Of a stretch of DNA of 64,000 nt, positions 1 to 64,000 are shown piece after piece. The first letter of the stretch is position 1; each line of letters opens with the position of its first letter. A program made the position numbers and the translations under genes. Location of the stretch: positions 1,668,001 through 1,732,000 of the forward strand of contig NZ_CP136520.1 in the NCBI RefSeq assembly GCF_032813545.1. The letters are read 5' to 3'. The stretch is from Nodosilinea sp. E11 (GTDB lineage: Bacteria; Cyanobacteriota; Cyanobacteriia; Phormidesmidales; Phormidesmidaceae). The notes beneath the pieces were generated by a model. It did not search any database. It was not told the origin of the DNA and saw nothing but the letters and a program-made list of their open reading frames with translations.

Positions 1-150
1 CTGCGTGCCGAAGGCCAAACCCCAGTGGCCATTAGCCGCAATGACAACAGCTGTGAAGAAATCTTTCATTTCACCGAGGGAGAAGTTACCTTTCGCCAGG
101 GGATAGCCACGGGCTATCGCAACCATAACCAAGCCCTGAAGGTGCGATAA
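1..150 (+). CDS. 3' end of an unidentified protein-coding gene
   Basis: An open frame enters from the left edge of the window and ends at a TAA stop, giving 49 C-terminal residues that finish GYRNHNQALKVR. The frame is uninterrupted and has codon use like the neighbouring genes, so it is probably the tail of a real gene. The fragment is too short to assign a family, and no recognisable motif is present. Confidence 0.6.
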   Translation: MRAEGQTPVAISRNDNSCEEIFHFTEGEVTFRQGIATGYRNHNQALKVR

Positions 151-308
151 TGCGATAAACAGTCATCTCGCTAAAGGCGACTTACATTGAGTCTACATTT
201 AGCGATCGGCTTTACAAGACAGTTCAGGGCAACGGCGCTAATCTAGAACGAGGTTCCTGCACAAGGCCCTTGGGCGGTGGCTGAGATCTGGTTCATCGTT
301 TTGGTCTA

Positions 309-1844
309 ATGCCCGTATGCTTAAACCAACCCTGCCGTCTGTCCTGCCGCTGCACTGTGGATGATGCTTCTGCTGCCATTGACCTGGTGATCGTTGACGA
401 CGATGCCGAGACTTCGCGCCTGCTCAACCGACTTTTGAGTCAGCAGGGGTACTGCATTCAGACGGCTGAAAGTGGTCAGCAGGCCCTTGATTTAGTGGCC
501 AAGCGCCAGCCCGGCCTCGTGATGCTCGACATTCTGCTGCCCGATATGGACGGCTATACTCTCTGCAGACAGCTCAAAAATGACCCCCTCACCACCGAGA
601 TTCCGGTAATTGTGCTGAGTTCTCTAGTCGACCCTTTAGATAAGGTCAAAGCCTTTCAGGCCGGGGCTACCGACTACATTACTAAGCCCTTTGCGGTACA
701 GGAGGTATTGGTACGGGTGCAAAATCAGCTGCATCTGGCCCGCCAGCGACAGCAGCTCAGCCGGCAGAATGCTCTGCTCACGCAAGAGCTGCAAGAGCGT
801 ACCCAGATGGAGCAAACGCTGGTTGCAGCCGAAACCAGCTATCAAAGCATTTTTGAAAATGCGACGGTGGGCATCTTTAAAGTCTCATCGACGGGCCGAC
901 TTCTCAGCGTCAACCCATCCATGGCCAGACTGTACGGCTATGAGTCGCCGGAGGAAATGGTCAGCACCATAGAAGACATCGGCCGACAGATATACCACCA
1001 GCCCAAACGCCGCGACGAACTCGTGGTGTATCTCAACCGCTTTGACAAAATCACCGACGCCGAGTCAGAGGTGTTTCGTAAAGACGGCGATACCTTCTGG
1101 GTGAGCGAAGACATTTGGAAAGTGTGGGATAAAAACGGCACCTTTCTACACTACGAAGGCATTGTCCACGACATCAGCGAACGCCGCAAAATGGAAACCG
1201 AGCTGCGCCAGCAGCGCCAGCAGGCCGATCGCTTACTGATCAATATTTTGCCCTACCGCATTGCCCAGCGCCTTAAGGGGGGAGCCCGCACCATCGCCGA
1301 AAGCCTCGACCAGGTCAGCGTGCTGTTTGCCGATCTAGTTGACTTTACGGCGGCTTCCAGCCAGATGACACCGCGCGACTTAGTCAAAATACTCAACGAA
1401 ATCTTTTCGATGTTTGATCAGCTGGCAGAGTTTCATCATCTGGAAAAAATTAAGACCATTGGCGATGCCTACATGGTGGCGGGGGGCCTGCCTACCCCTA
1501 ACGATGACCATGCCGAGGCGATCGCCCAGTTTGCCCTCGACATCTGCGATGCCATCAAGCAATTTCCACGCCCCGATGGTCAGACTTTTCAAATTCGGGT
1601 GGGTATCAATACTGGCCCGGTGGTCGCCGGGGTGATTGGGCGGCGCAAGTTTGCCTACGACCTCTGGGGCGACACCGTCAACATTGCCAGCCGCATGGAA
1701 GCGACCGGTGAAGCCCAACGCATTCAGGTCACTCCCAATCTCTACGAAAAGCTCAAGGACAAATATCAGTTTGAGTCACGCGGCTATGTGGCCGTCAAAG
1801 GTCGGGGTCAGATGGTGACCTACTGGCTAGTGGGGCGGCTATAG
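309..1844 (+). CDS. Response regulator-PAS-class III adenylate cyclase
   Basis: A 511-residue, probably cytoplasmic signalling enzyme predicted to make cAMP from ATP. Residues about 25-145 form a receiver domain with acidic residues D30/D31 and phospho-acceptor D74 (motif MLDILLPDMDGY). A PAS domain follows at about 175-295 and ends in the PAC-like motif GIVHDISERR. A short coiled segment leads to a class III nucleotidyl cyclase domain at about 330-511. The catalytic set looks complete: metal aspartates D342 and D386, adenine-specifying K382 and D451, and transition-state N458/R462 in TVNIASRME. The Lys/Asp pair argues for adenylate rather than guanylate cyclase. The first 20 residues are unusually Cys-rich for a receiver N-terminus, so the true start may lie further downstream. 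The next gene, 58 bp downstream on the same strand, is a GGDEF protein, so the two may be co-transcribed. No cognate histidine kinase lies nearby. Confidence 0.9.
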   Translation: MPVCLNQPCRLSCRCTVDDASAAIDLVIVDDDAETSRLLNRLLSQQGYCIQTAESGQQALDLVAKRQPGLVMLDILLPDMDGYTLCRQLKNDPLTTEIPVIVLSSLVDPLDKVKAFQAGATDYITKPFAVQEVLVRVQNQLHLARQRQQLSRQNALLTQELQERTQMEQTLVAAETSYQSIFENATVGIFKVSSTGRLLSVNPSMARLYGYESPEEMVSTIEDIGRQIYHQPKRRDELVVYLNRFDKITDAESEVFRKDGDTFWVSEDIWKVWDKNGTFLHYEGIVHDISERRKMETELRQQRQQADRLLINILPYRIAQRLKGGARTIAESLDQVSVLFADLVDFTAASSQMTPRDLVKILNEIFSMFDQLAEFHHLEKIKTIGDAYMVAGGLPTPNDDHAEAIAQFALDICDAIKQFPRPDGQTFQIRVGINTGPVVAGVIGRRKFAYDLWGDTVNIASRMEATGEAQRIQVTPNLYEKLKDKYQFESRGYVAVKGRGQMVTYWLVGRL

Positions 1845-1902
1845 CCCCTAAAGGTTTGAATTGATCTACAGCCTGGTAAGAGTCGGGTAGGTAGTTACTG
1901 GC

Positions 1903-3966
1903 ATGGCGGCACTTCGGCAAGCAACAATTTTAGTTGTAGACAGCGCACCCCACTTCACCCATGGGTTGACCCAGACCTTGACCCAGGTGGGCTACCAGGT
2001 GCAGGTTCAGATTGAGACCGACTTGTTACCCTTGCTAAGCGCCCCGCTTGCCAAGCTGCCTAACTTAATTATTTTGCCGGTGGCGGGGGCAGATAGTGAG
2101 GGCTACAGGCTATGTCGCCAGCTTAAATCTGCCCCGGCAACGGCCGCAATTCCCGTTATTTTAGCGGGGGAGTTTGCCGATGCCGATAGCCGGTTGGCAG
2201 TGTTTGCAGCGGGCGGGGCTGACTATATTGAGCTGCCAGGGGTGGCGGCGGACATAGTCAGCCGGGTGCATCACCACATTGAGATAAGCGCGCTTGCACC
2301 AACAGCTAACCTTTCGCCCTCCCGCCCCTCGCTATTGCAAGCCAGCCTCCAAAGGCTGCATAATTCGCTCGATTTAGACACGATTCTCAGCACTGCCGTT
2401 CATGATGTACAGCAGCAAACCCAGGCCGACCGAGTGGTAATCTACCAATTTCAGAGTAATGGTCGGGGGGTGGTAACCCATGAAGCCATTGCCGATGCAG
2501 AGCTGTCTATTTTGCATCGTCAGATCGAAGACCACTGCTTTGATCAAGAGCATGCAATTCAGTACTGGTCGGGTCGGGTCGGGCAAATCAACGATGTCGC
2601 CAACTTAGGTGATGTGAGCAGGTGCTACCGCGATATGCTGCTCAGCTTTGCCATTCGGGCCAACTTGGTAGTGCCAATTATCCACAATTTGATCGGGGAA
2701 ACCCGCTACCTGTGGGGGCTAGTGATTTTGCACCAGTGTCATCAGCCGCGGCAGTGGCAGCAAGATGAAATCGATCTGCTACAGGAGCTATCGGCCCACC
2801 TGGCGATCGCCATTCAGCAGAGCCGCCTCTTTGAACAGGTGCGCCGCCAGATCCGACAAGAGCAGCTGCTCAACCACATTCTCGACGACATGCGCGCCAG
2901 TTTGGAGGTGCAGGCTATTCTCACCGGCACTGTAGAGCGCCTGTGCTCAGCGCTCAATCTCAGCCAGTGCGGCATTACCCTGCTAGATCACACGCTAGCC
3001 AATCTACCGTCCCCCTTCGTCGTCAGCGCCCAAGCGCCCAACTTAGTCACGCCAGCATTACCCCTAAAAATCACGGAAACGCTACGGCAGCAGTTGCGGG
3101 AAGCTAGCAACGCCACAGTGGCTGCCCCGGCAGCGGCGACTCCGTTTTGGCTGCACCAGGCGCAACTGATTAGTCAGGGCCAAACTACCTATGTGGCTAC
3201 GATCATTCGCACCGAGGGTCAGGTGCAAGGCTTGTTGTGGCTCTGCCCTAGCCCCGCTCAGCTCGTTTCTAGTTTAGATACCCTCAGCCCGCCAGAATTT
3301 AGCGATCTGCACCTGGTCGAAGAAGTGGCGATACAGCTCAGCCAGGTTCTCCAGCAGGCGGCCCTATATCAGCGGTTGCAAACCGCTAACGACGAGCTCC
3401 AGCGCTTAGCTCACCTAGATGGGCTGACCCAAATTGCCAACCGCCGTGAGTTTGACCGCTACTTGTTTCAGGAGTGGCAGCGGTTGCAGCGAGAGCAGGG
3501 CAGTCTAGCTTTGGTGCTAGCCGATGTCGACTATTTCAAGGGTTATAACGATACCTACGGCCACCTGGCCGGAGATGACTGCCTGCGATCGCTCGGTCAG
3601 CTTTTCACCCAGGTGACGAAGCGCCCCGCCGATCTAGCCGTCCGCTACGGCGGCGAAGAATTTGCCCTGATTTTGCCAAACACTACTACCGCTGGCGCGA
3701 TCGCCCTAATTGCAGAAGTCCGAGCCCATCTGGCGCGGCTGGCCCTACCCAACCGCGCTTCCCCCCTCTACGGCCAGCTCACCCTCAGCTTTGGCATTAC
3801 CGCCATCGTTCCCACACCGAGATTATCCCTAGAGCAGTTGATCAAGCGGGCCGACCAAGCCCTCTACGCCGCTAAACAGAATGGCCGCAACCGCTACTGT
3901 CTATGGTCCAAAGCGATAGAATCTGAAGCAACAGAATCAGCCCAGGAAAGCTTGAGAGAAGCCTAG
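1903..3966 (+). CDS. REC-like/GAF/GAF diguanylate cyclase, candidate cyanobacteriochrome
   Basis: A 687-residue multidomain regulator. Residues about 7-125 resemble a receiver domain, but the phospho-acceptor aspartate is replaced by proline (IILPVAGADSEGY), so it is probably not phosphorylated. GAF1 (about 150-310) matches phytochrome-superfamily GAF domains. It has a DXCF-type motif D210-H-C212-F and a second cysteine C241 in the canonical chromophore region (SRCYRDMLLSF...RANLVVPI), the dual-cysteine layout of DXCF cyanobacteriochromes. The residue after C241 is Tyr where His is usual. GAF2 (about 325-500) lacks these features. The C-terminal GGDEF domain carries GGEEF at 583-587 and an RxxD inhibitory site (R574-D577) five residues upstream, so it is predicted to be an active, feedback-inhibited c-di-GMP synthase. 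Light control of c-di-GMP is inference; the GAF could instead bind no bilin. Confidence 0.85.
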   Translation: MAALRQATILVVDSAPHFTHGLTQTLTQVGYQVQVQIETDLLPLLSAPLAKLPNLIILPVAGADSEGYRLCRQLKSAPATAAIPVILAGEFADADSRLAVFAAGGADYIELPGVAADIVSRVHHHIEISALAPTANLSPSRPSLLQASLQRLHNSLDLDTILSTAVHDVQQQTQADRVVIYQFQSNGRGVVTHEAIADAELSILHRQIEDHCFDQEHAIQYWSGRVGQINDVANLGDVSRCYRDMLLSFAIRANLVVPIIHNLIGETRYLWGLVILHQCHQPRQWQQDEIDLLQELSAHLAIAIQQSRLFEQVRRQIRQEQLLNHILDDMRASLEVQAILTGTVERLCSALNLSQCGITLLDHTLANLPSPFVVSAQAPNLVTPALPLKITETLRQQLREASNATVAAPAAATPFWLHQAQLISQGQTTYVATIIRTEGQVQGLLWLCPSPAQLVSSLDTLSPPEFSDLHLVEEVAIQLSQVLQQAALYQRLQTANDELQRLAHLDGLTQIANRREFDRYLFQEWQRLQREQGSLALVLADVDYFKGYNDTYGHLAGDDCLRSLGQLFTQVTKRPADLAVRYGGEEFALILPNTTTAGAIALIAEVRAHLARLALPNRASPLYGQLTLSFGITAIVPTPRLSLEQLIKRADQALYAAKQNGRNRYCLWSKAIESEATESAQESLREA

Positions 3967-4110
3967 CTAGGCAGTTGCGGACAAAGGAAGAAGGGGTCCT
4001 TGGAGCGGCCGACGGGGTTGTCTTCAACCCTGCTGGAGGCTGCGGGAGCCTTTCCCCGATGATATTGCCCCAGAATATCGCTCCTAGATTTGTAGATGTT
4101 TTAGGTCGCT

Positions 4111-5145
4111 ATGGTTAGTTTGTCTTCTGCCCTTCAGCAGCACCTGAGTCAGCCGCTGATCATCGGCTCGGTCACGCTCCACAGTCGCGTGCTGCAGTCG
4201 CCCCTTTCCGGGGTGACCGATCGCGCCTTTCGGCAACTGGTCCGCCGCTACGCCCCTACTTCCATGCTCTACACCGAGATGGTGCAGGCCACGGGCGTCT
4301 GTCATGCCCAGCAGCTCGAAAAAATTATGGACATCGACGCCGCTGAGCAGCCGATCAGCATTCAGTTGTTTGACTGTCGGCCCGACTTTATGGCCGCCGC
4401 CGCCCGCAAGGCCGTCGCCGCCGGGGCCAAAACCATCGACATCAATATGGGCTGCCCGGTGAATAAAATTACGAAGAAAGGCGGCGGCTCTTCGCTGCTG
4501 CGTGAGCCGGAGGTGGCCGAGGCGATCGTGCGCACTGTGGCAGAGGCGGTACCCGTACCCGTCACCGTCAAAACCCGCATCGGCTGGGATGATCAGCAGA
4601 TCAACGCCGTCGAGTTTGCCCGCCGTATGGAAGCCGCTGGCGCTCAAATGCTCACCCTCCACGGGCGCACCCGCAGCCAGGGCTACCACGGCCCCGCCCG
4701 CTGGGAGTGGATCGCGAAAGTGAAGGCAGCGCTGGATATTCCGGTGATTGCCAATGGCGATATTGACTCAGTGGCGGCAGCGGTGCGCTGTCTAGAGCAA
4801 ACCGGAGCCGATGGGGTGATGTGTTCGCGGGGCACCCTGGGCTACCCCTTTTTGGTGGGCGAAATTGACCAGTTTCTCAAGACAGGAATCATGCCCATTG
4901 CGCCCACCCCCGTAGATCTGCTGCGCTGTGCCCGCGAGCATCTGGGGCTACTGTGGCGCTACAAAGGCCAAAAGGGCATTCACCAGGCGCGCAAGCATAT
5001 GGCTTGGTATATCAAAGGCTTTGAAGGGGCGGCCCCGCTGCGTCAAAAACTGTGCCAGATCACGACCGTAGACGAAGGGTACGATCTATTGGATGGGGCT
5101 GTGCTGACCGTAAAGCTCCAATATCGGCCTTTTTGCCCAACTTAG
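4111..5145 (+). CDS. tRNA-dihydrouridine synthase, DusB/NifR3-like
   Basis: A 344-residue FMN-dependent enzyme that reduces uridines in the tRNA D-loop to dihydrouridine using NADPH. The N-terminal TIM barrel has the Dus signature SPLSGVTDRAFR near the start and the motif INMGCPVNKI, in which C115 is the expected general acid. FMN-binding segments are ANGDI and a GADGVMCSRG stretch typical of DusB. A helical tRNA-binding domain follows from about residue 255. Length is normal for the family. The last ten residues (about QYRPFCPT) look atypical and may reflect drift near the stop codon. The gene stands alone, 144 bp after the GGDEF gene. Confidence 0.92.
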   Translation: MVSLSSALQQHLSQPLIIGSVTLHSRVLQSPLSGVTDRAFRQLVRRYAPTSMLYTEMVQATGVCHAQQLEKIMDIDAAEQPISIQLFDCRPDFMAAAARKAVAAGAKTIDINMGCPVNKITKKGGGSSLLREPEVAEAIVRTVAEAVPVPVTVKTRIGWDDQQINAVEFARRMEAAGAQMLTLHGRTRSQGYHGPARWEWIAKVKAALDIPVIANGDIDSVAAAVRCLEQTGADGVMCSRGTLGYPFLVGEIDQFLKTGIMPIAPTPVDLLRCAREHLGLLWRYKGQKGIHQARKHMAWYIKGFEGAAPLRQKLCQITTVDEGYDLLDGAVLTVKLQYRPFCPT

Positions 5146-5308
5146 CTCTCTTGGTAGACGAAATCTTGGCCGCTAGCCGCTATGCTTGCGATCGCTAACG
5201 GTTGTAGGCCGCCCTGCCAAGAAGTGGATAACCGCCCCTTGACTAATGGGGTTTAAGGTAGGATCTATTAGTAAATCTAATTTGCAGTTTTCACCCCCCG
5301 TAATCTCC

Positions 5309-5962
5309 ATGACCTCGTACGCCACCGCCACCGCCCGCGCTGATATGGGTGAGCTTCGCCGTCTGAGAAGCCTGCTGCCTCCCGAGCTTCAGAGCTGGGT
5401 GACGGTGGAATCAGCCATTGATGTCACGCCACCCCTGATTACCTGTGAAGAACTGGGCAAAGATCAGGTCGAAGTTCAAATTGACCTGATTAAGTGGGAG
5501 CAGCTGGCTCTAGACCAGCGCAATTTGCTGTTCTGGCATGAGGTGGGTCGCATTCAAAACGACACCATTCCCCGAGACGGTTGGGAAATGGCCGCTCTAG
5601 CCATTGGTCTGGGGGGTGCCGTGGGTGAACTGTGGGTACAGGACGGGCTCTTGCTGACGCTGGCCCTGGGGCTATGCGGTTTTTCGAGCTGGCGGCTCTA
5701 CAAGCGCAACAACAACCAAAAAACCCTGCAAGAGAGCATCAGCGCCGACGAACGGGCGATCGCCATTGCCACCCGCTTTGGTTACACCCTGCCCAACGCC
5801 TACAAGAGCCTGGGCAGCGCTCTCAAAACCCTGATCGAGCAAACCCCCAAGAAACGCCAGCGCGATCGCTATATCAAGCGTCTAGAAGCCCTCAAAAAGA
5901 GCGCCGCCAAGGCCAAAGAAAGTGCTCGGGCCGAGCGCGGCGACATGCGATCGGCCTATTGA
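5309..5962 (+). CDS. DUF3318 family membrane-associated protein
   Basis: A conserved cyanobacterial protein of unknown function, 217 residues from the ATG at 5309. An in-frame upstream ATG at 5246 would add 21 residues that do not resemble the family start. The body begins ELRRLRSLLPPELQSWV, typical of DUF3318. It continues with an acidic region and a motif NLLFWHEVGRIQND, which has a His-Glu pair reminiscent of metallopeptidases but no full HExxH. One or two hydrophobic helices follow (about residues 90-130), then a basic, Lys/Ala-rich C-terminus. A predicted short membrane hairpin with a cytoplasmic basic tail is the most that can be said. No operon partner is evident. Confidence 0.8.
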   Translation: MTSYATATARADMGELRRLRSLLPPELQSWVTVESAIDVTPPLITCEELGKDQVEVQIDLIKWEQLALDQRNLLFWHEVGRIQNDTIPRDGWEMAALAIGLGGAVGELWVQDGLLLTLALGLCGFSSWRLYKRNNNQKTLQESISADERAIAIATRFGYTLPNAYKSLGSALKTLIEQTPKKRQRDRYIKRLEALKKSAAKAKESARAERGDMRSAY

Positions 5963-5970
5963 GTTTCTAG

Positions 5971-5999
5971 GTAGGGGCATTGCAGTGCAATACTCCTAC
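5971..5999. repeat. Short palindromic GTAGGG hairpin repeat
   Basis: GTAGGGGCATTGCA is followed directly by a near-complementary arm ending TACTCCTAC. The hairpin has one C-A mismatch and one wobble pair. It lies 8 bp after the DUF3318 stop codon, between convergent genes, and may also serve as a terminator. It belongs to the GTAGGG family seen at 22522, 22692, 31579, 34821 and 37682. Confidence 0.6.
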
Positions 6000-6029
6000 C
6001 AAAGTATTCTGCCTGTCATGAGGGTTTAA

Positions 6030-7127
6030 CTACATCAACTGCTGCAATATTGTCTCTACCGCCGCCGGAGATACCTCCGGCGGCAAAGTTTGGTTTGCGC
6101 CAATTACCTCAAAACCTGGCCCTTGAGCACCCTGCCCTTGGGGAACTACCCCCGTCAGCCCCGCTGCCGCTAGCTGAGGCCCGAGGGCGGCATTGCCCTG
6201 GGGCAGCACCAGCACGGGCTTTGGTCCCTGTCGATACACTGCTAGCCGCTGGACGGTTAGCTCAAACGAGCCTGGTTCAAAGGACGGGTTGAGATCGCCG
6301 TCGTACTCAAACTTGCTCAGCATCAGCTGCATTGAGTACACCTGGGCCGGATTTAGCGCACTGGCCTCGGGCACCGTGCGGGCGCGGCGGGTCGCCACCG
6401 GATCGAGAAACGGTGTGCGCACCGTAATGGGCCGATCTGAATCAGTATCAAAGGAATAGCAGTAGGCCAGGCTGTCCCAGTCGGGGTTGTCGCGCAAAAT
6501 CCATTTGTAGCGCTGACCATCGCCCTGGGCGTAGAGCACTGTGCCCTGCCACTGGCTGAGGTTCAGCGGCGGCTCCAGGTTGCGCGTTCGAATGGAGGCA
6601 AAGCCACCGCTATTGGCCGTAGACACCTGCCCTACAAACCGCAACCCGTTTTGCCACTGCACCTGGCTAGCGCTCACCCCACCCATGACCCCGTCATCGA
6701 GACTGCCCCACAGGGCGGCGATCGCCGGGTCGAGCGCCTGAAAATCGAACAGAGTGGCTTCTTGGTAGCTGGCTACATGCCCCAGGTGCTCAAGTCGAGA
6801 TGCCCAGGTTGCGTCGCTAGGGCCCAGCCCAACCACTAGGGGCAGATTGACCAGAGGTTGGTCAGGCTGGGAGCTCCAGCCTGGAGGCGTCAGGCTATAG
6901 CCCAGGGGAGCTAGCGCCTGGCCCAGGGCGTCTGCCCCATCGTGGCCCGCGCCCCATAGCCCCACCGATCGCGCGGGCGCTAGGTGAGTCGTGTCTACGG
7001 CTGTTGTCATGGGAGTAGTACCTGTTGTGTTGGTCAGGCCGGGCAAACTGCGTAGACCTCTACTCAACGGGCCAGCCACCTCAAAATGAATCAGCGTTTG
7101 AAGCAGTCGTAGAGGATTCCAGACCAT
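6030..7127 (-). CDS. CIA30 family protein
   Basis: A 365-residue protein with a CIA30 (complex I intermediate-associated protein 30 / NDUFAF1-like) beta-sandwich domain. Residues about 130-300 contain WGSLDDGVMGGVSASQ, GFASIRTRNL and YKWILRDN, which are family hallmarks. In mitochondria CIA30 helps assemble NADH dehydrogenase. In cyanobacteria the role is not settled, so NDH-1 assembly is only an inference. The N-terminal 110 residues (MVWNPLRLLQTLIHFEV, then a Pro/Gly/Ala-rich stretch) and the last 70 residues are not recognisable domains. No Rossmann NAD-binding domain, sometimes fused to cyanobacterial CIA30, is visible. It lies downstream of exbB-exbD on the same strand but 207 bp away, so co-transcription is uncertain. 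Confidence 0.8.
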   Translation of the reverse strand: MVWNPLRLLQTLIHFEVAGPLSRGLRSLPGLTNTTGTTPMTTAVDTTHLAPARSVGLWGAGHDGADALGQALAPLGYSLTPPGWSSQPDQPLVNLPLVVGLGPSDATWASRLEHLGHVASYQEATLFDFQALDPAIAALWGSLDDGVMGGVSASQVQWQNGLRFVGQVSTANSGGFASIRTRNLEPPLNLSQWQGTVLYAQGDGQRYKWILRDNPDWDSLAYCYSFDTDSDRPITVRTPFLDPVATRRARTVPEASALNPAQVYSMQLMLSKFEYDGDLNPSFEPGSFELTVQRLAVYRQGPKPVLVLPQGNAALGPQLAAAGLTGVVPQGQGAQGPGFEVIGANQTLPPEVSPAAVETILQQLM

Positions 7128-7334
7128 AGTACAAAATCGCCCATCAGGTTAGAACAGAGCCGTCATTCCCGCTCAGAGCCTGCCCCATGCCTTCGCGGGA
7201 GCAGGAATCGCTGCCAGCAAAACATCCCCATGATCATGATATCGGCTATGGCTATAGTACTGGCCAGCGGACAACCTATGTTGGCGTCAGTGCTGGGCCA
7301 TGGCCCAGCGGCCCAATGGGATTTGGATGGGGAA

Positions 7335-7745
7335 TCACTCCTCGATCGCCAGGGAAACGCGGTTGCCGCCCACAGAACGCATTTCACCTAAAAACTGCAT
7401 GACCTGCTCGTAGGGCAGATCTTGGCTAGGCAAGACAAAGACAATGTTTTCAGGGTTGCGGCTGAGGTAGTCGGCCATTTGGCCCTTGAGGGCATCGACT
7501 TCGACCGGCTGGCCGTTAAGCTGCACCAGGTTTTCGCCGACCAGCTCCACGATGAAGGGATCGGAGGGCAGCGGTGACGGGGCATTGTCTGGCTGATCGG
7601 CTGGCAGCTGAACGTCGATCAGTTTTTCGCTGCCCAGGCTCATGGTGATCATGACGAAAAAGGCCAAGATGCCCATCATCACGTTGAGCATGGGGATGAG
7701 ATCGACCTGGGGCAGCTTAGAAGACTGTTTTTGGCTAAAGCGCAT
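7335..7745 (-). CDS. ExbD/TolR-type motor protein lacking the canonical Asp
   Basis: A 136-residue biopolymer-transport protein with a short cytoplasmic N-terminus, a single transmembrane helix at about 15-38 and a periplasmic domain. In the family the helix carries a conserved aspartate (E. coli ExbD D25, within PFIDVM) that takes part in proton-driven torque. Here the aligned segment reads VDLIPMLNVMM and the position is N21. A displaced aspartate is present at D15, outside the canonical position. The periplasmic part (about 45-136) has the usual ExbD fold features, including NIVFVLPSQDLPYEQVM. The gene begins 8 bp after exbB, so the pair is an operon. The substitution questions whether the complex uses the proton-motive force in the standard way. 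Confidence 0.88.
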   Translation of the reverse strand: MRFSQKQSSKLPQVDLIPMLNVMMGILAFFVMITMSLGSEKLIDVQLPADQPDNAPSPLPSDPFIVELVGENLVQLNGQPVEVDALKGQMADYLSRNPENIVFVLPSQDLPYEQVMQFLGEMRSVGGNRVSLAIEE

Positions 7746-7753
7746 CGTTCTAC

Positions 7754-8452
7754 CTACACCCGCTCAATGGGCGTCGCATTGGGAATCAGCGTGCCCCGAT
7801 GGCCCGGATCGTTTGCGGTCATGGGTTCGTACCAGTATTGGCGGTAGACCAGCTCTAGCTCGTTACCCGCGTCTGAAAAGTAGTCGATCTGCTGAGCCTG
7901 AAGGCTGACCATCACCCGAAATACCAGCAGCGCCAGAATCGCGACGACCATGCCCGCTGCCGTGGTAATCAGGGCTTCGCCAATCCCCGCTGCCGCTGCG
8001 CTGGCCTGCTCGCCCGTGCCACCGCCGCCAATGTTGAGGTTGCCAAAGGTTGCGATCAGACCGGTCACGGTGCCCAGCAGGCCCAGCAGGGGGGCAACGG
8101 CCACAATGGTTTCTAACATTTTGTCGCCCCGGCGCATTTTGACAAACTCGCGATCGCCAGCGGTTTCCATTGCCAGGCGAAAGGTGTCGGGGGAGGGCTG
8201 CTTGAGCCGCAGGGGGGCCAGCAAAAACCGACCGATGGGCAGATCTTGGGACTGGGCCGCGATCGCCGCCGCCTGGCTCAGGTCACGGCGAGAGGCATCG
8301 AGCACCTCGTTGACCACCTGGTCTTCTCGGCGCAGCAGGTTGGTCCAAAATAGCGCCCGCTCTAGGGCCGTGGCAATGGTCAGCACCGAGCAGCCCAAAA
8401 TGGGCACCATGACCGGCCCACCCTTCGCTAAAAAATCGAGAACAGTTGTCAT
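7754..8452 (-). CDS. ExbB/TolQ/MotA-family proton channel subunit
   Basis: A 232-residue inner-membrane protein. It has an N-terminal transmembrane helix (about 12-32), a long cytoplasmic loop and two C-terminal helices (about 115-140 and 155-182). The family signature APLLGLLGTVTGLIATF and the Gly/Ala-rich segment IGEALITTAAGMVVAI are clear. ExbB pentamers form the stator around ExbD dimers and energise outer-membrane TonB-dependent transport or envelope stability. The partner exbD follows 8 bp downstream. No tonB or TonB-dependent receptor is in the window, so the energised process is unknown. Confidence 0.92.
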   Translation of the reverse strand: MTTVLDFLAKGGPVMVPILGCSVLTIATALERALFWTNLLRREDQVVNEVLDASRRDLSQAAAIAAQSQDLPIGRFLLAPLRLKQPSPDTFRLAMETAGDREFVKMRRGDKMLETIVAVAPLLGLLGTVTGLIATFGNLNIGGGGTGEQASAAAAGIGEALITTAAGMVVAILALLVFRVMVSLQAQQIDYFSDAGNELELVYRQYWYEPMTANDPGHRGTLIPNATPIERV

Positions 8453-8713
8453 AGCCCCGGAGTTAGTTGGTTTTGCTAGCTGTACGTTTCAGAGTTTTCT
8501 ATGTCACCGCATATCGCCCTCACCGACTATCGCCTGATCAGGTTGGTTGGCCCAGCCCAGGGGGGCCGGTCTAGCAACCGTCTGGGGCAGAGGTGAGCGG
8601 CAACACTGCTACCAGGATAAGCCTAGCGAAACGGACTAGCCCACAGATTAAAGCTCAGCCGTTTAGTCGTTAAGAACCGGTTAACGCATCTAGGCGGCGG
8701 AAAGAGCGTACCC

Positions 8714-9457
8714 CTAATCGCTATCGCCCGGAATGTAGGGGCGGTTGATCACTCGTCCGGTCGGCCCGGTGGTGGTGGTAGTTTTGACCCCAGGGTTCGC
8801 CGCTGGGGCGATGGTCTGGCTGGTCTGGTTGGTCTGGCTTGAGGTAGACGAGAGAGCCGTGGGCTGAGGTGCTAAGGCGGCCCCTGCCGCCGCCACCGCC
8901 GCAGGCTGAATCTCTTGCCAGGTTAGATTGCCATCGGCGGCAATGGTGACCAGCACGGCCTCAATCGGGTCGGCCTCGGTGCTAAGGCCGCCGACAATTT
9001 GACACTGAAAGCGATCGCCGGGCAGATTGACCCGGTAGGTAGCGGTGCCGCAATCGATCAGCGGGCGTTGACCGTAGACCTCAGACAACCCCTGCTGAAT
9101 CGTGTCTTCGACCTTAGGCAGGTTGAGCAGCACTTTAGAGTTGGGTACATCCCAGGTAACCGTGCCCTGGTCATCTTGCTGGGTCACGTTAATGGTGAAG
9201 GTGCCGCCGGAGCTGAGTTCGCCGACGCAGCGAAAGTAGGCCCCCGCCTGACGGCTGACATCGCTAGGGCAGCGCACCGCGCTCAGCGATAGCCGCCGCC
9301 CCTGGCGCTCGATGTCGGCCTGAATGGTGGCTTCTACCTCAGCGGTAGGCAACCGATTGCTACAGGCGGAGAGGCCCAGGGCCGCTAGCCCCAGCGCCCC
9401 CAGCAGAACCTGCCGCTGAGCCAGGTGAGTGTTAAACGTCATGGTTTGCCAATCCAT
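8714..9457 (-). CDS. DUF4333 lipoprotein
   Basis: A 247-residue predicted lipoprotein. A hydrophobic signal (LLGALGLAALGLSAC) ends in a lipobox with Cys at about residue 32. Two similar modules of about 60-70 residues follow, each with a pair of cysteines (VRCPSDV...YFRCVG and LIDCGTA...FQCQIVG), the pattern of DUF4333 domains; a disulfide within each module is likely. The C-terminal 60 residues are Thr/Ser/Gln-rich and probably disordered. The start could be the codon used here or an in-frame ATG at 9442. It is divergent from ubiD. Function is unknown; a periplasmic-facing membrane location is inferred. Confidence 0.82.
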   Translation of the reverse strand: MDWQTMTFNTHLAQRQVLLGALGLAALGLSACSNRLPTAEVEATIQADIERQGRRLSLSAVRCPSDVSRQAGAYFRCVGELSSGGTFTINVTQQDDQGTVTWDVPNSKVLLNLPKVEDTIQQGLSEVYGQRPLIDCGTATYRVNLPGDRFQCQIVGGLSTEADPIEAVLVTIAADGNLTWQEIQPAAVAAAGAALAPQPTALSSTSSQTNQTSQTIAPAANPGVKTTTTTGPTGRVINRPYIPGDSD

Positions 9458-9649
9458 CGAATCCAGAAATCCTTCGGGTGAGTCAGCGGTGGGCTAGGGT
9501 GAATACCCCGATTGTGGCAGCAATGCCCCCCTAATGCATGCTGTCCCCAATACCTAAACCACTCAAGCAGGGCGCGATCGTTGCCAGCCTGGTCCCACTC
9601 TCTACCATAATGGAGGTGGCTTAACACTCGTTCACAAACATCTTTCACC

Positions 9650-11161
9650 ATGGCAAAAGATCTCCAGCAATTTTTGACCCTTCTAGAGCAACGGGGGCAG
9701 CTGCGCCGGATTACGGCCCCCGTCAGCGCTGAGCTGGAGATTGCTGAGATTGCCAACCGGCTGCTGCTCGGCGGCGGCCCGGCCCTGTTGTTTGAGAATG
9801 TGCAGGGGGCCACGATGCCTCTGGCGATCAACGTGCTGGGCACCGTGGAGCGGGTGTGCTGGGCCATGGGCATGGAGCACCCCGCCGAACTTGAAACCCT
9901 GGGCGAGAAGCTGGCGCTGCTCTACCAACCCCGGCCCCCCAAGCAGTTTAGCCAGGCGATTGATTTGGGCAAGGCGCTGTTTGATGTAGTCAAGGCCAAG
10001 CCCATGCGTGATCTGCTGCCCCCCTGCCAGCAGGTGGTGCTGAAGGATGATGCGGTCGATCTCAACCAGATTCCGCTGCTGCGGGTTTACCCCGGCGATG
10101 CCGATAAGGTGATTACCCTGGGGCTGATGATTACCAAAGACCCTGAGACCGGGATTCCTAACGTGGGGGTGTACCGGCTACAGCTGCAATCGAAGAATAC
10201 GGCGACGGTGCAGTGGCTGTCGGTGCGGGGCTGTAGCCGCCACCTGCGCAAGGCGGCGGAGATGGGCAAAAAGCTGGAGGTGGCGATCGCGATCGGCGTA
10301 CACCCGCTGGTGATTTTGGCCGCTGCCACGCCGCTGCCCATTGACCTGTCGGAGTGGCTGTTTGCGGGCCTCTATGCCGGTAAAGGGTTGAACCTGGCCA
10401 AGTGCAAAACCGTTGACCTAGAGGTGCCCGCCGAATCTGAAATTGTGCTGGAAGGCACCATTACCCCTGGCGAAACCGCTGTCGATGGGCCGGCGGGCGA
10501 TCACATTGGCTACTACGGTGGCGTGAATGAGGCTGCACCGCTGCTGCGGTTCCACTGCCTGACCCACCGCAAAAACCCGATCTATATGACTACCTTTAGC
10601 GGTCGCCCGCCGAAGGAAGACGCGATGATGGCGATCGCCCTCAACCGCATTTACAACCCGATTCTGCGCCAGCAGGTGCCCGAGATTCAAGATTTCTTTT
10701 TGCCGATGGAAGGGCTGAGCTACAAAGCGGCGGTGCTGTCGATTGAGAAGTCGTACCCTGGACAGGCAAAGCGGGCAGCGCTGGCGTTTTGGTCGGCGCT
10801 GCCGCAGTTTAGCTATACAAAGTTTGTGATTGTGGTCGATAAGGCGATCAATATTCGCGACCCGCGTCAGGTGATGTGGGCGGTGACCTCGAAGGTGGAC
10901 CCGGTGCGGGATGTGTTTATTTTGCCCGACAACCCTTTTGACAAGCTCGACTTTGCCACGGAGAGACCGGGGCTGGGCAGCCGCATGGGGATTGATGCGA
11001 CGACAAAGGTTTACCCAGAGACTGATCGGCCCTGGAGTGAGGAGCTAACCCCCGACCCGGCGACGGCGACGCTGGTGGATGGGCGCTGGGCAGAGTATGG
11101 GTTAGATGATTTGAACCTGGGCGATGTGGACCCCAATTTGTTTGGCTATGACTTGAGGTGA
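9650..11161 (+). CDS. ubiD: UbiD family decarboxylase
   Basis: A 503-residue prenylated-FMN-dependent decarboxylase. In cyanobacteria the UbiD homologue is associated with decarboxylating the 4-hydroxybenzoate-derived ring during plastoquinone synthesis. Family motifs include RRITAPVSAELEIAEIANR near the N-terminus, the GDADKVITLGLMITKDPETG block, VDGPAGDHIGYYGGVNEA and FSGRPPKEDAMMAIALNRI, followed by the C-terminal IDKATN-like segment GIDATTKVYPETDRPW. Length is as expected. The partner UbiX flavin prenyltransferase is not in the window. The gene is monocistronic, divergent from the DUF4333 lipoprotein, and followed by 0.9 kb without a gene. Confidence 0.93.
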   Translation: MAKDLQQFLTLLEQRGQLRRITAPVSAELEIAEIANRLLLGGGPALLFENVQGATMPLAINVLGTVERVCWAMGMEHPAELETLGEKLALLYQPRPPKQFSQAIDLGKALFDVVKAKPMRDLLPPCQQVVLKDDAVDLNQIPLLRVYPGDADKVITLGLMITKDPETGIPNVGVYRLQLQSKNTATVQWLSVRGCSRHLRKAAEMGKKLEVAIAIGVHPLVILAAATPLPIDLSEWLFAGLYAGKGLNLAKCKTVDLEVPAESEIVLEGTITPGETAVDGPAGDHIGYYGGVNEAAPLLRFHCLTHRKNPIYMTTFSGRPPKEDAMMAIALNRIYNPILRQQVPEIQDFFLPMEGLSYKAAVLSIEKSYPGQAKRAALAFWSALPQFSYTKFVIVVDKAINIRDPRQVMWAVTSKVDPVRDVFILPDNPFDKLDFATERPGLGSRMGIDATTKVYPETDRPWSEELTPDPATATLVDGRWAEYGLDDLNLGDVDPNLFGYDLR

Positions 11162-12088
11162 GGGAGTGTAATATTTAGCTTTTAAGTCTGATTGCTTATG
11201 CATGGGCCGTTGGGTTCCTCAGATGCAGAAATGTTCAGTAGCCAACAATCTATGCCACGGTATCCAAGAGCAACAGGTGTGCATTGAGTCTATTGCGTGC
11301 AGCACTAAGCTCCTGGGGAGCGGGGCAGAAACCTTAGCCATAGACAATAGTCATTACTGATCACTGTTGGAAGGTCGTCGGGTGGAATGTTTGCGGACGA
11401 ACATATCTAGTGGTAGCGATTAGCTCAACTACTAAAGCTCACATCAATCACAATATAAGCATCAGACTTCCAAACGGGCGGTACACAACGCGGCCCTCGT
11501 TCGACACATAGTGCTTATCGCAGATACACAATCTTTATGCCAAAACGAAGATTGCCAAGCAGCAAAGCTTAAAGGTTTAGAGTATCACTCGTAATGAACA
11601 ATTAAGTTTATTTGTACTAAAAATTGAGACAAAAGACAAAGCGACAATGACGATAAGTTCGTAAAGTCGCCCAATTTCAATACGCAAATTGCTTATTTAA
11701 AGGACTTGAAGCCAACATTCCGCAGGTTAGAAAATAATTTTCGATGTGTATGTTTTTTGCGCTGCTCGCAAGCCCTGGGATATGCCGTTCGCAGTTTTCG
11801 GAGTCTGCCGTCTGAATGATTACGGATCGTTAAGCCGCTGCTTAGCATAACCGAGTCCTCCATTTCTAAAACCCTCTGACAGAAAGGCTTTCAGCTATTG
11901 TCTCATACCATGCACAAGAAAAAATAATCGACAACCTGCGGAATGTCGATCTGAAGCTTTTTCATTTCAAGGAGCTAGTGTAATGAGAAGACTGAACAAC
12001 CAAGACAAATCAAATACAGAAATTCAGGCTTAGTGATTTCTTGAAGTGAGGTCGCCCTAACAATTAGTCATGACGCCGTACTACTAGC
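11162..12088. other. Gene-free spacer between ubiD and the polysaccharide locus
   Basis: This 927-bp stretch is AT-richer than the flanking core genes and contains no open frame with recognisable similarity. Its only clear structure is a pair of inverted 14-bp repeats listed separately (11715-11946). It marks the boundary between the HIP1-rich core and the AT-rich polysaccharide island. Confidence 0.5.
11715..11946. mobile_element. Possible MITE or IS remnant with 14-bp inverted ends
   Basis: ACATTCCGCAGGTT at 11715-11728 is repeated as its exact reverse complement at 11933-11946, enclosing a 232-bp segment without coding capacity. Both ends continue inward into A/T-rich sequence. Perfect inverted ends at this spacing suggest a non-autonomous transposable element or the relic of one. 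No clear target-site duplication was found, so the call is tentative. Confidence 0.4.
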
Positions 12089-13240
12089 TTAATCACCCTT
12101 CAAAAGATAACTTGTTTGCCTACTAGCAGAAACAAGTTTTGCATATAAATCAAGATACTGTTCTCCTATTACCTCTGGACAAAGTTCTTGAGTAACATAA
12201 TCGAGCGCTGCTAGAGATGCCTGCGCAAAATTGCTAGTCAAATATTCAATTGCAAGTACAAGATCTGTAACAGCAGTAGAATGCTCGCCATAGAAATCGA
12301 TCAATGCTCCAAAATAGGGGGTCACATAACTATTCATACCCGTATTTGATTGAGCAATAACAGGAACACCATATGCTAAAGCCTCAGTCAAAACATTGGG
12401 TGAATTATCTAGCCGAGATGGGCACAGCAATATGTCAAAGCCAGCATATACAGACGAGCGCTGTGCGCGACTGAATGCCCCATGTACTTTCACCTCCACT
12501 CCAGGAATGTCTGGAATTTCAGATGGAGTAATACGACCGAACAGATCAATTGCTATTTTCCCCCATCTGTGTGACACCTCCGCCAACAAACGGGAAAGAT
12601 TGAGAAATCCCTTGCGAGGCAGTGTTATTGGGTCGGCAATAAATCCTAAACGCAGTGGCTGTCTTGGTCGCTGCCGTGGCTTAATATTGGCCTGCCAGGC
12701 TACTGCATTTCGAATCATACAAATTCCGTCATCTTTAAGTGCATTAGCCAACCATTCTGACGGAGCAACCCGCATGTCTGGCAAATGGTGACCGCTGAAA
12801 ATTGTTGATTTCAAAAGATGCTCAGCCAAATCAAGCTTCTGAGGTGGTACATCAGAATAGTGGCGCGCGCCGTGGTAGGGCCAGAAATCACTCATACGGT
12901 GAACGACTGGACAAGGAACTTTCGAAATATCCGAAAACTTGATCACATTGCCTGAAATATCACATAACTGAATTACGTCTGGATGGTACTTTTCATAAAG
13001 GTGTACGAGATTAAAAACGGACGGACCAAGGCGCAGGAAATGAGTTTCGGCATCACATACAAGATGTTCACAGACACGCTCCATCTTGCGCAGCAAATCG
13101 ATAGGTTGACCTAATTGCTTAGCATAGGCATCCATAACTACAACCTCAGCCCCAGCAGCGCATAAGGCATGAAGCAAATTAGAAGCACCGGAAGCCGCGC
13201 CTCCTTTAGTAAGTGTTTTTGCGACAAGAAGGACTTTCAT
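12089..13240 (-). CDS. Family 4-type glycosyltransferase of the polysaccharide locus
   Basis: A 383-residue GT-B fold glycosyltransferase. The N-terminal domain begins MKVLLVAKTLTKGGAASGASNLL, the usual glycine-rich acceptor-side start. The C-terminal domain contains LRLGFIAD and the donor-binding motif LCPSRLDNSPNVLTEALAYG, with the conserved E-x7-E-like pattern and VPVIAQSNTG. It likely adds one sugar of the repeat unit at the cytoplasmic membrane. It is the most distal gene of the AT-rich minus-strand cluster, separated by 309 bp from the Wzy-like gene. The sugar and linkage cannot be read from the sequence. Confidence 0.85.
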   Translation of the reverse strand: MKVLLVAKTLTKGGAASGASNLLHALCAAGAEVVVMDAYAKQLGQPIDLLRKMERVCEHLVCDAETHFLRLGPSVFNLVHLYEKYHPDVIQLCDISGNVIKFSDISKVPCPVVHRMSDFWPYHGARHYSDVPPQKLDLAEHLLKSTIFSGHHLPDMRVAPSEWLANALKDDGICMIRNAVAWQANIKPRQRPRQPLRLGFIADPITLPRKGFLNLSRLLAEVSHRWGKIAIDLFGRITPSEIPDIPGVEVKVHGAFSRAQRSSVYAGFDILLCPSRLDNSPNVLTEALAYGVPVIAQSNTGMNSYVTPYFGALIDFYGEHSTAVTDLVLAIEYLTSNFAQASLAALDYVTQELCPEVIGEQYLDLYAKLVSASRQTSYLLKGD

Positions 13241-13549
13241 TATTTAGTTAGGCTTTAATATTGGCAACATTAAAATACATAACCTTGACAGCAAACACAA
13301 TTAAACGAAAAACTGATAGATCACATTGATTTTAGCAAGAATTTTATACCTTCACACACAAAAGATTAAACATTCCCATTTAATAACATCACCAAAATAT
13401 TCAAAATATCCCACTGGCGATACCAAAAATAGAAATGCCTAACAACTCTCTCAATCAATTTAGAAGCCCTTTAGACAATAGAGTATTTCTTAAATTAATC
13501 ACAATAAAATCTCTCAAATCCAGAATTCTACACAACCTCAGCTCGACAT
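13241..13549. other. AT-rich spacer, no gene seen
   Basis: A 309-bp, very A/T-rich gap between the Wzy-like gene and the glycosyltransferase. It has no open frame, clear hairpin terminator or repeat. It may hold the promoter of the downstream glycosyltransferase. Confidence 0.4.
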
Positions 13550-14776
13550 TCAAGAACTTGGATTAACGCGACATCTTCTGCCAATAGCAACAAAGAAATA
13601 AACAATTACAAAAACATAAAAAAGACGAGATCCAGTCCTTAAGTTGTATTGCAGAAAAATCAAAAATGGTAGAAACACAACTGAGTAAAACAAAATCAAC
13701 TCTACAATATCGCGTTTTGTGGATAAAATGGTTCGCAGCAGACACAAGACAGTTGCAGACGTGAAAACAATAAATGAGTATCCATAAAATCCAAAGTACG
13801 CCAGAGAATATCCAAAACCTGGGTAAGGAATATTAACTCTAAATCGGTTTATCGAATCATATTCTAGCGTGCGGTCGTATATAAACGAAGGCAGAGGTAT
13901 TATAGAGTAATACAACCAATCATTCGCGGCACTATTACTTATAGTCAACATTTCCCCATTAATAACAATAGAAAAACTTAAAATGTAATTAATACCATAG
14001 ATAGCTGATGTAAACAAACCATTTAGATCTAAATCTTTTGCATGACTAACTGCCGCAAGTAACCCTCCTATATTTGAAGAACGCATAGAAAGGGTCAATG
14101 CAAGAATATAAATCGCCAAGAAAGATAACAATAGCTGAGACTTTGTATTCCGACAACCAATCAAAAAACGCTCAATCAGAATGTATGAAATCAAAAGTAC
14201 TGGCCCTGAACGTGAGCCGATCATCAGATAAAAAACTAAACAGGCTGTTAGAACCAAAAATCTTTGTACTGGCAGCCGAAGGAAAGGAGTTATAATTACT
14301 GAGGAAAGAAAAAACAATTCCTCAAAACGCATTAAACTACGCCTAGAAAACTCAACAACAAAGCTAGAGCGATGAATAAGTGATGAATGTTCAACAGCAA
14401 AAAATATCATCACTGCCGGAAGGATGCAGACCCAAACAAAAGGCCATCCAAGGGTTCGATTAAATTTCACATTTCTAATATTAATATTCAGAACCCTATA
14501 TTTTTTGTGCCTAGGATCGACAAAACTTACTAACTTAAAAGCCAAGAAAATACACAAAAAATGCGCGATCATAGAATACATGATCACATCATAATATGGA
14601 TCTTTGCCTCTCTGATAATAATCAAATGGCAAGATGGAGCCAAAAGCAAAAATTCTTGTGCTTATCGTAAAATAAGCAACTTTTATGGCTGGAACTGAAA
14701 AGAGAATCAACGCAGTTTTATTTTTTGATGCAATGGCTAATAAGAACAATATAGTGACTAAAAATAGCGGCAACAT
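13550..14776 (-). CDS. Wzy-like polysaccharide polymerase
   Basis: A 408-residue integral membrane protein from the ATG at 14776. A TTG six codons upstream is the longer alternative; an upstream GGAG favours the ATG. About ten or more hydrophobic helices are spread over the whole length, with a larger polar loop around residues 250-320 (LYYSIIPLPSFIYDRT...NIPYPGFGYSLAYFGFYG). This layout and the position beside a Wzx flippase fit a Wzy O-antigen/oligosaccharide repeat-unit polymerase, a family poorly conserved in sequence. It would join lipid-linked repeat units on the periplasmic face. Composition is strongly AT-rich compared with core genes, suggesting acquisition by transfer. Confidence 0.7.
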   Translation of the reverse strand: MLPLFLVTILFLLAIASKNKTALILFSVPAIKVAYFTISTRIFAFGSILPFDYYQRGKDPYYDVIMYSMIAHFLCIFLAFKLVSFVDPRHKKYRVLNINIRNVKFNRTLGWPFVWVCILPAVMIFFAVEHSSLIHRSSFVVEFSRRSLMRFEELFFLSSVIITPFLRLPVQRFLVLTACLVFYLMIGSRSGPVLLISYILIERFLIGCRNTKSQLLLSFLAIYILALTLSMRSSNIGGLLAAVSHAKDLDLNGLFTSAIYGINYILSFSIVINGEMLTISNSAANDWLYYSIIPLPSFIYDRTLEYDSINRFRVNIPYPGFGYSLAYFGFYGYSFIVFTSATVLCLLRTILSTKRDIVELILFYSVVFLPFLIFLQYNLRTGSRLFYVFVIVYFFVAIGRRCRVNPSS

Positions 14777-14980
14777 TTTACAAACAGGCTCCAATATCTA
14801 TTCCATATTATCCATCAGTTTTACGTTGATTAGCCATGAGGTGCCGCCGTATCACTCTGATTCTAGTATTGCGAAGAAGAAATTATATCGAGAACCAACT
14901 ATTAATTATTCTGTCCAATAGTTTTGTGCACAGTTACTTTATACAACGCTAATTCTAAACTTTTTGTTCTTTGAATAGAT

Positions 14981-15025
14981 CAGTCATTGTATTCTGATTG
15001 ACAGATCATCAGAATACAATGACTG
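14981..15025. terminator. Perfect 18-bp stem-loop between pyruvyltransferase and wzy-like genes
   Basis: CAGTCATTGTATTCTGAT (14981-14998) pairs perfectly with 15008-15025 around a 9-base loop, starting 6 bp beyond the stop codon of the pyruvyltransferase-like gene on the minus strand. The position suits a transcription terminator or an mRNA 3'-end stabiliser. A long U-run is lacking, so intrinsic termination is uncertain. Confidence 0.55.
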
Positions 15026-15030
15026 TACCT

Positions 15031-15954
15031 TCAAATTGAATCCAAAAATTTTTTAATATGAGTTAAATAATTATCCCTAACTCGAATTCTTTCGGCTTTA
15101 TCTTCAAGAATGACATTCTCAAACTGAAAAATAAACTCTTTTACCTTATCTCTAGCAGCAACAGGTATAAACCTTGTCCCAAATGACATGGCAATTATTC
15201 CTGGATGCAGTTTAGACGACAAGATCATCTTCGCACGACTTAGATAGCCGAGCTCAATGCAGATATTATCATTATTTATTAGCGGTAAAATAGGAAGTCC
15301 AATTTCGCCACCAGTCTTTTTAATCCCTGTATGTGCATGAAAAAATGCTGTTTTCATACCTTTCGACATCCATAATGCTTCAGGTAAATGCAGTATGCTA
15401 CGGCGAGATAAATTAATTAGAAACTCCGGCGAATTGATTCCAGGATCTATTGGATTAAGTCTTGAATATTTTTCACAGCAGTCATTTGTCAACAAAACAA
15501 TATCAGGCAGGTAATAAAGGTTTCGTACCCCTAGTTTGAGATCACGCTTGAGGCGAACAACCGCACCTTGGAAATACTGACTCTCTATTATCATCCGTCT
15601 TGCTACACTGACTTGCGGCAGCATTTTGACCCCATCACTGCCAAGCGATAGTCCAAATATAGGTAGTCGTTTCTCTTTAACAAAGAATGCAAGTTGTGTG
15701 ATTGCTTCCTCAATTTCCGAATTGGACGAGTTAGCCTCCTTAAAGAAAGCACCACCACCCAGAAAGATTGCATCAACCTCAACATCCTGGAAACATGAAA
15801 CTGCTTTATATCCCATTTTCTTAAATCGAGGATTTGCTGAATAAATTAAAGGTGCATGGCCAATCTCTTCTAGAATTTCATAAAAGATCGCTGCCATCAA
15901 ATCATCGCCTAGATTTCCTTGATGATAAAAACCCCAAATAAGAACACGCTTCAT
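15031..15954 (-). CDS. Polysaccharide pyruvyltransferase family protein
   Basis: A 307-residue protein of the CsaB/WcaK family, which transfers pyruvate from phosphoenolpyruvate onto sugars as ketals. It starts MKRVLIWGFYHQGNLGDDLM, the characteristic glycine-rich opening. It has the GGGAFF segment (FLGGGAFFKEA), GLSLGSDG, and near the C-terminus LSSKLHPGIIAMSFGTRFIPV, the family signature containing the conserved His. The ATG at 15954 was chosen because it overlaps the TGA of the upstream gene as ATGA; a start six codons earlier is possible. It is translationally coupled to the sulfotransferase-like gene, implying a role in decorating the same polymer with a negative charge. Confidence 0.82.
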   Translation of the reverse strand: MKRVLIWGFYHQGNLGDDLMAAIFYEILEEIGHAPLIYSANPRFKKMGYKAVSCFQDVEVDAIFLGGGAFFKEANSSNSEIEEAITQLAFFVKEKRLPIFGLSLGSDGVKMLPQVSVARRMIIESQYFQGAVVRLKRDLKLGVRNLYYLPDIVLLTNDCCEKYSRLNPIDPGINSPEFLINLSRRSILHLPEALWMSKGMKTAFFHAHTGIKKTGGEIGLPILPLINNDNICIELGYLSRAKMILSSKLHPGIIAMSFGTRFIPVAARDKVKEFIFQFENVILEDKAERIRVRDNYLTHIKKFLDSI

Positions 15955-16586
15955 CTTCTTGCCCTTTTGCACGCGCTCTCATAGACTAAAAAGGCTAGAT
16001 TTCTAAAAACTTTAGACAAAAAAGATAAATTTTCAATACAGAAATCTGGCGTCTTAATATTTTTTTTGTTTGTACGTGATTCCATCAGTTCAATCAGTTT
16101 TTCGGATGGAAAATCAATTGTTTTTTTACCAATTTTCTGAGAAATTTTTGTCATAATATCTTTTATTCTTTGCTCATTGATAACGTCTGAAAATAAAACA
16201 ACATAATCCGCCAAAAACATCGATACAGCATTAGTAATAATATATTCAATATAATAAAGTGAAATATGTCCTTTGCGCTTTGCGAAAATTGAATTCACTG
16301 CAAGATCTGGCTCTCTCACAACCATCACAGAAAAAATTCCAAACACTTTTGAAAACAAAAAATGCTGCCACGAATGAATATGATGTGCTATTTTTATATC
16401 TGGAAAGCTAAGTTGGGTGTAGTAATACAGATAAGTATTTGCAGAACGTGGAAATCCATCTATTAGCAAATCGCATGCTAGTGTTACAAAACGAGGGGAA
16501 TACTTCTCTACCTTATAATTATTTAGTATCTGGCGCAGTTCAGTCCCAGGTATAACTTGCAAAGCTAGTCTAAGAATTTGCCTCAT
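15951..16586 (-). CDS. Sulfotransferase-like protein
   Basis: A 211-residue protein, short for a sulfotransferase. LLIDGFPRSANTYL (GFPRSANT at residues 44-51) resembles the 5'-phosphosulfate-binding loop of PAPS-dependent sulfotransferases. VMVVREP with a serine six residues on (V89-P93, S99) resembles the 3'-phosphate-binding motif. Spacing between the two is as expected. The remainder is Lys/Ile-rich and AT-biased. It overlaps the flippase stop (TAATG) and the pyruvyltransferase start (ATGA), so the three genes form a tightly coupled unit. The likely role is sulfation of the exported polysaccharide or its precursor; a kinase-like P-loop role is the alternative. Confidence 0.6.
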   Translation of the reverse strand: MRQILRLALQVIPGTELRQILNNYKVEKYSPRFVTLACDLLIDGFPRSANTYLYYYTQLSFPDIKIAHHIHSWQHFLFSKVFGIFSVMVVREPDLAVNSIFAKRKGHISLYYIEYIITNAVSMFLADYVVLFSDVINEQRIKDIMTKISQKIGKKTIDFPSEKLIELMESRTNKKNIKTPDFCIENLSFLSKVFRNLAFLVYESACKRARR

Positions 16587-17911
16587 TATCTATCTATTTT
16601 TATCTGCTGAATTGATTTTTTTAACCGAAAAAAGGTGATGGCATATTGCAGTGAATAGTGAACTACCATCATTAGTGAGTAAATCAAAATAGACTCATAT
16701 GAATTCAATCCTTTTCGTTCTGCCAGAAAAAAGGGAATAATAGTTAGCACTGCCTTTTGAAGATAGAGATAAAAAACAGTTTTGTTAGACTCTAAAACAT
16801 CAAGCGTCCTCAATAGTGAGGAGGATATAAACTGTGGTACTAGTGTTATTGACAGCAGTGATATAAATTTACCAGCCGGTTCCCAGCCTCGACCAAGGAG
16901 AATTTGAGAAAGTAAGGGAGAAAAAAATGCTAGAAATATCGAGGGAAAAAGAATAATTATTAGTAGTGTTAATGTTGTTTTTTTAAATAATTTCTGAACA
17001 GCAGCAGGTCTATCTCCTCTCCATAATTCTGCCGCTTCAGCATAATACGCACGGCTGACAGATTGTCCAAGTAAAATGAATGGCAACGTCACTGCCATAG
17101 TTGCTAAGCCTAACTGTCCTGTGGTTTCGGCACCATACAGCATCGTTGTAAAAAGTAAAGGTGCCTGCATCGATAAGACTAGTAAAAACTGGGCAGGCAA
17201 CCGGTAGACAGGAAATCCATAGTATCGCCGTGCCACTACCAAAATATGTCGCAATTTCAGCCGTGGAACCATGTTGAAAAAATCTTTTCCAAAGCAGGAA
17301 AGCAGATTGCTTAGCCCCCCACTATAGGCCGCGACTTGACCTATCAGAAGCCCAAGAGGCTTAATAGCTATTATCCCCATCAAAAGCTTAATGCCCTCGC
17401 CCGTTAAAGATTGAAAAAGCTGCGTCTTTGCAATAATACGGTAGGATCTCTTGCGTGTAGCCCACATTGTAAGCAGTTGATATGAACTTGCTCCCAACAT
17501 GCCTGGTCCAATTATCCATCGCCAGGGCGCGAGTACTTCCAGTGAAAATGTCTCAAGAATCGGTAGTCCAAAGACGAAGAGTATGATGCCAATCAGCACA
17601 GATAGAGTAGTTGACAGAATGGTACATAGGCTTAATAAAGCAAAAGCAGTCTGATCATGGCGAGGAAGCGGTATTGCCATTAAATAGTGCAGCGTTGCTA
17701 GCGGAATAAGGATTTGAAGTAAAGCAGTAAATACGGATAGTACACCGAAATCTTCAGGACTGTATATCCGCGTCAGGATGGGAATTGAAGCCAAGCTGAT
17801 TAACCGCGCTGTGCCACTCCCAGCTACAAGCACAGCCATGCCCCGAAGAACATTGCCTGATGGACCAACGAAAGAACTGCTCATCAAGTGTCGTAGATGG
17901 GACAGCATCAT
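16586..17911 (-). CDS. Wzx-type oligosaccharide flippase
   Basis: A 441-residue polytopic membrane protein with about 12-14 predicted helices along its length. The N-terminal block (GMAVLVAGSGTARLISLASIPILTRIYSPEDFGVLSVF) is the standard signature of polysaccharide transport proteins in the MATE-like MOP superfamily. It would flip undecaprenyl-linked repeat units to the periplasm for Wzy polymerisation. The stop overlaps the start of the sulfotransferase-like gene in TAATG, indicating translational coupling. Base composition is AT-rich relative to the core but less so than the Wzy-like gene. Confidence 0.9.
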   Translation of the reverse strand: MMLSHLRHLMSSSFVGPSGNVLRGMAVLVAGSGTARLISLASIPILTRIYSPEDFGVLSVFTALLQILIPLATLHYLMAIPLPRHDQTAFALLSLCTILSTTLSVLIGIILFVFGLPILETFSLEVLAPWRWIIGPGMLGASSYQLLTMWATRKRSYRIIAKTQLFQSLTGEGIKLLMGIIAIKPLGLLIGQVAAYSGGLSNLLSCFGKDFFNMVPRLKLRHILVVARRYYGFPVYRLPAQFLLVLSMQAPLLFTTMLYGAETTGQLGLATMAVTLPFILLGQSVSRAYYAEAAELWRGDRPAAVQKLFKKTTLTLLIIILFPSIFLAFFSPLLSQILLGRGWEPAGKFISLLSITLVPQFISSSLLRTLDVLESNKTVFYLYLQKAVLTIIPFFLAERKGLNSYESILIYSLMMVVHYSLQYAITFFRLKKSIQQIKIDR

Positions 17912-18297
17912 AGGTAACGCATTAAAGGATACTTGAAAACATTAAGATTAGATAGAATGTTAAATTTGATACCAGGAAAAATCGTTAAGAAACGTTTTGG
18001 TATTCTTAACTGCTTTCAGACAACCACCGGAGGAATAACCTCAACACCCAATACTGACTAGCAAGTACATTCAAACAGCACATAGAAGATGGTACTGAGA
18101 ATGCTATAAGGTTTATTTTGAAAAGGTAACTGCCAGTCTGGGAAAGAGTCAGTCCGTCCCGAGCAAAGTCGTGCTGAGAATGTGGAAGATTACTGAAGTA
18201 CACTTTACCCGCCCCCTAAGCTAGTACGACATTAATCTATACGCAGTCTGCTTAGGGGTAATCTTTCTTAGCATCAAACATCCTTCCCAGATAGGCT
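17912..18297. other. Spacer upstream of the flippase, possible gene remnant
   Basis: A 386-bp gap with a 65-codon minus-strand frame at 18006-18203. That frame lacks a convincing ribosome site or family resemblance and may be a decayed gene or chance. Promoter elements for the flippase operon would be expected here, but none is unambiguous. Confidence 0.35.
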
Positions 18298-19041
18298 CTA
18301 AGATTTCTGAAGAAATATAAATAGATTACCTGTTAGCGCTGCAGGCATTAGTCGATGTATTACTGATAACACACTAAATAGAAGTTCACTCTTCATATAA
18401 TACTGAGGTTCAGATGTATAAGTATAAGAAAAATTATTCCATCCATCAAACAAACACGAAATTTCACGATGCGTGTTACATATATATTTTGTTGGAAAGA
18501 CATCAATATTTTTTCTATCTGGCTGAAGCTTTTGAAGAAGCCAGAGATATAAAGAACCACGAAGAAGCCTTGACCCTAAACAGACATAATTTAAAGAATG
18601 TGGTGTTCTTGCACAAAAAAATCCTCCTTTCTTCAGAATTCTCTGAGCCTCTTTTTTCAAAAATAGTGAGTCTGATCGAGATAGATGTTCAAGAACATAG
18701 TCGCAAATGATCATATCAATACTTTCGTCTTCAAGTGGTATGCAATCATCTTTTGCAGTGAGCTGAATATTGTAAGATGTTGTAGGATTTGAAAGAACTG
18801 CTGAGTCTATATCCATCCCAATTAGTTGAGCAACCTTGTCTTTTATGCCGCGCACACTTCTCCTATAAGCGCTTTTATCTTCAAAGAACCAATATCCACG
18901 ACCTGCTCCATAGTCTAAAACCTTAAAGTCAGGCTTTAGTAAAGAATTGATTCTTCCATAAAATTCAACTGTGCCATCGAGAGGTCCATAGCCTCCTATG
19001 CAACCTTTAAAGGGATCAAAAAATTTGTTTTCAATATCCAT
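18298..19041 (-). CDS. Class I SAM-dependent methyltransferase
   Basis: A 247-residue methyltransferase. Motif I is FKVLDYGAGRGYWFF, the SAM-binding acidic residue lies in LIGMDIDSAVL, and the post-I/II region is IDMIICDYVLEHL. RILKKGGFFCARTPH is typical of Methyltransf_11/25 proteins. A TTG nine codons upstream (19068) extends the frame; the ATG at 19041 was preferred because it is followed directly by family-like sequence and preceded by a weak AAAGAG. Its place in the polysaccharide locus suggests methylation of a sugar or lipid carrier, but this is inference. Confidence 0.82.
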   Translation of the reverse strand: MDIENKFFDPFKGCIGGYGPLDGTVEFYGRINSLLKPDFKVLDYGAGRGYWFFEDKSAYRRSVRGIKDKVAQLIGMDIDSAVLSNPTTSYNIQLTAKDDCIPLEDESIDMIICDYVLEHLSRSDSLFLKKEAQRILKKGGFFCARTPHSLNYVCLGSRLLRGSLYLWLLQKLQPDRKNIDVFPTKYICNTHREISCLFDGWNNFSYTYTSEPQYYMKSELLFSVLSVIHRLMPAALTGNLFIFLQKS

Positions 19042-19068
19042 TTTTATCCACTCTTTCACTGAGAACAA

Positions 19069-19779
19069 TTATTCAGTAAATACATTGAAAATTGAAAATA
19101 GTTTGAATCTTTTGGATTAAGGCACCATAAATTCAAGCTAATCAGTAAAAAGTACATCCCAGTTTAAGCTTGCTATGCCGTTGATCTGGCAGATCCAACA
19201 ACCACTCTCATAAATACCACAATCTCATTGAAGTTGAGGCGAATCTCCTCCTTAATCACCTTCAAAAGGGTGCCATTGAGAAAAACGTCTCCCTGCATTG
19301 AAAGAGCTGGGTGAAACTTTGTTCTTACACCAAGTGAACTCACCCTTTATTCTTTAGCCCGCGCCTGATCCGTTGTCAGTTTCGTAAGCTGACTTATAGC
19401 GGTTCTTAGATGGGTGAGGTACACCTCAGACTGGAAAACCATTGAAATTAATAGGCTTGAGGAAACAGCCTGTACTTTATGCAAGTGAGAGCCGCTATAA
19501 ATTTTTCAAAAACATTGTCTTCCCTATTTCATCATGGCGAATAATGCCAATCCACTTACCCACTTTGCATCAAAAAAAGACATCCTGAATAAAGGTCAAA
19601 ACTTTTCCAGGAGCAGGTGATCAATTTTGATATTCGGACTGAACAACAAATTATTCCCTTCGCCTTATGAGCGAGTAAACCCCGTAGTGCCGTGCACTTC
19701 TCCTGCTGCTGGCCAATAGTGTACGAATTTAAAGGTAAAAGCTTTAATCTAACAAGCACTCATCCTCTACCTTCGTTAT
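19069..19779. other. 711-bp spacer with decayed coding fragments
   Basis: No intact gene is visible. On the minus strand a fragment near 19190-19345 reads GDVFLNGTLLKVIKEEIRLN and ends in a stop. A second near 19510-19570 (GKWIGIIRHDEIGKTMF) appears frame-shifted relative to an open frame at 19556-19759. These look like remnants of protein-coding DNA, but I do not recognise the parent families. A short imperfect repeat (TTATAGCGGTTC at 19395 and AGCCGCTATAA near 19490) brackets part of the region. Confidence 0.35.
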
Positions 19780-20205
19780 CTAGCCAATACACCGAAAATC
19801 TTTAGCTTCCAGGTACTTCATCTGCCGGGCCTGGCGGCGAGTAAACTCACCCACCGTAGGGTTACCCGTCGGCAAAATCACCCCGCTGGCCTGCATCCAC
19901 AACGCCTCCGGCGCAACAGCAACACTATATTGATTAGCAGCTGTTCTATGCACGTGGTACCAACGAGTCTCTTGGCAACGATCGCACCAAAACGCCTCCA
20001 GCCATTCGCCCGTCAGCGGCACCGTGCCATAGCCCGCAATCACCGTCAGCGATCGCAGCCGACTCAGGCCCCGCTGCTGCAAGTGCTCTGCCTGAGTCGT
20101 GTAAAGCGGATACTTTTGACTAACACTCTCAAGGTAAGTGCCGTGGTCGGGGCAATAAATAGCCCGCCGTTTCGATCGGCTGCGGTTGCGTCGGGGTTGA
20201 GACAT
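19780..20205 (-). CDS. Conserved hypothetical zinc-ribbon-like protein
   Basis: A 141-residue protein starting with a very basic segment (RRNRSRSKRRA) followed by YCPDHGTYLES. A later CDRCQETRW lies at about residues 74-82. The CPxH plus CxxC pair could bind one zinc ion. The middle part (LTVIAGYGTVPLTGEWLEAFWCDRC) and the C-terminal EFTRRQARQMKYLEAKDFRCIG have no known catalytic motif. It has normal composition for this genome and marks the end of the AT-rich island. Function is unknown. Confidence 0.65.
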   Translation of the reverse strand: MSQPRRNRSRSKRRAIYCPDHGTYLESVSQKYPLYTTQAEHLQQRGLSRLRSLTVIAGYGTVPLTGEWLEAFWCDRCQETRWYHVHRTAANQYSVAVAPEALWMQASGVILPTGNPTVGEFTRRQARQMKYLEAKDFRCIG

Positions 20206-20457
20206 AGCAAAGCAAAAACCGAACTATAAAGTACCAAACAGGCGCGGGCCAAATACCTGTCTAAACAATCTGCGTAGCAACTCAGCTCCAGGCACACCTA
20301 TCCCGGCTACGGTCTCAGGCGAGGGCCAACGAGACTACGGGGGAGAGACTGAGATCTAACGACCATCGAAGCCCACTCCATGCCAGACAGGTTACCGGAA
20401 TTATTCAATTTGACAAGCTCTGAACCAGACTTTTTTAGATTTAGACTTTGCCTAGAG

Positions 20458-21762
20458 TCATAGGCGAGAGGCCGCCGCCTTCGGTGAGGGAACACGGGCA
20501 GTAGCCGCCATCGGGCCTCGCAGGCAGGACTCCACCACTTCAAAATAGCGGCGCGTGCCCTGCTCGGGGGTAAACTTTTGCTGCATATAGCAACGGCCCT
20601 GATCGCCCATCTGCTGCGCCAGGGTGGGGTTCGCCGCGAGAGTCCGAATAAAATCGGCCAGCCCAGCGCTATCGCCATTGCGAAAGGCACGGCCAAAGCC
20701 CCCTTCAGCCAGCAGCGATCGCAGATAAGAGTGCGATTCACAGATAGCTGCCACCGGTCGCCCCGTCGCCAAACTGCTATAGAGCTTGCTGGGGGCCACC
20801 AACCCCTCCACCCCCGGCACCAGACTCACTAGGCTCAGGTCGCAGGCCGTGAGCGAGTAAGGCAGATCGCCCTGAGACTGATAGGGCAAAAACATACAGT
20901 TGCCCAACCCCAGCGCCTTCGCCTGAGCGATGCAGCTATGGCGCTTGGCCCCAGCCCCCACAAAGACAAACTGCACCGGCTCATGGCGCAGCGCCTGAGC
21001 GGCAGCCAGAATAGTATCTAGATCGTGGCAGCGGCCCATATTGCCCGAATACAGCACCGTAAACACCTGATCGAGGCCGTGGCGACGGGCAAACCAGTTG
21101 TCTGCCTTAGGGCGCGGCACAATTTGCGTTGGGTCGGCCCAGTTGTGAATCACCGAAACCCGATCGGCAGCCTCCGGGCACCGGTCGACAATTCGCTGCC
21201 GCATCGTTTGGCTAAGCACCACAATCGCCTCGGCATGACGCCAGGTCAGACAGTTGAGCCAGTTCCAAAAACGCACCAGCCCGTGGTTGTGGGCAACCAT
21301 ATTGAGAGCCACCGCCACCTCGGGGTGAATATCGTAGACCACGCACAGGTAGGGCTGCTTAAAAAGGCAGTGGAGCAGGTAGGCCATCACCGGCAGGTAA
21401 GGCGGCTCGGTCGTGACCAACACCAGGTCGCCACGGCGGGCAGGGCTCAGCAGCTTAACCAGCGATCGCACACAGTACAGCAGCCCCCCCACCGCTCGCC
21501 CCCGAATGCGCTGGGGCCACAGGCGAGACGTACGAGTGCGACGCACCGTGACATCGCCCACCACCTCATACTTAGGAGCCATGGGGCGATCGTAGGCATA
21601 GCCCGGCTGCCCCGCAAACACCTGCACCTGCATACCCTGACGGCTCAAACTCTGGGCCAGCTCGGCCATTAGCTGCCCCGTCGGCGCATAGTCAGGGGGA
21701 AAAAACTGGGTCAAAATCGAAAGTTGGAAAGATGCACCCGGATCGGAACGTATTGCTCTCAT
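20458..21762 (-). CDS. WcaI-like family 4 glycosyltransferase
   Basis: A 434-residue GT-B enzyme, counted from the ATG at 21762 (a TTG directly upstream is the longer option). The N-terminus SILTQFFPPDYAPTGQLMAELAQ and QVFAGQPGY match the WcaI colanic-acid/EPS glycosyltransferase subfamily. The donor domain shows VLYSGNMGRCHDLDTIL and LVPGVEGLVAPSKLYSSLATG with the conserved Glu. It likely contributes to repeat-unit assembly at the inner membrane. It is separated from the AT-rich cluster by the zinc-ribbon-like gene and from the export genes by a 1-kb spacer, so it may have its own promoter. Confidence 0.87.
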   Translation of the reverse strand: MRAIRSDPGASFQLSILTQFFPPDYAPTGQLMAELAQSLSRQGMQVQVFAGQPGYAYDRPMAPKYEVVGDVTVRRTRTSRLWPQRIRGRAVGGLLYCVRSLVKLLSPARRGDLVLVTTEPPYLPVMAYLLHCLFKQPYLCVVYDIHPEVAVALNMVAHNHGLVRFWNWLNCLTWRHAEAIVVLSQTMRQRIVDRCPEAADRVSVIHNWADPTQIVPRPKADNWFARRHGLDQVFTVLYSGNMGRCHDLDTILAAAQALRHEPVQFVFVGAGAKRHSCIAQAKALGLGNCMFLPYQSQGDLPYSLTACDLSLVSLVPGVEGLVAPSKLYSSLATGRPVAAICESHSYLRSLLAEGGFGRAFRNGDSAGLADFIRTLAANPTLAQQMGDQGRCYMQQKFTPEQGTRRYFEVVESCLRGPMAATARVPSPKAAASRL

Positions 21763-22521
21763 CAAACCCTACTCAACAGGAACTCAGCACCAAAGGAAAC
21801 TACTCGTATAAGCACCAAAACTGCTGCTATCGGCATTTTTTGACCTTAGCCTTAAACATCAAGCTGGTTTAGATTGCCTAAAAAATTAGCCAAACTACCA
21901 TCTAGATACAAGCATTTACATTTGCAGCAGCAAATTCAAAACTTGGCTTCAGAAAGTTGTCTCAGAAATCGCTTTCAAATATATTCGCGCCAACCCCGAC
22001 TTTGCCTAGGGCTACCGAGAAGGATACCGCACTTCTTCTAGAAGAGCATTTCAATATTTAATTTTATTGCTATTGGGCAGGCAGCCCATTTTCCCTAAAC
22101 ACAGCTGGGCCTAAATAGACCACACATTTAACCCACAAGTCGTATTCGAGACTACCAGGCTTAGCCCAGACCGCTTGTCATAACAAGCACATGAATCAGA
22201 TCTTTCCCTACACCAGCCTTTAAACGAGTAACCCGGCTGGGCGATCGTTTTGCTCCAAGATTGGGGCAAAACTTGAGGCAAAACAAGCTTAAAGCCAAGC
22301 ACGACCGATTCAAAGCTAAGTTACATCCACCCCAAAAGACACGCCAAGCCAATGCTTAATCAGATCGAGCCAATCTCTATCATTAGAGAGATGCGCTAAA
22401 TCAACCGCAGAAACTACGGTACATCCTTTGTCAGACCAAGACGAGCAGCGAATTCCGCCTTGGCTAACTCAATCAGCGGCATGATTAGCTAGAAAAATAA
22501 ATTGGAACGATAACCTCACCC

Positions 22522-22549
22522 GTAGGGGCAAACGGCTGTTTGCTCTTAC
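22522..22549. repeat. GTAGGG hairpin repeat
   Basis: GTAGGGGCAAAC (22522-22533) pairs with GTTTGCTCTTAC (22538-22549) across a GGCT loop, with two G-T wobbles. It belongs to the short palindromic family dispersed between genes in this window. Confidence 0.6.
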
Positions 22550-22691
22550 CCAAATTCATGCCCCCCTATTCAACCGACAAAAGCCCATGGAAAACCGACA
22601 TCTTCCAGGGGCGATGCAATGTATTATCCCCCAATCGGGGAGGTGCAGATAGGATTTAGCAAACCCCGGTTTATCATCAGAAATTCTCTAG

Positions 22692-22713
22692 GGGGCGTAG
22701 CATGCTACGCCCC
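22692..22713. repeat. Perfect 22-bp palindrome of the GTAGGG hairpin family
   Basis: GGGGCGTAGCA is followed immediately by its exact complement TGCTACGCCCC. It lies 65 bp beyond the stop codon of the secreted-protein gene on the minus strand and may double as a transcript-end structure. Confidence 0.65.
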
Positions 22714-22777
22714 TACAAATCACGGGTAGGCAATGCCTGTCATTCCCGTGCATACGATCTTTACGGCTCTCTACGGC

Positions 22778-23710
22778 CTAACTGTCGATCGCAGTTCTCA
22801 GCTGTTGTAGCGATCGCCCCAGAGCGACAAAGTCTGAGTTTTGCCCCAGGGCAACTAGCGTCTCAGGAGAGCTGCTATCTAAAATCTGGTTATAGGCTTG
22901 GATGGCGCTTTCTAACTGAGTAGCGCTAACAGCGGCAGCAGTGGGCGGCAGCAGCCCGCCCGTGGCGTTAAAGAGAGCGACTAACGCTCGATAGTCGGCA
23001 CCGGTCAACGCCATTTCGGTGAAGATCGCCACCTGACTAGGGGCCAGGCCAGCCGCAAAGGCTGCCGCCAAAAACCCCGCCGCATTGGCGATTTGCGCCT
23101 GGGTGCCGCGCAGAGGCGCAACCATAGGCGTGCCGCCAATCGGCACAAAGACCGCCGAGGTAGCCAGCAGAGCCGTCGGGGTAGACCCAGCGATAGGAGT
23201 AGGGGCAGCAATGCTGAGGGTGCCTTGTTCGCCAGTGAGTGAAACGCTGTCGCCATTGGCGATCGCCGCTGCCACCACCACCGCCAGTTCATCCACAGTC
23301 TGCTCGGCATCTTCCTCGACACCGCCGCCGAGGTCAACAGAGGTGAGCCCGTCGAGGGCAATTTCGCCTGGGGTCGTCAGGGCGGCGGCAAGGGTGGGGT
23401 TAGTGCCCTGCAACCCTTGCAGAATCTCTGTGGCCGATTGGTTAACTGCCTGCTGGGCCGCCACCGTGAGCAAGATCTCTCCGGTAGTGGCATCGATGGT
23501 GGCATTGGGAGTAGTCGAGGTAAGTTCTTCTTCACTGCCCAGGGAAGAGGCCCCAATGGACAGCACCGTTGAGCCCCCCACGCTCACCCCGCTGCCCAGA
23601 CCGGAGGGTACCGAACCGGAGTAGCCCGGTAGGGCGATCGCCAGGGTGCCGCCTACTACAGCCATCATTAACCAAACATGCTGCCAAAGTCGGCCCACCA
23701 GTTTATCCAC
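22778..23710 (-). CDS. Secreted Ala/Gly-rich protein of unknown function
   Basis: A 310-residue protein from a GTG at 23710, chosen because a strong GAGGAG lies 7 bp upstream; a TTG start at 23770 is less likely. A signal peptide is evident (about LMMAVVGGTLAIALPGYS). The mature part is low in charged residues and rich in Ala, Gly, Thr and Ser, with acidic patches (GVEEDAEQTVDEL). It shows no cysteine, repeat unit or catalytic motif. The C-terminal half is predicted helical (ESAIQAYNQILDSSSPETL). It lies directly downstream of a large predicted outer-membrane protein, Wzc and Wza on the same strand, so a periplasmic or secreted role linked to polysaccharide export or biofilm is plausible but unproven. 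Confidence 0.72.
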   Translation of the reverse strand: MDKLVGRLWQHVWLMMAVVGGTLAIALPGYSGSVPSGLGSGVSVGGSTVLSIGASSLGSEEELTSTTPNATIDATTGEILLTVAAQQAVNQSATEILQGLQGTNPTLAAALTTPGEIALDGLTSVDLGGGVEEDAEQTVDELAVVVAAAIANGDSVSLTGEQGTLSIAAPTPIAGSTPTALLATSAVFVPIGGTPMVAPLRGTQAQIANAAGFLAAAFAAGLAPSQVAIFTEMALTGADYRALVALFNATGGLLPPTAAAVSATQLESAIQAYNQILDSSSPETLVALGQNSDFVALGRSLQQLRTAIDS

Positions 23711-23717
23711 GGTTTTT

Positions 23718-23723
23718 CTCCTC
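23718..23723 (-). promoter_or_regulatory. Ribosome binding site deciding a GTG start
   Basis: GAGGAG on the minus strand sits 7 bp before the GTG at 23710 and supports that start over the upstream TTG. Confidence 0.7.
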
Positions 23724-23785
23724 AAATATGAGCTGCGATCGAGAATGGGGCTAAAGCATGAGCCCGGCAACAGGAATCATCTCAT

Positions 23786-25837
23786 CTAAAACCTGGGGCC
23801 AAAGTTAAACCCATAGCCGATACTTAACACTGCGACGGAACCAGCACGGGTATTGTTGCCGATATCGCCGTAAAGCAGGTTGAGCGTAATCGGTATCGTC
23901 GATACCGGCACAATCGAAGCCCCGACATTCACACCGACGCCGCTCCAGGCCGTATTGACCGAAAACTGAGGGTGCACTTGCAAGCCCACTCCGGCAATCA
24001 CGCCTACGTCACTGCCTTCGCCCGAGAACGACCCGCCCCCTAGGCCCAGGGTGCCTGTGATCGGCAGCCGGTTGGTCGGGTGGTCGGGCTGAAGCAGGTG
24101 GGCCGCCGTCACCACCCCGTAGAGACTCGATGGGCTACCGCCAGCCTCAGAGCCATAGGAGGCAAAATTGTTCAGCCCCACAGCGGCGGCTACCTCGGTG
24201 TCATCGCCGCTGTGGACGACGCGGTGCACCTTGACATCAAAGCCACCGTTTTCGCCGAACCGCCGCACGCTCTGCAGGTTATAGGCCAGTTCTACCCCCA
24301 CTACCTGGCGCGAGTCACCTAGCCCAAAGCCCATAGACATACTGCCGTCAGCCACGGGACGCACGCGATCGGCTCCGGCCAGCGAGGCGCTGATAAACAG
24401 GTCGCCCCAGTTAGCTCCAAAGGCGGAGGGAATGCCAGCATTGGGGGAGGGGGGAAACGTCAGCGGCGGATTAGCGGCGGTCGTCAACGGCGCGATTCGC
24501 AAGTCATTTTGAATCTGCGCGGCACTGCCAGCGGCTGGGGCAGCCTGGGCGATCGCCGGGGCCGCCTCTGGCTCTGCCCCGAACATAGCCGGTGATATCC
24601 CCGCTAGCGTCGGCGACATTACCGGCTGCGGGGTAGGCAAGGCCAGTGCCACGTTGGGGTTGCTGCCCGCCAAATCGGGCAACTGGGGGCCAGGGAGAGG
24701 CTGTTGTCGCGATCGCTGGTTAGCCGCAGTCGCCCTACTCGGGTCAGCGATCGCAGCCCGTCGCACCGATCGCCCTGGAAGCTGGGGCAGCTGCGGCCCC
24801 CGCGCCAGGGTTTTGGGCTGGGGCACTCGGCGGGTTGGGCTAGGCTGAAGCGTGGTTTGGTCGGCCAAAGCCGCCGGATCGACTGGCATACCAGCCTGCG
24901 ATCGCAGATCGCGCAGCAGCGATTGCACCGCCGTTGCTCTCGCCCGAATAGTGGCCAGGTCGGGGGATGCCGCACGGGTCGGCGGGGTCGTTGCGATCGC
25001 GGGGGCTGAGCTAGGCGCAGCCGCCACGGCAACAGCGCGCCCTAGGGGCTGGGCCATTGGGTCCTGGCTCAGGGCTAGGGCCTCAGGGGTGGCCGCTGGC
25101 CGCTCAAGCCCTTGGGGGCGGGGCTTAGCGGCCACAGGTTTAGAGGGCGGCTCAGAAACGTCGGCGATCGCAGTCTCTGCCCCAGTCCCAGCGGGGGCTT
25201 GAGCTTCAGCCATGGTCCCCGCAGGAGCGGCGATCATCGCCCCTGAGCCCTCACCGGAGCCATTGCCTGGGCCATCGGCGGCGACGGCGATCGCAGCAGC
25301 AGGCGGGGACCCGACTTCAGTCGCCAGCTCATCGTCTAGAGATGTCAGGTCAGCGGCGATCGGTGGTGGCTCTGAAACCACAGCTATTACCGTCTGATCT
25401 GAGGCCCCATCCCCCATCGGGTTTACGACCAGGTTAGGGGCTAGCTCTGGAGCTGAAACGGCAGATGCAGCGCTGTCTAAGGTTGTCTCCTCGGGCGGCA
25501 GGGCCGCGATCGCGGCTGTCGAATCTGGCTCTGGGGTGGCAGCCGCTGGGGTAGCCGTCTCTGCCGCTGCGGCAGCAGCATCTACCACAACATGATCAAC
25601 CCCCGGCGTCCAAACCGGTTGAGCAGCGGCCTGCTCGTCAGCCTGGGGTGCTGTGGTCTGCGCCGAAGGCTCTGGCGTCACGACTGGATGGGGATCTGCC
25701 GCCAGGGCTACGCCAAGACTGGGTTCAGGCTCGGCCAAGGGCAATTCGGGGGCCGCCTCGGCCCCGCGAGGCAAGAGGCCTAGCCCGGCCAGCCCCAGTA
25801 GTCCACCCGTAATCAGTGGTTTTGATTTGCGCTTCAT
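23786..25837 (-). CDS. Pro/Ala-rich predicted outer-membrane barrel protein
   Basis: A 683-residue protein starting at an ATG with GAGGAG 8 bp upstream. A signal peptide (GGLLGLAGLGLLPRGAEA) leads into about 400 residues of Pro/Ala/Glu-rich low-complexity sequence that should be extended and disordered. The last 220 residues (from about ANWGDLFISASLAG) alternate polar and hydrophobic residues in short strands, such as MSMGFGLGDSRQVVGVELAYNL, and end GYGFNFGPRF. A terminal Phe is a classic outer-membrane barrel signal. No named family is recognised. It sits between Wzc and the secreted Ala/Gly-rich protein and 54 bp from wzc, so it probably belongs to the export operon. The long linker could span peptidoglycan. 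Confidence 0.72.
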   Translation of the reverse strand: MKRKSKPLITGGLLGLAGLGLLPRGAEAAPELPLAEPEPSLGVALAADPHPVVTPEPSAQTTAPQADEQAAAQPVWTPGVDHVVVDAAAAAAETATPAAATPEPDSTAAIAALPPEETTLDSAASAVSAPELAPNLVVNPMGDGASDQTVIAVVSEPPPIAADLTSLDDELATEVGSPPAAAIAVAADGPGNGSGEGSGAMIAAPAGTMAEAQAPAGTGAETAIADVSEPPSKPVAAKPRPQGLERPAATPEALALSQDPMAQPLGRAVAVAAAPSSAPAIATTPPTRAASPDLATIRARATAVQSLLRDLRSQAGMPVDPAALADQTTLQPSPTRRVPQPKTLARGPQLPQLPGRSVRRAAIADPSRATAANQRSRQQPLPGPQLPDLAGSNPNVALALPTPQPVMSPTLAGISPAMFGAEPEAAPAIAQAAPAAGSAAQIQNDLRIAPLTTAANPPLTFPPSPNAGIPSAFGANWGDLFISASLAGADRVRPVADGSMSMGFGLGDSRQVVGVELAYNLQSVRRFGENGGFDVKVHRVVHSGDDTEVAAAVGLNNFASYGSEAGGSPSSLYGVVTAAHLLQPDHPTNRLPITGTLGLGGGSFSGEGSDVGVIAGVGLQVHPQFSVNTAWSGVGVNVGASIVPVSTIPITLNLLYGDIGNNTRAGSVAVLSIGYGFNFGPRF

Positions 25838-25891
25838 CAGTCGTACTCCTCACGTCCCATGTCATACCTACCGCTGTTTAGCGGCTGTGTT

Positions 25892-28198
25892 CTAGCCGGT
25901 CTCATGCACTCCCGAGGTTACCTTGGGGTGACCGTAATCCCCGTAGTAATAGTCGTAGCCGCGCCGTCGGCTCTGGGGTACACCATTGACCACCAACCCC
26001 AGCAAGGGAGCCTGGGCCGTATTGCCCAGATCGGCCAGCACCCGCTGAATTTCTGAACGCTCAGACCGGTTGAGCCGCACCACTAACAGCAGCCCGTCGG
26101 CGTGGGCAGCGGTCAGCTTGGCGTCGATCATGCCCGCTAGGGGGGGAGTATCAAAAATGATCAGGTCGTAGTGGCGACGATACTGCTCTGTCATTTGCTG
26201 CATCTTGCGCGACGACAGCAGCCGACCAGGGGCCGGAGGGCGCGTCCCCGCCGGTAGCAGGTGCAAATTGGCATTGCCAGGAATCGTCAGCACCCAATCG
26301 GTAGCATCGTCAATAGTCTGGGTCAGCAGGTCGCTCAGCCCCCGACTATTGGACTGGCCAAAAATAATGTGCTGACTAGGCTTGCGGAGGTCACCGTCAA
26401 TCAGCAGCACCCGACGCCCCATATTGGCGGCGGCGATCGCAAGGTGGGCACACATGGTTGACTTGCCCTCCCCTGGCACCGACGAGGTCAGGGCCACCAC
26501 CTGCACCGGGGTATCAGAGCTCAGCATGCGCAAGTTGGCCTCAAGCGAGTAAAACGCCTCGGCAAAGCTAAAGGAGGTATACAACTTGTCGGGGCTTTGA
26601 CTCTGAGCCAACACCTGGGCCATAGTGCCTGCCAAGTCGGGGACAATCAGCAAGGGCTGCTTTTCCAGGGCCGGAGCATTGGGCACCATGGCCAGATTGG
26701 GTAGCTGGGTGACTTTGACCAACTCGTCAGTACTGTGAAAGGCTTGGTCGGCGCGATCGCGCACCAGCGCCGCCCCACCCCCCAGCAGTAGCCCTACCAC
26801 CGTGCTCAGCAGCAGCTTGCGGGGCAGGTTAGTCATCTCGGTAATACTCGACTCATCCAGGGGCGAAATCAGCTCCCAGGGTGCGGTCTGTCGCGCCATC
26901 TGCAAACGCAGATCCTGGCGACTGGTCAACAGCTGGTCAAGACTACCTTCCGCCACCGCCAGCTCTCGGGCAATCTGCTGGTAAGAGCGCGACAGATCGG
27001 CCAGCCGCTGAATCTCGGCCCGCAGCTGCTGTACCGCCTGGCCAATCGCTTGATCCTGGGTGTCTAGCACCTGCATTTGATTAGCGGTATCGACCAACTG
27101 CTGCATCAACTCCCGACTCACCGTCCCCTGATAGCCCAGGGTATCGGCTGCTACGGTCGCCCCCACCAGCCGCTGGGCTTCGGCCTCTAACAGCGGCAGC
27201 AGCTGCTGTCGCCGATCTTCTAAAGCTTCAATCATGGGCGTCGTAGCCTGAAACCGAGCTGACTCAGCCGCAATCGTTTGCTCCAGCTCGCGCAGGTCGC
27301 CGAGCAGCGCCTGGTAGGTGGGCGACTCGTTGAGGTTGGCCACTCGAATAGCCGTATCGGGGTCAAACCCTACCTGAGTTCGCAGGCTGTCGTACAGCGG
27401 CCCCAGCGCCATCAGCTGCACCCGCAGCTGCTCTTGATCGGCCAGCATCTGGTTGAGTCGCTGGGTTACGCTCTCGCTGGTGGCGTTGACGTTAACCAGG
27501 TCATAGCGTTTCTGAAATTCACTCAGGTCTTCCTCAATTACCGCTACTTCCTGCCATTTTTCTTGCAGTTGTTCGTCGATAAAGGTCAGCCCTCGCCGCA
27601 GTTCCCCCTGGCGATCTTGCACACTGTAGTTGACAAAGCCGTTGACCACCTGGGTCAGCACAAAGGTGACCACCGCCGGGTCGTCGGCTCGGTAGGTAAT
27701 GCGCAGCACCTTAGACTCCCCTTCTTGGGTAATCGCCAAGCGCTCTAGCAGAGTGGTGTAGGTAATGTCGGGATAGCGTTGCTGAATGTTGGCCAGAATC
27801 GGATCGATCACATCTGGGCCACGCAGCACTCGAATTTGGCTGGTGTAGTCTAACCCCGAATTTCTAGCTCCTGGCAACCCAACTACCGCTTCCAAACCCA
27901 GGGAAGGGGCAGCGGTAACCGGTTCTACCAGAAGATTGGCACTGCCGCTGTAGACCGGAGGACGACTTAAGTGCCAGAGCGTCAACCCGCCAAAGGACAA
28001 GGCTGCTACCCCTAAAAACACCCCAAGCCGACGCTTGAGCACCCCGACTAGATGACTTACATCAAAATCATCCCCATCGTCTACGAGGGGAGAGGACGGC
28101 GCTGTGACGGCAACAAACCCATGATGAACCTGACCATGGCCATGACCATTGCCGTTGCCGTTGGCTTCATGGGCCGTGGAGGAGGGAGAAAAAGGCAT
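25892..28198 (-). CDS. Wzc-like polysaccharide co-polymerase/tyrosine autokinase
   Basis: A 768-residue inner-membrane protein that controls chain length and export. A short N-terminal tail is followed by TM1 (LGVFLGVAALSFGGLTLW), a Wzz domain with a long periplasmic coiled-coil region (about 100-420) and TM2 near residue 445 (LLLSTVVGLLLGGGAALV). The cytoplasmic BY-kinase domain has Walker A SSVPGEGKST (K579), Walker A' VLLIDGDLRKP and Walker B LIIFDTPPL. The C-terminus carries a tyrosine cluster (Y748, Y750-752, Y755), the expected autophosphorylation sites. Both transmembrane and kinase parts are in one chain, as in proteobacterial Wzc. Wza lies 121 bp upstream in the same direction. Confidence 0.95.
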   Translation of the reverse strand: MPFSPSSTAHEANGNGNGHGHGQVHHGFVAVTAPSSPLVDDGDDFDVSHLVGVLKRRLGVFLGVAALSFGGLTLWHLSRPPVYSGSANLLVEPVTAAPSLGLEAVVGLPGARNSGLDYTSQIRVLRGPDVIDPILANIQQRYPDITYTTLLERLAITQEGESKVLRITYRADDPAVVTFVLTQVVNGFVNYSVQDRQGELRRGLTFIDEQLQEKWQEVAVIEEDLSEFQKRYDLVNVNATSESVTQRLNQMLADQEQLRVQLMALGPLYDSLRTQVGFDPDTAIRVANLNESPTYQALLGDLRELEQTIAAESARFQATTPMIEALEDRRQQLLPLLEAEAQRLVGATVAADTLGYQGTVSRELMQQLVDTANQMQVLDTQDQAIGQAVQQLRAEIQRLADLSRSYQQIARELAVAEGSLDQLLTSRQDLRLQMARQTAPWELISPLDESSITEMTNLPRKLLLSTVVGLLLGGGAALVRDRADQAFHSTDELVKVTQLPNLAMVPNAPALEKQPLLIVPDLAGTMAQVLAQSQSPDKLYTSFSFAEAFYSLEANLRMLSSDTPVQVVALTSSVPGEGKSTMCAHLAIAAANMGRRVLLIDGDLRKPSQHIIFGQSNSRGLSDLLTQTIDDATDWVLTIPGNANLHLLPAGTRPPAPGRLLSSRKMQQMTEQYRRHYDLIIFDTPPLAGMIDAKLTAAHADGLLLVVRLNRSERSEIQRVLADLGNTAQAPLLGLVVNGVPQSRRRGYDYYYGDYGHPKVTSGVHETG

Positions 28199-28319
28199 AG
28201 TGTTCGAGGGAAATATTCCCAGGAGTTCGTTACTTATAGCTCAAAAGTCAAAATTCAGCGTAATTTAGCCATTTTTTGCTTTGTTCAGACCCCAGTACAG
28301 GTCTGGCCCCTGCGCCCGG

Positions 28320-29450
28320 CTAAAACCCAAACAACCGCAAAATGGCCGCGAGCGGTGTTAGAGGGCGCAGAAAAAGGCCTAGGGTGTCGCCGGCCGCAGC
28401 AGCGACGTTGCGATCGACAATCACGACATCGTTGGGCCGCAGAATGGGGTTAGTGGTGTCGTTGGCGGCAGCGGCCAGGTCTACGTCCACCGTGCGCTGG
28501 TCAACGCTGCCATCGGGGTTGAGCCGCACCAGCTGCACCGTGGAGCTTTGGGCGCGGCTGCTTTCAAACCCGCCAGCGGCTAAAATCGCCTGGTTGAGGG
28601 TGGCATTGGCGGGTAGGGTGACGCCGCCAGGGCTGGCAACCTCACCGACCACCTGCACCGGCATGGCGGCGGGTGAAAAATTGGCGCTCGAAATCGCTAC
28701 CGACTCTTCGGGCAAAACCGCCACGGCTTTGGGAACCACAATGGTATCGCCATCACGCAGGCGCATATCTTGATTAATGTCACCAGTGCGAATCAAATCC
28801 CAAAGGCTAGCGGTCACCATGGCATCGCCCTGGCGGTGGGGGCGGCGTACCTGAATAGCTTTGATGTTGGCCTGCTGAGTAATGCCTCCCGCTTCTTGGA
28901 TTACCTGGGTGAGGGTAGGCCACTGGCGAGCGGTGGGGTTACCGCTACCGCTGCCGCTGGTTTCGGCCTCTAGCTCAATGGTGTAGGTACCGGGGCGGTT
29001 TACTTCTCCAGCCACCACCACTCGCACCGGGCGGGCCGCCAGCAGCGTGACCGTCAGCTGGGGCGGGCGAGTGAGCAACGGAGCGTAGCTGGTGACCAGG
29101 GCCGTCTGAGCTTCAGCCAGGGTTAACCCTTGAACCGCCACAGCTCCTGCCAGGGGCAAGGCCAGAGTGCCATCGACCAGCACCTCGTGAACGCCGTTCT
29201 CAGGGCCGCTAAATTCTGGAATATTGAAGATGTCTATGCGAATGCGATCGCCTGGTCCGAGCACATAGGCCTCGGGCAATCGTGGTTCAGCCATAGGAGC
29301 CGCTAGTTGCCCTGGCCGGGGCAAAGGCCCCTGATCGACCTCGGTAGAGAGCGGTAGGGTTTCTGCCCAGGCGACCCCCGGCGCGGCGGTGAGGGATGCG
29401 ATCGCCCCTAGGGTGCTCACCCCCCGGAGAATTAGGCTAAAGCGGGTCAT
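28320..29450 (-). CDS. Wza-like polysaccharide export protein with SLBB domains
   Basis: A 376-residue protein of the outer-membrane polysaccharide exporter family. A signal peptide (GVSTLGAIASLTAAPGVAWA) is followed by the Poly_export domain (YVLGPGDRIRIDIFNIPEFSG...VDGTLALPLAGAVAVQGLT). Two SLBB domains follow (VVVAGEVNRPGTYTIE and QVVGEVASPGGVTLPANATL), then a hydrophobic C-terminal stretch (LGLFLRPLTPLAAILRLFGF) that could be the outer-membrane helix of a Wza octamer. No lipobox cysteine is present, unlike E. coli Wza. It would form the channel working with the Wzc protein encoded next door. Confidence 0.93.
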   Translation of the reverse strand: MTRFSLILRGVSTLGAIASLTAAPGVAWAETLPLSTEVDQGPLPRPGQLAAPMAEPRLPEAYVLGPGDRIRIDIFNIPEFSGPENGVHEVLVDGTLALPLAGAVAVQGLTLAEAQTALVTSYAPLLTRPPQLTVTLLAARPVRVVVAGEVNRPGTYTIELEAETSGSGSGNPTARQWPTLTQVIQEAGGITQQANIKAIQVRRPHRQGDAMVTASLWDLIRTGDINQDMRLRDGDTIVVPKAVAVLPEESVAISSANFSPAAMPVQVVGEVASPGGVTLPANATLNQAILAAGGFESSRAQSSTVQLVRLNPDGSVDQRTVDVDLAAAANDTTNPILRPNDVVIVDRNVAAAAGDTLGLFLRPLTPLAAILRLFGF

Positions 29451-29561
29451 TACTAGCTTCCTCAGGCTTTCTGGACAACCGCACCAACGATTAATTAGGT
29501 ACTCCGCGATAGCTCATGATGTTCTATGCAGCCCGATTTAACCTCCGTAAGTTAGCAAACG

Positions 29562-30317
29562 TTAATCTGCGCCGTGCTCATGCAAAACAAGCTGCACCTG
29601 CTCTGCTAGCCAGGTATTAAACAGCTCATCGATTAAGCGCTGACGGGTCGGCTCATCGAGTCGGGCGGGCAAAAACTTTTCGAGCCTCACCACCACAAAC
29701 CATTCCCCCACTCGGGTGGGTGGCCATAGCTGCCCCGGTTGACTAATCGAGAGCATGCGGCCCAGCGCCGGGTGCGGCACCGACAGCTCAACCGGGCCAA
29801 TTAGGCCGCCCGTCTGGGCCTCCTGACCTTCAGAATACTGCCGGGCCAGCTCAGCAAAGGGTTGGCCATCGTCTTGAATGCGGAAGTACAGTTCCTGGGC
29901 AAGACCCCCATCATGGGTGCGAATCAGCGAGTACAGCACCCGATCGAGGCTGGCCTTGCGCTGTAGAAAGTGGGACTCTACCTTAGGAGCCCAGATGTCG
30001 GCCTTGTGGCGCTGTAGTTTGGCCGCCCGCTCTGCCAAACCAGTGAGGTCGGCGTCGCTCAACCCCCGCTGAGCCAAAAACCCCTGGCGCTGCTCCGGCG
30101 ATGTGATCTGGTTAGTCTGCAAAAACTGGTCAACCGCCTGGGTGAGCTGCTCTGGCGTTAGCGTCACAGCGGCGATCGCCTGGTCAATCACTAGTTCTTT
30201 GACCAAGGCGGGTAGCAGGCCATAGCGCCGGAGCAGCGGCATGACATCGGCGGCTATGACCGCCCTATCTCCGATGGACAGCACGGGTCTGGCACTTTGA
30301 GCAGAAGAGGGATTCAC
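29562..30317 (-). CDS. Parvulin-type peptidyl-prolyl isomerase
   Basis: A 251-residue protein from a GTG start. The N-terminal half is helical and SurA/PrsA-like (VKELVIDQAIAAVTLTPEQL). The C-terminal half holds a parvulin domain with ELYFRIQDDGQPFAELARQYSEG and GGLIGPVELS...VGEWFVVVRLEKF. No clear signal peptide is visible, so location is uncertain; cyanobacterial homologues without signals are often exported by type I systems or cytoplasmic. It is the first gene of the export operon, 111 bp before wza, suggesting help with folding of the export proteins. The catalytic domain is compact but appears intact. Confidence 0.85.
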   Translation of the reverse strand: MNPSSAQSARPVLSIGDRAVIAADVMPLLRRYGLLPALVKELVIDQAIAAVTLTPEQLTQAVDQFLQTNQITSPEQRQGFLAQRGLSDADLTGLAERAAKLQRHKADIWAPKVESHFLQRKASLDRVLYSLIRTHDGGLAQELYFRIQDDGQPFAELARQYSEGQEAQTGGLIGPVELSVPHPALGRMLSISQPGQLWPPTRVGEWFVVVRLEKFLPARLDEPTRQRLIDELFNTWLAEQVQLVLHEHGAD

Positions 30318-30531
30318 AGAGACAATTGCTAAAACGGTTGCCGAGAGAGGGTACCGATTCGATCCTTTAGCCCAAGGTTATCGTATTCTGGGCGAGCCGT
30401 CAGGGGCTGAGTTAAGCGAGCCAAACTTACCCCACAACCCGGTCAAAATTTGATAGATAGAACGCAAGCTACCCAGTTGACGGGGCTGCTACAATCCACC
30501 CAACCTGTTTTATCAATCCAAGGAAAGCACC

Positions 30532-31476
30532 ATGACCCGGCCCACTATTCCCGTGGTGTCTTACCCCGATCTCTTGAGTGAGACGATGGCGCGGCAACGG
30601 GCGATCGCCACCCTGGGTCAAGCCTTAGAAGAGGTCGGGTTTTTTATCCTTGAGCCCCATCCGGTTTCCCCCGAAGTCGTGCGGCGCGCCTACCAGGTGG
30701 CCGCCAACTTCTTTGCCCTGCCCGATCGCACCAAAACCCAATATTCTCCCCCCCCTCGCCTAGGGCCAAAGGAGCCAGGAAAAGGAGGCTTTTCTAGCTT
30801 CGGCAGCGAACAGGCCAAAGGCCATAGCGTTCCCGACCTCAAAGAATTCTGGCATGTGAATCGCCACAGCCTCACCGACCCCATGGCCCCTTGGCCCCAG
30901 GAGGTGCCCTCCTTTCGCCCGGTGATGACCCGGCTCTATCAACAGCTGATGACCTGCGCCGAAACCCTGCTTGAGGCCTGCGCTGAGTACTTGGGCCAGC
31001 CCCGCGACTGGTTGGTGACTATGGCCACAGGCGGCAATACTGTGCTGCGGCTGGCCCATTACCCGGCGGTAGGCACGGTGCAGCCGGGAAGTCTGCGGGC
31101 CGCCCCCCACGAAGACATTAATTTAATTACCCTGCTCTGTGAGGCCACCGCTCCGGGGCTAGAAATTTTGGTTCAGGGCCAATGGCTCCCGATTCAGACC
31201 CACCCCGGCCAGATCGTGGTAGACACCGGCGATATGCTGCAAAACCTCACCAATGGGTTGATCAAGAGTACGACCCATCGCGTGGTCAACCCCCGCAGCG
31301 GTAACCAGGCTCGTCTCTCTATGCCGTTTTTTGTGCATCCTCACCCCGAGGTCGACCTCACCCCGGTCAAAAGTTTGGTCGATCGCACCGGCGGCGTGGC
31401 CCAGTTTCCCCCCATTACCGCCGCCGCCTACCTAGCCCAGCGGTTAGACGAGATTCAGGTGGGGCCAGCCGCCTAG
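30532..31476 (+). CDS. 2-oxoglutarate/Fe(II)-dependent oxygenase, isopenicillin-N-synthase-like
   Basis: A 314-residue enzyme of the plant-type 2OG-Fe(II) dioxygenase family. An N-terminal DIOX_N-like region (about 5-130, VVSYPDLLS...ALEEVGFFILEPHPV) precedes the double-stranded beta-helix core. The iron ligands are H193 and D195 in PHEDINLITLL and H249 in STTHRVVNP. The 2OG-binding pair is R261/S263 in ARLSMPFF. A good ribosome site (AAGGAAAG) lies before the ATG. Substrate is unknown; candidates in cyanobacteria include gibberellin/flavonoid-like or ethylene-type chemistries, none supported directly here. It is divergent from the parvulin gene. Confidence 0.9.
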   Translation: MTRPTIPVVSYPDLLSETMARQRAIATLGQALEEVGFFILEPHPVSPEVVRRAYQVAANFFALPDRTKTQYSPPPRLGPKEPGKGGFSSFGSEQAKGHSVPDLKEFWHVNRHSLTDPMAPWPQEVPSFRPVMTRLYQQLMTCAETLLEACAEYLGQPRDWLVTMATGGNTVLRLAHYPAVGTVQPGSLRAAPHEDINLITLLCEATAPGLEILVQGQWLPIQTHPGQIVVDTGDMLQNLTNGLIKSTTHRVVNPRSGNQARLSMPFFVHPHPEVDLTPVKSLVDRTGGVAQFPPITAAAYLAQRLDEIQVGPAA

Positions 31477-31538
31477 CGACTGGCCGAGACAGGACAACTT
31501 TTGTGGGCGGTTGCAGGTGCTGGGTGTCGGGTGTTATA

Positions 31539-31690
31539 CAAATCCGGATCGCCCAACCCCGATTCCAAACAGAAATTGTAGGGTGCATCCGCGCAGCGAT
31601 GCACCGTCTCAGGGTTATTTTTAGAGCAAATCCGGATTGTCTAACGCCGATTCCCAAACGGCCAACCCGTAGAGGCGCATGGCATGCGCC
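31539..31690. repeat. Composite repeat: two direct repeats plus two hairpins
   Basis: A 32/33-bp direct repeat beginning CAAATCCGGAT occurs at 31539-31570 and 31627-31659. Between the copies lies a GTAGGGTGCATC hairpin (arms 31582-31589 and 31598-31605). After the second copy lies another hairpin, GGCGCATG/CATGCGCC (31674-31681 and 31683-31690). The block fills the gap between convergent genes and resembles the block at 34821-34891. Confidence 0.65.
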
Positions 31691-31725
31691 CTGCGGAATT
31701 GAGGGCAACTAAGCAGGACTGCGTT

Positions 31726-33210
31726 TCAAGCCCCAATACCTAACTTGCCGGCCAGACTCGGCGTCAGCGGCAGCAGCACCGTCAGGGCCAAAAACAGGGC
31801 CAGCAGTCCCAGGGCCGCGCGGGCATCGTTGGGTTCAGAAATATCGTTTAGACAAGGGCGCTCTGGGTCACGCTGTAGCAGCAAGATCACCCCCGCCCAA
31901 TACAGCGCTAGGGGGTTAGCCAAAGAGACCAACCCCAGCACCACCAGGGTAAAGAGAGTGGTGCGGCCCAGGGTCTTGCGGCCATAGATCGCCTGCACCA
32001 TGCGGCCACCATCGAGCTGCCCTGCTGGCATCAGGTTGAGAGCGGTAATCACCAGCCCCAGCCAGCCCATAATCGTGAACGGGTGAATATCGACCAGGGG
32101 CTCTTGCAGCACATCCCCCAGCACTACTCGCGCCAGGGCACCGATCAGCACAGACCCCTGAAAGAACCCCGACGGAATTTGAAACGCACTACCGGGGTGC
32201 GAGAGCAGCAATCCACCCACCAGCATCACTAGAGAAACAATGCCGCCCGCCGCTGGACCGGCCACGGCAATGTCAAACAGCACGCTGCGGTTGGGCAACA
32301 GCGACTCAAACCGGGTGAGGCTGCCAAAGGCCCCAATCTGCCAGGCGGGAATTAAAAAAGGCGGGCTGAGGCGCACCCCGTAGCGACGAGCCGCCACCCA
32401 GTGGCCCGCTTCGTGGGCTCCCAAGATGGCCAGCAGGGCCAGCAGAAACGGCAACGCCGCCCGCCAGCGAGAAAAGTCTTGCAGCAAGTCAAAGCCCTGG
32501 AGCACGGCTCCAGCCTCTAGGCTGGTGAACAGGGTGGCAATCGCCAGTACCCCCGCCAGCGCCCACTGGGCCGGGGTGGTTTTGACCGGGTCAGCAGTGG
32601 CGGGCAGCACCACCACCGTGGGCTTTTGCTCCAGGTTTTCGACCAAGAAAAGGCGGTAGCGATCGCCCAGTCGTTCGGTCAAACGCTCTGCTAATTTGGC
32701 CTGGGTGGTCGCGGGGTCGCCCCGCAAGTTACCGCGAAAAATGGCCCCCTGGTCGTAGGGAATAGTCTCGGTGCGAAAGTAGGTGTCGAGGCCAAAGATA
32801 CCTTCGATCTGCGCTAGCTCCTCCGGCGGAATGGCGATCGCCGCCGCTGGAGCGCCAGGGGCAGCGGTCGGCTGATCGAGGGGCTCTAGGCGATCGGTCG
32901 GTTCAGGCACCGAGTCTGCGGCGGGTATGGGCGCTGGGCGCTGGGTAGACAGCAGGTCTTGGCCCAGGGCACGGAGGCGACGGCCCAGATAGATATAGAG
33001 CCCTGTCGCCCCCAGCAACAGCAGCAGCACCCCCGCCAAATTGATATAAATGCCTAAGGCAAATAACCCAAAAAACAACAGCCAGGGGGCCATCAGCACC
33101 ACCGATTGCAGCCAGGCCAAGATGCCCACCGAGCCGTAGGGCTGGGCGCGGCGATAGCCCCAGACCAAAATTGCGATCGCAGCCAGCAAAATCAACCCAG
33201 TTATAACCAT
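31726..33210 (-). CDS. Site-2-protease-like M50 metallopeptidase
   Basis: A 494-residue polytopic membrane protease from the ATG at 33210; an upstream start would add 22 residues of no family character. The zinc site HEAGH (H266, E267, H270) lies in LAILGAHEAGHWVAARRYG, and the second ligand motif is ALNLMPAGQLDGGRM (NxxPxxxLDGGR). Two N-terminal helices precede a 150-residue soluble domain rich in Pro/Ala (about 85-235) that is probably cytoplasmic or lumenal. The layout matches the EGY1/S2P-type cyanobacterial and plastid proteases rather than RseP, as no PDZ domain is apparent. It would cleave transmembrane substrates such as anti-sigma factors. Confidence 0.93.
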   Translation of the reverse strand: MVITGLILLAAIAILVWGYRRAQPYGSVGILAWLQSVVLMAPWLLFFGLFALGIYINLAGVLLLLLGATGLYIYLGRRLRALGQDLLSTQRPAPIPAADSVPEPTDRLEPLDQPTAAPGAPAAAIAIPPEELAQIEGIFGLDTYFRTETIPYDQGAIFRGNLRGDPATTQAKLAERLTERLGDRYRLFLVENLEQKPTVVVLPATADPVKTTPAQWALAGVLAIATLFTSLEAGAVLQGFDLLQDFSRWRAALPFLLALLAILGAHEAGHWVAARRYGVRLSPPFLIPAWQIGAFGSLTRFESLLPNRSVLFDIAVAGPAAGGIVSLVMLVGGLLLSHPGSAFQIPSGFFQGSVLIGALARVVLGDVLQEPLVDIHPFTIMGWLGLVITALNLMPAGQLDGGRMVQAIYGRKTLGRTTLFTLVVLGLVSLANPLALYWAGVILLLQRDPERPCLNDISEPNDARAALGLLALFLALTVLLPLTPSLAGKLGIGA

Positions 33211-33480
33211 AGTGCTGTTGTCCTTGCCCTCCCCAACAATGATCGAAACCGCCCCCACAGGGGCAAAAACCCCCATCAGTCTACCGTCGATAGGCCAGAG
33301 CCGACCAGCCAGGGGCCGCTTTGAGCAGTTCCGCCTGCGGCTAAACCGGTATAAATGGAATTCGCCCAGAGATTAAGGTGCTTAAATAAAGCAGACAGAA
33401 CAGCCAAACAGAACCCCTTAACCTAGAGCGGCTGCGGCCCCTGAGGGTCATCTCTATGGTTTGATCAGCCGTTGCGCGCC

Positions 33481-34791
33481 ATGACCCCATCGCCCCCCGA
33501 GCCACCTCAACCTCAGATGCCTACCCCAGTTGCAGACAATGGCGCTGACCCCCCAGGCAAGCTTTCCGCCCCGCCCCAGCTTTCAACTCCAGCTCCCGAG
33601 AGTCAGGCCACCGTCGCCCCCTCTAACCCGGCCCAGCGGCTCGATCTAGATCCCTCCGATCCAGCCAATTATCCATCCATGTCCCCTGACCCTGGCACGA
33701 CCTCCGCTAGCGCCGTCACCGTCGTTGCGATCGCGGTCATTGGGCTGGGGCTAGCCACCAACAGTTTCTGGCTCACCCTAGCCGGGTCCCTGGTGGCTAC
33801 GCTGGTCTCCCTGCGGCTAATGTGGCCCTTCTTCCAGGAAGTGTTAGGTGAGCTATCGCCCCGGCAGCAGTCACTCCTAATCGCCATCCCCGGTGTGTTG
33901 GTGGGGGTGATCGGCCTGATGAAAATCACCGGCATCAATCGGGCGATTTTGGTCTGGAGCCTCGGCCTCCGGTGGGATATTCTCGGAGCCCTAGGCGATT
34001 TTTTGGGAGCGATCGGGCAAATTTTCATTGCCTTCTTGGCCCTGTTTGTCGCCTGGCGGCAGTACGTCATCTCCCGCGATTTGACCAAACAACAAAACCT
34101 AATTACCCAGCAGCAAACCATCGATGCCTTCTTCCAGGGCATTTCAGAACTGGTGCTCGACGACGAAGGGCTGCTCGAAGACTGGCCCCAGGAGCGGATC
34201 ATTGCCGAAGCCCGCACCGCCGCCATTCTCAGCAGCGTCGATGCCGGGGGCAAAGCTAAGGTGATTCGGTTTCTCTCTCGCTCTAAGCTGCTCGCCCCCC
34301 TACGCCGCGACAACCGGTTAGGGAGAGCCATCTTAGACGGGCGGGGCGGCTACGAGGAAGATCTGGCCAGCGGCATTCGGGTGATCGATCTAGGTGCAAT
34401 GCTAGCCGCCGCCGATCTCTCTGGCACAGACCTCCGCTGGGCCGACCTGAGCGAAGCCAACCTGATTCGGGCCGACCTCCGCCGAGCCGACCTGGTACGC
34501 ACCAACTTTGCCCGAGCCATTTTGTACCAAGCCAATCTGTCCGGCGCTGATCTAATGGAAGCTCGACTGTTCTACGGTAGTCTCGAAACCGCTACCCCCC
34601 GCACCCGCACCGGCATTCCCGACTACACCACCGGAGCCAACACCGGGGCCGTGGTCGAGGGCACCAACCTCAGCGGCGTCTACCGGCTGTCAGACGACCA
34701 GCGCCGTTACATCTGCGCCTGGGGGGGCGAGGCTACCCGATCAACGGTCCCCGGCGGCTGTGACGATACTCCCAATTTGCTAGGGCGGTAG
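33481..34791 (+). CDS. Membrane protein with C-terminal pentapeptide repeats
   Basis: A 436-residue protein from the ATG at 33481. The first 70 residues are Pro/Ala/Ser-rich. Hydrophobic helices follow at about 75-95 and 100-115, then 135-155 and 175-200. The linker QQNLITQQQTIDAFFQGISELVLDDEGLLEDWPQERII is shared with other cyanobacterial pentapeptide proteins and ion-channel-like proteins. Residues about 310-370 contain pentapeptide repeats (ADLSGTDLRWADLSEANLIR and onwards) that form a right-handed beta-helix. It likely sits in the inner membrane with the repeats in the cytoplasm. Function is unknown. Confidence 0.82.
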   Translation: MTPSPPEPPQPQMPTPVADNGADPPGKLSAPPQLSTPAPESQATVAPSNPAQRLDLDPSDPANYPSMSPDPGTTSASAVTVVAIAVIGLGLATNSFWLTLAGSLVATLVSLRLMWPFFQEVLGELSPRQQSLLIAIPGVLVGVIGLMKITGINRAILVWSLGLRWDILGALGDFLGAIGQIFIAFLALFVAWRQYVISRDLTKQQNLITQQQTIDAFFQGISELVLDDEGLLEDWPQERIIAEARTAAILSSVDAGGKAKVIRFLSRSKLLAPLRRDNRLGRAILDGRGGYEEDLASGIRVIDLGAMLAAADLSGTDLRWADLSEANLIRADLRRADLVRTNFARAILYQANLSGADLMEARLFYGSLETATPRTRTGIPDYTTGANTGAVVEGTNLSGVYRLSDDQRRYICAWGGEATRSTVPGGCDDTPNLLGR

Positions 34792-34820
34792 TGCTTTTGG
34801 CGTAGATGAGTAGATCCACC

Positions 34821-34891
34821 GTAGGGTGCATCCGCGCCGCGATGCACCACCCACACCCAATCCGACTTGGGAAACCCCAATTCGGATTGGG
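34821..34891. repeat. GTAGGG hairpin plus nested CCCAATCCGA hairpin
   Basis: GGTGCATC (34825-34832) pairs with GATGCACC (34841-34848) within a GTAGGGTGCATC unit. A second hairpin has outer arms 34856-34865 and 34882-34891 (CCCAATCCGA/TCGGATTGGG) and inner arms TTGGG/CCCAA. The block lies between convergent genes and could act as a bidirectional terminator. It resembles the block at 31539-31690. Confidence 0.65.
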
Positions 34892-34893
34892 TA

Positions 34894-35793
34894 TCAGCCA
34901 AACTCGGGGACCGCACCCAGCTTGCGAACCGCCACCGATACCTCCATCCCCAGATAGTCGCCCGCATCGCCAAACCACGACCCCGAGAGCGGGATCGCCT
35001 GTCCGGGGTGACGGGCGATCGCTACCGCAATTAAATCAAACCCCTCGGTAATGCGGTTGGTGGGGTCGTAGACCAGCCAGCCAGCCCCCGGCAGATATAC
35101 CTGCAACCAGGCGTGGGTAGCCCCAGAGCCGGTCATGCCCACATCTCCCCCATCCAGGGCCGAGTCATAGAGATAGCCCGACACAAACCGACAGGCTAAC
35201 CCGAGCCGTCGCAGGGTTTCCATCATCAGCCAGGCGTAGTCGCGGCAGGTGCCCGATCGCTGGCGCAGGGTTTCTCCTGGTGGCTGGGTGCCCTCTTCCT
35301 CCCGCGATCGGTAGGTAAACGTGTCACGAATGGTGTTCATAATTCGCCCCAGCACATCGCTGGTCAGATCCATATCGCCAGCGACAAAGCTCTTGGCCCA
35401 GGCCGCCACCGAACCGTCCGGGTCTTCGGCGTGGGGCCGCAGATACACCGCCAAATCAGTCCACTCGTCGGGCGTGTACTGCACCGGCACCCGCGTCGCC
35501 CTAGGGTCGAGGGGAAAGTCATTAATGCCTCGGGTGCCAAAGTGCTCGCCCTGAAACCGACAGGTAAAGGTCAGTTCCTGGGCGGGTTCTTTGAGGCCAA
35601 TCACCGCCACGTTGTTCGACAGGGTATCGCTCACCCAGTGCACTTCAGCCGGCACATTGACAGTGATCGAGTAGCCCAGCAGCCGCCCACTATAGTTGCC
35701 CCGCGGTAAAAATATCGCCCGATGGGTACCAAAGGTCACCGGTTTGGCATAGCGGTAGGTGGTGATATGCTCTACTTCATAAACAACCGACAT
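34894..35793 (-). CDS. Transglutaminase-like cysteine protease family protein
   Basis: A 299-residue protein beginning MSVVYEVEHITTYRYAKPV, the classic bacterial transglutaminase N-terminal domain. The ATG at 35793 was chosen for that reason; an upstream start at 35883 adds 30 unrelated residues. The catalytic triad is visible: C183 in GTCRDYAW, H227 in GATHAWLQVYLP and D243 in VYDPTN. The family is annotated as transglutaminase or peptidase; the substrate is unknown. It is divergent from the DUF29 gene, with overlapping or closely abutting starts. Confidence 0.9.
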   Translation of the reverse strand: MSVVYEVEHITTYRYAKPVTFGTHRAIFLPRGNYSGRLLGYSITVNVPAEVHWVSDTLSNNVAVIGLKEPAQELTFTCRFQGEHFGTRGINDFPLDPRATRVPVQYTPDEWTDLAVYLRPHAEDPDGSVAAWAKSFVAGDMDLTSDVLGRIMNTIRDTFTYRSREEEGTQPPGETLRQRSGTCRDYAWLMMETLRRLGLACRFVSGYLYDSALDGGDVGMTGSGATHAWLQVYLPGAGWLVYDPTNRITEGFDLIAVAIARHPGQAIPLSGSWFGDAGDYLGMEVSVAVRKLGAVPEFG

Positions 35794-35876
35794 AGCGACA
35801 GTCCTAAAAGGGGGCTTTGTCCGTTGTACTACGGCTGGCCAGTCTAGAATAGGCCCATTGCGGTTCTTTAATTGCG

Positions 35877-36386
35877 ATGCCACCCCCTGAAGCCAGCCCA
35901 GATTTGGAGCCTTCTGCCGCCACCTCCGATATCTCCAATCTTTATGAGTCAGATTTCTACGCCTGGGTACAGCAACAGGCTAGCTTTCTACGTGCCCAAC
36001 AGTGGCACCATATCGATTTACCTAACTTGATCGAGGAAATTGAATCGTTGGGCAAACAGCAGCGCCAGGAGCTTCGCAGTCGGCTCAGCGTTTTGCTCGC
36101 TCACCTCCTGAACTGGCATTTTCAACCTCAACACCGCAGCCGCAGTTGGCTAGCCACATTACGGGTCCAGCGCCGCGACATTTTACGCTTACTCAATGAA
36201 AACCCCAGCCTCAAACCCGATCTGGAAGAGGCATTGACCGAAGCCTACGCGAACAGTAGGGATTTGGCGATGGGTGAAACTAACCTACCCGAGGCTACGT
36301 TCCCGCTACATTGCCCCTATTGCTTGGCCGACATTTTTGCAGAGGATTTTTATCCTGGCGAACCTAGTGATTTGTTAAATGACTAG
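35877..36386 (+). CDS. DUF29 family protein
   Basis: A 169-residue protein with the DUF29 signature: ESDFYAWVQQQASFLRAQQWHHIDLPNLIEEIESLG, then LLAHLLNWHFQP and SWLATLRVQRRDILRLL. DUF29 proteins are abundant in cyanobacteria, helical and of unknown function. The first 20 residues are Pro/Ser-rich and probably disordered. Its stop codon shares a CTAG tetranucleotide with the stop codon of the convergent bioA. Confidence 0.88.
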   Translation: MPPPEASPDLEPSAATSDISNLYESDFYAWVQQQASFLRAQQWHHIDLPNLIEEIESLGKQQRQELRSRLSVLLAHLLNWHFQPQHRSRSWLATLRVQRRDILRLLNENPSLKPDLEEALTEAYANSRDLAMGETNLPEATFPLHCPYCLADIFAEDFYPGEPSDLLND

Positions 36387-37675
36387 GGGTTCAAGCTCAG
36401 AACCTCATAAATTGCCTGGGTAATCTGCTTGAGCTGCTCTGGCTCCACAATATAGGGCGGCATCGTATAGACCAGGCGACCAAAGGGGCGTAGCCATACT
36501 CCCTGGGCAACAAACTGGGGCTGCACCACGGCCAGATCCACGGGTTCGTGCAGTTCGACCACACCGATCGCGCCCAGCACCCGCACATCCTTCACCGCTG
36601 GCAAGTCGCGACAGGGGGCTAGCTCCCGCTTGAGCTGGGCTTCTATGGCAAATATCTTGGTGGCCCAGTCGTAGCTCTCTAGCAGAGTCAAATTCTCTAG
36701 CGCCACCGCGCAGGCCAGTGGGTTGCCCATAAAGGTAGGACCGTGCATAAACACCCCCGCCTCGCCCTGGGCAAAGGTTTCGCTAATATGGGTCGTTGTC
36801 AGCGTGGCCGCCAGCGACATGAAGCCGCCGGTCAGGGCCTTGCCAACACAGAGAATGTCGGGGCTAATGTCAGCGTACTGGCAGGCGAAGAGCTTACCCG
36901 TACGGCCAAAGCCTGTGGCAATTTCATCGAGAATCAACAGCACGCCATACTCGTCGCATAGTTCCCGCGCCCGCCGCACATACGGGGGGCTATAGAACCG
37001 CATACCCCCTGCCCCCTGCACCACGGGTTCAAGAATAGCAGCGGCAATCTCCCCGTGGTAACGCTCTAGAATAGCCTCAAAGCTGGCAATGTCCCCGTCT
37101 TCCCAGACCCCCTCAAAGGGAATTTGGGGGGCATCGGCAAAGTACTGCTCCACCAGGCTATGGCGAAACAGATGGTGCATGCCATTCACCGGGTCACACA
37201 CCGCCATGGCCGCAAAGGTATCACCGTGGTAGCCGTGGCGAATGGTCAGAAAGTGCTGCTTTTGGGTCTCCCCTCGGTTGTACCAGTACTGAATCGCCAT
37301 TTTCATGGCAACCTCTACCGCCACCGAGCCAGAATCGCAGAAAAACACGTGCTGCAAGGGAGCCGGTGTCATCTGCACCAGTTTTTGGGCCAACTGCACG
37401 GCGGGTTGATGGGTCAGTCCACCAAACATCACATGGCTCATGCGCCCCATTTGCGCCTGAGCCGCCTGGTTCAGCCGAGGATGGTTGTAGCCATGAATGC
37501 AGGCCCACCACGATGACATACCGTCGACCAGGCGATCGCCCGTTTCTAGCTCTAGGTAAACGCCCTGGGCCGACTTCACCGCAAACACCGGCCCCGTGCC
37601 CGGCATGGCAGCATAGGGGTGCCAGACATGGCGGCGATCGAGCGCCATCAGTTGATCAATCGGCAGCGTATCCAT
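36383..37675 (-). CDS. bioA: Adenosylmethionine-8-amino-7-oxononanoate aminotransferase
   Basis: A 430-residue PLP enzyme that converts 7-keto-8-aminopelargonate to 7,8-diaminopelargonate in biotin synthesis, using SAM as amino donor. The opening HVWHPYAAMPG and WWACIHGYNHP are BioA hallmarks, and the PLP lysine is K279 in CVGKALTGGF. LILDEIATGFGRTG carries the PLP-pyridine aspartate. Length is normal. The ATG at 37675 is preferred; a GTG at 37690 is possible but lies inside a GTAGGG hairpin repeat. It follows an alpha/beta hydrolase gene by 41 bp on the same strand. Many cyanobacteria use BioU for this step, so presence of bioA is lineage-informative. Confidence 0.95.
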   Translation of the reverse strand: MDTLPIDQLMALDRRHVWHPYAAMPGTGPVFAVKSAQGVYLELETGDRLVDGMSSWWACIHGYNHPRLNQAAQAQMGRMSHVMFGGLTHQPAVQLAQKLVQMTPAPLQHVFFCDSGSVAVEVAMKMAIQYWYNRGETQKQHFLTIRHGYHGDTFAAMAVCDPVNGMHHLFRHSLVEQYFADAPQIPFEGVWEDGDIASFEAILERYHGEIAAAILEPVVQGAGGMRFYSPPYVRRARELCDEYGVLLILDEIATGFGRTGKLFACQYADISPDILCVGKALTGGFMSLAATLTTTHISETFAQGEAGVFMHGPTFMGNPLACAVALENLTLLESYDWATKIFAIEAQLKRELAPCRDLPAVKDVRVLGAIGVVELHEPVDLAVVQPQFVAQGVWLRPFGRLVYTMPPYIVEPEQLKQITQAIYEVLSLNP

Positions 37676-37681
37676 CACGGT

Positions 37682-37704
37682 AGGGTGCACTCGCGCAGCA
37701 GTGC
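37682..37704. repeat. GTAGGG hairpin repeat at the bioA 5' end
   Basis: A GTAGGGTGCACT unit whose GCACT arm (37687-37691) pairs with AGTGC (37700-37704). It lies in the 41-bp space between the hydrolase and bioA, so it would be transcribed as part of the bioA leader. Confidence 0.55.
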
Positions 37705-37716
37705 GTCGTAGACAAC

Positions 37717-38571
37717 CTAGGCCAAAAACCCGTCAACGTATTCTAAATAGGTCTCCGGGTCCTCCAGCATCGGGAAATGCCCCGTATTTTTTACCAGAGC
37801 GTAGTCAATTTTTGGATTTAAATCCGCTGCCGTGCGCCCCAGCTCTGCCGGGGTAATTTTGTCGAATTCACCCGCAACCAGCAGGGTAGGAACGCTGATT
37901 TTGGCAAACTCCACCGGCATCACTTCCGTCGCTTTCTTGCTGACTGAGGTAAAAATTGTGCCCAAGGCCGTAGCATAATCGGCATTTAAGAAATCGTCTA
38001 GAAAAGCCACCTTCTCGGCGGCAGGAATGGGGCGGCTGAGGAACCGAGCCATAAAGAAGCGGGGCGCTAGGGGCAGCTTGCCCAGCCACTTGGGTCGAAA
38101 GGCAACTACGTAGCCGCCAAATTTGTAGAACGCTTCAAAGGCCGCTTTGTCGTACTCAAAAATGCCGTTGCAGGTCAAAATGACGCGATCGCAGCGCTCT
38201 GGATACTGATTCACAAAGTACACCGCCACCGATGCCCCCATGGAATGAGCATTGATCGACACCTGCGGCAGGTTTAGCGCCGTGAGCAGGTCGGCCAAAT
38301 CGTCGGCATAGGTCTCTAGCTCGTAGCCCCGCGCCGCTACCGCATCCTGCTGGTCGGGGGCAATGGTGGATCGCCCAAACCCCCGCATGTCGTAGAGCAA
38401 ACAGTCGTAGCGATCGCTCAACGCCGCCGCCGTGCTCCGCCAATAGCGGGCCGACCCAGCCCAGCCGTGGATAAACACCATCACTGGCTTAGGAGAAGCC
38501 GGGTCGCGGGGCAGATCGCTACTGACCCACTCGTAGTAGTGGTTGACCTGACGAATCTCAACGTAGGGCAT
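37717..38571 (-). CDS. Alpha/beta hydrolase, candidate BioH-type esterase
   Basis: A 284-residue alpha/beta-fold hydrolase. The oxyanion region is VMVFIHGWAGSARYW, the nucleophile elbow is INAHSMGAS (Ser within GHSxG-like AHSMG), the acid is in VAGEFDKITP and the histidine in KNTGHFPMLEDP, so the triad is complete. No signal peptide is present. It starts 2 bp from the clpX stop and is followed by bioA, so it lies in a clpX-hydrolase-bioA transcript. That position makes it a candidate pimeloyl-ACP methyl ester esterase for biotin synthesis, a slot filled by several unrelated hydrolases in different bacteria. A general esterase or haloalkane-dehalogenase-like role is the alternative. Confidence 0.88.
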   Translation of the reverse strand: MPYVEIRQVNHYYEWVSSDLPRDPASPKPVMVFIHGWAGSARYWRSTAAALSDRYDCLLYDMRGFGRSTIAPDQQDAVAARGYELETYADDLADLLTALNLPQVSINAHSMGASVAVYFVNQYPERCDRVILTCNGIFEYDKAAFEAFYKFGGYVVAFRPKWLGKLPLAPRFFMARFLSRPIPAAEKVAFLDDFLNADYATALGTIFTSVSKKATEVMPVEFAKISVPTLLVAGEFDKITPAELGRTAADLNPKIDYALVKNTGHFPMLEDPETYLEYVDGFLA

Positions 38572-38573
38572 GG

Positions 38574-39911
38574 CTACGCAGACTCAGGCTTAGGCATCGA
38601 CGATGGGTGCAGCAGCAGGTCGGCGGTCGACCGTTGCTCAACCATTTCGCGGGTAATCGTGCAACGTTTGAGGTCTTTGCGCGAGGGCAGCTCATACATA
38701 ATGTCGAGCATCAGTTCTTCGATAATGCCGCGCAGGGCGCGCGCACCGGTCTTGCGACGGTAGGCCTCTCGGGCGATCGCCCGCAGCGCATCCGACTTAA
38801 ACTCTAGCTGCACATTGTCCATCAGCATCAGCTTTTGGAACTGCTTCACCAGGGCATTCTTGGGCTCAGTCAAGATCGCCATCAGCGATTCTTCGTCGAG
38901 GGGTTCTAGCACCGAGGTCGCCGGAATTCGGCCAATAAACTCAGGAATCAAGCCAAATTTCACCAGGTCATCGGGCTCCAGGTTACGCAACACGTCAGCG
39001 GTGCGCTTCTCCCGCGAAAACTGACCTTCACCGGGCTGGACAAAGCCAATCGATTTTTTGCCGATGCGCTGCTCAACAATTTTCTCTAACCCAACAAAGG
39101 CACCGCCGCAGATAAACAAAATGTTGCTGGTGTCGATCTGAATGCAGTCCTGGTAGGGGTGCTTGCGACCTCCCTGGGGCGGCACGTTGGCGACCGTACC
39201 CTCCAACATTTTTAGCAGTGCCTGCTGGACACCTTCTCCCGAAACATCGCGGGTAATCGAAGGGTTCTCGCTCTTGCGGGCAATCTTGTCAATTTCATCA
39301 ATGTAGATAATGCCGCGCTGGGCTTCTTCCACATCTAAATCGGCAACCTGAAGCAGCCGCAGCAGAATATTTTCGACGTCTTCGCCCACATAGCCCGCCT
39401 CGGTGAGGGTGGTGGCGTCGGCCACTGCAAAGGGCACCTCTAGAATACGAGCCAAGGTTTGAGCGAGGAGGGTCTTGCCGCAGCCCGTAGGGCCAATCAA
39501 CAAAATATTTGACTTCTGTAGCTCAACGAGGTCTTCGGGAGCTTCACCCTCCAACCCTTGCAGGTAGCTAAGACGCTTGTAGTGGTTATAAACCGCCACT
39601 GACAGCACTTTCTTAGCTTCATCCTGACCGATCACATGATCGTCTAGATAGGTCTTAATTTCACGCGGCTTAGGAATCTGGCCCAGAGCAATGGCTGGCG
39701 CCGTTCTGGGGCGATCGGCAGGAGCTTCTCGGCGGGGAACCGGCTGAGCGATCGCCGTACCCGAATCAAACAGCTCTTCGTCTAAAATCTCGTTGCACAG
39801 ATCGACGCACTCGTCACAGATGTAGACCCCCGGCCCCGCAATCAGCTTGCGCACCTGCTCCTGAGACTTGCCACAAAACGAGCACTTGAGATGGGAGTCG
39901 TACTTAGACAT
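38574..39911 (-). CDS. clpX: ATP-dependent Clp protease ATP-binding subunit ClpX
   Basis: A 445-residue AAA+ unfoldase. The N-terminal zinc-binding domain has C10, C13, C32 and C35. The AAA+ core has Walker [11 protein letters not shown], Walker [12 protein letters not shown], and the pore loop GYVGEDVE. The ClpP-docking IGF loop is present in [13 protein letters not shown]. Sensor 2 lies in the C-terminal segment [14 protein letters not shown]. It pairs with the ClpP encoded 9 bp upstream to degrade tagged or misfolded proteins. Length and all motifs are canonical. Confidence 0.98.
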
Positions 39912-39920
39912 AAAATGCCC

Positions 39921-40598
39921 CTAATTAAGTGCAGTCATAGCGACGGCTGCCGAGAGCGACTGTCTCTCTACGACATCATCAATGATTCCGTAATTTTTGG
40001 CCTCGGCAGCAGACATATAAAAGTCGCGTTCCGTATCGGCTTCAATGCGATCGATGGGCTGCCCAGTGTGATGGGCAATCAGCTCATTGAGACGACTCTT
40101 GTGGTACAGAATCTCCCGCGCCTGAATTTCGATATCGACCGCCTGGCCCTGGGCACCCCCCAACGGCTGGTGAATCATAATTCGAGCACTGGGCAGCGAC
40201 AGCCGCTTGCCCTTAGCCCCGGCGCACAGCAGAAATGCTCCCATACTGGCCGCTAGGCCAAAACAAATGGTCACCACGTCCGGGCGAATTTGCTGCATGG
40301 TGTCGTAAATGGCCATGCCCGCCGTCACCGAACCACCGGGAGAGTTGATATAGAGCTGCACGTCCTTCTCAGGCTCTTCGGCATCAAGGTAAAGCAGTTG
40401 AGCAACAATTGAATCGGCCACTTCGTCAGTAACCGGTGTGCCCAAAAACACAATCCGCTCCCGCAGCAGGCGAGAGTAAATATCAAACGCACGTTCCCCC
40501 CGCCCCGATTGCTCTACAACAACGGGTAACATGCTGCGCACCTGGTCGGCGTGGCTCAAACTCAAGATGGGGCTACTCAAAGGGTTCGATGCAATCAT
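39921..40598 (-). CDS. clpP: ATP-dependent Clp protease proteolytic subunit ClpP
   Basis: A 225-residue serine protease from the ATG at 40598. Starts at 40697 or at an internal Met before [20 protein letters not shown] are alternatives, as N-terminal propeptides vary in the family. The catalytic residues are S118 in [11 protein letters not shown] and H143 in [13 protein letters not shown], with the Asp in the [13 protein letters not shown] region. Cyanobacteria encode several ClpP paralogues; the one next to clpX is usually called ClpP2. It lies between tig and clpX in a typical chaperone-protease operon. Confidence 0.95.
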
Positions 40599-40796
40599 AA
40601 TAGGTTTGCGCGAGATTTCAAGGGCTTGGGGATATTGCTTTACGCCAGATGCCCCCAAGGCAACGACGTCTTTTAGACCAAACTGAGCGCCAGCCATTGG
40701 CTGACCTACCCGACATTATGCCCCAAAAATTCAGGTTTACGGGGGTAGAACAGCCAACGGGTTTACCAAACGCTACGACTGAGCCCAAGTGCCAGC

Positions 40797-42293
40797 CTAG
40801 CGATTTTCAGCCTTTTTTTTGCTTTTGCCCGCCGATGCCCCAGCGGCTGAGACCTCAGTGGCCTCAACTTCTGTAGCTTCGACCTCTACCGTTTGAGCAT
40901 CAGCGGCTTCTGACTCGACAGTGTCGCTTTCAAGGGCCTCGTCTAGATCGGCAGCCGCCTCAGGCTCTGGTTGCAATGTGCCTTCGGGCACCAGCTCAAC
41001 GGTGTTGACTTCTTCTAGCCAGGCCAGAATTTTTTCTTGCAGCAGCTCTTCGGTTAGCACCTGGGTCAGGCGATCGGGGTCAATCTGGCTGGGATCTTCG
41101 ACCTCGGCCATAGCCTCCTTAATTTTTGCTTGAAGCGCCTCTTCTTCGACCTTAATGCCTTCCTGCTTGGCCACTTCGCCCAAGGCCAAAGTGCGGCGCA
41201 GGCGCTCGATCGCTTCAGGACGCGTGCGCTGGCGCATGCCATCAACCAGCTCCCGAGTCAGCATTTTGTTGACATCAATGCCCTGGCGGCTAAGCTGCAT
41301 GATGGTCTGGGTGAGCAAAAAGTCCACCTCTTTTTGCACCAGAGTGTTGGGAATTTCGGCCTCTAGGTGCTCTACAAGGGCTTCGATCAAAGCCGCGTCT
41401 TTGTTGGCCTTGGTTTTCTCCGTCGCCTCTTCCTGGTAGCGCTCAGTCAGCGAAGTCCGCAACTCTTCAATCGTCGCAAACTCGCTGATCTCCTGGGCAA
41501 AATCATCGTCGAGATCGGGCAGTTCTTTTTCTTTAATTTCCTTCAGGGTGATAGAGAACACCGCAGGCTTACCTGCCAACTCCGCCTGGGAATAGTCGTC
41601 CGGGAACGGAATTTCGATATCTTTGGCCTCTTCGAGGGCCATGCCAATGATGCCTTCCATAAAGCCGGGAATGAAGCGCCCCTCCTCGAGTTCGACCTGG
41701 AAGTCGGTGCCTGAGCCGCCCTGAAATTCTTCAAATTCGCCGCTTTCGTTCTGCACCTTACCAACGAAGTCGATCACGGCCACATCGCCAGCCTGGGCAG
41801 GGCGATCTTCAATCGGCACCAGGGTGGCCATGTTGTTTTGGTACTTTGCCAGGGTGGTGTCAACCTGCTCCGGATCAGGGAGGATTTCTTCGGCTTGAAC
41901 CGATAAACCCTTGTAGGTCTTCAAGGTGACACGGGGAGGCACATCGACCGAGGCTTGAATGGCGAGGGGCTGCCCAGGCTCGTACTGGCTAATCAATTCC
42001 TCAAAGGAACTTTTTAACTGGTAGTTGCCGATCGCCTCGATTTCTTCTTGCTTAATCGCCTTTTCTACGGCGTTTTGCACCAGTTCTTCAATCACTGCGG
42101 CCTTGAACTGAGGCACCCCAACCCGCTGCAAAAAGACCTGCCGGGGCACCTTGCCCTTGCGAAAGCCCGGCACATTGACCGTCCGCATCATCTTATTGAG
42201 CACCTGATCGTAGGTCTTTTGAGACAGATCAGCAGGGATCTCAATTGCGAGTCCCACCTGGCTATCGGGCAGTACTTCCTGGGTAACTTTCAT
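40797..42293 (-). CDS. tig: Trigger factor
   Basis: A 498-residue ribosome-associated chaperone and peptidyl-prolyl isomerase. The N-terminal ribosome-binding domain has NVPGFRKGKVPRQVFLQR, containing the GFRxGKxP signature. The FKBP-type PPIase domain follows (AGDVAVIDFVGKVQNESGEF...FQVELEEGRFIPGFMEGIIGM). A long helical C-terminal domain ends in an acidic, Ala/Glu/Val-rich tail (about 440-498, repeated VEATEV) and a Lys-rich end. It leads the tig-clpP-clpX operon. The start lies 434 bp from the divergent asd gene. Confidence 0.97.
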   Translation of the reverse strand: MKVTQEVLPDSQVGLAIEIPADLSQKTYDQVLNKMMRTVNVPGFRKGKVPRQVFLQRVGVPQFKAAVIEELVQNAVEKAIKQEEIEAIGNYQLKSSFEELISQYEPGQPLAIQASVDVPPRVTLKTYKGLSVQAEEILPDPEQVDTTLAKYQNNMATLVPIEDRPAQAGDVAVIDFVGKVQNESGEFEEFQGGSGTDFQVELEEGRFIPGFMEGIIGMALEEAKDIEIPFPDDYSQAELAGKPAVFSITLKEIKEKELPDLDDDFAQEISEFATIEELRTSLTERYQEEATEKTKANKDAALIEALVEHLEAEIPNTLVQKEVDFLLTQTIMQLSRQGIDVNKMLTRELVDGMRQRTRPEAIERLRRTLALGEVAKQEGIKVEEEALQAKIKEAMAEVEDPSQIDPDRLTQVLTEELLQEKILAWLEEVNTVELVPEGTLQPEPEAAADLDEALESDTVESEAADAQTVEVEATEVEATEVSAAGASAGKSKKKAENR

Positions 42294-42727
42294 GGGGTCT
42301 TTTTGCTAACTAGACGGCGGCTGCGCACGCTCCAAACCGGCGAGGAACTTTTGGCGCAATTAATAAGCATACTCTATCGCTCGTTACACCCCAAGGACTA
42401 TTCCTCAAGTTTCGTCCGCCATTCGGGGCATCTAGGCCGCAGTTTCAAGGGCATTGGTCGATGCAGCAGCTCCCAGAGCCTAGCTTGATTTCCTCATGTT
42501 CATAGCTGTGGCCAGCCTGGTTAAGACATTTCCCTTAGAACGTTTGAACGTTCTCAAGAGCTTCTAGATGTCCTAACCCGGTGCTCATGGCTATATTTCA
42601 GCGTCCCCAGCCCTATCCTTTCCCCGGCAAGATTGCTTGGGTAGGCCCCAGGGCTGTTGGGAGGCAAGGGCAAAATGCTAGTATCAGCGGATGCCAGAAT
42701 GTTGATGGATAACTTTGAGGTAGTGCT
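42294..42727. other. Divergent tig/asd promoter region with MITE copy
   Basis: A 434-bp intergenic region between divergent genes. It must contain promoters for tig and asd and carries a palindromic element at 42502-42594 listed separately. No gene is visible. Confidence 0.5.
42502..42594. mobile_element. MITE-like palindromic element, copy A
   Basis: A 93-bp element with imperfect terminal inverted repeats of about 27 bp (left ATAGCTGTGGCCAGCC..., right ending ...CTCATGGCTAT) and a palindromic core AGAACGTTTGAACGTTCT. The TTAAGACAT and ATGTCCTAAC blocks match copies B (51835-51935) and C (53494-53596). There is no coding capacity. It lies in the tig/asd intergenic region. Confidence 0.75.
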
Positions 42728-43753
42728 GTGTCGAATGGGCTGAGCGTTGCAGTAATGGGGGCCACGGGGGCCGTGGGGGCAGAGCTTTTGACGCTGCTCG
42801 ATGAGCGATCGTTTCCCCTTAAAAATCTGACTCTGCTGGCGTCTCCTCGATCAGCAGGCACTACTCTTAGCTTCCGGGGCGAAGACATTCCCGTACAGGC
42901 CATCGGCCCAGACTCCTTCACCGGCATTGATCTGGTATTGGCATCGGCAGGCGGGTCGGTCTCTCAAGAATGGTTGCCCAAGGCGGTGGCGGCGGGTGCT
43001 ATTTGCATCGACAACTCCAGCGCCTATCGAATGGATCCCTCAGTGCCTCTGGTGGTGCCCGAGGTCAACCCTGAAGCCGCCCAAACCCACCAGGGAATCA
43101 TTGCTAACCCCAACTGCACTACCATTTTGATGGCCTTGGCCGTTTGGCCACTGCACCAGGTACAACCCGTGCAGCGTTTGGTAGTGGCCACCTACCAGTC
43201 GGCCAGCGGCGCTGGCGCTAGGGCTATGGAAGAGGTCAAACAACAGGCTCGCGCTATCTTGGCTGGCGAAGAACCTGTGGCAGAGGCTTTTCCCTACCCT
43301 CTGGCGTTTAACCTGTTTCCTCACAACTCGCCCCTTGACGAACAGGGCTACTGCCAAGAGGAGATGAAGATGGTGAACGAAACCCGCAAAATTTTTGGCG
43401 CTGACAACCTAAGAATCTCGGCCACCTGTGTGAGGGTTCCCGTACTGCGAGCCCACTCCGAAGCGGTTAATATTGAATTTGCGACTCCATTTTCTCCCCA
43501 AGCCGCTAAGGCGTTACTGGCCAAAGCCCCAGGGGTCAAACTGGTCGAAGATTGGAAGCGCAACTACTTCCCTATGCCTATGGAGGCCAGCGGTCAAGAC
43601 GATGTGCTGGTCGGTCGTATCCGCCAGGATATCTCTAACCCCAACGCTTTGGAGCTGTGGCTAAGCGGCGACCAGATTCGCAAGGGGGCCGCCCTCAATG
43701 CGGTGCAGATCGCTGAGTTGCTGGCTGTGCCCCAGGCGGTAGTGGCGGGTTAA
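42728..43753 (+). CDS. asd: Aspartate-semialdehyde dehydrogenase
   Basis: A 341-residue enzyme from a GTG start that makes aspartate semialdehyde from aspartyl phosphate, feeding lysine/diaminopimelate, threonine and methionine. The NADPH-binding loop is VAVMGATGAVGAELL, the catalytic cysteine is C130 in NPNCTTILMAL, and CVRVPVLRAHSEAVNIEF carries the conserved arginine and histidine. Length is canonical. dapA follows 212 bp downstream in the same direction, giving the first two steps towards diaminopimelate. Confidence 0.96.
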   Translation: MSNGLSVAVMGATGAVGAELLTLLDERSFPLKNLTLLASPRSAGTTLSFRGEDIPVQAIGPDSFTGIDLVLASAGGSVSQEWLPKAVAAGAICIDNSSAYRMDPSVPLVVPEVNPEAAQTHQGIIANPNCTTILMALAVWPLHQVQPVQRLVVATYQSASGAGARAMEEVKQQARAILAGEEPVAEAFPYPLAFNLFPHNSPLDEQGYCQEEMKMVNETRKIFGADNLRISATCVRVPVLRAHSEAVNIEFATPFSPQAAKALLAKAPGVKLVEDWKRNYFPMPMEASGQDDVLVGRIRQDISNPNALELWLSGDQIRKGAALNAVQIAELLAVPQAVVAG

Positions 43754-43840
43754 ATGCAGTACATGCTTACAGCGTGAGCATGGCGTAAAGCCAGAATTAC
43801 CTGTAGGGGGTTGTCGCCAGGCGGTAGGAGGTATAAGGTT

Positions 43841-43888
43841 TAAGGCTCAAGGCATAAAGACTACCTATGCCCTATACTTTGAGCCTTA
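43841..43888. terminator. Stem-loop between asd and dapA
   Basis: TAAGGCTCAA (43841-43850) pairs with TTGAGCCTTA (43879-43888), and inner GGCAT pairs with ATGCC. The hairpin lies about 88 bp after asd and 78 bp before dapA and has no U-run. It may attenuate or process the asd-dapA transcript. Confidence 0.45.
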
Positions 43889-43965
43889 GCTCACTACCCT
43901 CCTGACCAGGGGCAACTTGGTATAATCTCAAGGTCGTTGAATTTATTAGGATGTAAGGCATTCGG

Positions 43966-44871
43966 GTGACGTATTTTGGCAGAGTGCTAACGGCAATGGT
44001 GACGCCATTTTCTGAAGATGGCTCCGTAGATTACGCCGTGGCTGAGCGCCTAGCTGACCATTTAGTTAGCAACGGCAGCGATGGGCTGGTGGTGTGCGGT
44101 ACCACAGGCGAGTCACCAACCCTGAGCTGGCAAGAGGAATACCAGCTGTTTAAGACTGTGCGTGAGGCCGTAGCGGGTCGGGCTAAGGTCTTAGCAGGTA
44201 CAGGCTCTAACTCTACGTCTGAGGCCATTGAGGCCACCTGCCATGCCTACGACCTAGGATTAGACGGGTCGTTGCAGGTAGTACCTTACTACAACAAACC
44301 TCCCCAAGAGGGGCTTTATCTGCACTTTAGCCAGATTGCGGCGGCGGTGCCCGACCTGCCAATTATGCTGTACAACATCCCGGGACGTACCGGTTGTGGC
44401 CTGGCGGTAGAAACCATTGCCCGCCTAGCAGAAATATCGAATATAGTGGCTATTAAGGAGGCCAGTGGAAGTTTAGACCAAGCCAGTCAGGTCAGGTACC
44501 ATACCCCTGCCGAATTTGGCATCTACTCTGGGGATGATTCGTTGACCCTGCCAATGCTCGCCGTGGGCGGCTGTGGGGTTGTGAGCGTTGCTAGCCATCT
44601 GGTTGGCCCTCAGATTCAAGCTATGGTGCAGGCCTACGAAGCCGGAAATACCCGGTTGGCCACAAAAATTCACTTGCAGTTGTTACCTTTGTTTAAGGTA
44701 CTGTTTGTTACGACTAACCCAGTGCCGTTAAAAGTGGCTTTGGTTCAGCAAGGATGGCCAGTGGGTGCAGTGCGATCGCCCCTGTGTATGCCTGACGAGT
44801 CGGTGAGTACTGCGATCGCAGATGTGCTTCAGCAGCTCTCAAATACGGGTATTTTAGCCCCAACCCTGTAG
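43966..44871 (+). CDS. dapA: 4-hydroxy-tetrahydrodipicolinate synthase
   Basis: A 301-residue TIM-barrel aldolase from a GTG start. It condenses pyruvate with aspartate semialdehyde in the diaminopimelate/lysine branch. The Schiff-base lysine is K164 in [12 protein letters not shown] and the catalytic tyrosine is Y136 in [28 protein letters not shown] is the standard N-terminal motif. It works directly after Asd, encoded upstream. Confidence 0.97.
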
Positions 44872-45346
44872 GCTCCCCCTAAGAGACTGGCGTGCCAGTG
44901 GGCTAACTGCCATTGTGACTACTTCTACCAACACAGCCTTAGCTAAGCTGCTCCGTTCGACGCAAATTGCTTAGCCAGCTAATGCAACTACCCTGATTTT
45001 CTCACAACTGAATAGTCTGTTTATTCCTGTACCCACGTAAACGTTATCTATGGTTCTAGCTGTATTCTCTACGATTCCCGCCTCTCTACCTGCCTTGGGC
45101 GCAGCACTATTCTGGGCTGATGCTGTACCTATAGAGGCTGCTTACACCTAGGGTGCTAATGAGGCTAGCTTGAGGCAAGGTCGCCACTGTCTTCGCTGCA
45201 AAGATTCAGCAACCCTCTGCCCACAACTTTCATAATCGCCTTAGCCATCTAAGGCTGCTCTTCTTTTCAGGCTAAAAGTTTCAATTTAACTAAATAGCCC
45301 TCAATCTTTTTCAAACCAATTCAACTATTCACAGACGAGACTGTTT
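44872..45346. other. Long leader/promoter region of rnj
   Basis: A 475-bp non-coding stretch between dapA and the RNase J gene. It contains no recognisable gene, long hairpin or repeat. The length suggests a promoter plus a long 5' untranslated region. Confidence 0.4.
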
Positions 45347-47275
45347 ATGACTTCAAAGACTTCAAATTCTGCCAATAACGCCCTCAAAATTATTCCCCTG
45401 GGTGGTCTACACGAGATCGGCAAGAACACCTGCGTATTCGAGATCAACGATGAGATCATGCTGCTCGACGCGGGGCTGGCCTTTCCGACCGACGGTATGC
45501 ACGGGGTCAATATCGTACTGCCCGATGTCACCTACCTGCGGGAAAATCGCCACAAAATCAAGGGCATGATTGTCACCCACGGCCACGAAGATCACATCGG
45601 CGGCATTGCCTTTCACCTGAAGCAGTTTGATATTCCGGTGATCTACGGCCCCCGTCTAGCCATGGCTCTGCTTGAGGGCAAGCTGGAGGAAGCTGGGGTG
45701 AGCGATCGCACTGAGTTGCGCCCAGTGCGCCCCCGTGAAACCGTGCGAGTAGGCAACTCATTCTTAGTCGAGTACATTCGCAACACCCACTCCATTGCCG
45801 ACAGCTGCTCGGTAATTATTCACACCCCCGTGGGTATTGTGATTCACACAGGCGACTTCAAGTTTGACCACACCCCCGTCGACGGCGAAACCTTTGACGT
45901 GCAAAAACTGGCCGAGGCTGGTGAGAAGGGTGTGCTGTGTCTGGTGAGTGACTCCACCAACTCTGAAGTGCCCGGCCATACGCCGTCAGAGCGCTCGGTC
46001 TTTCCCAACCTAGACCGTGAGTTTGGCAAGGCCGACAAGCGTCTGATTGTCACCACCTTTTCGTCGTCGGTGCACCGGGTCAACATGATCTTGGAACTGG
46101 CCCAGAAGCACAACCGCAAGGTATTTGTGGTGGGGCGTTCTATGCTCAACGTGATCGCCCACGCCCGCGACCTAGGCTATATTAAGTGCCCTGAAAGCCT
46201 GTTCTTGCCCCTCAAGTCGCTCAGCCACACCGCCGATGAGAACGTGCTGATTCTCACTACGGGCTCCCAGGGTGAACCCCTAGCCGCCCTCACCCGGATT
46301 GCCGAAGACTCTCACCGTCAAATCAAGGTCAAGCCGGGCGACACCGTGGTGTTCTCTGCCAACCCCATTCCCGGCAACACCATTGCGGTAGTCAACACCA
46401 TCGACAAGTTGATGATGCGCGGGGCCAAGGTGGTCTACGGCAAAGACAAAGGCATTCACGTCTCTGGCCACGGTGCCCAAGAAGACCAAAAGCTCATGCT
46501 GGCCCTCACCCGGCCCAAATACTTCCTGCCCGTGCACGGTGAGCACCGCATGCTAGTGAAGCACTCTGAAACCGCCCAGAGCATGGGTGTGCCCGCTGAA
46601 AATATGGTGATTATTGATAACGGCGACATTGTTGAGGTCAACCCCTCCGGCATTCGCAAAGCGGGTAAAGTGCCCTCAGGCATTGAGCTAGTGGATGCCT
46701 CCCGCGTGGGCGTGGTAGGCCGCGATGTGCTCAAAGAGCGCCAGCAGCTGGCTGAAGATGGCGTGGTCACCATTGCCGCCACCGTCGGTAACAATGGCAA
46801 GTTAGTAGCCGACCCCACTGTGCAAATTCGGGGTGTGGCCCAGTCGATCTCCCAAGAGCGCTTCCAGGGCCAGGTAAAGCAGATCATCAGCCAGGTGCTA
46901 GCTAACAAGGGAGCTGAGCTGGTGGTCTCTAACGGTAACGGCAAAGCCTCGCTTGATTTAGATGCGCTTAAGGTTGCCCTCGACCAAGACCTGCGTCGCC
47001 TGGTACGGCGCGAGTTAGACAAGCGCGACCCCATGCTAATTTTGCTCATTCAAGGGGCTGGGGTAGAAGGTTCCGTTCAAGCTCAGCCCCAAGCCGAGCC
47101 GAAGCCGAGGGCCCAAGCCAAGCCCAAAACTGACTCAAAGCCCAAGGCAGAGCCCCAGCCCAAGACAGAGCCCCAGCTCAAAGCGGAGCCCCAGCCCAAA
47201 GCAGACGTCGAGCCCCAGGTAGCCGTCGCTGAGCGGCGTACCCGCACCCGGGCCACGGCGGCTTCGGCCTCTTAG
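45347..47275 (+). CDS. rnj: Ribonuclease J
   Basis: A 642-residue metallo-beta-lactamase/beta-CASP ribonuclease with endo- and 5'-3' exonuclease activity in mRNA turnover and rRNA processing. The zinc motif is THGHEDHIGG (H78, H80, D82, H83). The beta-CASP part includes VSDSTNSEVPGHTPSE, TTFSSSVHRVN and HVSGHGAQEDQKLML, with PVHGEHRML near residue 395. The last 50 residues form a cyanobacterial-type low-complexity tail with repeated PKxEPQ units, then a basic end. A very strong terminator follows. Confidence 0.96.
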   Translation: MTSKTSNSANNALKIIPLGGLHEIGKNTCVFEINDEIMLLDAGLAFPTDGMHGVNIVLPDVTYLRENRHKIKGMIVTHGHEDHIGGIAFHLKQFDIPVIYGPRLAMALLEGKLEEAGVSDRTELRPVRPRETVRVGNSFLVEYIRNTHSIADSCSVIIHTPVGIVIHTGDFKFDHTPVDGETFDVQKLAEAGEKGVLCLVSDSTNSEVPGHTPSERSVFPNLDREFGKADKRLIVTTFSSSVHRVNMILELAQKHNRKVFVVGRSMLNVIAHARDLGYIKCPESLFLPLKSLSHTADENVLILTTGSQGEPLAALTRIAEDSHRQIKVKPGDTVVFSANPIPGNTIAVVNTIDKLMMRGAKVVYGKDKGIHVSGHGAQEDQKLMLALTRPKYFLPVHGEHRMLVKHSETAQSMGVPAENMVIIDNGDIVEVNPSGIRKAGKVPSGIELVDASRVGVVGRDVLKERQQLAEDGVVTIAATVGNNGKLVADPTVQIRGVAQSISQERFQGQVKQIISQVLANKGAELVVSNGNGKASLDLDALKVALDQDLRRLVRRELDKRDPMLILLIQGAGVEGSVQAQPQAEPKPRAQAKPKTDSKPKAEPQPKTEPQLKAEPQPKADVEPQVAVAERRTRTRATAASAS

Positions 47276-47287
47276 GTAGTTTAGAGA

Positions 47288-47339
47288 TAGCAAAAAAAGG
47301 GGGGCGATCGCAGCTGCGATCGCCCCCCTTTTTTTGCTA
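47288..47339. terminator. Perfect 52-bp palindromic terminator of rnj
   Basis: A perfect palindrome centred between 47313 and 47314 with flanking A7 and T7 runs. The stem contains two HIP1 octamers (GCGATCGC), one in each arm, and has no unpaired loop in the linear palindrome. GC-rich stem plus U-run on either strand makes it a bidirectional intrinsic terminator between rnj and the rne leader. Confidence 0.9.
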
Positions 47340-47828
47340 ATTAGGGCGATCGCTTGTGGTTGCCGATCAACATTACGGGTGCGATTTTGGCACAGCTGTG
47401 GTAGAAAGGTACGCAACATTAGGTTGCTGCCTCTGCTTGACGCTATAATGCTGTCAGCAGGAGCTGATGTACCTGAGCAAAGGTGCATAGCAAATGTCTT
47501 AAGCAGCTACACATCCTTAGCGCTAAAGGCTTCTGTCAAAATTTTTGTTCAGCTTGTGCGGTTTATCCCAAGCAGATCTAGCGCAAACGAGATCCAGTAC
47601 GAACAAGAATTTCCAGAGTTGCCCAGCGGGTTAGGTGATCTGTGCATGCCCTTAGGAAGCAGGAGTTTGTCGCGGCCTCGCGATAAGTTCTATTGCGAGG
47701 CCTTTGCAAACAAGTTTTCCGACAGCCCGGTGGCGGTGTTGACGTGGCTGGTGAATGGCCAAATCACCCACTCAGGGCAGGAAAAGCAGACTTTATTCGC
47801 CCTGGTGAGCGTCGTATGAGGAATTTGG
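47340..47828. other. Long 5' leader region of rne
   Basis: The 489 bp between the rnj terminator and the rne start codon contain a chance-looking open frame (47334-47819) that begins within the terminator and has no recognisable similarity. RNase E genes in E. coli and cyanobacteria often have long 5' untranslated regions through which the enzyme regulates its own mRNA, so a leader role is likely. Confidence 0.5.
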
Positions 47829-49979
47829 ATGCCGAAGCAGATTGTTATTGCTGAGCAGAATCGGATCGCGGCGGTTTTTTCGGAAGATCAGATTCAAGAG
47901 CTAATTGTGGCCACCGGTAGCCACCAGGTTAGCGACATTTATTTAGGCACGGTAGAAAACGTGCTGCCCGGCATTGATGCCGCTTTCGTCAACATTGGCG
48001 ATAGTGAGCGCAACGGCTTTATGCATGTCACCGATCTGGGACCGCTCAAGCTCAAGCGCAGCGCTGGTTCGATTACCGAACTGGTCGTGCCCCAGCAAAA
48101 GGTGCTGGTGCAGATCATGAAAGAGCCCACGGGCAATAAAGGGCCAAGGCTGACAGGCAACATCAGCTTACCAGGGCGCTATCTGGTGCTCATGCCTTCA
48201 GGACGAGGGGTCAACTTGTCTCGGCGCATTCGCAGCGAGAGCGAGCGCAACCGCCTGCGAGCCCTGGCCATTCTTGTCAAGCCCGCTGGCATGGGGCTGC
48301 TGGTGCGAACAGAGGCCGAAGGCATTAGCGAAAACGCCATCATTGAAGACCTAGAAACCCTGCAAAAGCAGTGGGAAAGCATTCAGCAGCAAGCTTTAAA
48401 CACCCGTCCTCCCGCCCTGCTCAACCGGGATGACGACTTCATTCAGCGGGTGCTGCGCGACGCTTACAACGCCGATGTCAACCGCATTGTCACCGACTCC
48501 AGCACCGGCATGAAGCGGGTGAAGCAGCATTTGGCCAACTGGAGCGACGGTCAGGTGCCCGCCGGAGTGCTGATTGATCACCACCGTGAGCGCACCCCTA
48601 TCCTCGAATACTTCCGGGTGAATGCGGCCATTCGCGAAGCCCTGAAGCCTCGGGTAGACCTACCCTCCGGTGGCTATATCATCATTGAGCGCACCGAAGC
48701 GCTAACCGTAGTTGACGTTAACTCTGGGTCGTTTACCCGCTCTGCCACGGCCCGTGAGACGGTGCTGTGGACTAACTGCGAAGCAGCCACCGAAATTGCT
48801 CGCCAGCTGCGCTTGCGTAACATTGCAGGCGTGATTGTGGTCGATTTTATCGACATGGACTCGCGCCGCGACAAGCTGCAAGTACTAGAACACTTTACCA
48901 AGGCTCTCCGCTCCGACAAAGCTCGACCTCAAATTTCGCAACTGTCGGAGCTGGGGCTGGTAGAGCTAACTCGCAAACGTCAAGGCCAAAATGTTTACGA
49001 GCTATTTGGTCGTCCCTGCCCCACCTGCGGCGGTCTTGGTCACTTGGTTCACCTGCCCGGTGAAGCTCCTACCGAAACCAGTCAAGATGTGCCCCGAGCT
49101 GTGGTCTCTAGCAGCAGTGCCGTTCCTCAATTAGCACCGCCGCTAGCCGATGGGGATAGTCTTGAGGGACGCCCTGACCTTCAAGAGCTCGACTTAGGTA
49201 ACCACCCCAGCTACCAAGATAAGTCTGGCCGCGGCAACAACCGCCGCCGCCGCCGCCGCGACCCTTTGCCTGCTCGGAGTAACGGCAAAGAAGCGCCGGT
49301 GGTTAAAGACAATGGGCCAGAGATCCCTGACGTAAAAGAGTCGGTCGAATCAACGGTGCCCGTATTAGCTCATAAACCTGAGGAGGAAAAAGCTGCACCC
49401 CGGGGTCGCGGGCGATCTGGGGGGCGGAGCGACTCCCCCAACGAGGCGTCGCGGAATCGCAAAACCGTCGCCCCGCCTCAGGTGGTCACGGTAGAGATGA
49501 CCGCTGACGAACAGCGCATCTACGCCATGATGGGCATCTCACCCCTGGTGCTGTCGCCCCAGGAAGTAACTGATCCCCGCAATGTGGCGGTGGCGGTCGT
49601 GCTCCCTGGCCAGGCTCCACCGGCTCTGGTCTCAGTTACCCCATCTGAGGTGCTGGACGAGATCAATACTGATACTCCGGCAGAAGAAGCCACAGCAGTG
49701 GCGATCGCCGAGCCTGAACCCTCTTCCCCTAAACTCTCCCCCAGCCGCACCGTACGCACCCGGTCGGCTCGCGCTAAAGCCCAAGAGACTGAAACCGCCA
49801 CTCCAGCAGACCCGGTGATTCCCTCAGAACCGGCCGTTGAGATGCCGATCGCTGCTGAGCCCACGGCGGCAGATACCCCCGCTGAGATAGAGGAGACCCC
49901 GACTGACGCAGAAGCCACTAGCACCCTGCGCCGTCGCCGCCGCCGCCGCTCCTCAGCCAGTGGCGACGGCGACGAATAG
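47829..49979 (+). CDS. rne: Ribonuclease E/G
   Basis: A 716-residue endoribonuclease central to mRNA decay and rRNA/tRNA processing. The N-terminal S1 domain has IYLGTVENVLPGIDAAFVNIG. The 5'-sensor/RNase H-like region follows, and the DNase I-like catalytic part shows LTVVDVNSGSF and GVIVVDFIDMDS with the metal-binding aspartates. The zinc-link is C397-P-T-C400. The C-terminal 300 residues are disordered, with an arginine run (NRRRRRRDPLP) near 475 and a terminal LRRRRRRRSSA, the cyanobacterial nonapeptide reported to bind PNPase. The chain is otherwise compact compared with the enterobacterial enzyme. Confidence 0.96.
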   Translation: MPKQIVIAEQNRIAAVFSEDQIQELIVATGSHQVSDIYLGTVENVLPGIDAAFVNIGDSERNGFMHVTDLGPLKLKRSAGSITELVVPQQKVLVQIMKEPTGNKGPRLTGNISLPGRYLVLMPSGRGVNLSRRIRSESERNRLRALAILVKPAGMGLLVRTEAEGISENAIIEDLETLQKQWESIQQQALNTRPPALLNRDDDFIQRVLRDAYNADVNRIVTDSSTGMKRVKQHLANWSDGQVPAGVLIDHHRERTPILEYFRVNAAIREALKPRVDLPSGGYIIIERTEALTVVDVNSGSFTRSATARETVLWTNCEAATEIARQLRLRNIAGVIVVDFIDMDSRRDKLQVLEHFTKALRSDKARPQISQLSELGLVELTRKRQGQNVYELFGRPCPTCGGLGHLVHLPGEAPTETSQDVPRAVVSSSSAVPQLAPPLADGDSLEGRPDLQELDLGNHPSYQDKSGRGNNRRRRRRDPLPARSNGKEAPVVKDNGPEIPDVKESVESTVPVLAHKPEEEKAAPRGRGRSGGRSDSPNEASRNRKTVAPPQVVTVEMTADEQRIYAMMGISPLVLSPQEVTDPRNVAVAVVLPGQAPPALVSVTPSEVLDEINTDTPAEEATAVAIAEPEPSSPKLSPSRTVRTRSARAKAQETETATPADPVIPSEPAVEMPIAAEPTAADTPAEIEETPTDAEATSTLRRRRRRRSSASGDGDE

Positions 49980-49995
49980 CTCCAGGTCGCTATTC

Positions 49996-50583
49996 ATGGC
50001 TGATCGGCCCGACGGCGCCATGCTGATTGCCGGGGTAGATGAAGTAGGGCGTGGCTGCCTGTTTGGCCCTGTGGTGGCAGCGGCAGTGGTTCTGTCAGCC
50101 CAGGCTTGTACTCAGCTTGAGGCTCTTGGAGTAACCGACAGCAAACTCCTGAGCGAGGCCCGCCGTGAGCGCATGGTAGAGCCGATTCAAACCCTGGCCA
50201 CCGATTACGCCCTAGGGCTAGGGACGATCTACGACATCGAGCGACTCAACATTCTCCACGCTAGCCTGTTGGCTATGCGCCGAGCGTTGAATCGTCTGAC
50301 GATCGCACCCGAGCTCTGCCTAATTGACGGCAATCAGCGGATTCCAGACCTGGCCTGGCCCCAGCGCACAGTGGTGCAGGGCGATCGCCTACACATTGAG
50401 ATCGCTGCCGCCAGCATTTTGGCTAAGGTGTGGCGCGATCGCCTAATCGTTCGCCTCGATCGCCGTTATCCCGGCTACCATCTGGCTCGCAACAAAGGCT
50501 ATGGCAGCGCCGCCCATCGTCTAGCCTTGCAAACCCTAGGGCCAACTCCCCAGCACCGGCGCAGCTTCAAAGGATGCAGCTAG
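49996..50583 (+). CDS. rnhB: Ribonuclease HII
   Basis: A 195-residue enzyme cleaving RNA in RNA-DNA hybrids and at single ribonucleotides in DNA. From the ATG at 49996 the active-site residues are D15 and E16 in AGVDEVGRG, D111 in LIDGN and D148 in AKVWRDRL. A GTG at 49960 would overlap the rne tail and add 12 unrelated residues. It starts 16 bp after rne, so the two are probably co-transcribed. Its stop shares a CTAG with the convergent gene. Confidence 0.93.
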   Translation: MADRPDGAMLIAGVDEVGRGCLFGPVVAAAVVLSAQACTQLEALGVTDSKLLSEARRERMVEPIQTLATDYALGLGTIYDIERLNILHASLLAMRRALNRLTIAPELCLIDGNQRIPDLAWPQRTVVQGDRLHIEIAAASILAKVWRDRLIVRLDRRYPGYHLARNKGYGSAAHRLALQTLGPTPQHRRSFKGCS

Positions 50584-51347
50584 CGCAGGGCAGGAACAGC
50601 CGCTGGAGTCAACTCGGTAAAGGTGTGGGCTCGATCAAACCCCTCAATGGCGATGCGCACGTAGGCTGACAGCCAGCGAAAGCGGTTAGCCGTTTCTAGT
50701 GAAATTGGCACCTTGCTAAACAAAATCACCGCAAACAGCTCTCCTTCTGGGGGAAGGCCACCAAAACCCAGCACCGACTGCACCCCATAGGCCGCCACAA
50801 ACTCGCGCTGGGCAGGAATATAGGGGCTGCCCACGGCCTGGGGGACATAGAACACGTTGAATGACTTGTGAGGGGTATCAGTCAACAGAGTAGGTACCGT
50901 TTCAATCACCTTGCTCACCTCCAGACCAAACTGCTGGATGAGCTGCAAAATCATGGGTGCTCGGTGTACAAAGTCTTGGTCGAGCAGCGGAATGCCCTGG
51001 TGACCCGCAGAGCCTTGTCGGTAGTTCCAGTGAGGCTCAGCACCAGCAGTGGCTAACAGCGTCAGGCACTTAGTCGCCGAAGGCACGTACTGTCCTTGAA
51101 GAATGCCCCGCGCCGATTCCTGCACCTCAGCAGGCAAAAACCCAAAGGGGTGAGTTTTAAAGAAGCGCACCAGAGCGCAGGCCGGCTCGCCGGTACGAGG
51201 GTCTACAAAATTGTCGTAGATGTAGCGTACCACCCGGTTAGCAGTGTCTTCCATACTCTGCGATCGTTCGTCCATATTGCGCAGAGTAACTGCACATTGG
51301 CACATATCAGCCTTGGAAAAATGCTCTAGATCGTACATTGTTTTCAT
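50580..51347 (-). CDS. Stand-alone sensor-like protein, unknown function
   Basis: A 255-residue protein from the ATG at 51347 (other ATGs at 51338 and a TTG at 51353 are close). The region NRVVRYIYDNFVDPRTGEPACALVRFFKTHPFG and the later AYGVQSVLGFGGLPPEGELFAVILFSK resemble a GAF-like input region usually found fused to cyanobacterial histidine kinases. Here no kinase, GGDEF or DNA-binding output follows. The predicted fold is mixed alpha/beta and cytoplasmic. It may bind a ligand and act through a partner protein. It is convergent with rnhB and has an inverted repeat just upstream that could be an operator. Confidence 0.65.
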   Translation of the reverse strand: MKTMYDLEHFSKADMCQCAVTLRNMDERSQSMEDTANRVVRYIYDNFVDPRTGEPACALVRFFKTHPFGFLPAEVQESARGILQGQYVPSATKCLTLLATAGAEPHWNYRQGSAGHQGIPLLDQDFVHRAPMILQLIQQFGLEVSKVIETVPTLLTDTPHKSFNVFYVPQAVGSPYIPAQREFVAAYGVQSVLGFGGLPPEGELFAVILFSKVPISLETANRFRWLSAYVRIAIEGFDRAHTFTELTPAAVPALR

Positions 51348-51383
51348 CCTCAATGGCTAACCAAATTATTGCCAATAATGGGG

Positions 51384-51418
51384 AGTGTTTAGAGTGGTCA
51401 ATGTTCATTCTAAACACT
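51384..51418. promoter_or_regulatory. Inverted repeat upstream of the sensor-like gene
   Basis: AGTGTTTAGA (51384-51393) and TCTAAACACT (51409-51418) form a perfect 10-bp inverted repeat 37 bp upstream of the minus-strand start. The 15-bp spacing between arms would suit a dimeric regulator or an mRNA hairpin. Confidence 0.4.
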
Positions 51419-51834
51419 TCAATGGAATTACTCAGAACGCTTACAAAGACTTGGCAATCGCTTCACACCGTAAAAGTTTATAGTTGTTTTTCTAAAATTT
51501 CCGGGCTTCTAAAGCAGCAAATTAACAAGATTTTCATAATCGCTCAAAGCTATTCCCAAAGGGCAACAATACTATAGACAACAGCTTGATGAGCTACTGA
51601 GCAAAGGGTAGGCCCATCATAGTTATCGCCAGCAGCACGGCATGAAATAGGTAAACCAAAGCAATTTCTCAGCCAAACAAAAATATCCAAGCTATATTCA
51701 ACCCAATGTTTAGCGTGCCGTTAGAATTGCCGGCATCCACCCATTTATGCCCAAAAGAAGCCATAGTAGAAGATGCCGCTGTCGGTTTAAACTTTCTTTA
51801 AAAATATACCTGACCAGTCAACCCAATTATCGTT

Positions 51835-51935
51835 ATAGCCATAGCTACCTGGGTTAGGACATACAGAAACCTCAAGAACGTTTGAACGTTCAAACGTTCT
51901 TGAGGAAATGTCTCAACCAGACTGGCTACAGCTAT
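51835..51935. mobile_element. MITE-like palindromic element, copy B
   Basis: A 101-bp element. The ends are imperfect 28-bp inverted repeats (ATAGCCATAGCTACCTGG... and ...CAGACTGGCTACAGCTAT). The core 51870-51905 is a perfect 36-bp palindrome around GAACGTTTGAACGTTC. This is the best-preserved of the three copies. It has no open reading frame. Confidence 0.8.
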
Positions 51936-52132
51936 ACATGGCGGCTTGAGCGCCAAACCCAAGGGTGCCTAGAATAGCGGCTCCTGATCTAAGATAGGCT
52001 TGAGCGCCCTGCTTGGAATTCTTGATAGGTGCCTTTCAGATCTAGGCCAGGCAACCTTGCGAAACAAACCCCACCCCAAGCCTTTCTCCAGCTTAACGGG
52101 CCGTATCTGCTATTCCCCAAGAGAACCCTGTC

Positions 52133-53260
52133 ATGAAACGTCTTGTAGTCTGCTGTGACGGTACCTGGCAAGTAGCTGGACAGAAAACTCCCACCAATGT
52201 AGTTAAGCTAGCCCAGATCATCAATACCAAAGACAGCGATCTGCAACAGCCCCAAATGGTGGAATATAGTGCGGGTCTTGGTTCAGGCGGCAAGTGGTTT
52301 AACCGTCTATTCGGTGGGGTCTTTGGCTGGGGCATTGATGAAAATATTCGGGCGGCCTACCGCTTTCTCTGCCTCAACTACGACGAAGGCGACGAAATTT
52401 ATCTGTTTGGCTTCAGTCGCGGAGCCTATACCGTGCGCAGTCTAGCTGGACTCATGCGCATTGCAGGAGGACTTTTGCCCAGCAACGAAGTGCTCAAGGT
52501 GCCCGCAGTCTACGACATCTACCGCAGCCGGGGCCGCTACAGCCACGATCGCCACCTGAGCCCAGACGACTTTAACCGCCACGAGTTAGCCCGCAAACAG
52601 CGCGCCATGCATGCCCTCAGCACCCAGGTACGCCCTGCCCGAGTCACCGTCCTCGGCTGTTGGGATACCGTAGGGGCCTTGGGAATCCCGCGCACCATAC
52701 CACTGCTGAGCTATATCGTTAACAGAAAGTATGAATTCCACGATTATCAGCTCAGCCACCTGATCGATCATGCCCTCCATGCTGTTGCCATTGACGAAAC
52801 CCGCAAAGTTTTTGACTACACCCCTATGCAGCAGAGTGACCACAACCTTCAGGCTGGGCAGACCTTGCATCAGGTTTGGTTTCCGGGAGATCATGGGGCG
52901 ATCGGCGGCGGCAATGCTGAGACACTGCCCCTGGCCGATGGTGCACTCCTATGGATGATTGACACCCTTCAAAACACCCTTAACTTAGGGCTAAAGTTTG
53001 ATCTCAGCGCAGTCCAACCCGACCCCGAGGCTCCGCGTTCAGCGACTTACAGCATCCACCCACAGCCCACAGCCCCGGTAGTTATGCAGCCTATTGCCTG
53101 GCTGTTTCGCCTGACGGGTCTGCGATCGCGCACCATACCCTCCGACGCAGCTTTGCATAACAGTGTGTTTCAGCGTTGGCGCACCTTGGGTAGCGCCTAC
53201 CGCCCTAGCAACCTACCACCAGCCCTCGTTGCCCAGCTCAACAGCTACACCGCAGATTAA
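52133..53260 (+). CDS. DUF2235 alpha/beta hydrolase
   Basis: A 375-residue protein whose N-terminus KRLVVCCDGTWQVAGQKTPTNVVKLAQ is the DUF2235 signature. The nucleophile elbow GFSRGAYTVRSLAG carries S95, and WFPGDHGAIGGGN near the C-terminal third includes a conserved Asp-His. DUF2235 includes T6SS phospholipase effectors (Tle1) but also many stand-alone hydrolases; no T6SS gene or immunity gene is nearby, so a housekeeping lipase or esterase role is more likely. No signal peptide is visible. Confidence 0.88.
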   Translation: MKRLVVCCDGTWQVAGQKTPTNVVKLAQIINTKDSDLQQPQMVEYSAGLGSGGKWFNRLFGGVFGWGIDENIRAAYRFLCLNYDEGDEIYLFGFSRGAYTVRSLAGLMRIAGGLLPSNEVLKVPAVYDIYRSRGRYSHDRHLSPDDFNRHELARKQRAMHALSTQVRPARVTVLGCWDTVGALGIPRTIPLLSYIVNRKYEFHDYQLSHLIDHALHAVAIDETRKVFDYTPMQQSDHNLQAGQTLHQVWFPGDHGAIGGGNAETLPLADGALLWMIDTLQNTLNLGLKFDLSAVQPDPEAPRSATYSIHPQPTAPVVMQPIAWLFRLTGLRSRTIPSDAALHNSVFQRWRTLGSAYRPSNLPPALVAQLNSYTAD

Positions 53261-53293
53261 CCCGCGTTTTGTCAAAAACGACCTCAAAAGAGC

Positions 53294-53323
53294 TTCCCAC
53301 AGACCTATATTGTTTGCTATGCT
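53294..53323 (+). promoter_or_regulatory. Possible sigma-70-type promoter of tRNA-Leu
   Basis: TTCCCA (53294-53299) and TATGCT (53318-53323) are spaced 18 bp and end 12 bp before the mature tRNA 5' end. Matches to consensus are moderate only. Confidence 0.3.
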
Positions 53324-53335
53324 ATAGCACTGAAC

Positions 53336-53417
53336 GCGGATGTGGCGGAATTGGTAGACGCGCTAGATTTAGGTTCTAGTGTCTTCGGACGTGAAGGTTC
53401 AAGTCCTTTCATCCGCA
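53336..53417 (+). tRNA. tRNA-Leu (anticodon UAG)
   Basis: An 82-nt class II tRNA. The acceptor stem GCGGATG pairs with CATCCGC, followed by discriminator A. The anticodon stem CTAGA/TCTAG encloses loop TTTAGGT with anticodon TAG, reading CUN leucine codons. The long variable arm (TGTCTTCGGACG) and the T arm with GTTCAAGTC are present. The CCA end is not encoded. Confidence 0.96.
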
Positions 53418-53422
53418 TAAGC

Positions 53423-53476
53423 TACAAACTCAATGGGGCCAGATCTCAATCAAGATCTGGCCCCATTGAGTTTGTA
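53423..53476. terminator. Perfect 24-bp stem-loop after tRNA-Leu
   Basis: Left arm 53423-53446 (TACAAACTCAATGGGG onward) is exactly complementary to right arm 53453-53476, separated by a 6-base loop CAATCA. It starts 6 bp after the tRNA. It lacks a U-run but is stable enough to stop transcription or block 3' exonucleases. Confidence 0.65.
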
Positions 53477-53493
53477 AAGCAATTTGTAGATCT

Positions 53494-53596
53494 ATAGCTA
53501 TAGTCATCTGAGTTAGGACATCCAGAAACCCTAGAAACGTTCGAACGTTCCAACGCTTTGAGGGGAACTGTCTTAACCAGATTGGCTACAGCGCTA
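53494..53596. mobile_element. MITE-like palindromic element, copy C
   Basis: A roughly 103-bp relative of copies A and B. Left end ATAGCTATAGTCATCTGAG with GTTAGGACAT; right end CTGTCTTAACCAGATTGGCTACAGC; core AAACGTTCGAACGTTCCAACG. It lies directly after the tRNA-Leu stem-loop. Ends are more diverged than in copy B. Confidence 0.75.
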
Positions 53597-53630
53597 AGAG
53601 CGCCTCCTGCCAAAGCAAGTATTCATGGCG

Positions 53631-53903
53631 TTAAGGCCCTGAGAAAATTGCTTCTTCTAGATCTTGGCGGCTGAGCGAATATTTAAACACCCGCTGTACG
53701 TCTTTGCTGTCAGCCCCTGCGTCGATGTAGCGGACCACCAAACAATCGGTTTCTAGCACAATTTCTGCCTCCCAGCGAGGACGTACAGTGCGCCAGCAGT
53801 GAGGTGCATCGGCATCCTGGGTACAGCCCTGCTGGTGAAGCCAGGTTTCAATATCGGGCAAGGGATGGTTGTAGAGAGGAGTGGTTGCAGAAGGAAGGGC
53901 CAT
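53631..53903 (-). CDS. DUF3143 family protein
   Basis: A 90-residue cyanobacterial protein: TPLYNHPLPDIETWLHQQGC, HCWRTVRPRWEAEI, VVRYIDAG and FKYSLSRQDLEEAIFSGP are DUF3143 signatures. The predicted fold is small and mixed alpha/beta. It lies 68 bp downstream of the J-domain gene on the same strand, an arrangement I recall from other cyanobacteria, suggesting linked function. Function is unknown. Confidence 0.88.
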   Translation of the reverse strand: MALPSATTPLYNHPLPDIETWLHQQGCTQDADAPHCWRTVRPRWEAEIVLETDCLVVRYIDAGADSKDVQRVFKYSLSRQDLEEAIFSGP

Positions 53904-53971
53904 AGGAGTCTCTGAGGTTAAAACAATTCATTGAGTGCCGCCATAGTGACACTATCTGACTAGAAAAGGGA

Positions 53972-54595
53972 CTACAGCCAGGTCGGCTGAGACGGCACCG
54001 CAGGCGCTGGCCGGGTTGGGGGAGACGGCAAAGCTGGGGCGGTTAAAGCATTGGCCCCAGCTTTAGGCTCCGACTCAGATGGTGAGACGTCAGCCGGGGC
54101 AGGAACAGGGTCACGGGGCTGCTGGGTTAATGGATCAGCATTCATCTCTAGCTCAACCCTATAGTCACCTCGGGTAAGGCTCACGGTGACCACCAGTGCC
54201 AGACAGGCTACAAAGGTCAACCCCAGAATAAAGAGGGCAAAAATTTCGCCAGCAGACAACGGGCGATCGGTCGGATCGAGGTACATATTTTTGGGCCACT
54301 CGCGCCCTGCCGCCGCCGAGCGGTTGAGGGGTTCTAGGGGCTGCATAACCGAAATGCGAGAATAGCCAACTTGCTGATCGTAGACCCAGCGGCGATCGGG
54401 ACTGCTGAGAATGGCATAGGCTTCGTTGAGCTGCTGAAATCGCTCGGTGGCTTCAGGGGCTGGCAACTCAGTTGTGTCGGGGTGGTAGAGCTTGCTAAGG
54501 TCGCGGAAAGCACGTCGAATTTGCTGAGGGCTAGCGGTAGGCTTAACCCCCAGCTGGTCATAGTGGGTTTTAGGTCTTGGATTGGCGTCAGGCAT
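53972..54595 (-). CDS. Membrane-anchored J-domain protein
   Basis: A 207-residue DnaJ-like co-chaperone from the ATG at 54595; a longer frame to 54661 would overlap the upstream gene. The J domain is at about residues 8-75 (THYDQLGVKPTASPQQIRRA) with the HPD triad in KLYHPDTTE and the end WVYDQQVG. A single transmembrane helix follows at about 120-142 (IFALFILGLTFVACLALVV), then a Pro/Ala-rich tail. It would recruit DnaK to a membrane. It is placed between yaaW-like and DUF3143 genes in a minus-strand operon. Confidence 0.9.
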   Translation of the reverse strand: MPDANPRPKTHYDQLGVKPTASPQQIRRAFRDLSKLYHPDTTELPAPEATERFQQLNEAYAILSSPDRRWVYDQQVGYSRISVMQPLEPLNRSAAAGREWPKNMYLDPTDRPLSAGEIFALFILGLTFVACLALVVTVSLTRGDYRVELEMNADPLTQQPRDPVPAPADVSPSESEPKAGANALTAPALPSPPTRPAPAVPSQPTWL

Positions 54596-54639
54596 AACAT
54601 CCCACTCGGCAGGGCAAACAGCAACGGGTATAGGCTGGG

Positions 54640-55491
54640 CTATCCCGGAGCCAGTTCCCAATCTTCAGAGGAGCGGGTCAGACGAATTTGGGCCAGGGTA
54701 AACACTACCGGAATCACCCGCCCATAGTTGGTGGCCACCGCCCGCCAGCCCAGATCGGCTAGAAACCAGCCCCACAGCGCTGGCCCCAGTACCGAAAACA
54801 CCGCCTTGGTAGCCCCATAACGAGCGGCACTAGTCGCCACGCTGCGAGAAGCCAGGCCCAAGGCAAACCGATGATGCATTTGAGCGACCATGGTGCCCCC
54901 GCCTTTGACCACAGCCTGGCGGGCCACCTCGTAGCGGGCCACCTGCCAAGCCATTTGCCTAGCAATCTGCTGAAGCAGCCAGGGCTGGAGCACAGCACTG
55001 ACGGCCACGACTCCGCTACCTTTAGCCAGCAGTGCTAGGGGATTAGCCTGTAGCGTTGGGGGTAAGGCTTCAAACTGGGCCGAGCCGGTCAAGGTCTGGG
55101 TGAGCGATTGCTGAAGGCGATCGCGTTCTAGTCTGGGCAGCTTCTTCAAGTTACTGCGGAGCAGGTGCAAAAACACCTCGGCCTCTAAGTCGCCCGTCGA
55201 CCAGGCTTCGGTGTAAGCAATCTTGAGATAGCGGCACACTTGGATCAGGGCCTGCCGGTAGGTGACTCGGTGGCTCTGACCGTTGATGACCGTTAACCCA
55301 TCTGCCGCCAGAAACCGAAAGCGCTGCTCTAGGCGATCGAGCCACTGCTGTCGGGTACCACACTGTACAGTTAACGGATCCGCATTTTGCCAATAATCAA
55401 GCGGGTTAAACCGAGGCCGAAACAGCATTTCTGTCAGGGCCTGAAGTTCTTCGTCTGTTGCTAGCTCCAGGGCAGACCGCAGCTCATCCAC
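54640..55491 (-). CDS. YaaW/UPF0174-like protein
   Basis: A 283-residue protein from a GTG start, opening MDELRSALELATDEELQAL and FRPRFNPLDYW, resembling the YaaW family. The central part is hydrophilic and helical. The C-terminal half (about 150-260) is rich in Ala/Gly and small hydrophobics, with probable membrane-associating helices (GSGVVAVSAVLQPWLLQQIA and VFSVLGPALWGWFLADLGW). Molecular function is unknown in the family. It is the first gene of a three-gene unit with the J-protein and DUF3143. Confidence 0.75.
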   Translation of the reverse strand: MDELRSALELATDEELQALTEMLFRPRFNPLDYWQNADPLTVQCGTRQQWLDRLEQRFRFLAADGLTVINGQSHRVTYRQALIQVCRYLKIAYTEAWSTGDLEAEVFLHLLRSNLKKLPRLERDRLQQSLTQTLTGSAQFEALPPTLQANPLALLAKGSGVVAVSAVLQPWLLQQIARQMAWQVARYEVARQAVVKGGGTMVAQMHHRFALGLASRSVATSAARYGATKAVFSVLGPALWGWFLADLGWRAVATNYGRVIPVVFTLAQIRLTRSSEDWELAPG

Positions 55492-55587
55492 TGGGCATCA
55501 CCGGTTAAAAACTGTCTTACATTTTTACACAATTCCCCAAGATAGGATGTTGGGCAACGGCACACTGCGAAATTGGGAGAGAAATAG

Positions 55588-56646
55588 ATGGATGACGTGG
55601 TGGTAATTGGGGCAGGACTCAGTGGACTCACGGCGGCGCGCCAACTCCACCAGGCGGGCTACCGAGTACTTGTGGTCGACAAATCTCGCGGGCTAGGAGG
55701 ACGCATGGCCACGCGCCGCCTAGGGGCTACGGTCATAGATCACGGCTGTCGGTATTTACAACCGTTTGCTGACGCGTCCCACAGCCTGGTTTCAACGCTG
55801 TTAGCCGCTGGGGTGCTCCAGGGTTGGCAACCAGAGAGTTTTGCTTTGGCCGCTAACGGAACGCTAAGCGCGATCGCCACCGAGCCGCTCTACATTGCCC
55901 CCCATGGCATGAGTGCCGTTGCCAAAGCTCTGGCACCAGGGCTGACTATCCATCGTCACTGGCGGGCCACAACTGTGACCCCGATCTCCCAGGGCTGGCG
56001 GATTGAGGGAGAAATAGGGGAGGCCAATTCTCAGAGCCAGCCTCAGACCCTTGAGGCCAAAGCCGTCGTGGTGGCGATCCCCGCCCCCCAAGCCGCTGCT
56101 TTGATAGATCAAGCCGCAGCGGATAATCCGGCCCTTCAAACGTTAAATCAACGCCTTCAAGCCGTCCAGTTTGAAGCAGTGCTAACCGTGATGGCTGGCT
56201 ACGGTAAGACCTCATCTAGCCGCTTGCCCGCGCAACAGACAGACAGCGGCTGGATGATCACAGGCGACCATCACCCTCAGCTGCGCTGGATAGCCCTAGA
56301 TAGCAGCAAACACACCGATTCTACCGAACCGGTGGTTGTGGTGCACAGCAGTGCCGCCTTTGCTGCCCAACATCTCGATCACACCGACTTAGCCAGCGTT
56401 GGCCAAGCCCTCCTGACCACTGCGGCTCAGCACCTTGCCCCCTGGCTGGCTTCACCGGAGTGGACACAAGTACACCGCTGGCGCTACGGGTTTGTTCACC
56501 AACCGTTGGGTTCTACGGTGCTGAGTTGCCCTACCCTACCGCACCTAGTCGGTTGTGGCGATTGGTGCAATGGGGGCAACGTTGAGGGTGCGATCGCCTC
56601 GGGGCATCAAGCTGCTAACCTCATCGCCCAAGCTTTAGCATCATAA
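55588..56646 (+). CDS. FAD-dependent amine oxidase/renalase-like oxidoreductase
   Basis: A 352-residue flavoprotein. The dinucleotide-binding loop is VVVIGAGLSGLTAARQLHQAGY, followed by the adenine-ribose acidic residue in VLVVDKSRGLGGRMATRR. The C-terminal FAD contact is in VGCGDWCNGGNVEGAIASGHQAANLI. HCRYL-like VIDHGCRYLQPF is typical of the renalase-like subgroup. It likely oxidises a small metabolite such as a reduced nicotinamide isomer or amine; the substrate is not deducible. It is divergent from the YaaW-like gene. Confidence 0.9.
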   Translation: MDDVVVIGAGLSGLTAARQLHQAGYRVLVVDKSRGLGGRMATRRLGATVIDHGCRYLQPFADASHSLVSTLLAAGVLQGWQPESFALAANGTLSAIATEPLYIAPHGMSAVAKALAPGLTIHRHWRATTVTPISQGWRIEGEIGEANSQSQPQTLEAKAVVVAIPAPQAAALIDQAAADNPALQTLNQRLQAVQFEAVLTVMAGYGKTSSSRLPAQQTDSGWMITGDHHPQLRWIALDSSKHTDSTEPVVVVHSSAAFAAQHLDHTDLASVGQALLTTAAQHLAPWLASPEWTQVHRWRYGFVHQPLGSTVLSCPTLPHLVGCGDWCNGGNVEGAIASGHQAANLIAQALAS

Positions 56647-56676
56647 CTCTGCCTTAGCTGGGACGCTGGGGCTAAC

Positions 56677-56859
56677 TTAGGCGTTGTTGCTGTTCGAGTA
56701 ATCGCTATTTTCTTTATCTTCGCTACCCTCTTCATCGGTAGCCCCCGTGTTGTTGCGACGGAAGAAGCGCTGATTGCCCGACCGCTTTTTGCGGAACTTG
56801 CGGGCGTAGGCTTGGTTGCGTAATGCTTTTTCTTTCTTAGGATTGCGACGTTTAGACAT
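56677..56859 (-). CDS. Small basic conserved protein
   Basis: A 60-residue protein with a very basic first half (MSKRRNPKKEKALRNQAYAR, KFRKKRSG, RFFRR) and an acidic, Asp/Asn/Ser-rich second half. A GAGG motif lies about 8 bp before the ATG. The pattern resembles a short conserved cyanobacterial protein of unknown role; the charge layout suggests RNA or ribosome binding. It is convergent with the renalase-like gene. Confidence 0.65.
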   Translation of the reverse strand: MSKRRNPKKEKALRNQAYARKFRKKRSGNQRFFRRNNTGATDEEGSEDKENSDYSNSNNA

Positions 56860-57209
56860 TCAATAACCTCAGACAACAGGGCAGGTGTGATCAGCAAACA
56901 AAAATGGCAGCAAACAGGGAAATTCCCAGGCTTTAGGGCCAGCGTCTCTTGCCAACATCTCAGCGGCAAACGCAACACTGGGCCAACTAACACTCTGCCC
57001 GCACTGGCGTTCGTTGTTCACGACATGCCATAACCAGAGGTTTACTTTAACACATAGGAGCATCGGTGCTGAGAGGGATGTTGGAGCAAGAATTAGCCCT
57101 AGTAAAGAACCGCTAGGGCGTCACTCTAGGGGCCGCTCAGGATCGAGAGCTGGGCGACGTAGGCATGCCCTCCCTATGTCGTCCAGCTCTTTTTGATCCC
57201 AATAGAACG
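56860..57209. other. Spacer downstream of glutamate synthase
   Basis: A 350-bp stretch between the glutamate synthase stop and the small basic gene, both on the minus strand. No gene or strong terminator hairpin was recognised. It probably holds the promoter of the small basic gene. Confidence 0.4.
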
Positions 57210-60200
57210 CTAGGACTGGCTCGAGCTCAACACTTTCTCGGCGCTGGTGGTATCGGGGTTTGCCTCGGGGGTATCGGCCTCCGAGGGCGGCACCACCTGC
57301 CAGAATTTGGGCAGATACTCACTCCAGTTGGCCAAAATTGCCTCAGCCTTAGGGCTGCCGGTGTGGGCCAGGTGAGCCTCAATCAGCGCCTTGAGCTGAG
57401 CTTCTCCAGCCGGAGTGATCACGCGCTGAACTTTGACAATCTCGGGGTTAACTCGCACCGGGAAGCGCCCATCTTCGTCCAAGAAGTACCCAAGACCGCC
57501 GGTCATCCCAGCGCCGACGTTGCGGCCAACCGCACCCAGCACTACCACGATGCCACCGGTCATATACTCACAGCAGTGATCGCCAGCTCCCTCAATCACC
57601 GCTTGGCCCTTAGAGTTGCGCACGGCGAACCGCTCCCCAGCAGTGCCCAGGGCGTAGAGGGTACCGCCGGTAGCACCGTATAGACAGGTGTTGCCCACAA
57701 TCACGTTGGTAGACGGATTGTAGGTAATGCCAGCGGGGGGCTTGACCACAATTTCGCCGCCGTGCATGCCCTTGCCGACGTAATCGTTAGACTCGCCGAC
57801 TAGGGTTAGGGTCATACCGGGCAGATTAAAGGCCCCAAAACTCTGGCCCGCACTGCCGGTAAAGGTGAGGTTGAGCTGCCCTTCAAAACCGGAATTGCCG
57901 TATTTCTCGGCGATCGCCCCCGCGACTCGAGCCCCAACGGTGCGATCGGTGTTGATCACACTATAGGTTTTTGTCACGGTACCTTGATTTTGAATTGCCG
58001 CTTGAATGTCGGCATCAGCCAGTATCTCGTCGTCGAGCACCGGACCGTTGCTGTGCACGGGGCCGTGCTGGAGCCAGGTGCGATCGCCGCGCCCGTCGGG
58101 CAGATTCATCAGGGTGGTTAGATCTAGCGCCTTAGTTTTGGCCAGGGAAACCCCCGCCCTCGGCTTGAGCAGGTCGGCCCGTCCCACAATGTCGATTAGA
58201 GAACTGTAGCCCAGGCGAGCCAGCAGCGATCGCACCTCTTCAGCAATGTAATAGAAGAAATTCACCACATGCTCGGGCACCCCGGTAAACCGCTGACGCA
58301 GCTCCTCTTTTTGAGTGGCCACCCCTACCGGACAGTTGTTGGTGTGGCAAACCCGAGCCATAATGCAGCCTTCAGCGATCATGGCGATGGAGCCAAAGCC
58401 AAATTCCTCAGCCCCCATCAGGGCTCCCATCACCACATCCCAGCCGGTTTTGAGGCCACCGTCGACCCGCAACGTGACGCGATCGCGCAGCTCATTGTCC
58501 ATCAGCACCTTGTGCACTTCGGTCAAACCTAGCTCCCAGGGCACGCCAGCGTGCTTAATCGAGCTGAGGGGCGAGGCTCCGGTACCACCATCGTGGCCCG
58601 ACACCTGAATGACGTCAGCATTGGCCTTAGCTACCCCAGCGGCAATGGTGCCAATGCCCACCTCCGACACCAGCTTCACCGACACCCCTGCCTTAGGGTT
58701 GATCTGGTGTAGATCAAAGATCAGCTGAGCTAAATCTTCAATGGAGTAGATGTCGTGGTGGGGCGGCGGCGAAATCAGCGCTACCCCAGGCTTAGACCGC
58801 CGCAGCATGGCGATGTAGGGGCTAACTTTTTTGCCGGGCAGCTGGCCGCCCTCCCCCGGCTTGGCCCCCTGGGCCAGCTTGATCTCGATTTGTTCGGCAT
58901 GCATTAGGTACTCGGGGGTGACGCCAAAGCGCCCAGAGGCCACCTGTTTAATGGCCGAACTAGCGGTGTCGCCATTCTTGAGCCCGCGCAGGTGAGGGAA
59001 GGTCGGAGAGTTGCCTTCACCGTCCACATCAGAGAGCACCTTGAAGCGTACCGGGTCTTCGCCCCCTTCCCCAGAGTTAGATTTGCCACCAATGCGGTTC
59101 ATGGCTACTGCCAACACCTCGTGGGCTTCGCGCGACAACGCCCCCAGCGACATCCCGCCAGTGCAAAAGCGGCGCATGATCGCCTCTACCGATTCCACCT
59201 GGTCGAGGGGAATGGGCTGGCGATCGCTCTCATAGTCGAGCAGATCGCGCAGGGCTGAGATTGGGCGGTTTTCAAGCTGTGCTTTGTACAGTTCGTAGTG
59301 ATCGTACTGGCGTTCAGCCACCGCCTTGTGCAGCAGCTTGCTCATGGCAGGGTTGTTCATGTGGTACTCGCCGCTGGGTCGAGACTGCACAAAGCCCATG
59401 TTTTGCAGGCGCTTAGTAGTCAGTTCAGGAAACGCCCGCTGGTGAAAACTAATTGTTTCCTGGGCCAGCTCTATTAAGGACAGCCCCCCCAGTCGAGACG
59501 TCGTGCCTCGAAAAGCCAGATCGAGCAAATCAGGGCCAATACCAATGGCCTCGAAGATCTGCGCCCCCCGGTAGCTGGTAATCAGCGAAATGCCCATCTT
59601 CGAGAGAATCTTCAGCAGCCCCGCATCCACAGCCTTGCGGTAGTTGTCTTGGGCACCGTTGAGGGTGGAGACCGGCAACTTGCCAGTTTCCATCAGCTTT
59701 TGCGTGCGATTGTCGGCCCACCAGTGGCGCACCGACTCTAGGGCCAGGTAAGGACACACGGCGCTGGCCCCGTAGCCAATCAGACAGGCAAAGTGATGGG
59801 TGCTCCAGCACTGAGCCGTATCGACTACCAGCGAGGTGCGCATGCGCAACCCGTTGCGAATCAGATGGTGGTGCACGGCCCCCACGGCCAGTAGAGGGGG
59901 AATGTAGCTGGTTTCGGCGCTGAGAGTGGCTGGGTTGCCTTGGGCATCGACGCGATCGCTCAACACGAGAATGGTTTGCCCGGCTTTGGCGGCTACATCG
60001 GCGCGATCGCACAGGGCGTCCACCGCCGCCTGCAACCCAGCAGGGCCATCGGTGATGGAATACAGCGTAGATAGCGTGGCCGTAGCAAAGCCCGATCCGT
60101 GGATATGCTCCAACTCCACTTCATTGATGACTGGGCTTTCTAAATGCAGCAGACGGGCATACTCCGGCTGCTCGTCGAGCAGGTTACCCTGGGCACCCAG

Positions 60201-61907
60201 TTGCGTGGTTAGCGACATCACCAGCCGCTCCCGCAGGGGATCGATAGCGGGGTTGGTGACCTGGGCGAAGCGCTGTTTGAAGTAGTCGTAGAGCAGGTGG
60301 GGCTTGTCGGAAAGTACGGCATGAGGCGTGTCATCCCCCATGCAATAGGTGGGCTCCTTGCCCTGGGCCGCCATGTCCTGAATGATCATGTCCACGTCTT
60401 CGGCGGTGTAGCCGAAGGCACTCTGCTGGCGCAGCAGAGCCTCAGAACTGTAGACAGCGGTTTCGCTAAAGAGCTGGGGCTGCACCTCAGCCCGGTTGTC
60501 TTTCAGCCACTGGCCGTAGGGATGCCGAGTGGCCACCCGCTGCTTGATAGCCCAGTTTTTCAGAATTTCCTGACTGTGCAGATCGACAGCAATCATCTGG
60601 CCGGGGCCAAGTCGGCCCTTTTCTACAATGTCTTCAGGAGCCACATCCAGCACGCCAGCCTCTGATGACACCATCAGCAGGTCGTCTTTGGTGACCACAT
60701 AGCGGGCCGGGCGCAGGCCATTGCGATCGAGGGTGGCCCCCACCTGGGTACCATCGCTAAACACGATCAGGGCCGGGCCATCCCAGGGTTCTTGCAGACC
60801 GCTGTAGTACTCGTAAAAATCAGTGATTTCAGGATAGGCATCGAGCTCGGGCTGGTTGTTGTAGGCCTCGGGCACCATCATCATCAGCGCCTCCTGGGGC
60901 GATCGCCCCGATCGCACCAGCAGCTCCATCACGTTATCGAGGTTGGCAGAGTCACTGTTCTCGGCATTGACCATGGGCTTGAGCACATCGAAGCGATCGC
61001 CCCACACCGGATGGTAAAGATCGGCCTGGCGGGCCACCATCCAGTTGATGTTGCCAACCAGCGTATTAATTTCGCCGTTGTGGCCCAAGAGTCGCATGGG
61101 GTGGGCCAGGGGCCACTTGGGCATGGTGTTGGTGCTAAAGCGTCGGTGATACACCGCAAAGGGGCTGACATAGTCAGGGTCCCGCAGATCTTCGTAAAAG
61201 GTGGCCAGCACCGCCGATCGCACCATGCCTTTGTACACAATGGTGCGACTAGAGCAGGAACAGACGTAAAAATCCTTCAGCCCTGCCACCACCTCGGCGG
61301 CTAGACCATCGGCATTGGCCACCCTTTGAGCAATGAGATGCAGCACCTGGCGACGCACCAGATAAAATCGACGCTCCAAATCATCGCCAGTTTCTGCAGC
61401 AGAGGCCATCACCAGCTGCTCAATGCGAGGCTGATACTGCTTGGCCAGGGCACCCAGCACCTCAGGGCGCACAGGTACAGTACGCCAACCCACAGCGGTC
61501 AGCCCCTCATCCTTCACCACCTGGTTGAAGGTGTCACGCACTAAAGTCGCAGCCTCGACGTGGGTCGGCAGAAAAATCATGGCCACACCAGTCTGGTCTG
61601 GCTGAATCGCTCCATAGCCCTGCTGCTCTGCCCAGCGGCTCAGCACCACCCACGGAATCGCCGTCATTACTCCGGCCCCATCCCCCGAATCTTGGTCGGC
61701 GCAACAGCCCCCCCGGTGCTCCATACAGTCCAGAGCCGCAAGAGCCTTAGACACTAGATCGTGGCTGGGACGATTCTGGCGATCGGCTAAAAAGCCCACG
61801 CCACAGGCATCGCGTTCTTCGACCAACGACTTTGGCCCCCAGTTTGGCCATTCAGAACGGGTGTGTTGCCGAGTTTGATAGGGTTGATTCACAGGTGTAT
61901 GTCCCAT
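57210..61907 (-). CDS. Ferredoxin-dependent glutamate synthase
   Basis: A 1565-residue GOGAT that makes two glutamates from glutamine and 2-oxoglutarate, the main route of ammonium assimilation with glutamine synthetase. The class II amidotransferase domain follows a 34-residue leader, with nucleophile C35 in [10 protein letters not shown]. The central and FMN-binding domains follow, with [25 protein letters not shown] and [17 protein letters not shown]. The 3Fe-4S cluster ligands are C1181, C1187 and C1192 ([12 protein letters not shown]). The C-terminal beta-helix is Gly-rich. Size and the absence of an NADPH subunit gene next door fit the ferredoxin-dependent type, called gltS or glsF in cyanobacteria. 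Confidence 0.97.
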
Positions 61908-62380
61908 GGAGGAGCAAAACTAAGGAAAAAGTGGGCAATGAAAAAACTAATGATCTAGCCGGGGAAACTAGCCTAGCAGCACGCATTACGTCACAAAAGC
62001 GGCAAAAAACCTATTTTCTCCGGTTGCGGCCCAGAAACCGAGCCAGAAGAAACTGTCTGGCCTAGCATCGATTTAAGCAACCCGGCGCAGGCTTAGGGGC
62101 AGTGCCTCCGCCTCGGCCAATTCACCGCGCCCTGATCTAAAACATCCAAGGCGAGCATTCTAGTCATAAAGCGTTAGCGCGTGGTGCGCTCTATCAGTAA
62201 TTTACAGACTTTACCAGTAGTTTACAAACCTTAGGCCTAGCATTGAGTCACAGCTTCTTAGAATTAAGCGACGGTGACGGTAGCGATTGTTTCAAAATCA
62301 CCTCTAAATCGATATTAGGTCGCCCGGGCAGTTGTTGCTTGGGCCTGTAAAACTTAGTCGTTTATTACGCTTGTGTTCCC
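61908..62380. other. Divergent promoter region of glutamate synthase and the glycosidase gene
   Basis: A 473-bp intergenic region between divergent genes. No gene is visible. It contains a tandem 20-bp direct repeat (62195-62234) listed separately. A perfect NtcA box (GTA-N8-TAC) was not found. Confidence 0.5.
62195..62234. repeat. Tandem 20-bp direct repeat in a promoter region
   Basis: CAGTAATTTACAGACTTTAC (62195-62214) is followed at once by a 16/20-identical copy (62215-62234). Two helical turns per unit suits cooperative binding of a response regulator. It lies 147 bp before the glycosidase start. Confidence 0.45.
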
Positions 62381-64000
62381 ATGGTTCGACGGCCTGTCTC
62401 AGCGCCTTTTCCAAATCGTTTTTCCTTAGGCTGCCGCTGGCTGATCGGCAGCTGGGTCGGGATGGGCCTGCTGGGGGCGATCGCCCCGTTGCCCGCCCTA
62501 GCGATTCCTGGCAACCCACCCTCTGCAGAGATCGGCCTCGCCAACGCCGCCCTTCCTCCGGTGGCTCAAGGCCAGACCCTGATCATCAACGGTAGCCAGG
62601 TTAGCATTCCGTGGATGATAGCCCATGGCCAGATTGGCCTGGCCGACTATGGGGTCACCGATCACCTCGGAGCCACCTTACTCAGCAACGGACACCCCAA
62701 TCAGCAGCCCGTCCAGTGGTTCACCCAGCCTGGCGAGGCGGTAGACCTAGCGGCCTGGGTGCAGGGCGGCTATCGTTTTCTCGATATCACCCCTCTGGCC
62801 GAGCGCTACGGCTGGCAGGTACAAACCCAAGGCACAGCCCTACAAATTACGACTCCCCCCGCCCAGGTCGTCGGCCTGCGGCGAACAGCCATCCCCGGCG
62901 GCGAGCGTTTAATCGTGGATCTATCAGGCCCGGCTCCGGTGGCTTTAGCCGATAGCGTTGATGCCCTGACCCTCACCCTGGGAGCCGCTGCCAATACGGC
63001 AGTGCTCAGAGATGCGATCGCAGCCCCCGCCGGAGCCCACCTGGGATCACTCACCGCCACGCCGGTAGCCACAGGCATCCGACTCCAGGCCAGGGCCAGC
63101 CATCAACCTCGCCTAGCCACCCAGGCCAACCCTCCCAAAATTTTGATCGACATTCGCGCCGATCGGCTTCAACCCCATAGCATTGCCTGGGCACCTGGGG
63201 TCCGCTGGCAGCAGCGGTATGTCGCCGTCGCCGGGCAGTCGTTTCCGGTTTACTGGCTGCAACTTGACCCAGCCCAAGCCAGCTTGCGGCCCATTTGGCC
63301 CGACCCCACAACCGCAGTCGGCACCGCTCCTCTGACCACCACGGCCCAGCGCTGGCAGGCGATCGCCGCCATCAACGCTGGCTTTTTCAACCGCAATAAC
63401 CAGTTCCCCCTCGGGGCAGTACGCGCCAACCAAAATTGGATTTCAGGCCCCATCCTCAGCCGAGGTGTCATCGGCTGGAATGACCAGGGCCAAGTGCGCA
63501 TGGAGCGCCTCTTTCTCCGCCAGGCACTCACGACCGGAAACGGCCAAACCTTTCCAATCCAGGCGATCAACAGTGGCTACGTACAGGCGGGCATCGGCCT
63601 CTACACCTCCGCCTGGGGGCGCACCTATCAGCCCATTCTCGATGGCGAAACCGTGGTAACGGTGATTAATGGCGTCGTCACCGCCCAGCAGGCTACCGGC
63701 GCGATCGGCTCGAGCAGCATAGCCATTCCGCCAGAGGGGTATGTGCTGGCGCTGAGGGCCTATGCTACAGCGGCCCAGGCATTACCCCCCGGGCAACCGG
63801 TCACCCTAGAGTCTGAATTACTGCCCGCCAGCCTAGCGCCCTTCCCCAATATTGTCGGCGGCGGACCGCTGCTAATTCGCGATCGCACCCTCGTCCTTGA
63901 CGCCAGGTTAGAGCAGTTTAGCGCTGCCTTCGGCACTCAGGCAGCCCCCCGTAGCGCCATTGGCTTAACTGCCAGCGGCGAAATATTGCTCGTGGCCGTC
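62381..64000 (+). CDS. Secreted phosphodiester glycosidase family protein (3' truncated by window)
   Basis: The frame runs 540 codons from the ATG at 62381 to the window edge without a stop. An N-terminal signal/anchor (WLIGSWVGMGLLGAIAPLPALA) is followed by a region like copper-amine-oxidase-N or stalk domains (INGSQVSIPWMIAHGQIGLA...YRFLDITPLAERYGWQVQ). From about residue 270 the phosphodiester glycosidase (NAGPA/DUF2233) fold begins: WQAIAAINAGFFNRNNQFPLGAV, VINGVVTAQ, PNIVGGGPLLIRD and PRSAIGLTASGEILLVAV are its hallmarks. The enzyme is probably periplasmic or secreted and may remodel cell-surface polymers. It is divergent from glutamate synthase. Confidence 0.88.
   Translation, partial: MVRRPVSAPFPNRFSLGCRWLIGSWVGMGLLGAIAPLPALAIPGNPPSAEIGLANAALPPVAQGQTLIINGSQVSIPWMIAHGQIGLADYGVTDHLGATLLSNGHPNQQPVQWFTQPGEAVDLAAWVQGGYRFLDITPLAERYGWQVQTQGTALQITTPPAQVVGLRRTAIPGGERLIVDLSGPAPVALADSVDALTLTLGAAANTAVLRDAIAAPAGAHLGSLTATPVATGIRLQARASHQPRLATQANPPKILIDIRADRLQPHSIAWAPGVRWQQRYVAVAGQSFPVYWLQLDPAQASLRPIWPDPTTAVGTAPLTTTAQRWQAIAAINAGFFNRNNQFPLGAVRANQNWISGPILSRGVIGWNDQGQVRMERLFLRQALTTGNGQTFPIQAINSGYVQAGIGLYTSAWGRTYQPILDGETVVTVINGVVTAQQATGAIGSSSIAIPPEGYVLALRAYATAAQALPPGQPVTLESELLPASLAPFPNIVGGGPLLIRDRTLVLDARLEQFSAAFGTQAAPRSAIGLTASGEILLVAV

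Follow-up and report, generated by a model that had tools for sequence, protein, structure and literature searches.

What do two genes of no recognized family do at the head of a polysaccharide cluster, directly downstream of wza and wzc? The question is raised by a Nodosilinea-type cyanobacterium, in the 64,000-nucleotide stretch of DNA that we analyzed (the window), where a first-pass annotation had proposed a new export module of five genes. All five genes are real, and they head a Wzx/Wzy-type polysaccharide cluster:

29562-30317, minus strand: PPIase, a PpiC-type prolyl isomerase (251 aa, GTG start; Pfam Rotamase, 3e-07), an optional neighbor
28320-29450, minus strand: Wza-type OPX protein (376 aa; Poly_export, 5.2e-18; SLBB, 1.2e-20)
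25892-28198, minus strand: Wzc-type polysaccharide co-polymerase with tyrosine autokinase domain (768 aa; TIGR01007, 2.6e-44)
23786-25837, minus strand: outer-membrane barrel protein, gene 4 (683 aa, C terminus ...NFGPRF)
23789-24553, minus strand: barrel domain of gene 4, residues 429-683 as modeled with AlphaFold2
22778-23710, minus strand: exported partner, gene 5 (310 aa from GTG)
22781-22942, minus strand: residues 257-310 of the partner, its C-terminal 'AYN' segment
20458-21765, minus strand: WcaI-like GT4 glycosyltransferase, the next gene past the barrel/partner pair
12092-19068, minus strand: remaining polysaccharide cluster, comprising the six genes below
18298-19068, minus strand: methyltransferase
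16589-17911, minus strand: Wzx-like flippase
15954-16586, minus strand: 211-aa protein
15034-15972, minus strand: pyruvyl transferase
13553-14794, minus strand: hydrophobic 414-aa protein, a Wzy candidate (by eye; no Pfam match)
12092-13240, minus strand: glycosyltransferase

The five genes are arranged as the annotation described, including the ribosome site of the partner (GAGGAG preceding its GTG start). By coordinates, the intergenic gaps from PPIase through Wza, Wzc, and barrel to partner are 111, 121, 54, and 75 bp, and the GT4 gene follows about 1 kb past the partner on the same strand. The mechanical open reading frame of the partner begins at a TTG and encodes 330 aa, a small correction to the annotation; counted from the GTG, the protein has 310 aa. 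A promoter scan of positions 20000 to 30800 returned no excess of sites (four, versus 3.7 in shuffled sequences), and terminator-like sites over the same region number 16, compared with 10.5 (sd 3.6) in shuffles. No signal peptide is obvious by eye in the PPIase, which is thus probably cytoplasmic. The last two products were rightly called unrecognized, as neither matches a Pfam family significantly: the barrel protein matches nothing in Pfam or NCBIfam up to E 1, and the partner has only chance-level matches (best E 0.04).

The neighborhood is conserved in part. Within the genus, wza-wzc-barrel is kept in 16 of 18 other barrel-bearing genomes and the wider order wza-wzc-barrel-partner-GT4 is conserved, whereas the PPIase, present in eight of the 13 testable genomes, was not found in the other five. 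Across the class, most fetched pairs have no wza or wzc match within 7 kb (one query was used for each, so divergent relatives could be missed), and wza was matched near only two of 80 barrels outside the family. A single five-gene module is therefore not supported; what is conserved is the pair formed by the last two genes, barrel and partner, which is widespread in Cyanobacteria. The barrel occurs in 141 of the 388 sampled genomes of the class, several of these being weak matches (E 1e-14 to 6e-4) that fall mostly in family f2.

The pairing is constant. Judged by eye, the product of the gene following the barrel has a signal peptide in 43 of 47 named loci; one of the four misses (L135) sits at a contig end. 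Outside the family, where we sampled 80 stretches from 64 genomes containing 79 distinct barrels (L151 and L213 carry the same barrel), the following gene is co-directional within 600 bp in 78/79 cases and signal-peptide-like in 74/79. The same home-made and loose rule accepts 122 of 535 other genes of these stretches and, in 60 random stretches, 69 of 464; the pairing loci are phylogenetically non-independent. For subsequent comparisons we assembled 122 partners: that of the window, 43 from the named loci, and 78 from the 80 class stretches. Those left out are L109, L110, L133, and L135 among the named loci and, among the class stretches, L178, where the sequence stops at the barrel, and L170, whose next gene lacks a signal peptide. 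The partner of L111 and of L116 is the second gene downstream, and the 122 include the first downstream gene of L145, which lacks the shared domain described below; L130, with a broken barrel frame, was excluded from A2. A within-genome swap test of cognate barrel-partner matching gave no signal beyond general relatedness (observed r 0.589, shuffled mean 0.586) over 39 loci with only five multi-copy genomes, the L145 gene being replaced by the L111 partner and L213 dropped. Our term-based search of one open-access collection, covering listed titles and abstract openings, found no description of the pair.

The barrel protein comprises a signal peptide, an Ala/Pro-rich linker of about 400 residues, a short helix, a conserved segment (PSxxxGxPSAFGAxWGD), and a predicted 12-stranded barrel. 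The disordered Pro/Ala stretch that had been annotated corresponds to residues 30-429, which are 39% Ala+Pro with two aromatics and no Cys, and the suspected C-terminal barrel of outer-membrane type is borne out by an AlphaFold2 model with 12 strands (mean pLDDT 83.2, pTM 0.78). Charged residues within the modeled strands occupy 1/64 positions on the outer face and 7/64 on the lumen face; E88, K108, and H110 are conserved lumen residues, and in the genus the lumen is predicted to be slightly acidic (two K/R, five D/E). In a structural ranking FapF comes first (Z 18.1 over 197 residues, 2.8 Å), with the sugar porin KdgM close behind (Z 17.1), followed by COG4313 (Z 16.4), NanC (15.8), and autotransporter barrels (about 14 to 15.5); intimin and invasin barrels are lower, at Z of about 14. 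Given how near KdgM comes to FapF, and with COG4313, NanC, and the autotransporter barrels next in rank, the fold alone does not tell which substrate passes. Barrel profiles searched against PDB sequences returned nothing relevant and did not find the FapF chain up to E 10, and the Pfam matches among 47 barrel relatives are weak (OMP_b-brl in six, best 7.7e-05; YadA_anchor in two, best 0.033). The FapF alignment, for which the tool reports only the first and last aligned residues, starts at model residue 31 and FapF residue 89, the latter being the start of the FapF plug helix (PMC5557850). The pre-barrel helix (model residues 11-17) is weakly modeled (pLDDT ~58), and the non-strand segment before strand 1 (model residues 35-51) is among the most conserved stretches, with P35, P42, G46, and A47 invariant over 47 rows and W49, G50, and D51 at 93-98%.

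The N-terminal arm varies greatly in length. Over 127 loci the barrel domain starts between about residue 29 and residue 569 of the open frame; L211, with a start at residue 5, is lower still, although its frame may be broken. This range makes it unlikely that the linker is an essential coupler spanning the peptidoglycan to the Wza/Wzc channel, as the annotation had suggested. It also bears on an autotransporter-like arrangement, in which the arm would be a passenger that the protein's own 12-stranded barrel displays on the outside, with the partner as a ligand. A C-terminal 12-stranded barrel after a helix, a long low-complexity arm, and the scores of the NalP, AIDA-I, EstA, and EspP beta-domains (Z ~14-15.5) would all fit, but the arm is almost missing in L160 and L132 (barrel starts at residues 29 and 42), and yet a partner gene follows in both. 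Moreover, the best match, FapF, keeps its N terminus in the periplasm (PMC5557850), and we regard autotransport as quite improbable.

The partner has a signal peptide, a disordered region at about residues 20-65, and then a confidently modeled alpha/beta domain ending in the AYN segment, a conserved C-terminal piece of about 50 aa with the pattern LxxAIxAYNxI...LRxAI; its mature form is Ala/Gly-rich (17% Ala, 11% Gly), as had been noted. Compared with solved structures, the model gave no Foldseek match at E<=0.001 and a best VIA-align Z of 4.4, a weak result that does not prove a new fold. The C-terminal domain is shared by 78/122 partners at E<=0.01, compared with 0/122 reversed sequences, and the remaining 44 lack it at that threshold; hhalign comparison links some partner subfamilies but not all. 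Across the class there are 84 matches to the AYN domain in 67 of 388 genomes, and at least 79 of them lie just downstream of a barrel among the barrel matches listed. The five lying away from a barrel are in G196 and G339 (both at contig ends), G375 (adjoining a run of N), G060 (a weak partial match), and G040, where the shared-domain protein and the barrel are on separate contigs and the barrel is followed by another small signal-peptide protein. A short NxSD[VI]TG-like motif, located close to the N terminus in 27/122 partners, was considered as a common signal and rejected, since it is missing from the window's partner and most others. The idea of an amyloid partner, which came from FapF, is weakened by the folded model of the domain.

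These features could also suit an envelope tether, in which arm and partner both stay periplasmic and link the outer membrane to the peptidoglycan or inner membrane, any transport being incidental. The constant pairing, the folded partner domain, and a disordered, presumably periplasmic arm whose length varies are consistent with this, but neither window protein has a peptidoglycan-binding Pfam domain, the distribution is patchy (141/388 genomes), and the partners, at 114 to 776 aa and often containing low-complexity tracts, look more like surface proteins. We therefore judge a tether to be improbable.

The association of the barrel with polysaccharide genes is real, as it holds in the genus and recurs elsewhere above the random control: such genes lie near 8/80 pairs outside the family and 0/60 random stretches, and a GT4 homologue is found near the pair in several other genera too. 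Polysaccharide genes are often scattered in cyanobacteria, so their absence near a pair is weak evidence. Co-occurrence of barrel and OPX genes across genomes is uninformative, because 346 of the 388 genomes have an OPX gene. In its strongest form, the proposal of the annotation would make the barrel an outer-membrane pore for the Wza/Wzc polymer, or an accessory to it like GfcD in group 4 capsule, with the partner as a periplasmic or surface helper. The gene order in the genus and the excess of polysaccharide genes outside the family agree with this, as do KdgM and NanC, which are 12-stranded acidic-sugar porins close in fold, and the reported beta-barrels beside OPX genes and FapF-like half of GfcD/YjbH (PMC9603273). 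However, most fetched pairs have no wza/wzc match nearby, at least 205 of the 346 OPX-bearing genomes are without the barrel, and the slightly acidic lumen predicted in the genus would be unfavorable for an acidic, pyruvylated polymer. Myxobacterial porins of this kind are 18-stranded, and 93% of coupled barrels adjoin an OPX protein of <=280 aa (PMC9601211, PMC9603273). The genome carries a single barrel of this family against five OPX genes, and by eye the C-terminal hydrophobic tail of the 376-aa Wza resembles those of its four genome paralogues, although it gives no Wza_C Pfam match up to E 1; there is thus little to mark this Wza as needing a porin. Because of the tail and the single-copy barrel, a barrel that replaces Wza was rejected as the main reading, and we consider a polymer pore unlikely, although with an appreciable chance.

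The explanation that we prefer, if with slightly less than even confidence, is that the barrel is a dedicated outer-membrane channel or anchor for its partner, and that the pair has been placed in polysaccharide export. The best reading is a FapF-like channel that exports or anchors the partner and was recruited to polysaccharide loci; the analysis shows the two genes, their pairing, a predicted barrel fold, the domain that partners have in common, and the repeated polysaccharide setting, whereas the plug, the direction of transport, the partner as cargo, and a part in the matrix are inferences. Gene 4 would form a 12-stranded barrel whose periplasmic entrance is probably plugged by the conserved segment ahead of strand 1, and its disordered, variable-length N-terminal arm would lie in the periplasm. 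The product of gene 5 would be a Sec substrate that combines a folded domain with a variable stretch of low complexity. The arm would gather the partner, the plug would open, and the partner would be handed on to the cell surface or retained there; in lineages with the polysaccharide link, it would then act within the polymer layer or alongside it, and the pair may be a small secretion system feeding the slime matrix. Several observations count against this explanation: the partner domain is predicted to be well folded, unlike the unfolded amyloid type exported by FapF, the KdgM score is near that of FapF, no sequence relation to FapF was found, the pre-barrel helix is weakly modeled, the swap test is null, 44/122 partners lack the domain at the threshold used, and in G040 domain and barrel are on separate contigs. 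A more specific version, possible but rather doubtful, is an undescribed cyanobacterial secretion or surface-display system in which the channel, 12-stranded and plugged, with a long arm in the periplasm, would export the co-encoded protein, whose conserved C-terminal domain (possibly a new fold) would serve for docking or as an export signal and whose variable front would be matrix material, several lineages having put it in polysaccharide loci so that polymer and matrix protein surface together.

The cyanobacterial outer membrane has low permeability (PMC9581022), and the movement of proteins and polymers across it is poorly known. A barrel present in 141/388 genomes, with no significant Pfam match in the window, together with a partner with no clear structural match, offers a concrete and testable system, and its repeated occurrence next to polysaccharide genes connects it with the formation of sheaths and biofilms.

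How does the pair compare with known systems? In two-partner secretion, TpsB is a 16-stranded Omp85-type barrel with POTRA domains; here 12 strands are predicted, and neither the barrel protein nor its relatives have a POTRA or Omp85 Pfam match. Classical autotransporters have a barrel with its own passenger domain upstream; here the upstream region is an arm that may nearly disappear in some members. Salmonella ZirT/ZirS (PMC2270342) is likewise an autonomous two-gene set of a compact outer-membrane barrel and an exoprotein that needs the barrel for release, but ZirT has features common to the intimin/invasin family, whose barrels rank lower here. The composite OPX/beta-barrel translocons (EpsX/EpsY, Wzp) similarly have barrel and OPX genes side by side within a polysaccharide cluster, but differ in strand number (18 versus 12 predicted) and in OPX length (<=280 versus 376 aa) (PMC9601211, PMC9603273), and beyond the genus an OPX match is missing near most of the pairs fetched. 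In E. coli group 4 capsule, the GfcD barrel lies in an operon with Wza/Wzc homologues (PMC8592465, PMC9603273) and the N-terminal half of GfcD/YjbH is FapF-like (PMC9603273), but GfcD is far larger, with a suggested 26 strands or two barrels, and acts with GfcB and GfcC (PMC8592465, PMC9603273). FapF itself, the trimeric functional-amyloid secretion channel of Pseudomonas, with a disordered linker before its plug (PMC5557850), has no detectable sequence relation to the barrel protein; its N-terminal trimeric coiled coil and short linker contrast with an arm that can exceed 500 residues, the partner here is predicted to be folded rather than an amyloid repeat protein, and no Fap-type companion genes were recognized on inspection of the neighboring genes in the window. 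Nonetheless, FapF is the best structural match to the predicted C-terminal 12-stranded barrel, with KdgM close; it has a periplasmic disordered linker ahead of the barrel, as is proposed here, and acts together with small exported proteins encoded by genes of their own, as the barrel would here, and the conserved segment before strand 1 may stand where FapF has its plug.

The five genes that the first-pass annotation had described are present in the window, all on the minus strand, and encode a PpiC-type isomerase, a Wza-type OPX protein, a Wzc-type tyrosine autokinase, and proteins of 683 aa (the barrel protein) and 310 aa (its exported partner). Upstream of the operon, at 30532-33276, are 2-oxoglutarate dioxygenase and M50 peptidase genes, whose order is kept in the eight fetched genus genomes that have the isomerase. 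The nearest named relatives are Nodosilinea and neighboring Leptolyngbya-type cyanobacteria, and single-sequence searches of 63 family genomes detected the barrel protein in 34 and the partner in 17. We fetched 19 stretches from the 18 genus genomes with a barrel match, other than the window's own, and found wza and wzc immediately upstream of the barrel gene in 16; the exceptions are one contig that begins within the barrel gene (L075) and one genome that is without wza and wzc (G040). Where the contig continues past the barrel (16 genomes), the partner comes next in 15; in G040, relatives of the barrel and partner lie on separate contigs, and the barrel is followed by a different small signal-peptide protein of ∼100 aa. 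Within the genus, conservation of the neighborhood holds for wza-wzc-barrel but not for the isomerase, detected in only 8 of the 13 genomes that either extend at least 4 kb upstream of wza or have the isomerase itself in reach. Of 17 stretches fetched from other genera of the family, several being short contigs, 7 have a wza, wzc, or GT4 (WcaI-like glycosyltransferase) match close to the barrel.

Across the class, the barrel and its partner are the conserved unit. Of 388 genomes sampled, 141, spread over 63 of 157 genera, have a profile match to the barrel domain; outside the family we examined 80 of the listed loci, from 64 genomes. The next gene, present in 79 stretches, is codirectional with the barrel in 78 and signal-peptide-like in 74. 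The latter rate compares with 122 of 535 among other genes of at least 200 aa in the same stretches and with 69 of 464 among the genes of 60 random stretches, drawn from 20 of the genomes (Fisher p ∼2e-44, which overstates independence, as L151 and L213 are one barrel counted twice and loci share ancestry). Of the 47 named loci, 43 have a next gene that encodes, by eye, a signal-peptide protein. In Nostoc, Richelia, Aphanizomenon, and Trichormus, partner relatives are the next or second gene after the barrel, with no wza, wzc, or isomerase match within the fetched sequence. Barrel relatives L119, L132, and L133 are on contigs labeled beta proteobacterium, Gemmatimonadetes, and Bacteroidetes.

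The collected partners are 114 to 776 aa long, and most share a C-terminal domain of about 50 residues with the consensus LxxAIxAYNxI...LxxLxxxxxFxxIGxxLxxLR. An iterated profile, whose seed rows are included among the 122 collected partners, matches 78 of them at E≤0.01 and none of their reversed sequences (lowest E, 0.44). In the 388 genomes it gives 84 matches in 67 genomes, 79 of which follow a same-strand barrel at a distance of no more than 4 kb. The five exceptions are two at contig ends, one beside a run of N, one on a contig other than that of the genome's barrel, and one weak match. By eye, the region joining the signal peptide to the C-terminal domain often has tracts rich in Ser/Gly, Asn/Gly, or Pro/Thr. 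The AlphaFold model of the window partner (mean pLDDT 82.1; ∼37 for residues 21-60, with block means mostly >90 from residue 71 on) predicts a disordered stretch followed by an alpha/beta domain. With no Foldseek match at E≤0.001 and a top VIA-align Z of 4.4, the model is compatible with a new fold, which is not proof of one. An NQSDITGTN-like motif stands just after the signal peptide in 27 of the 122 partners (e.g., L131, L210, L152, and L198), in several copies in a few. Locus L228 (genome G185) has two tandem partners after one barrel, both with the shared domain, and four MAG contigs of Chamaesiphon and a relative (L134, L136, L139, and L141) have two conserved genes in the same order directly after the partner, one with pentapeptide-type repeats by eye.

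The anticipated outer-membrane-type barrel is borne out by the AlphaFold prediction (47 aligned sequences; 12 strands, mean pLDDT 83.2, pTM 0.78). With faces assigned by strand alternation rather than coordinates, outward-facing residues of the window sequence are hydrophobic (1 of 64 charged) and lumen-facing ones polar or Gly (7 of 64 charged, plus three His). Conserved lumen residues are E88, K108, H110, and Y145, and the non-strand segment immediately before strand 1 is strongly conserved. The top structural match is FapF (Z 18.1, 2.8 Å, 197 residues), closely followed by KdgM (Z 17.1), then COG4313, NanC, and autotransporter barrels; FapF is second in the Foldseek list, behind an oligogalacturonate porin. 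The barrel domain starts anywhere from ∼29 to 569 within the open frame over 127 loci (median 187; L211, at 5, falls outside and its frame may be broken), and the length of the N-terminal arm is therefore not essential to the family. That the protein serves as an envelope tether seems rather improbable, and that it is autotransporter-like slightly more so.

Further along the same strand in the window are genes for GT4, a methyltransferase, a Wzx-type flippase, a pyruvyl transferase, a second glycosyltransferase, and a hydrophobic Wzy candidate, which together make the locus a Wzx/Wzy-type polysaccharide cluster; its polymer is probably acidic, given the pyruvyl transferase. The stretch 12092-19068, which includes the latter, also encodes a 211-aa protein (15954-16586), sulfotransferase-like by eye, that matched no Pfam family. 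GT4 follows in 12 of 13 genus genomes with sufficient downstream sequence. Among the 80 pairs examined outside the family, eight, each in a different genome, have a wza, wzc, or GT4 match within 7 kb (that of L183 is short, 77 residues); none of the 60 random stretches taken from 20 of these genomes does (one-sided p 0.0097; 7 of 80 and p 0.018 with the GT4-only case removed). Three of the eight have GT4 homologues with 52-54% identity to the window's. This, with the genus neighborhood, suggests that the pair is repeatedly placed at polysaccharide loci; the majority of pairs lie elsewhere. OPX proteins occur in 346 of the 388 genomes, so genome-level co-occurrence with the barrel is uninformative.

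Four things are computed results: the gene pairing, the barrel prediction, the domain common to the partner family, and the recurring neighborhood. In the reading that we prefer, both proteins would cross via Sec, the barrel would sit in the outer membrane and its arm would reach into the periplasm (the strand number being even), the conserved segment would close the pore, and the partner would be transported as cargo or stay stably attached as a surface subunit. We hold this reading as a whole tentatively, at slightly under an even chance, because a test of cognate barrel-partner matching found no support and a folded partner domain would need either to unfold in order to pass or to acquire its fold outside. 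A polymer pore is a less likely alternative.

Among known systems, the pair differs from the myxobacterial OPX/barrel translocon, the barrel of which is 18-stranded in the excerpted accounts (PMC9601211, PMC9603273). A survey of export genes across the cyanobacterial phylum covers OPX and PCP proteins, and its opening text and section 8 mention no barrel of this kind (PMC4594306). Cyanobacterial matrix proteins able to form amyloid are described in Synechococcus elongatus, the EbfG proteins (PMC9981879, in excerpt). Sequence searches did not place the barrel in the FapF family; FapF is, in the excerpted description, a 12-stranded barrel with a helical plug (A89-G101) preceded by a disordered linker and periplasmic coiled coil (PMC5557850). 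The closest working analogues of the pair would be FapF or ZirT/ZirS.
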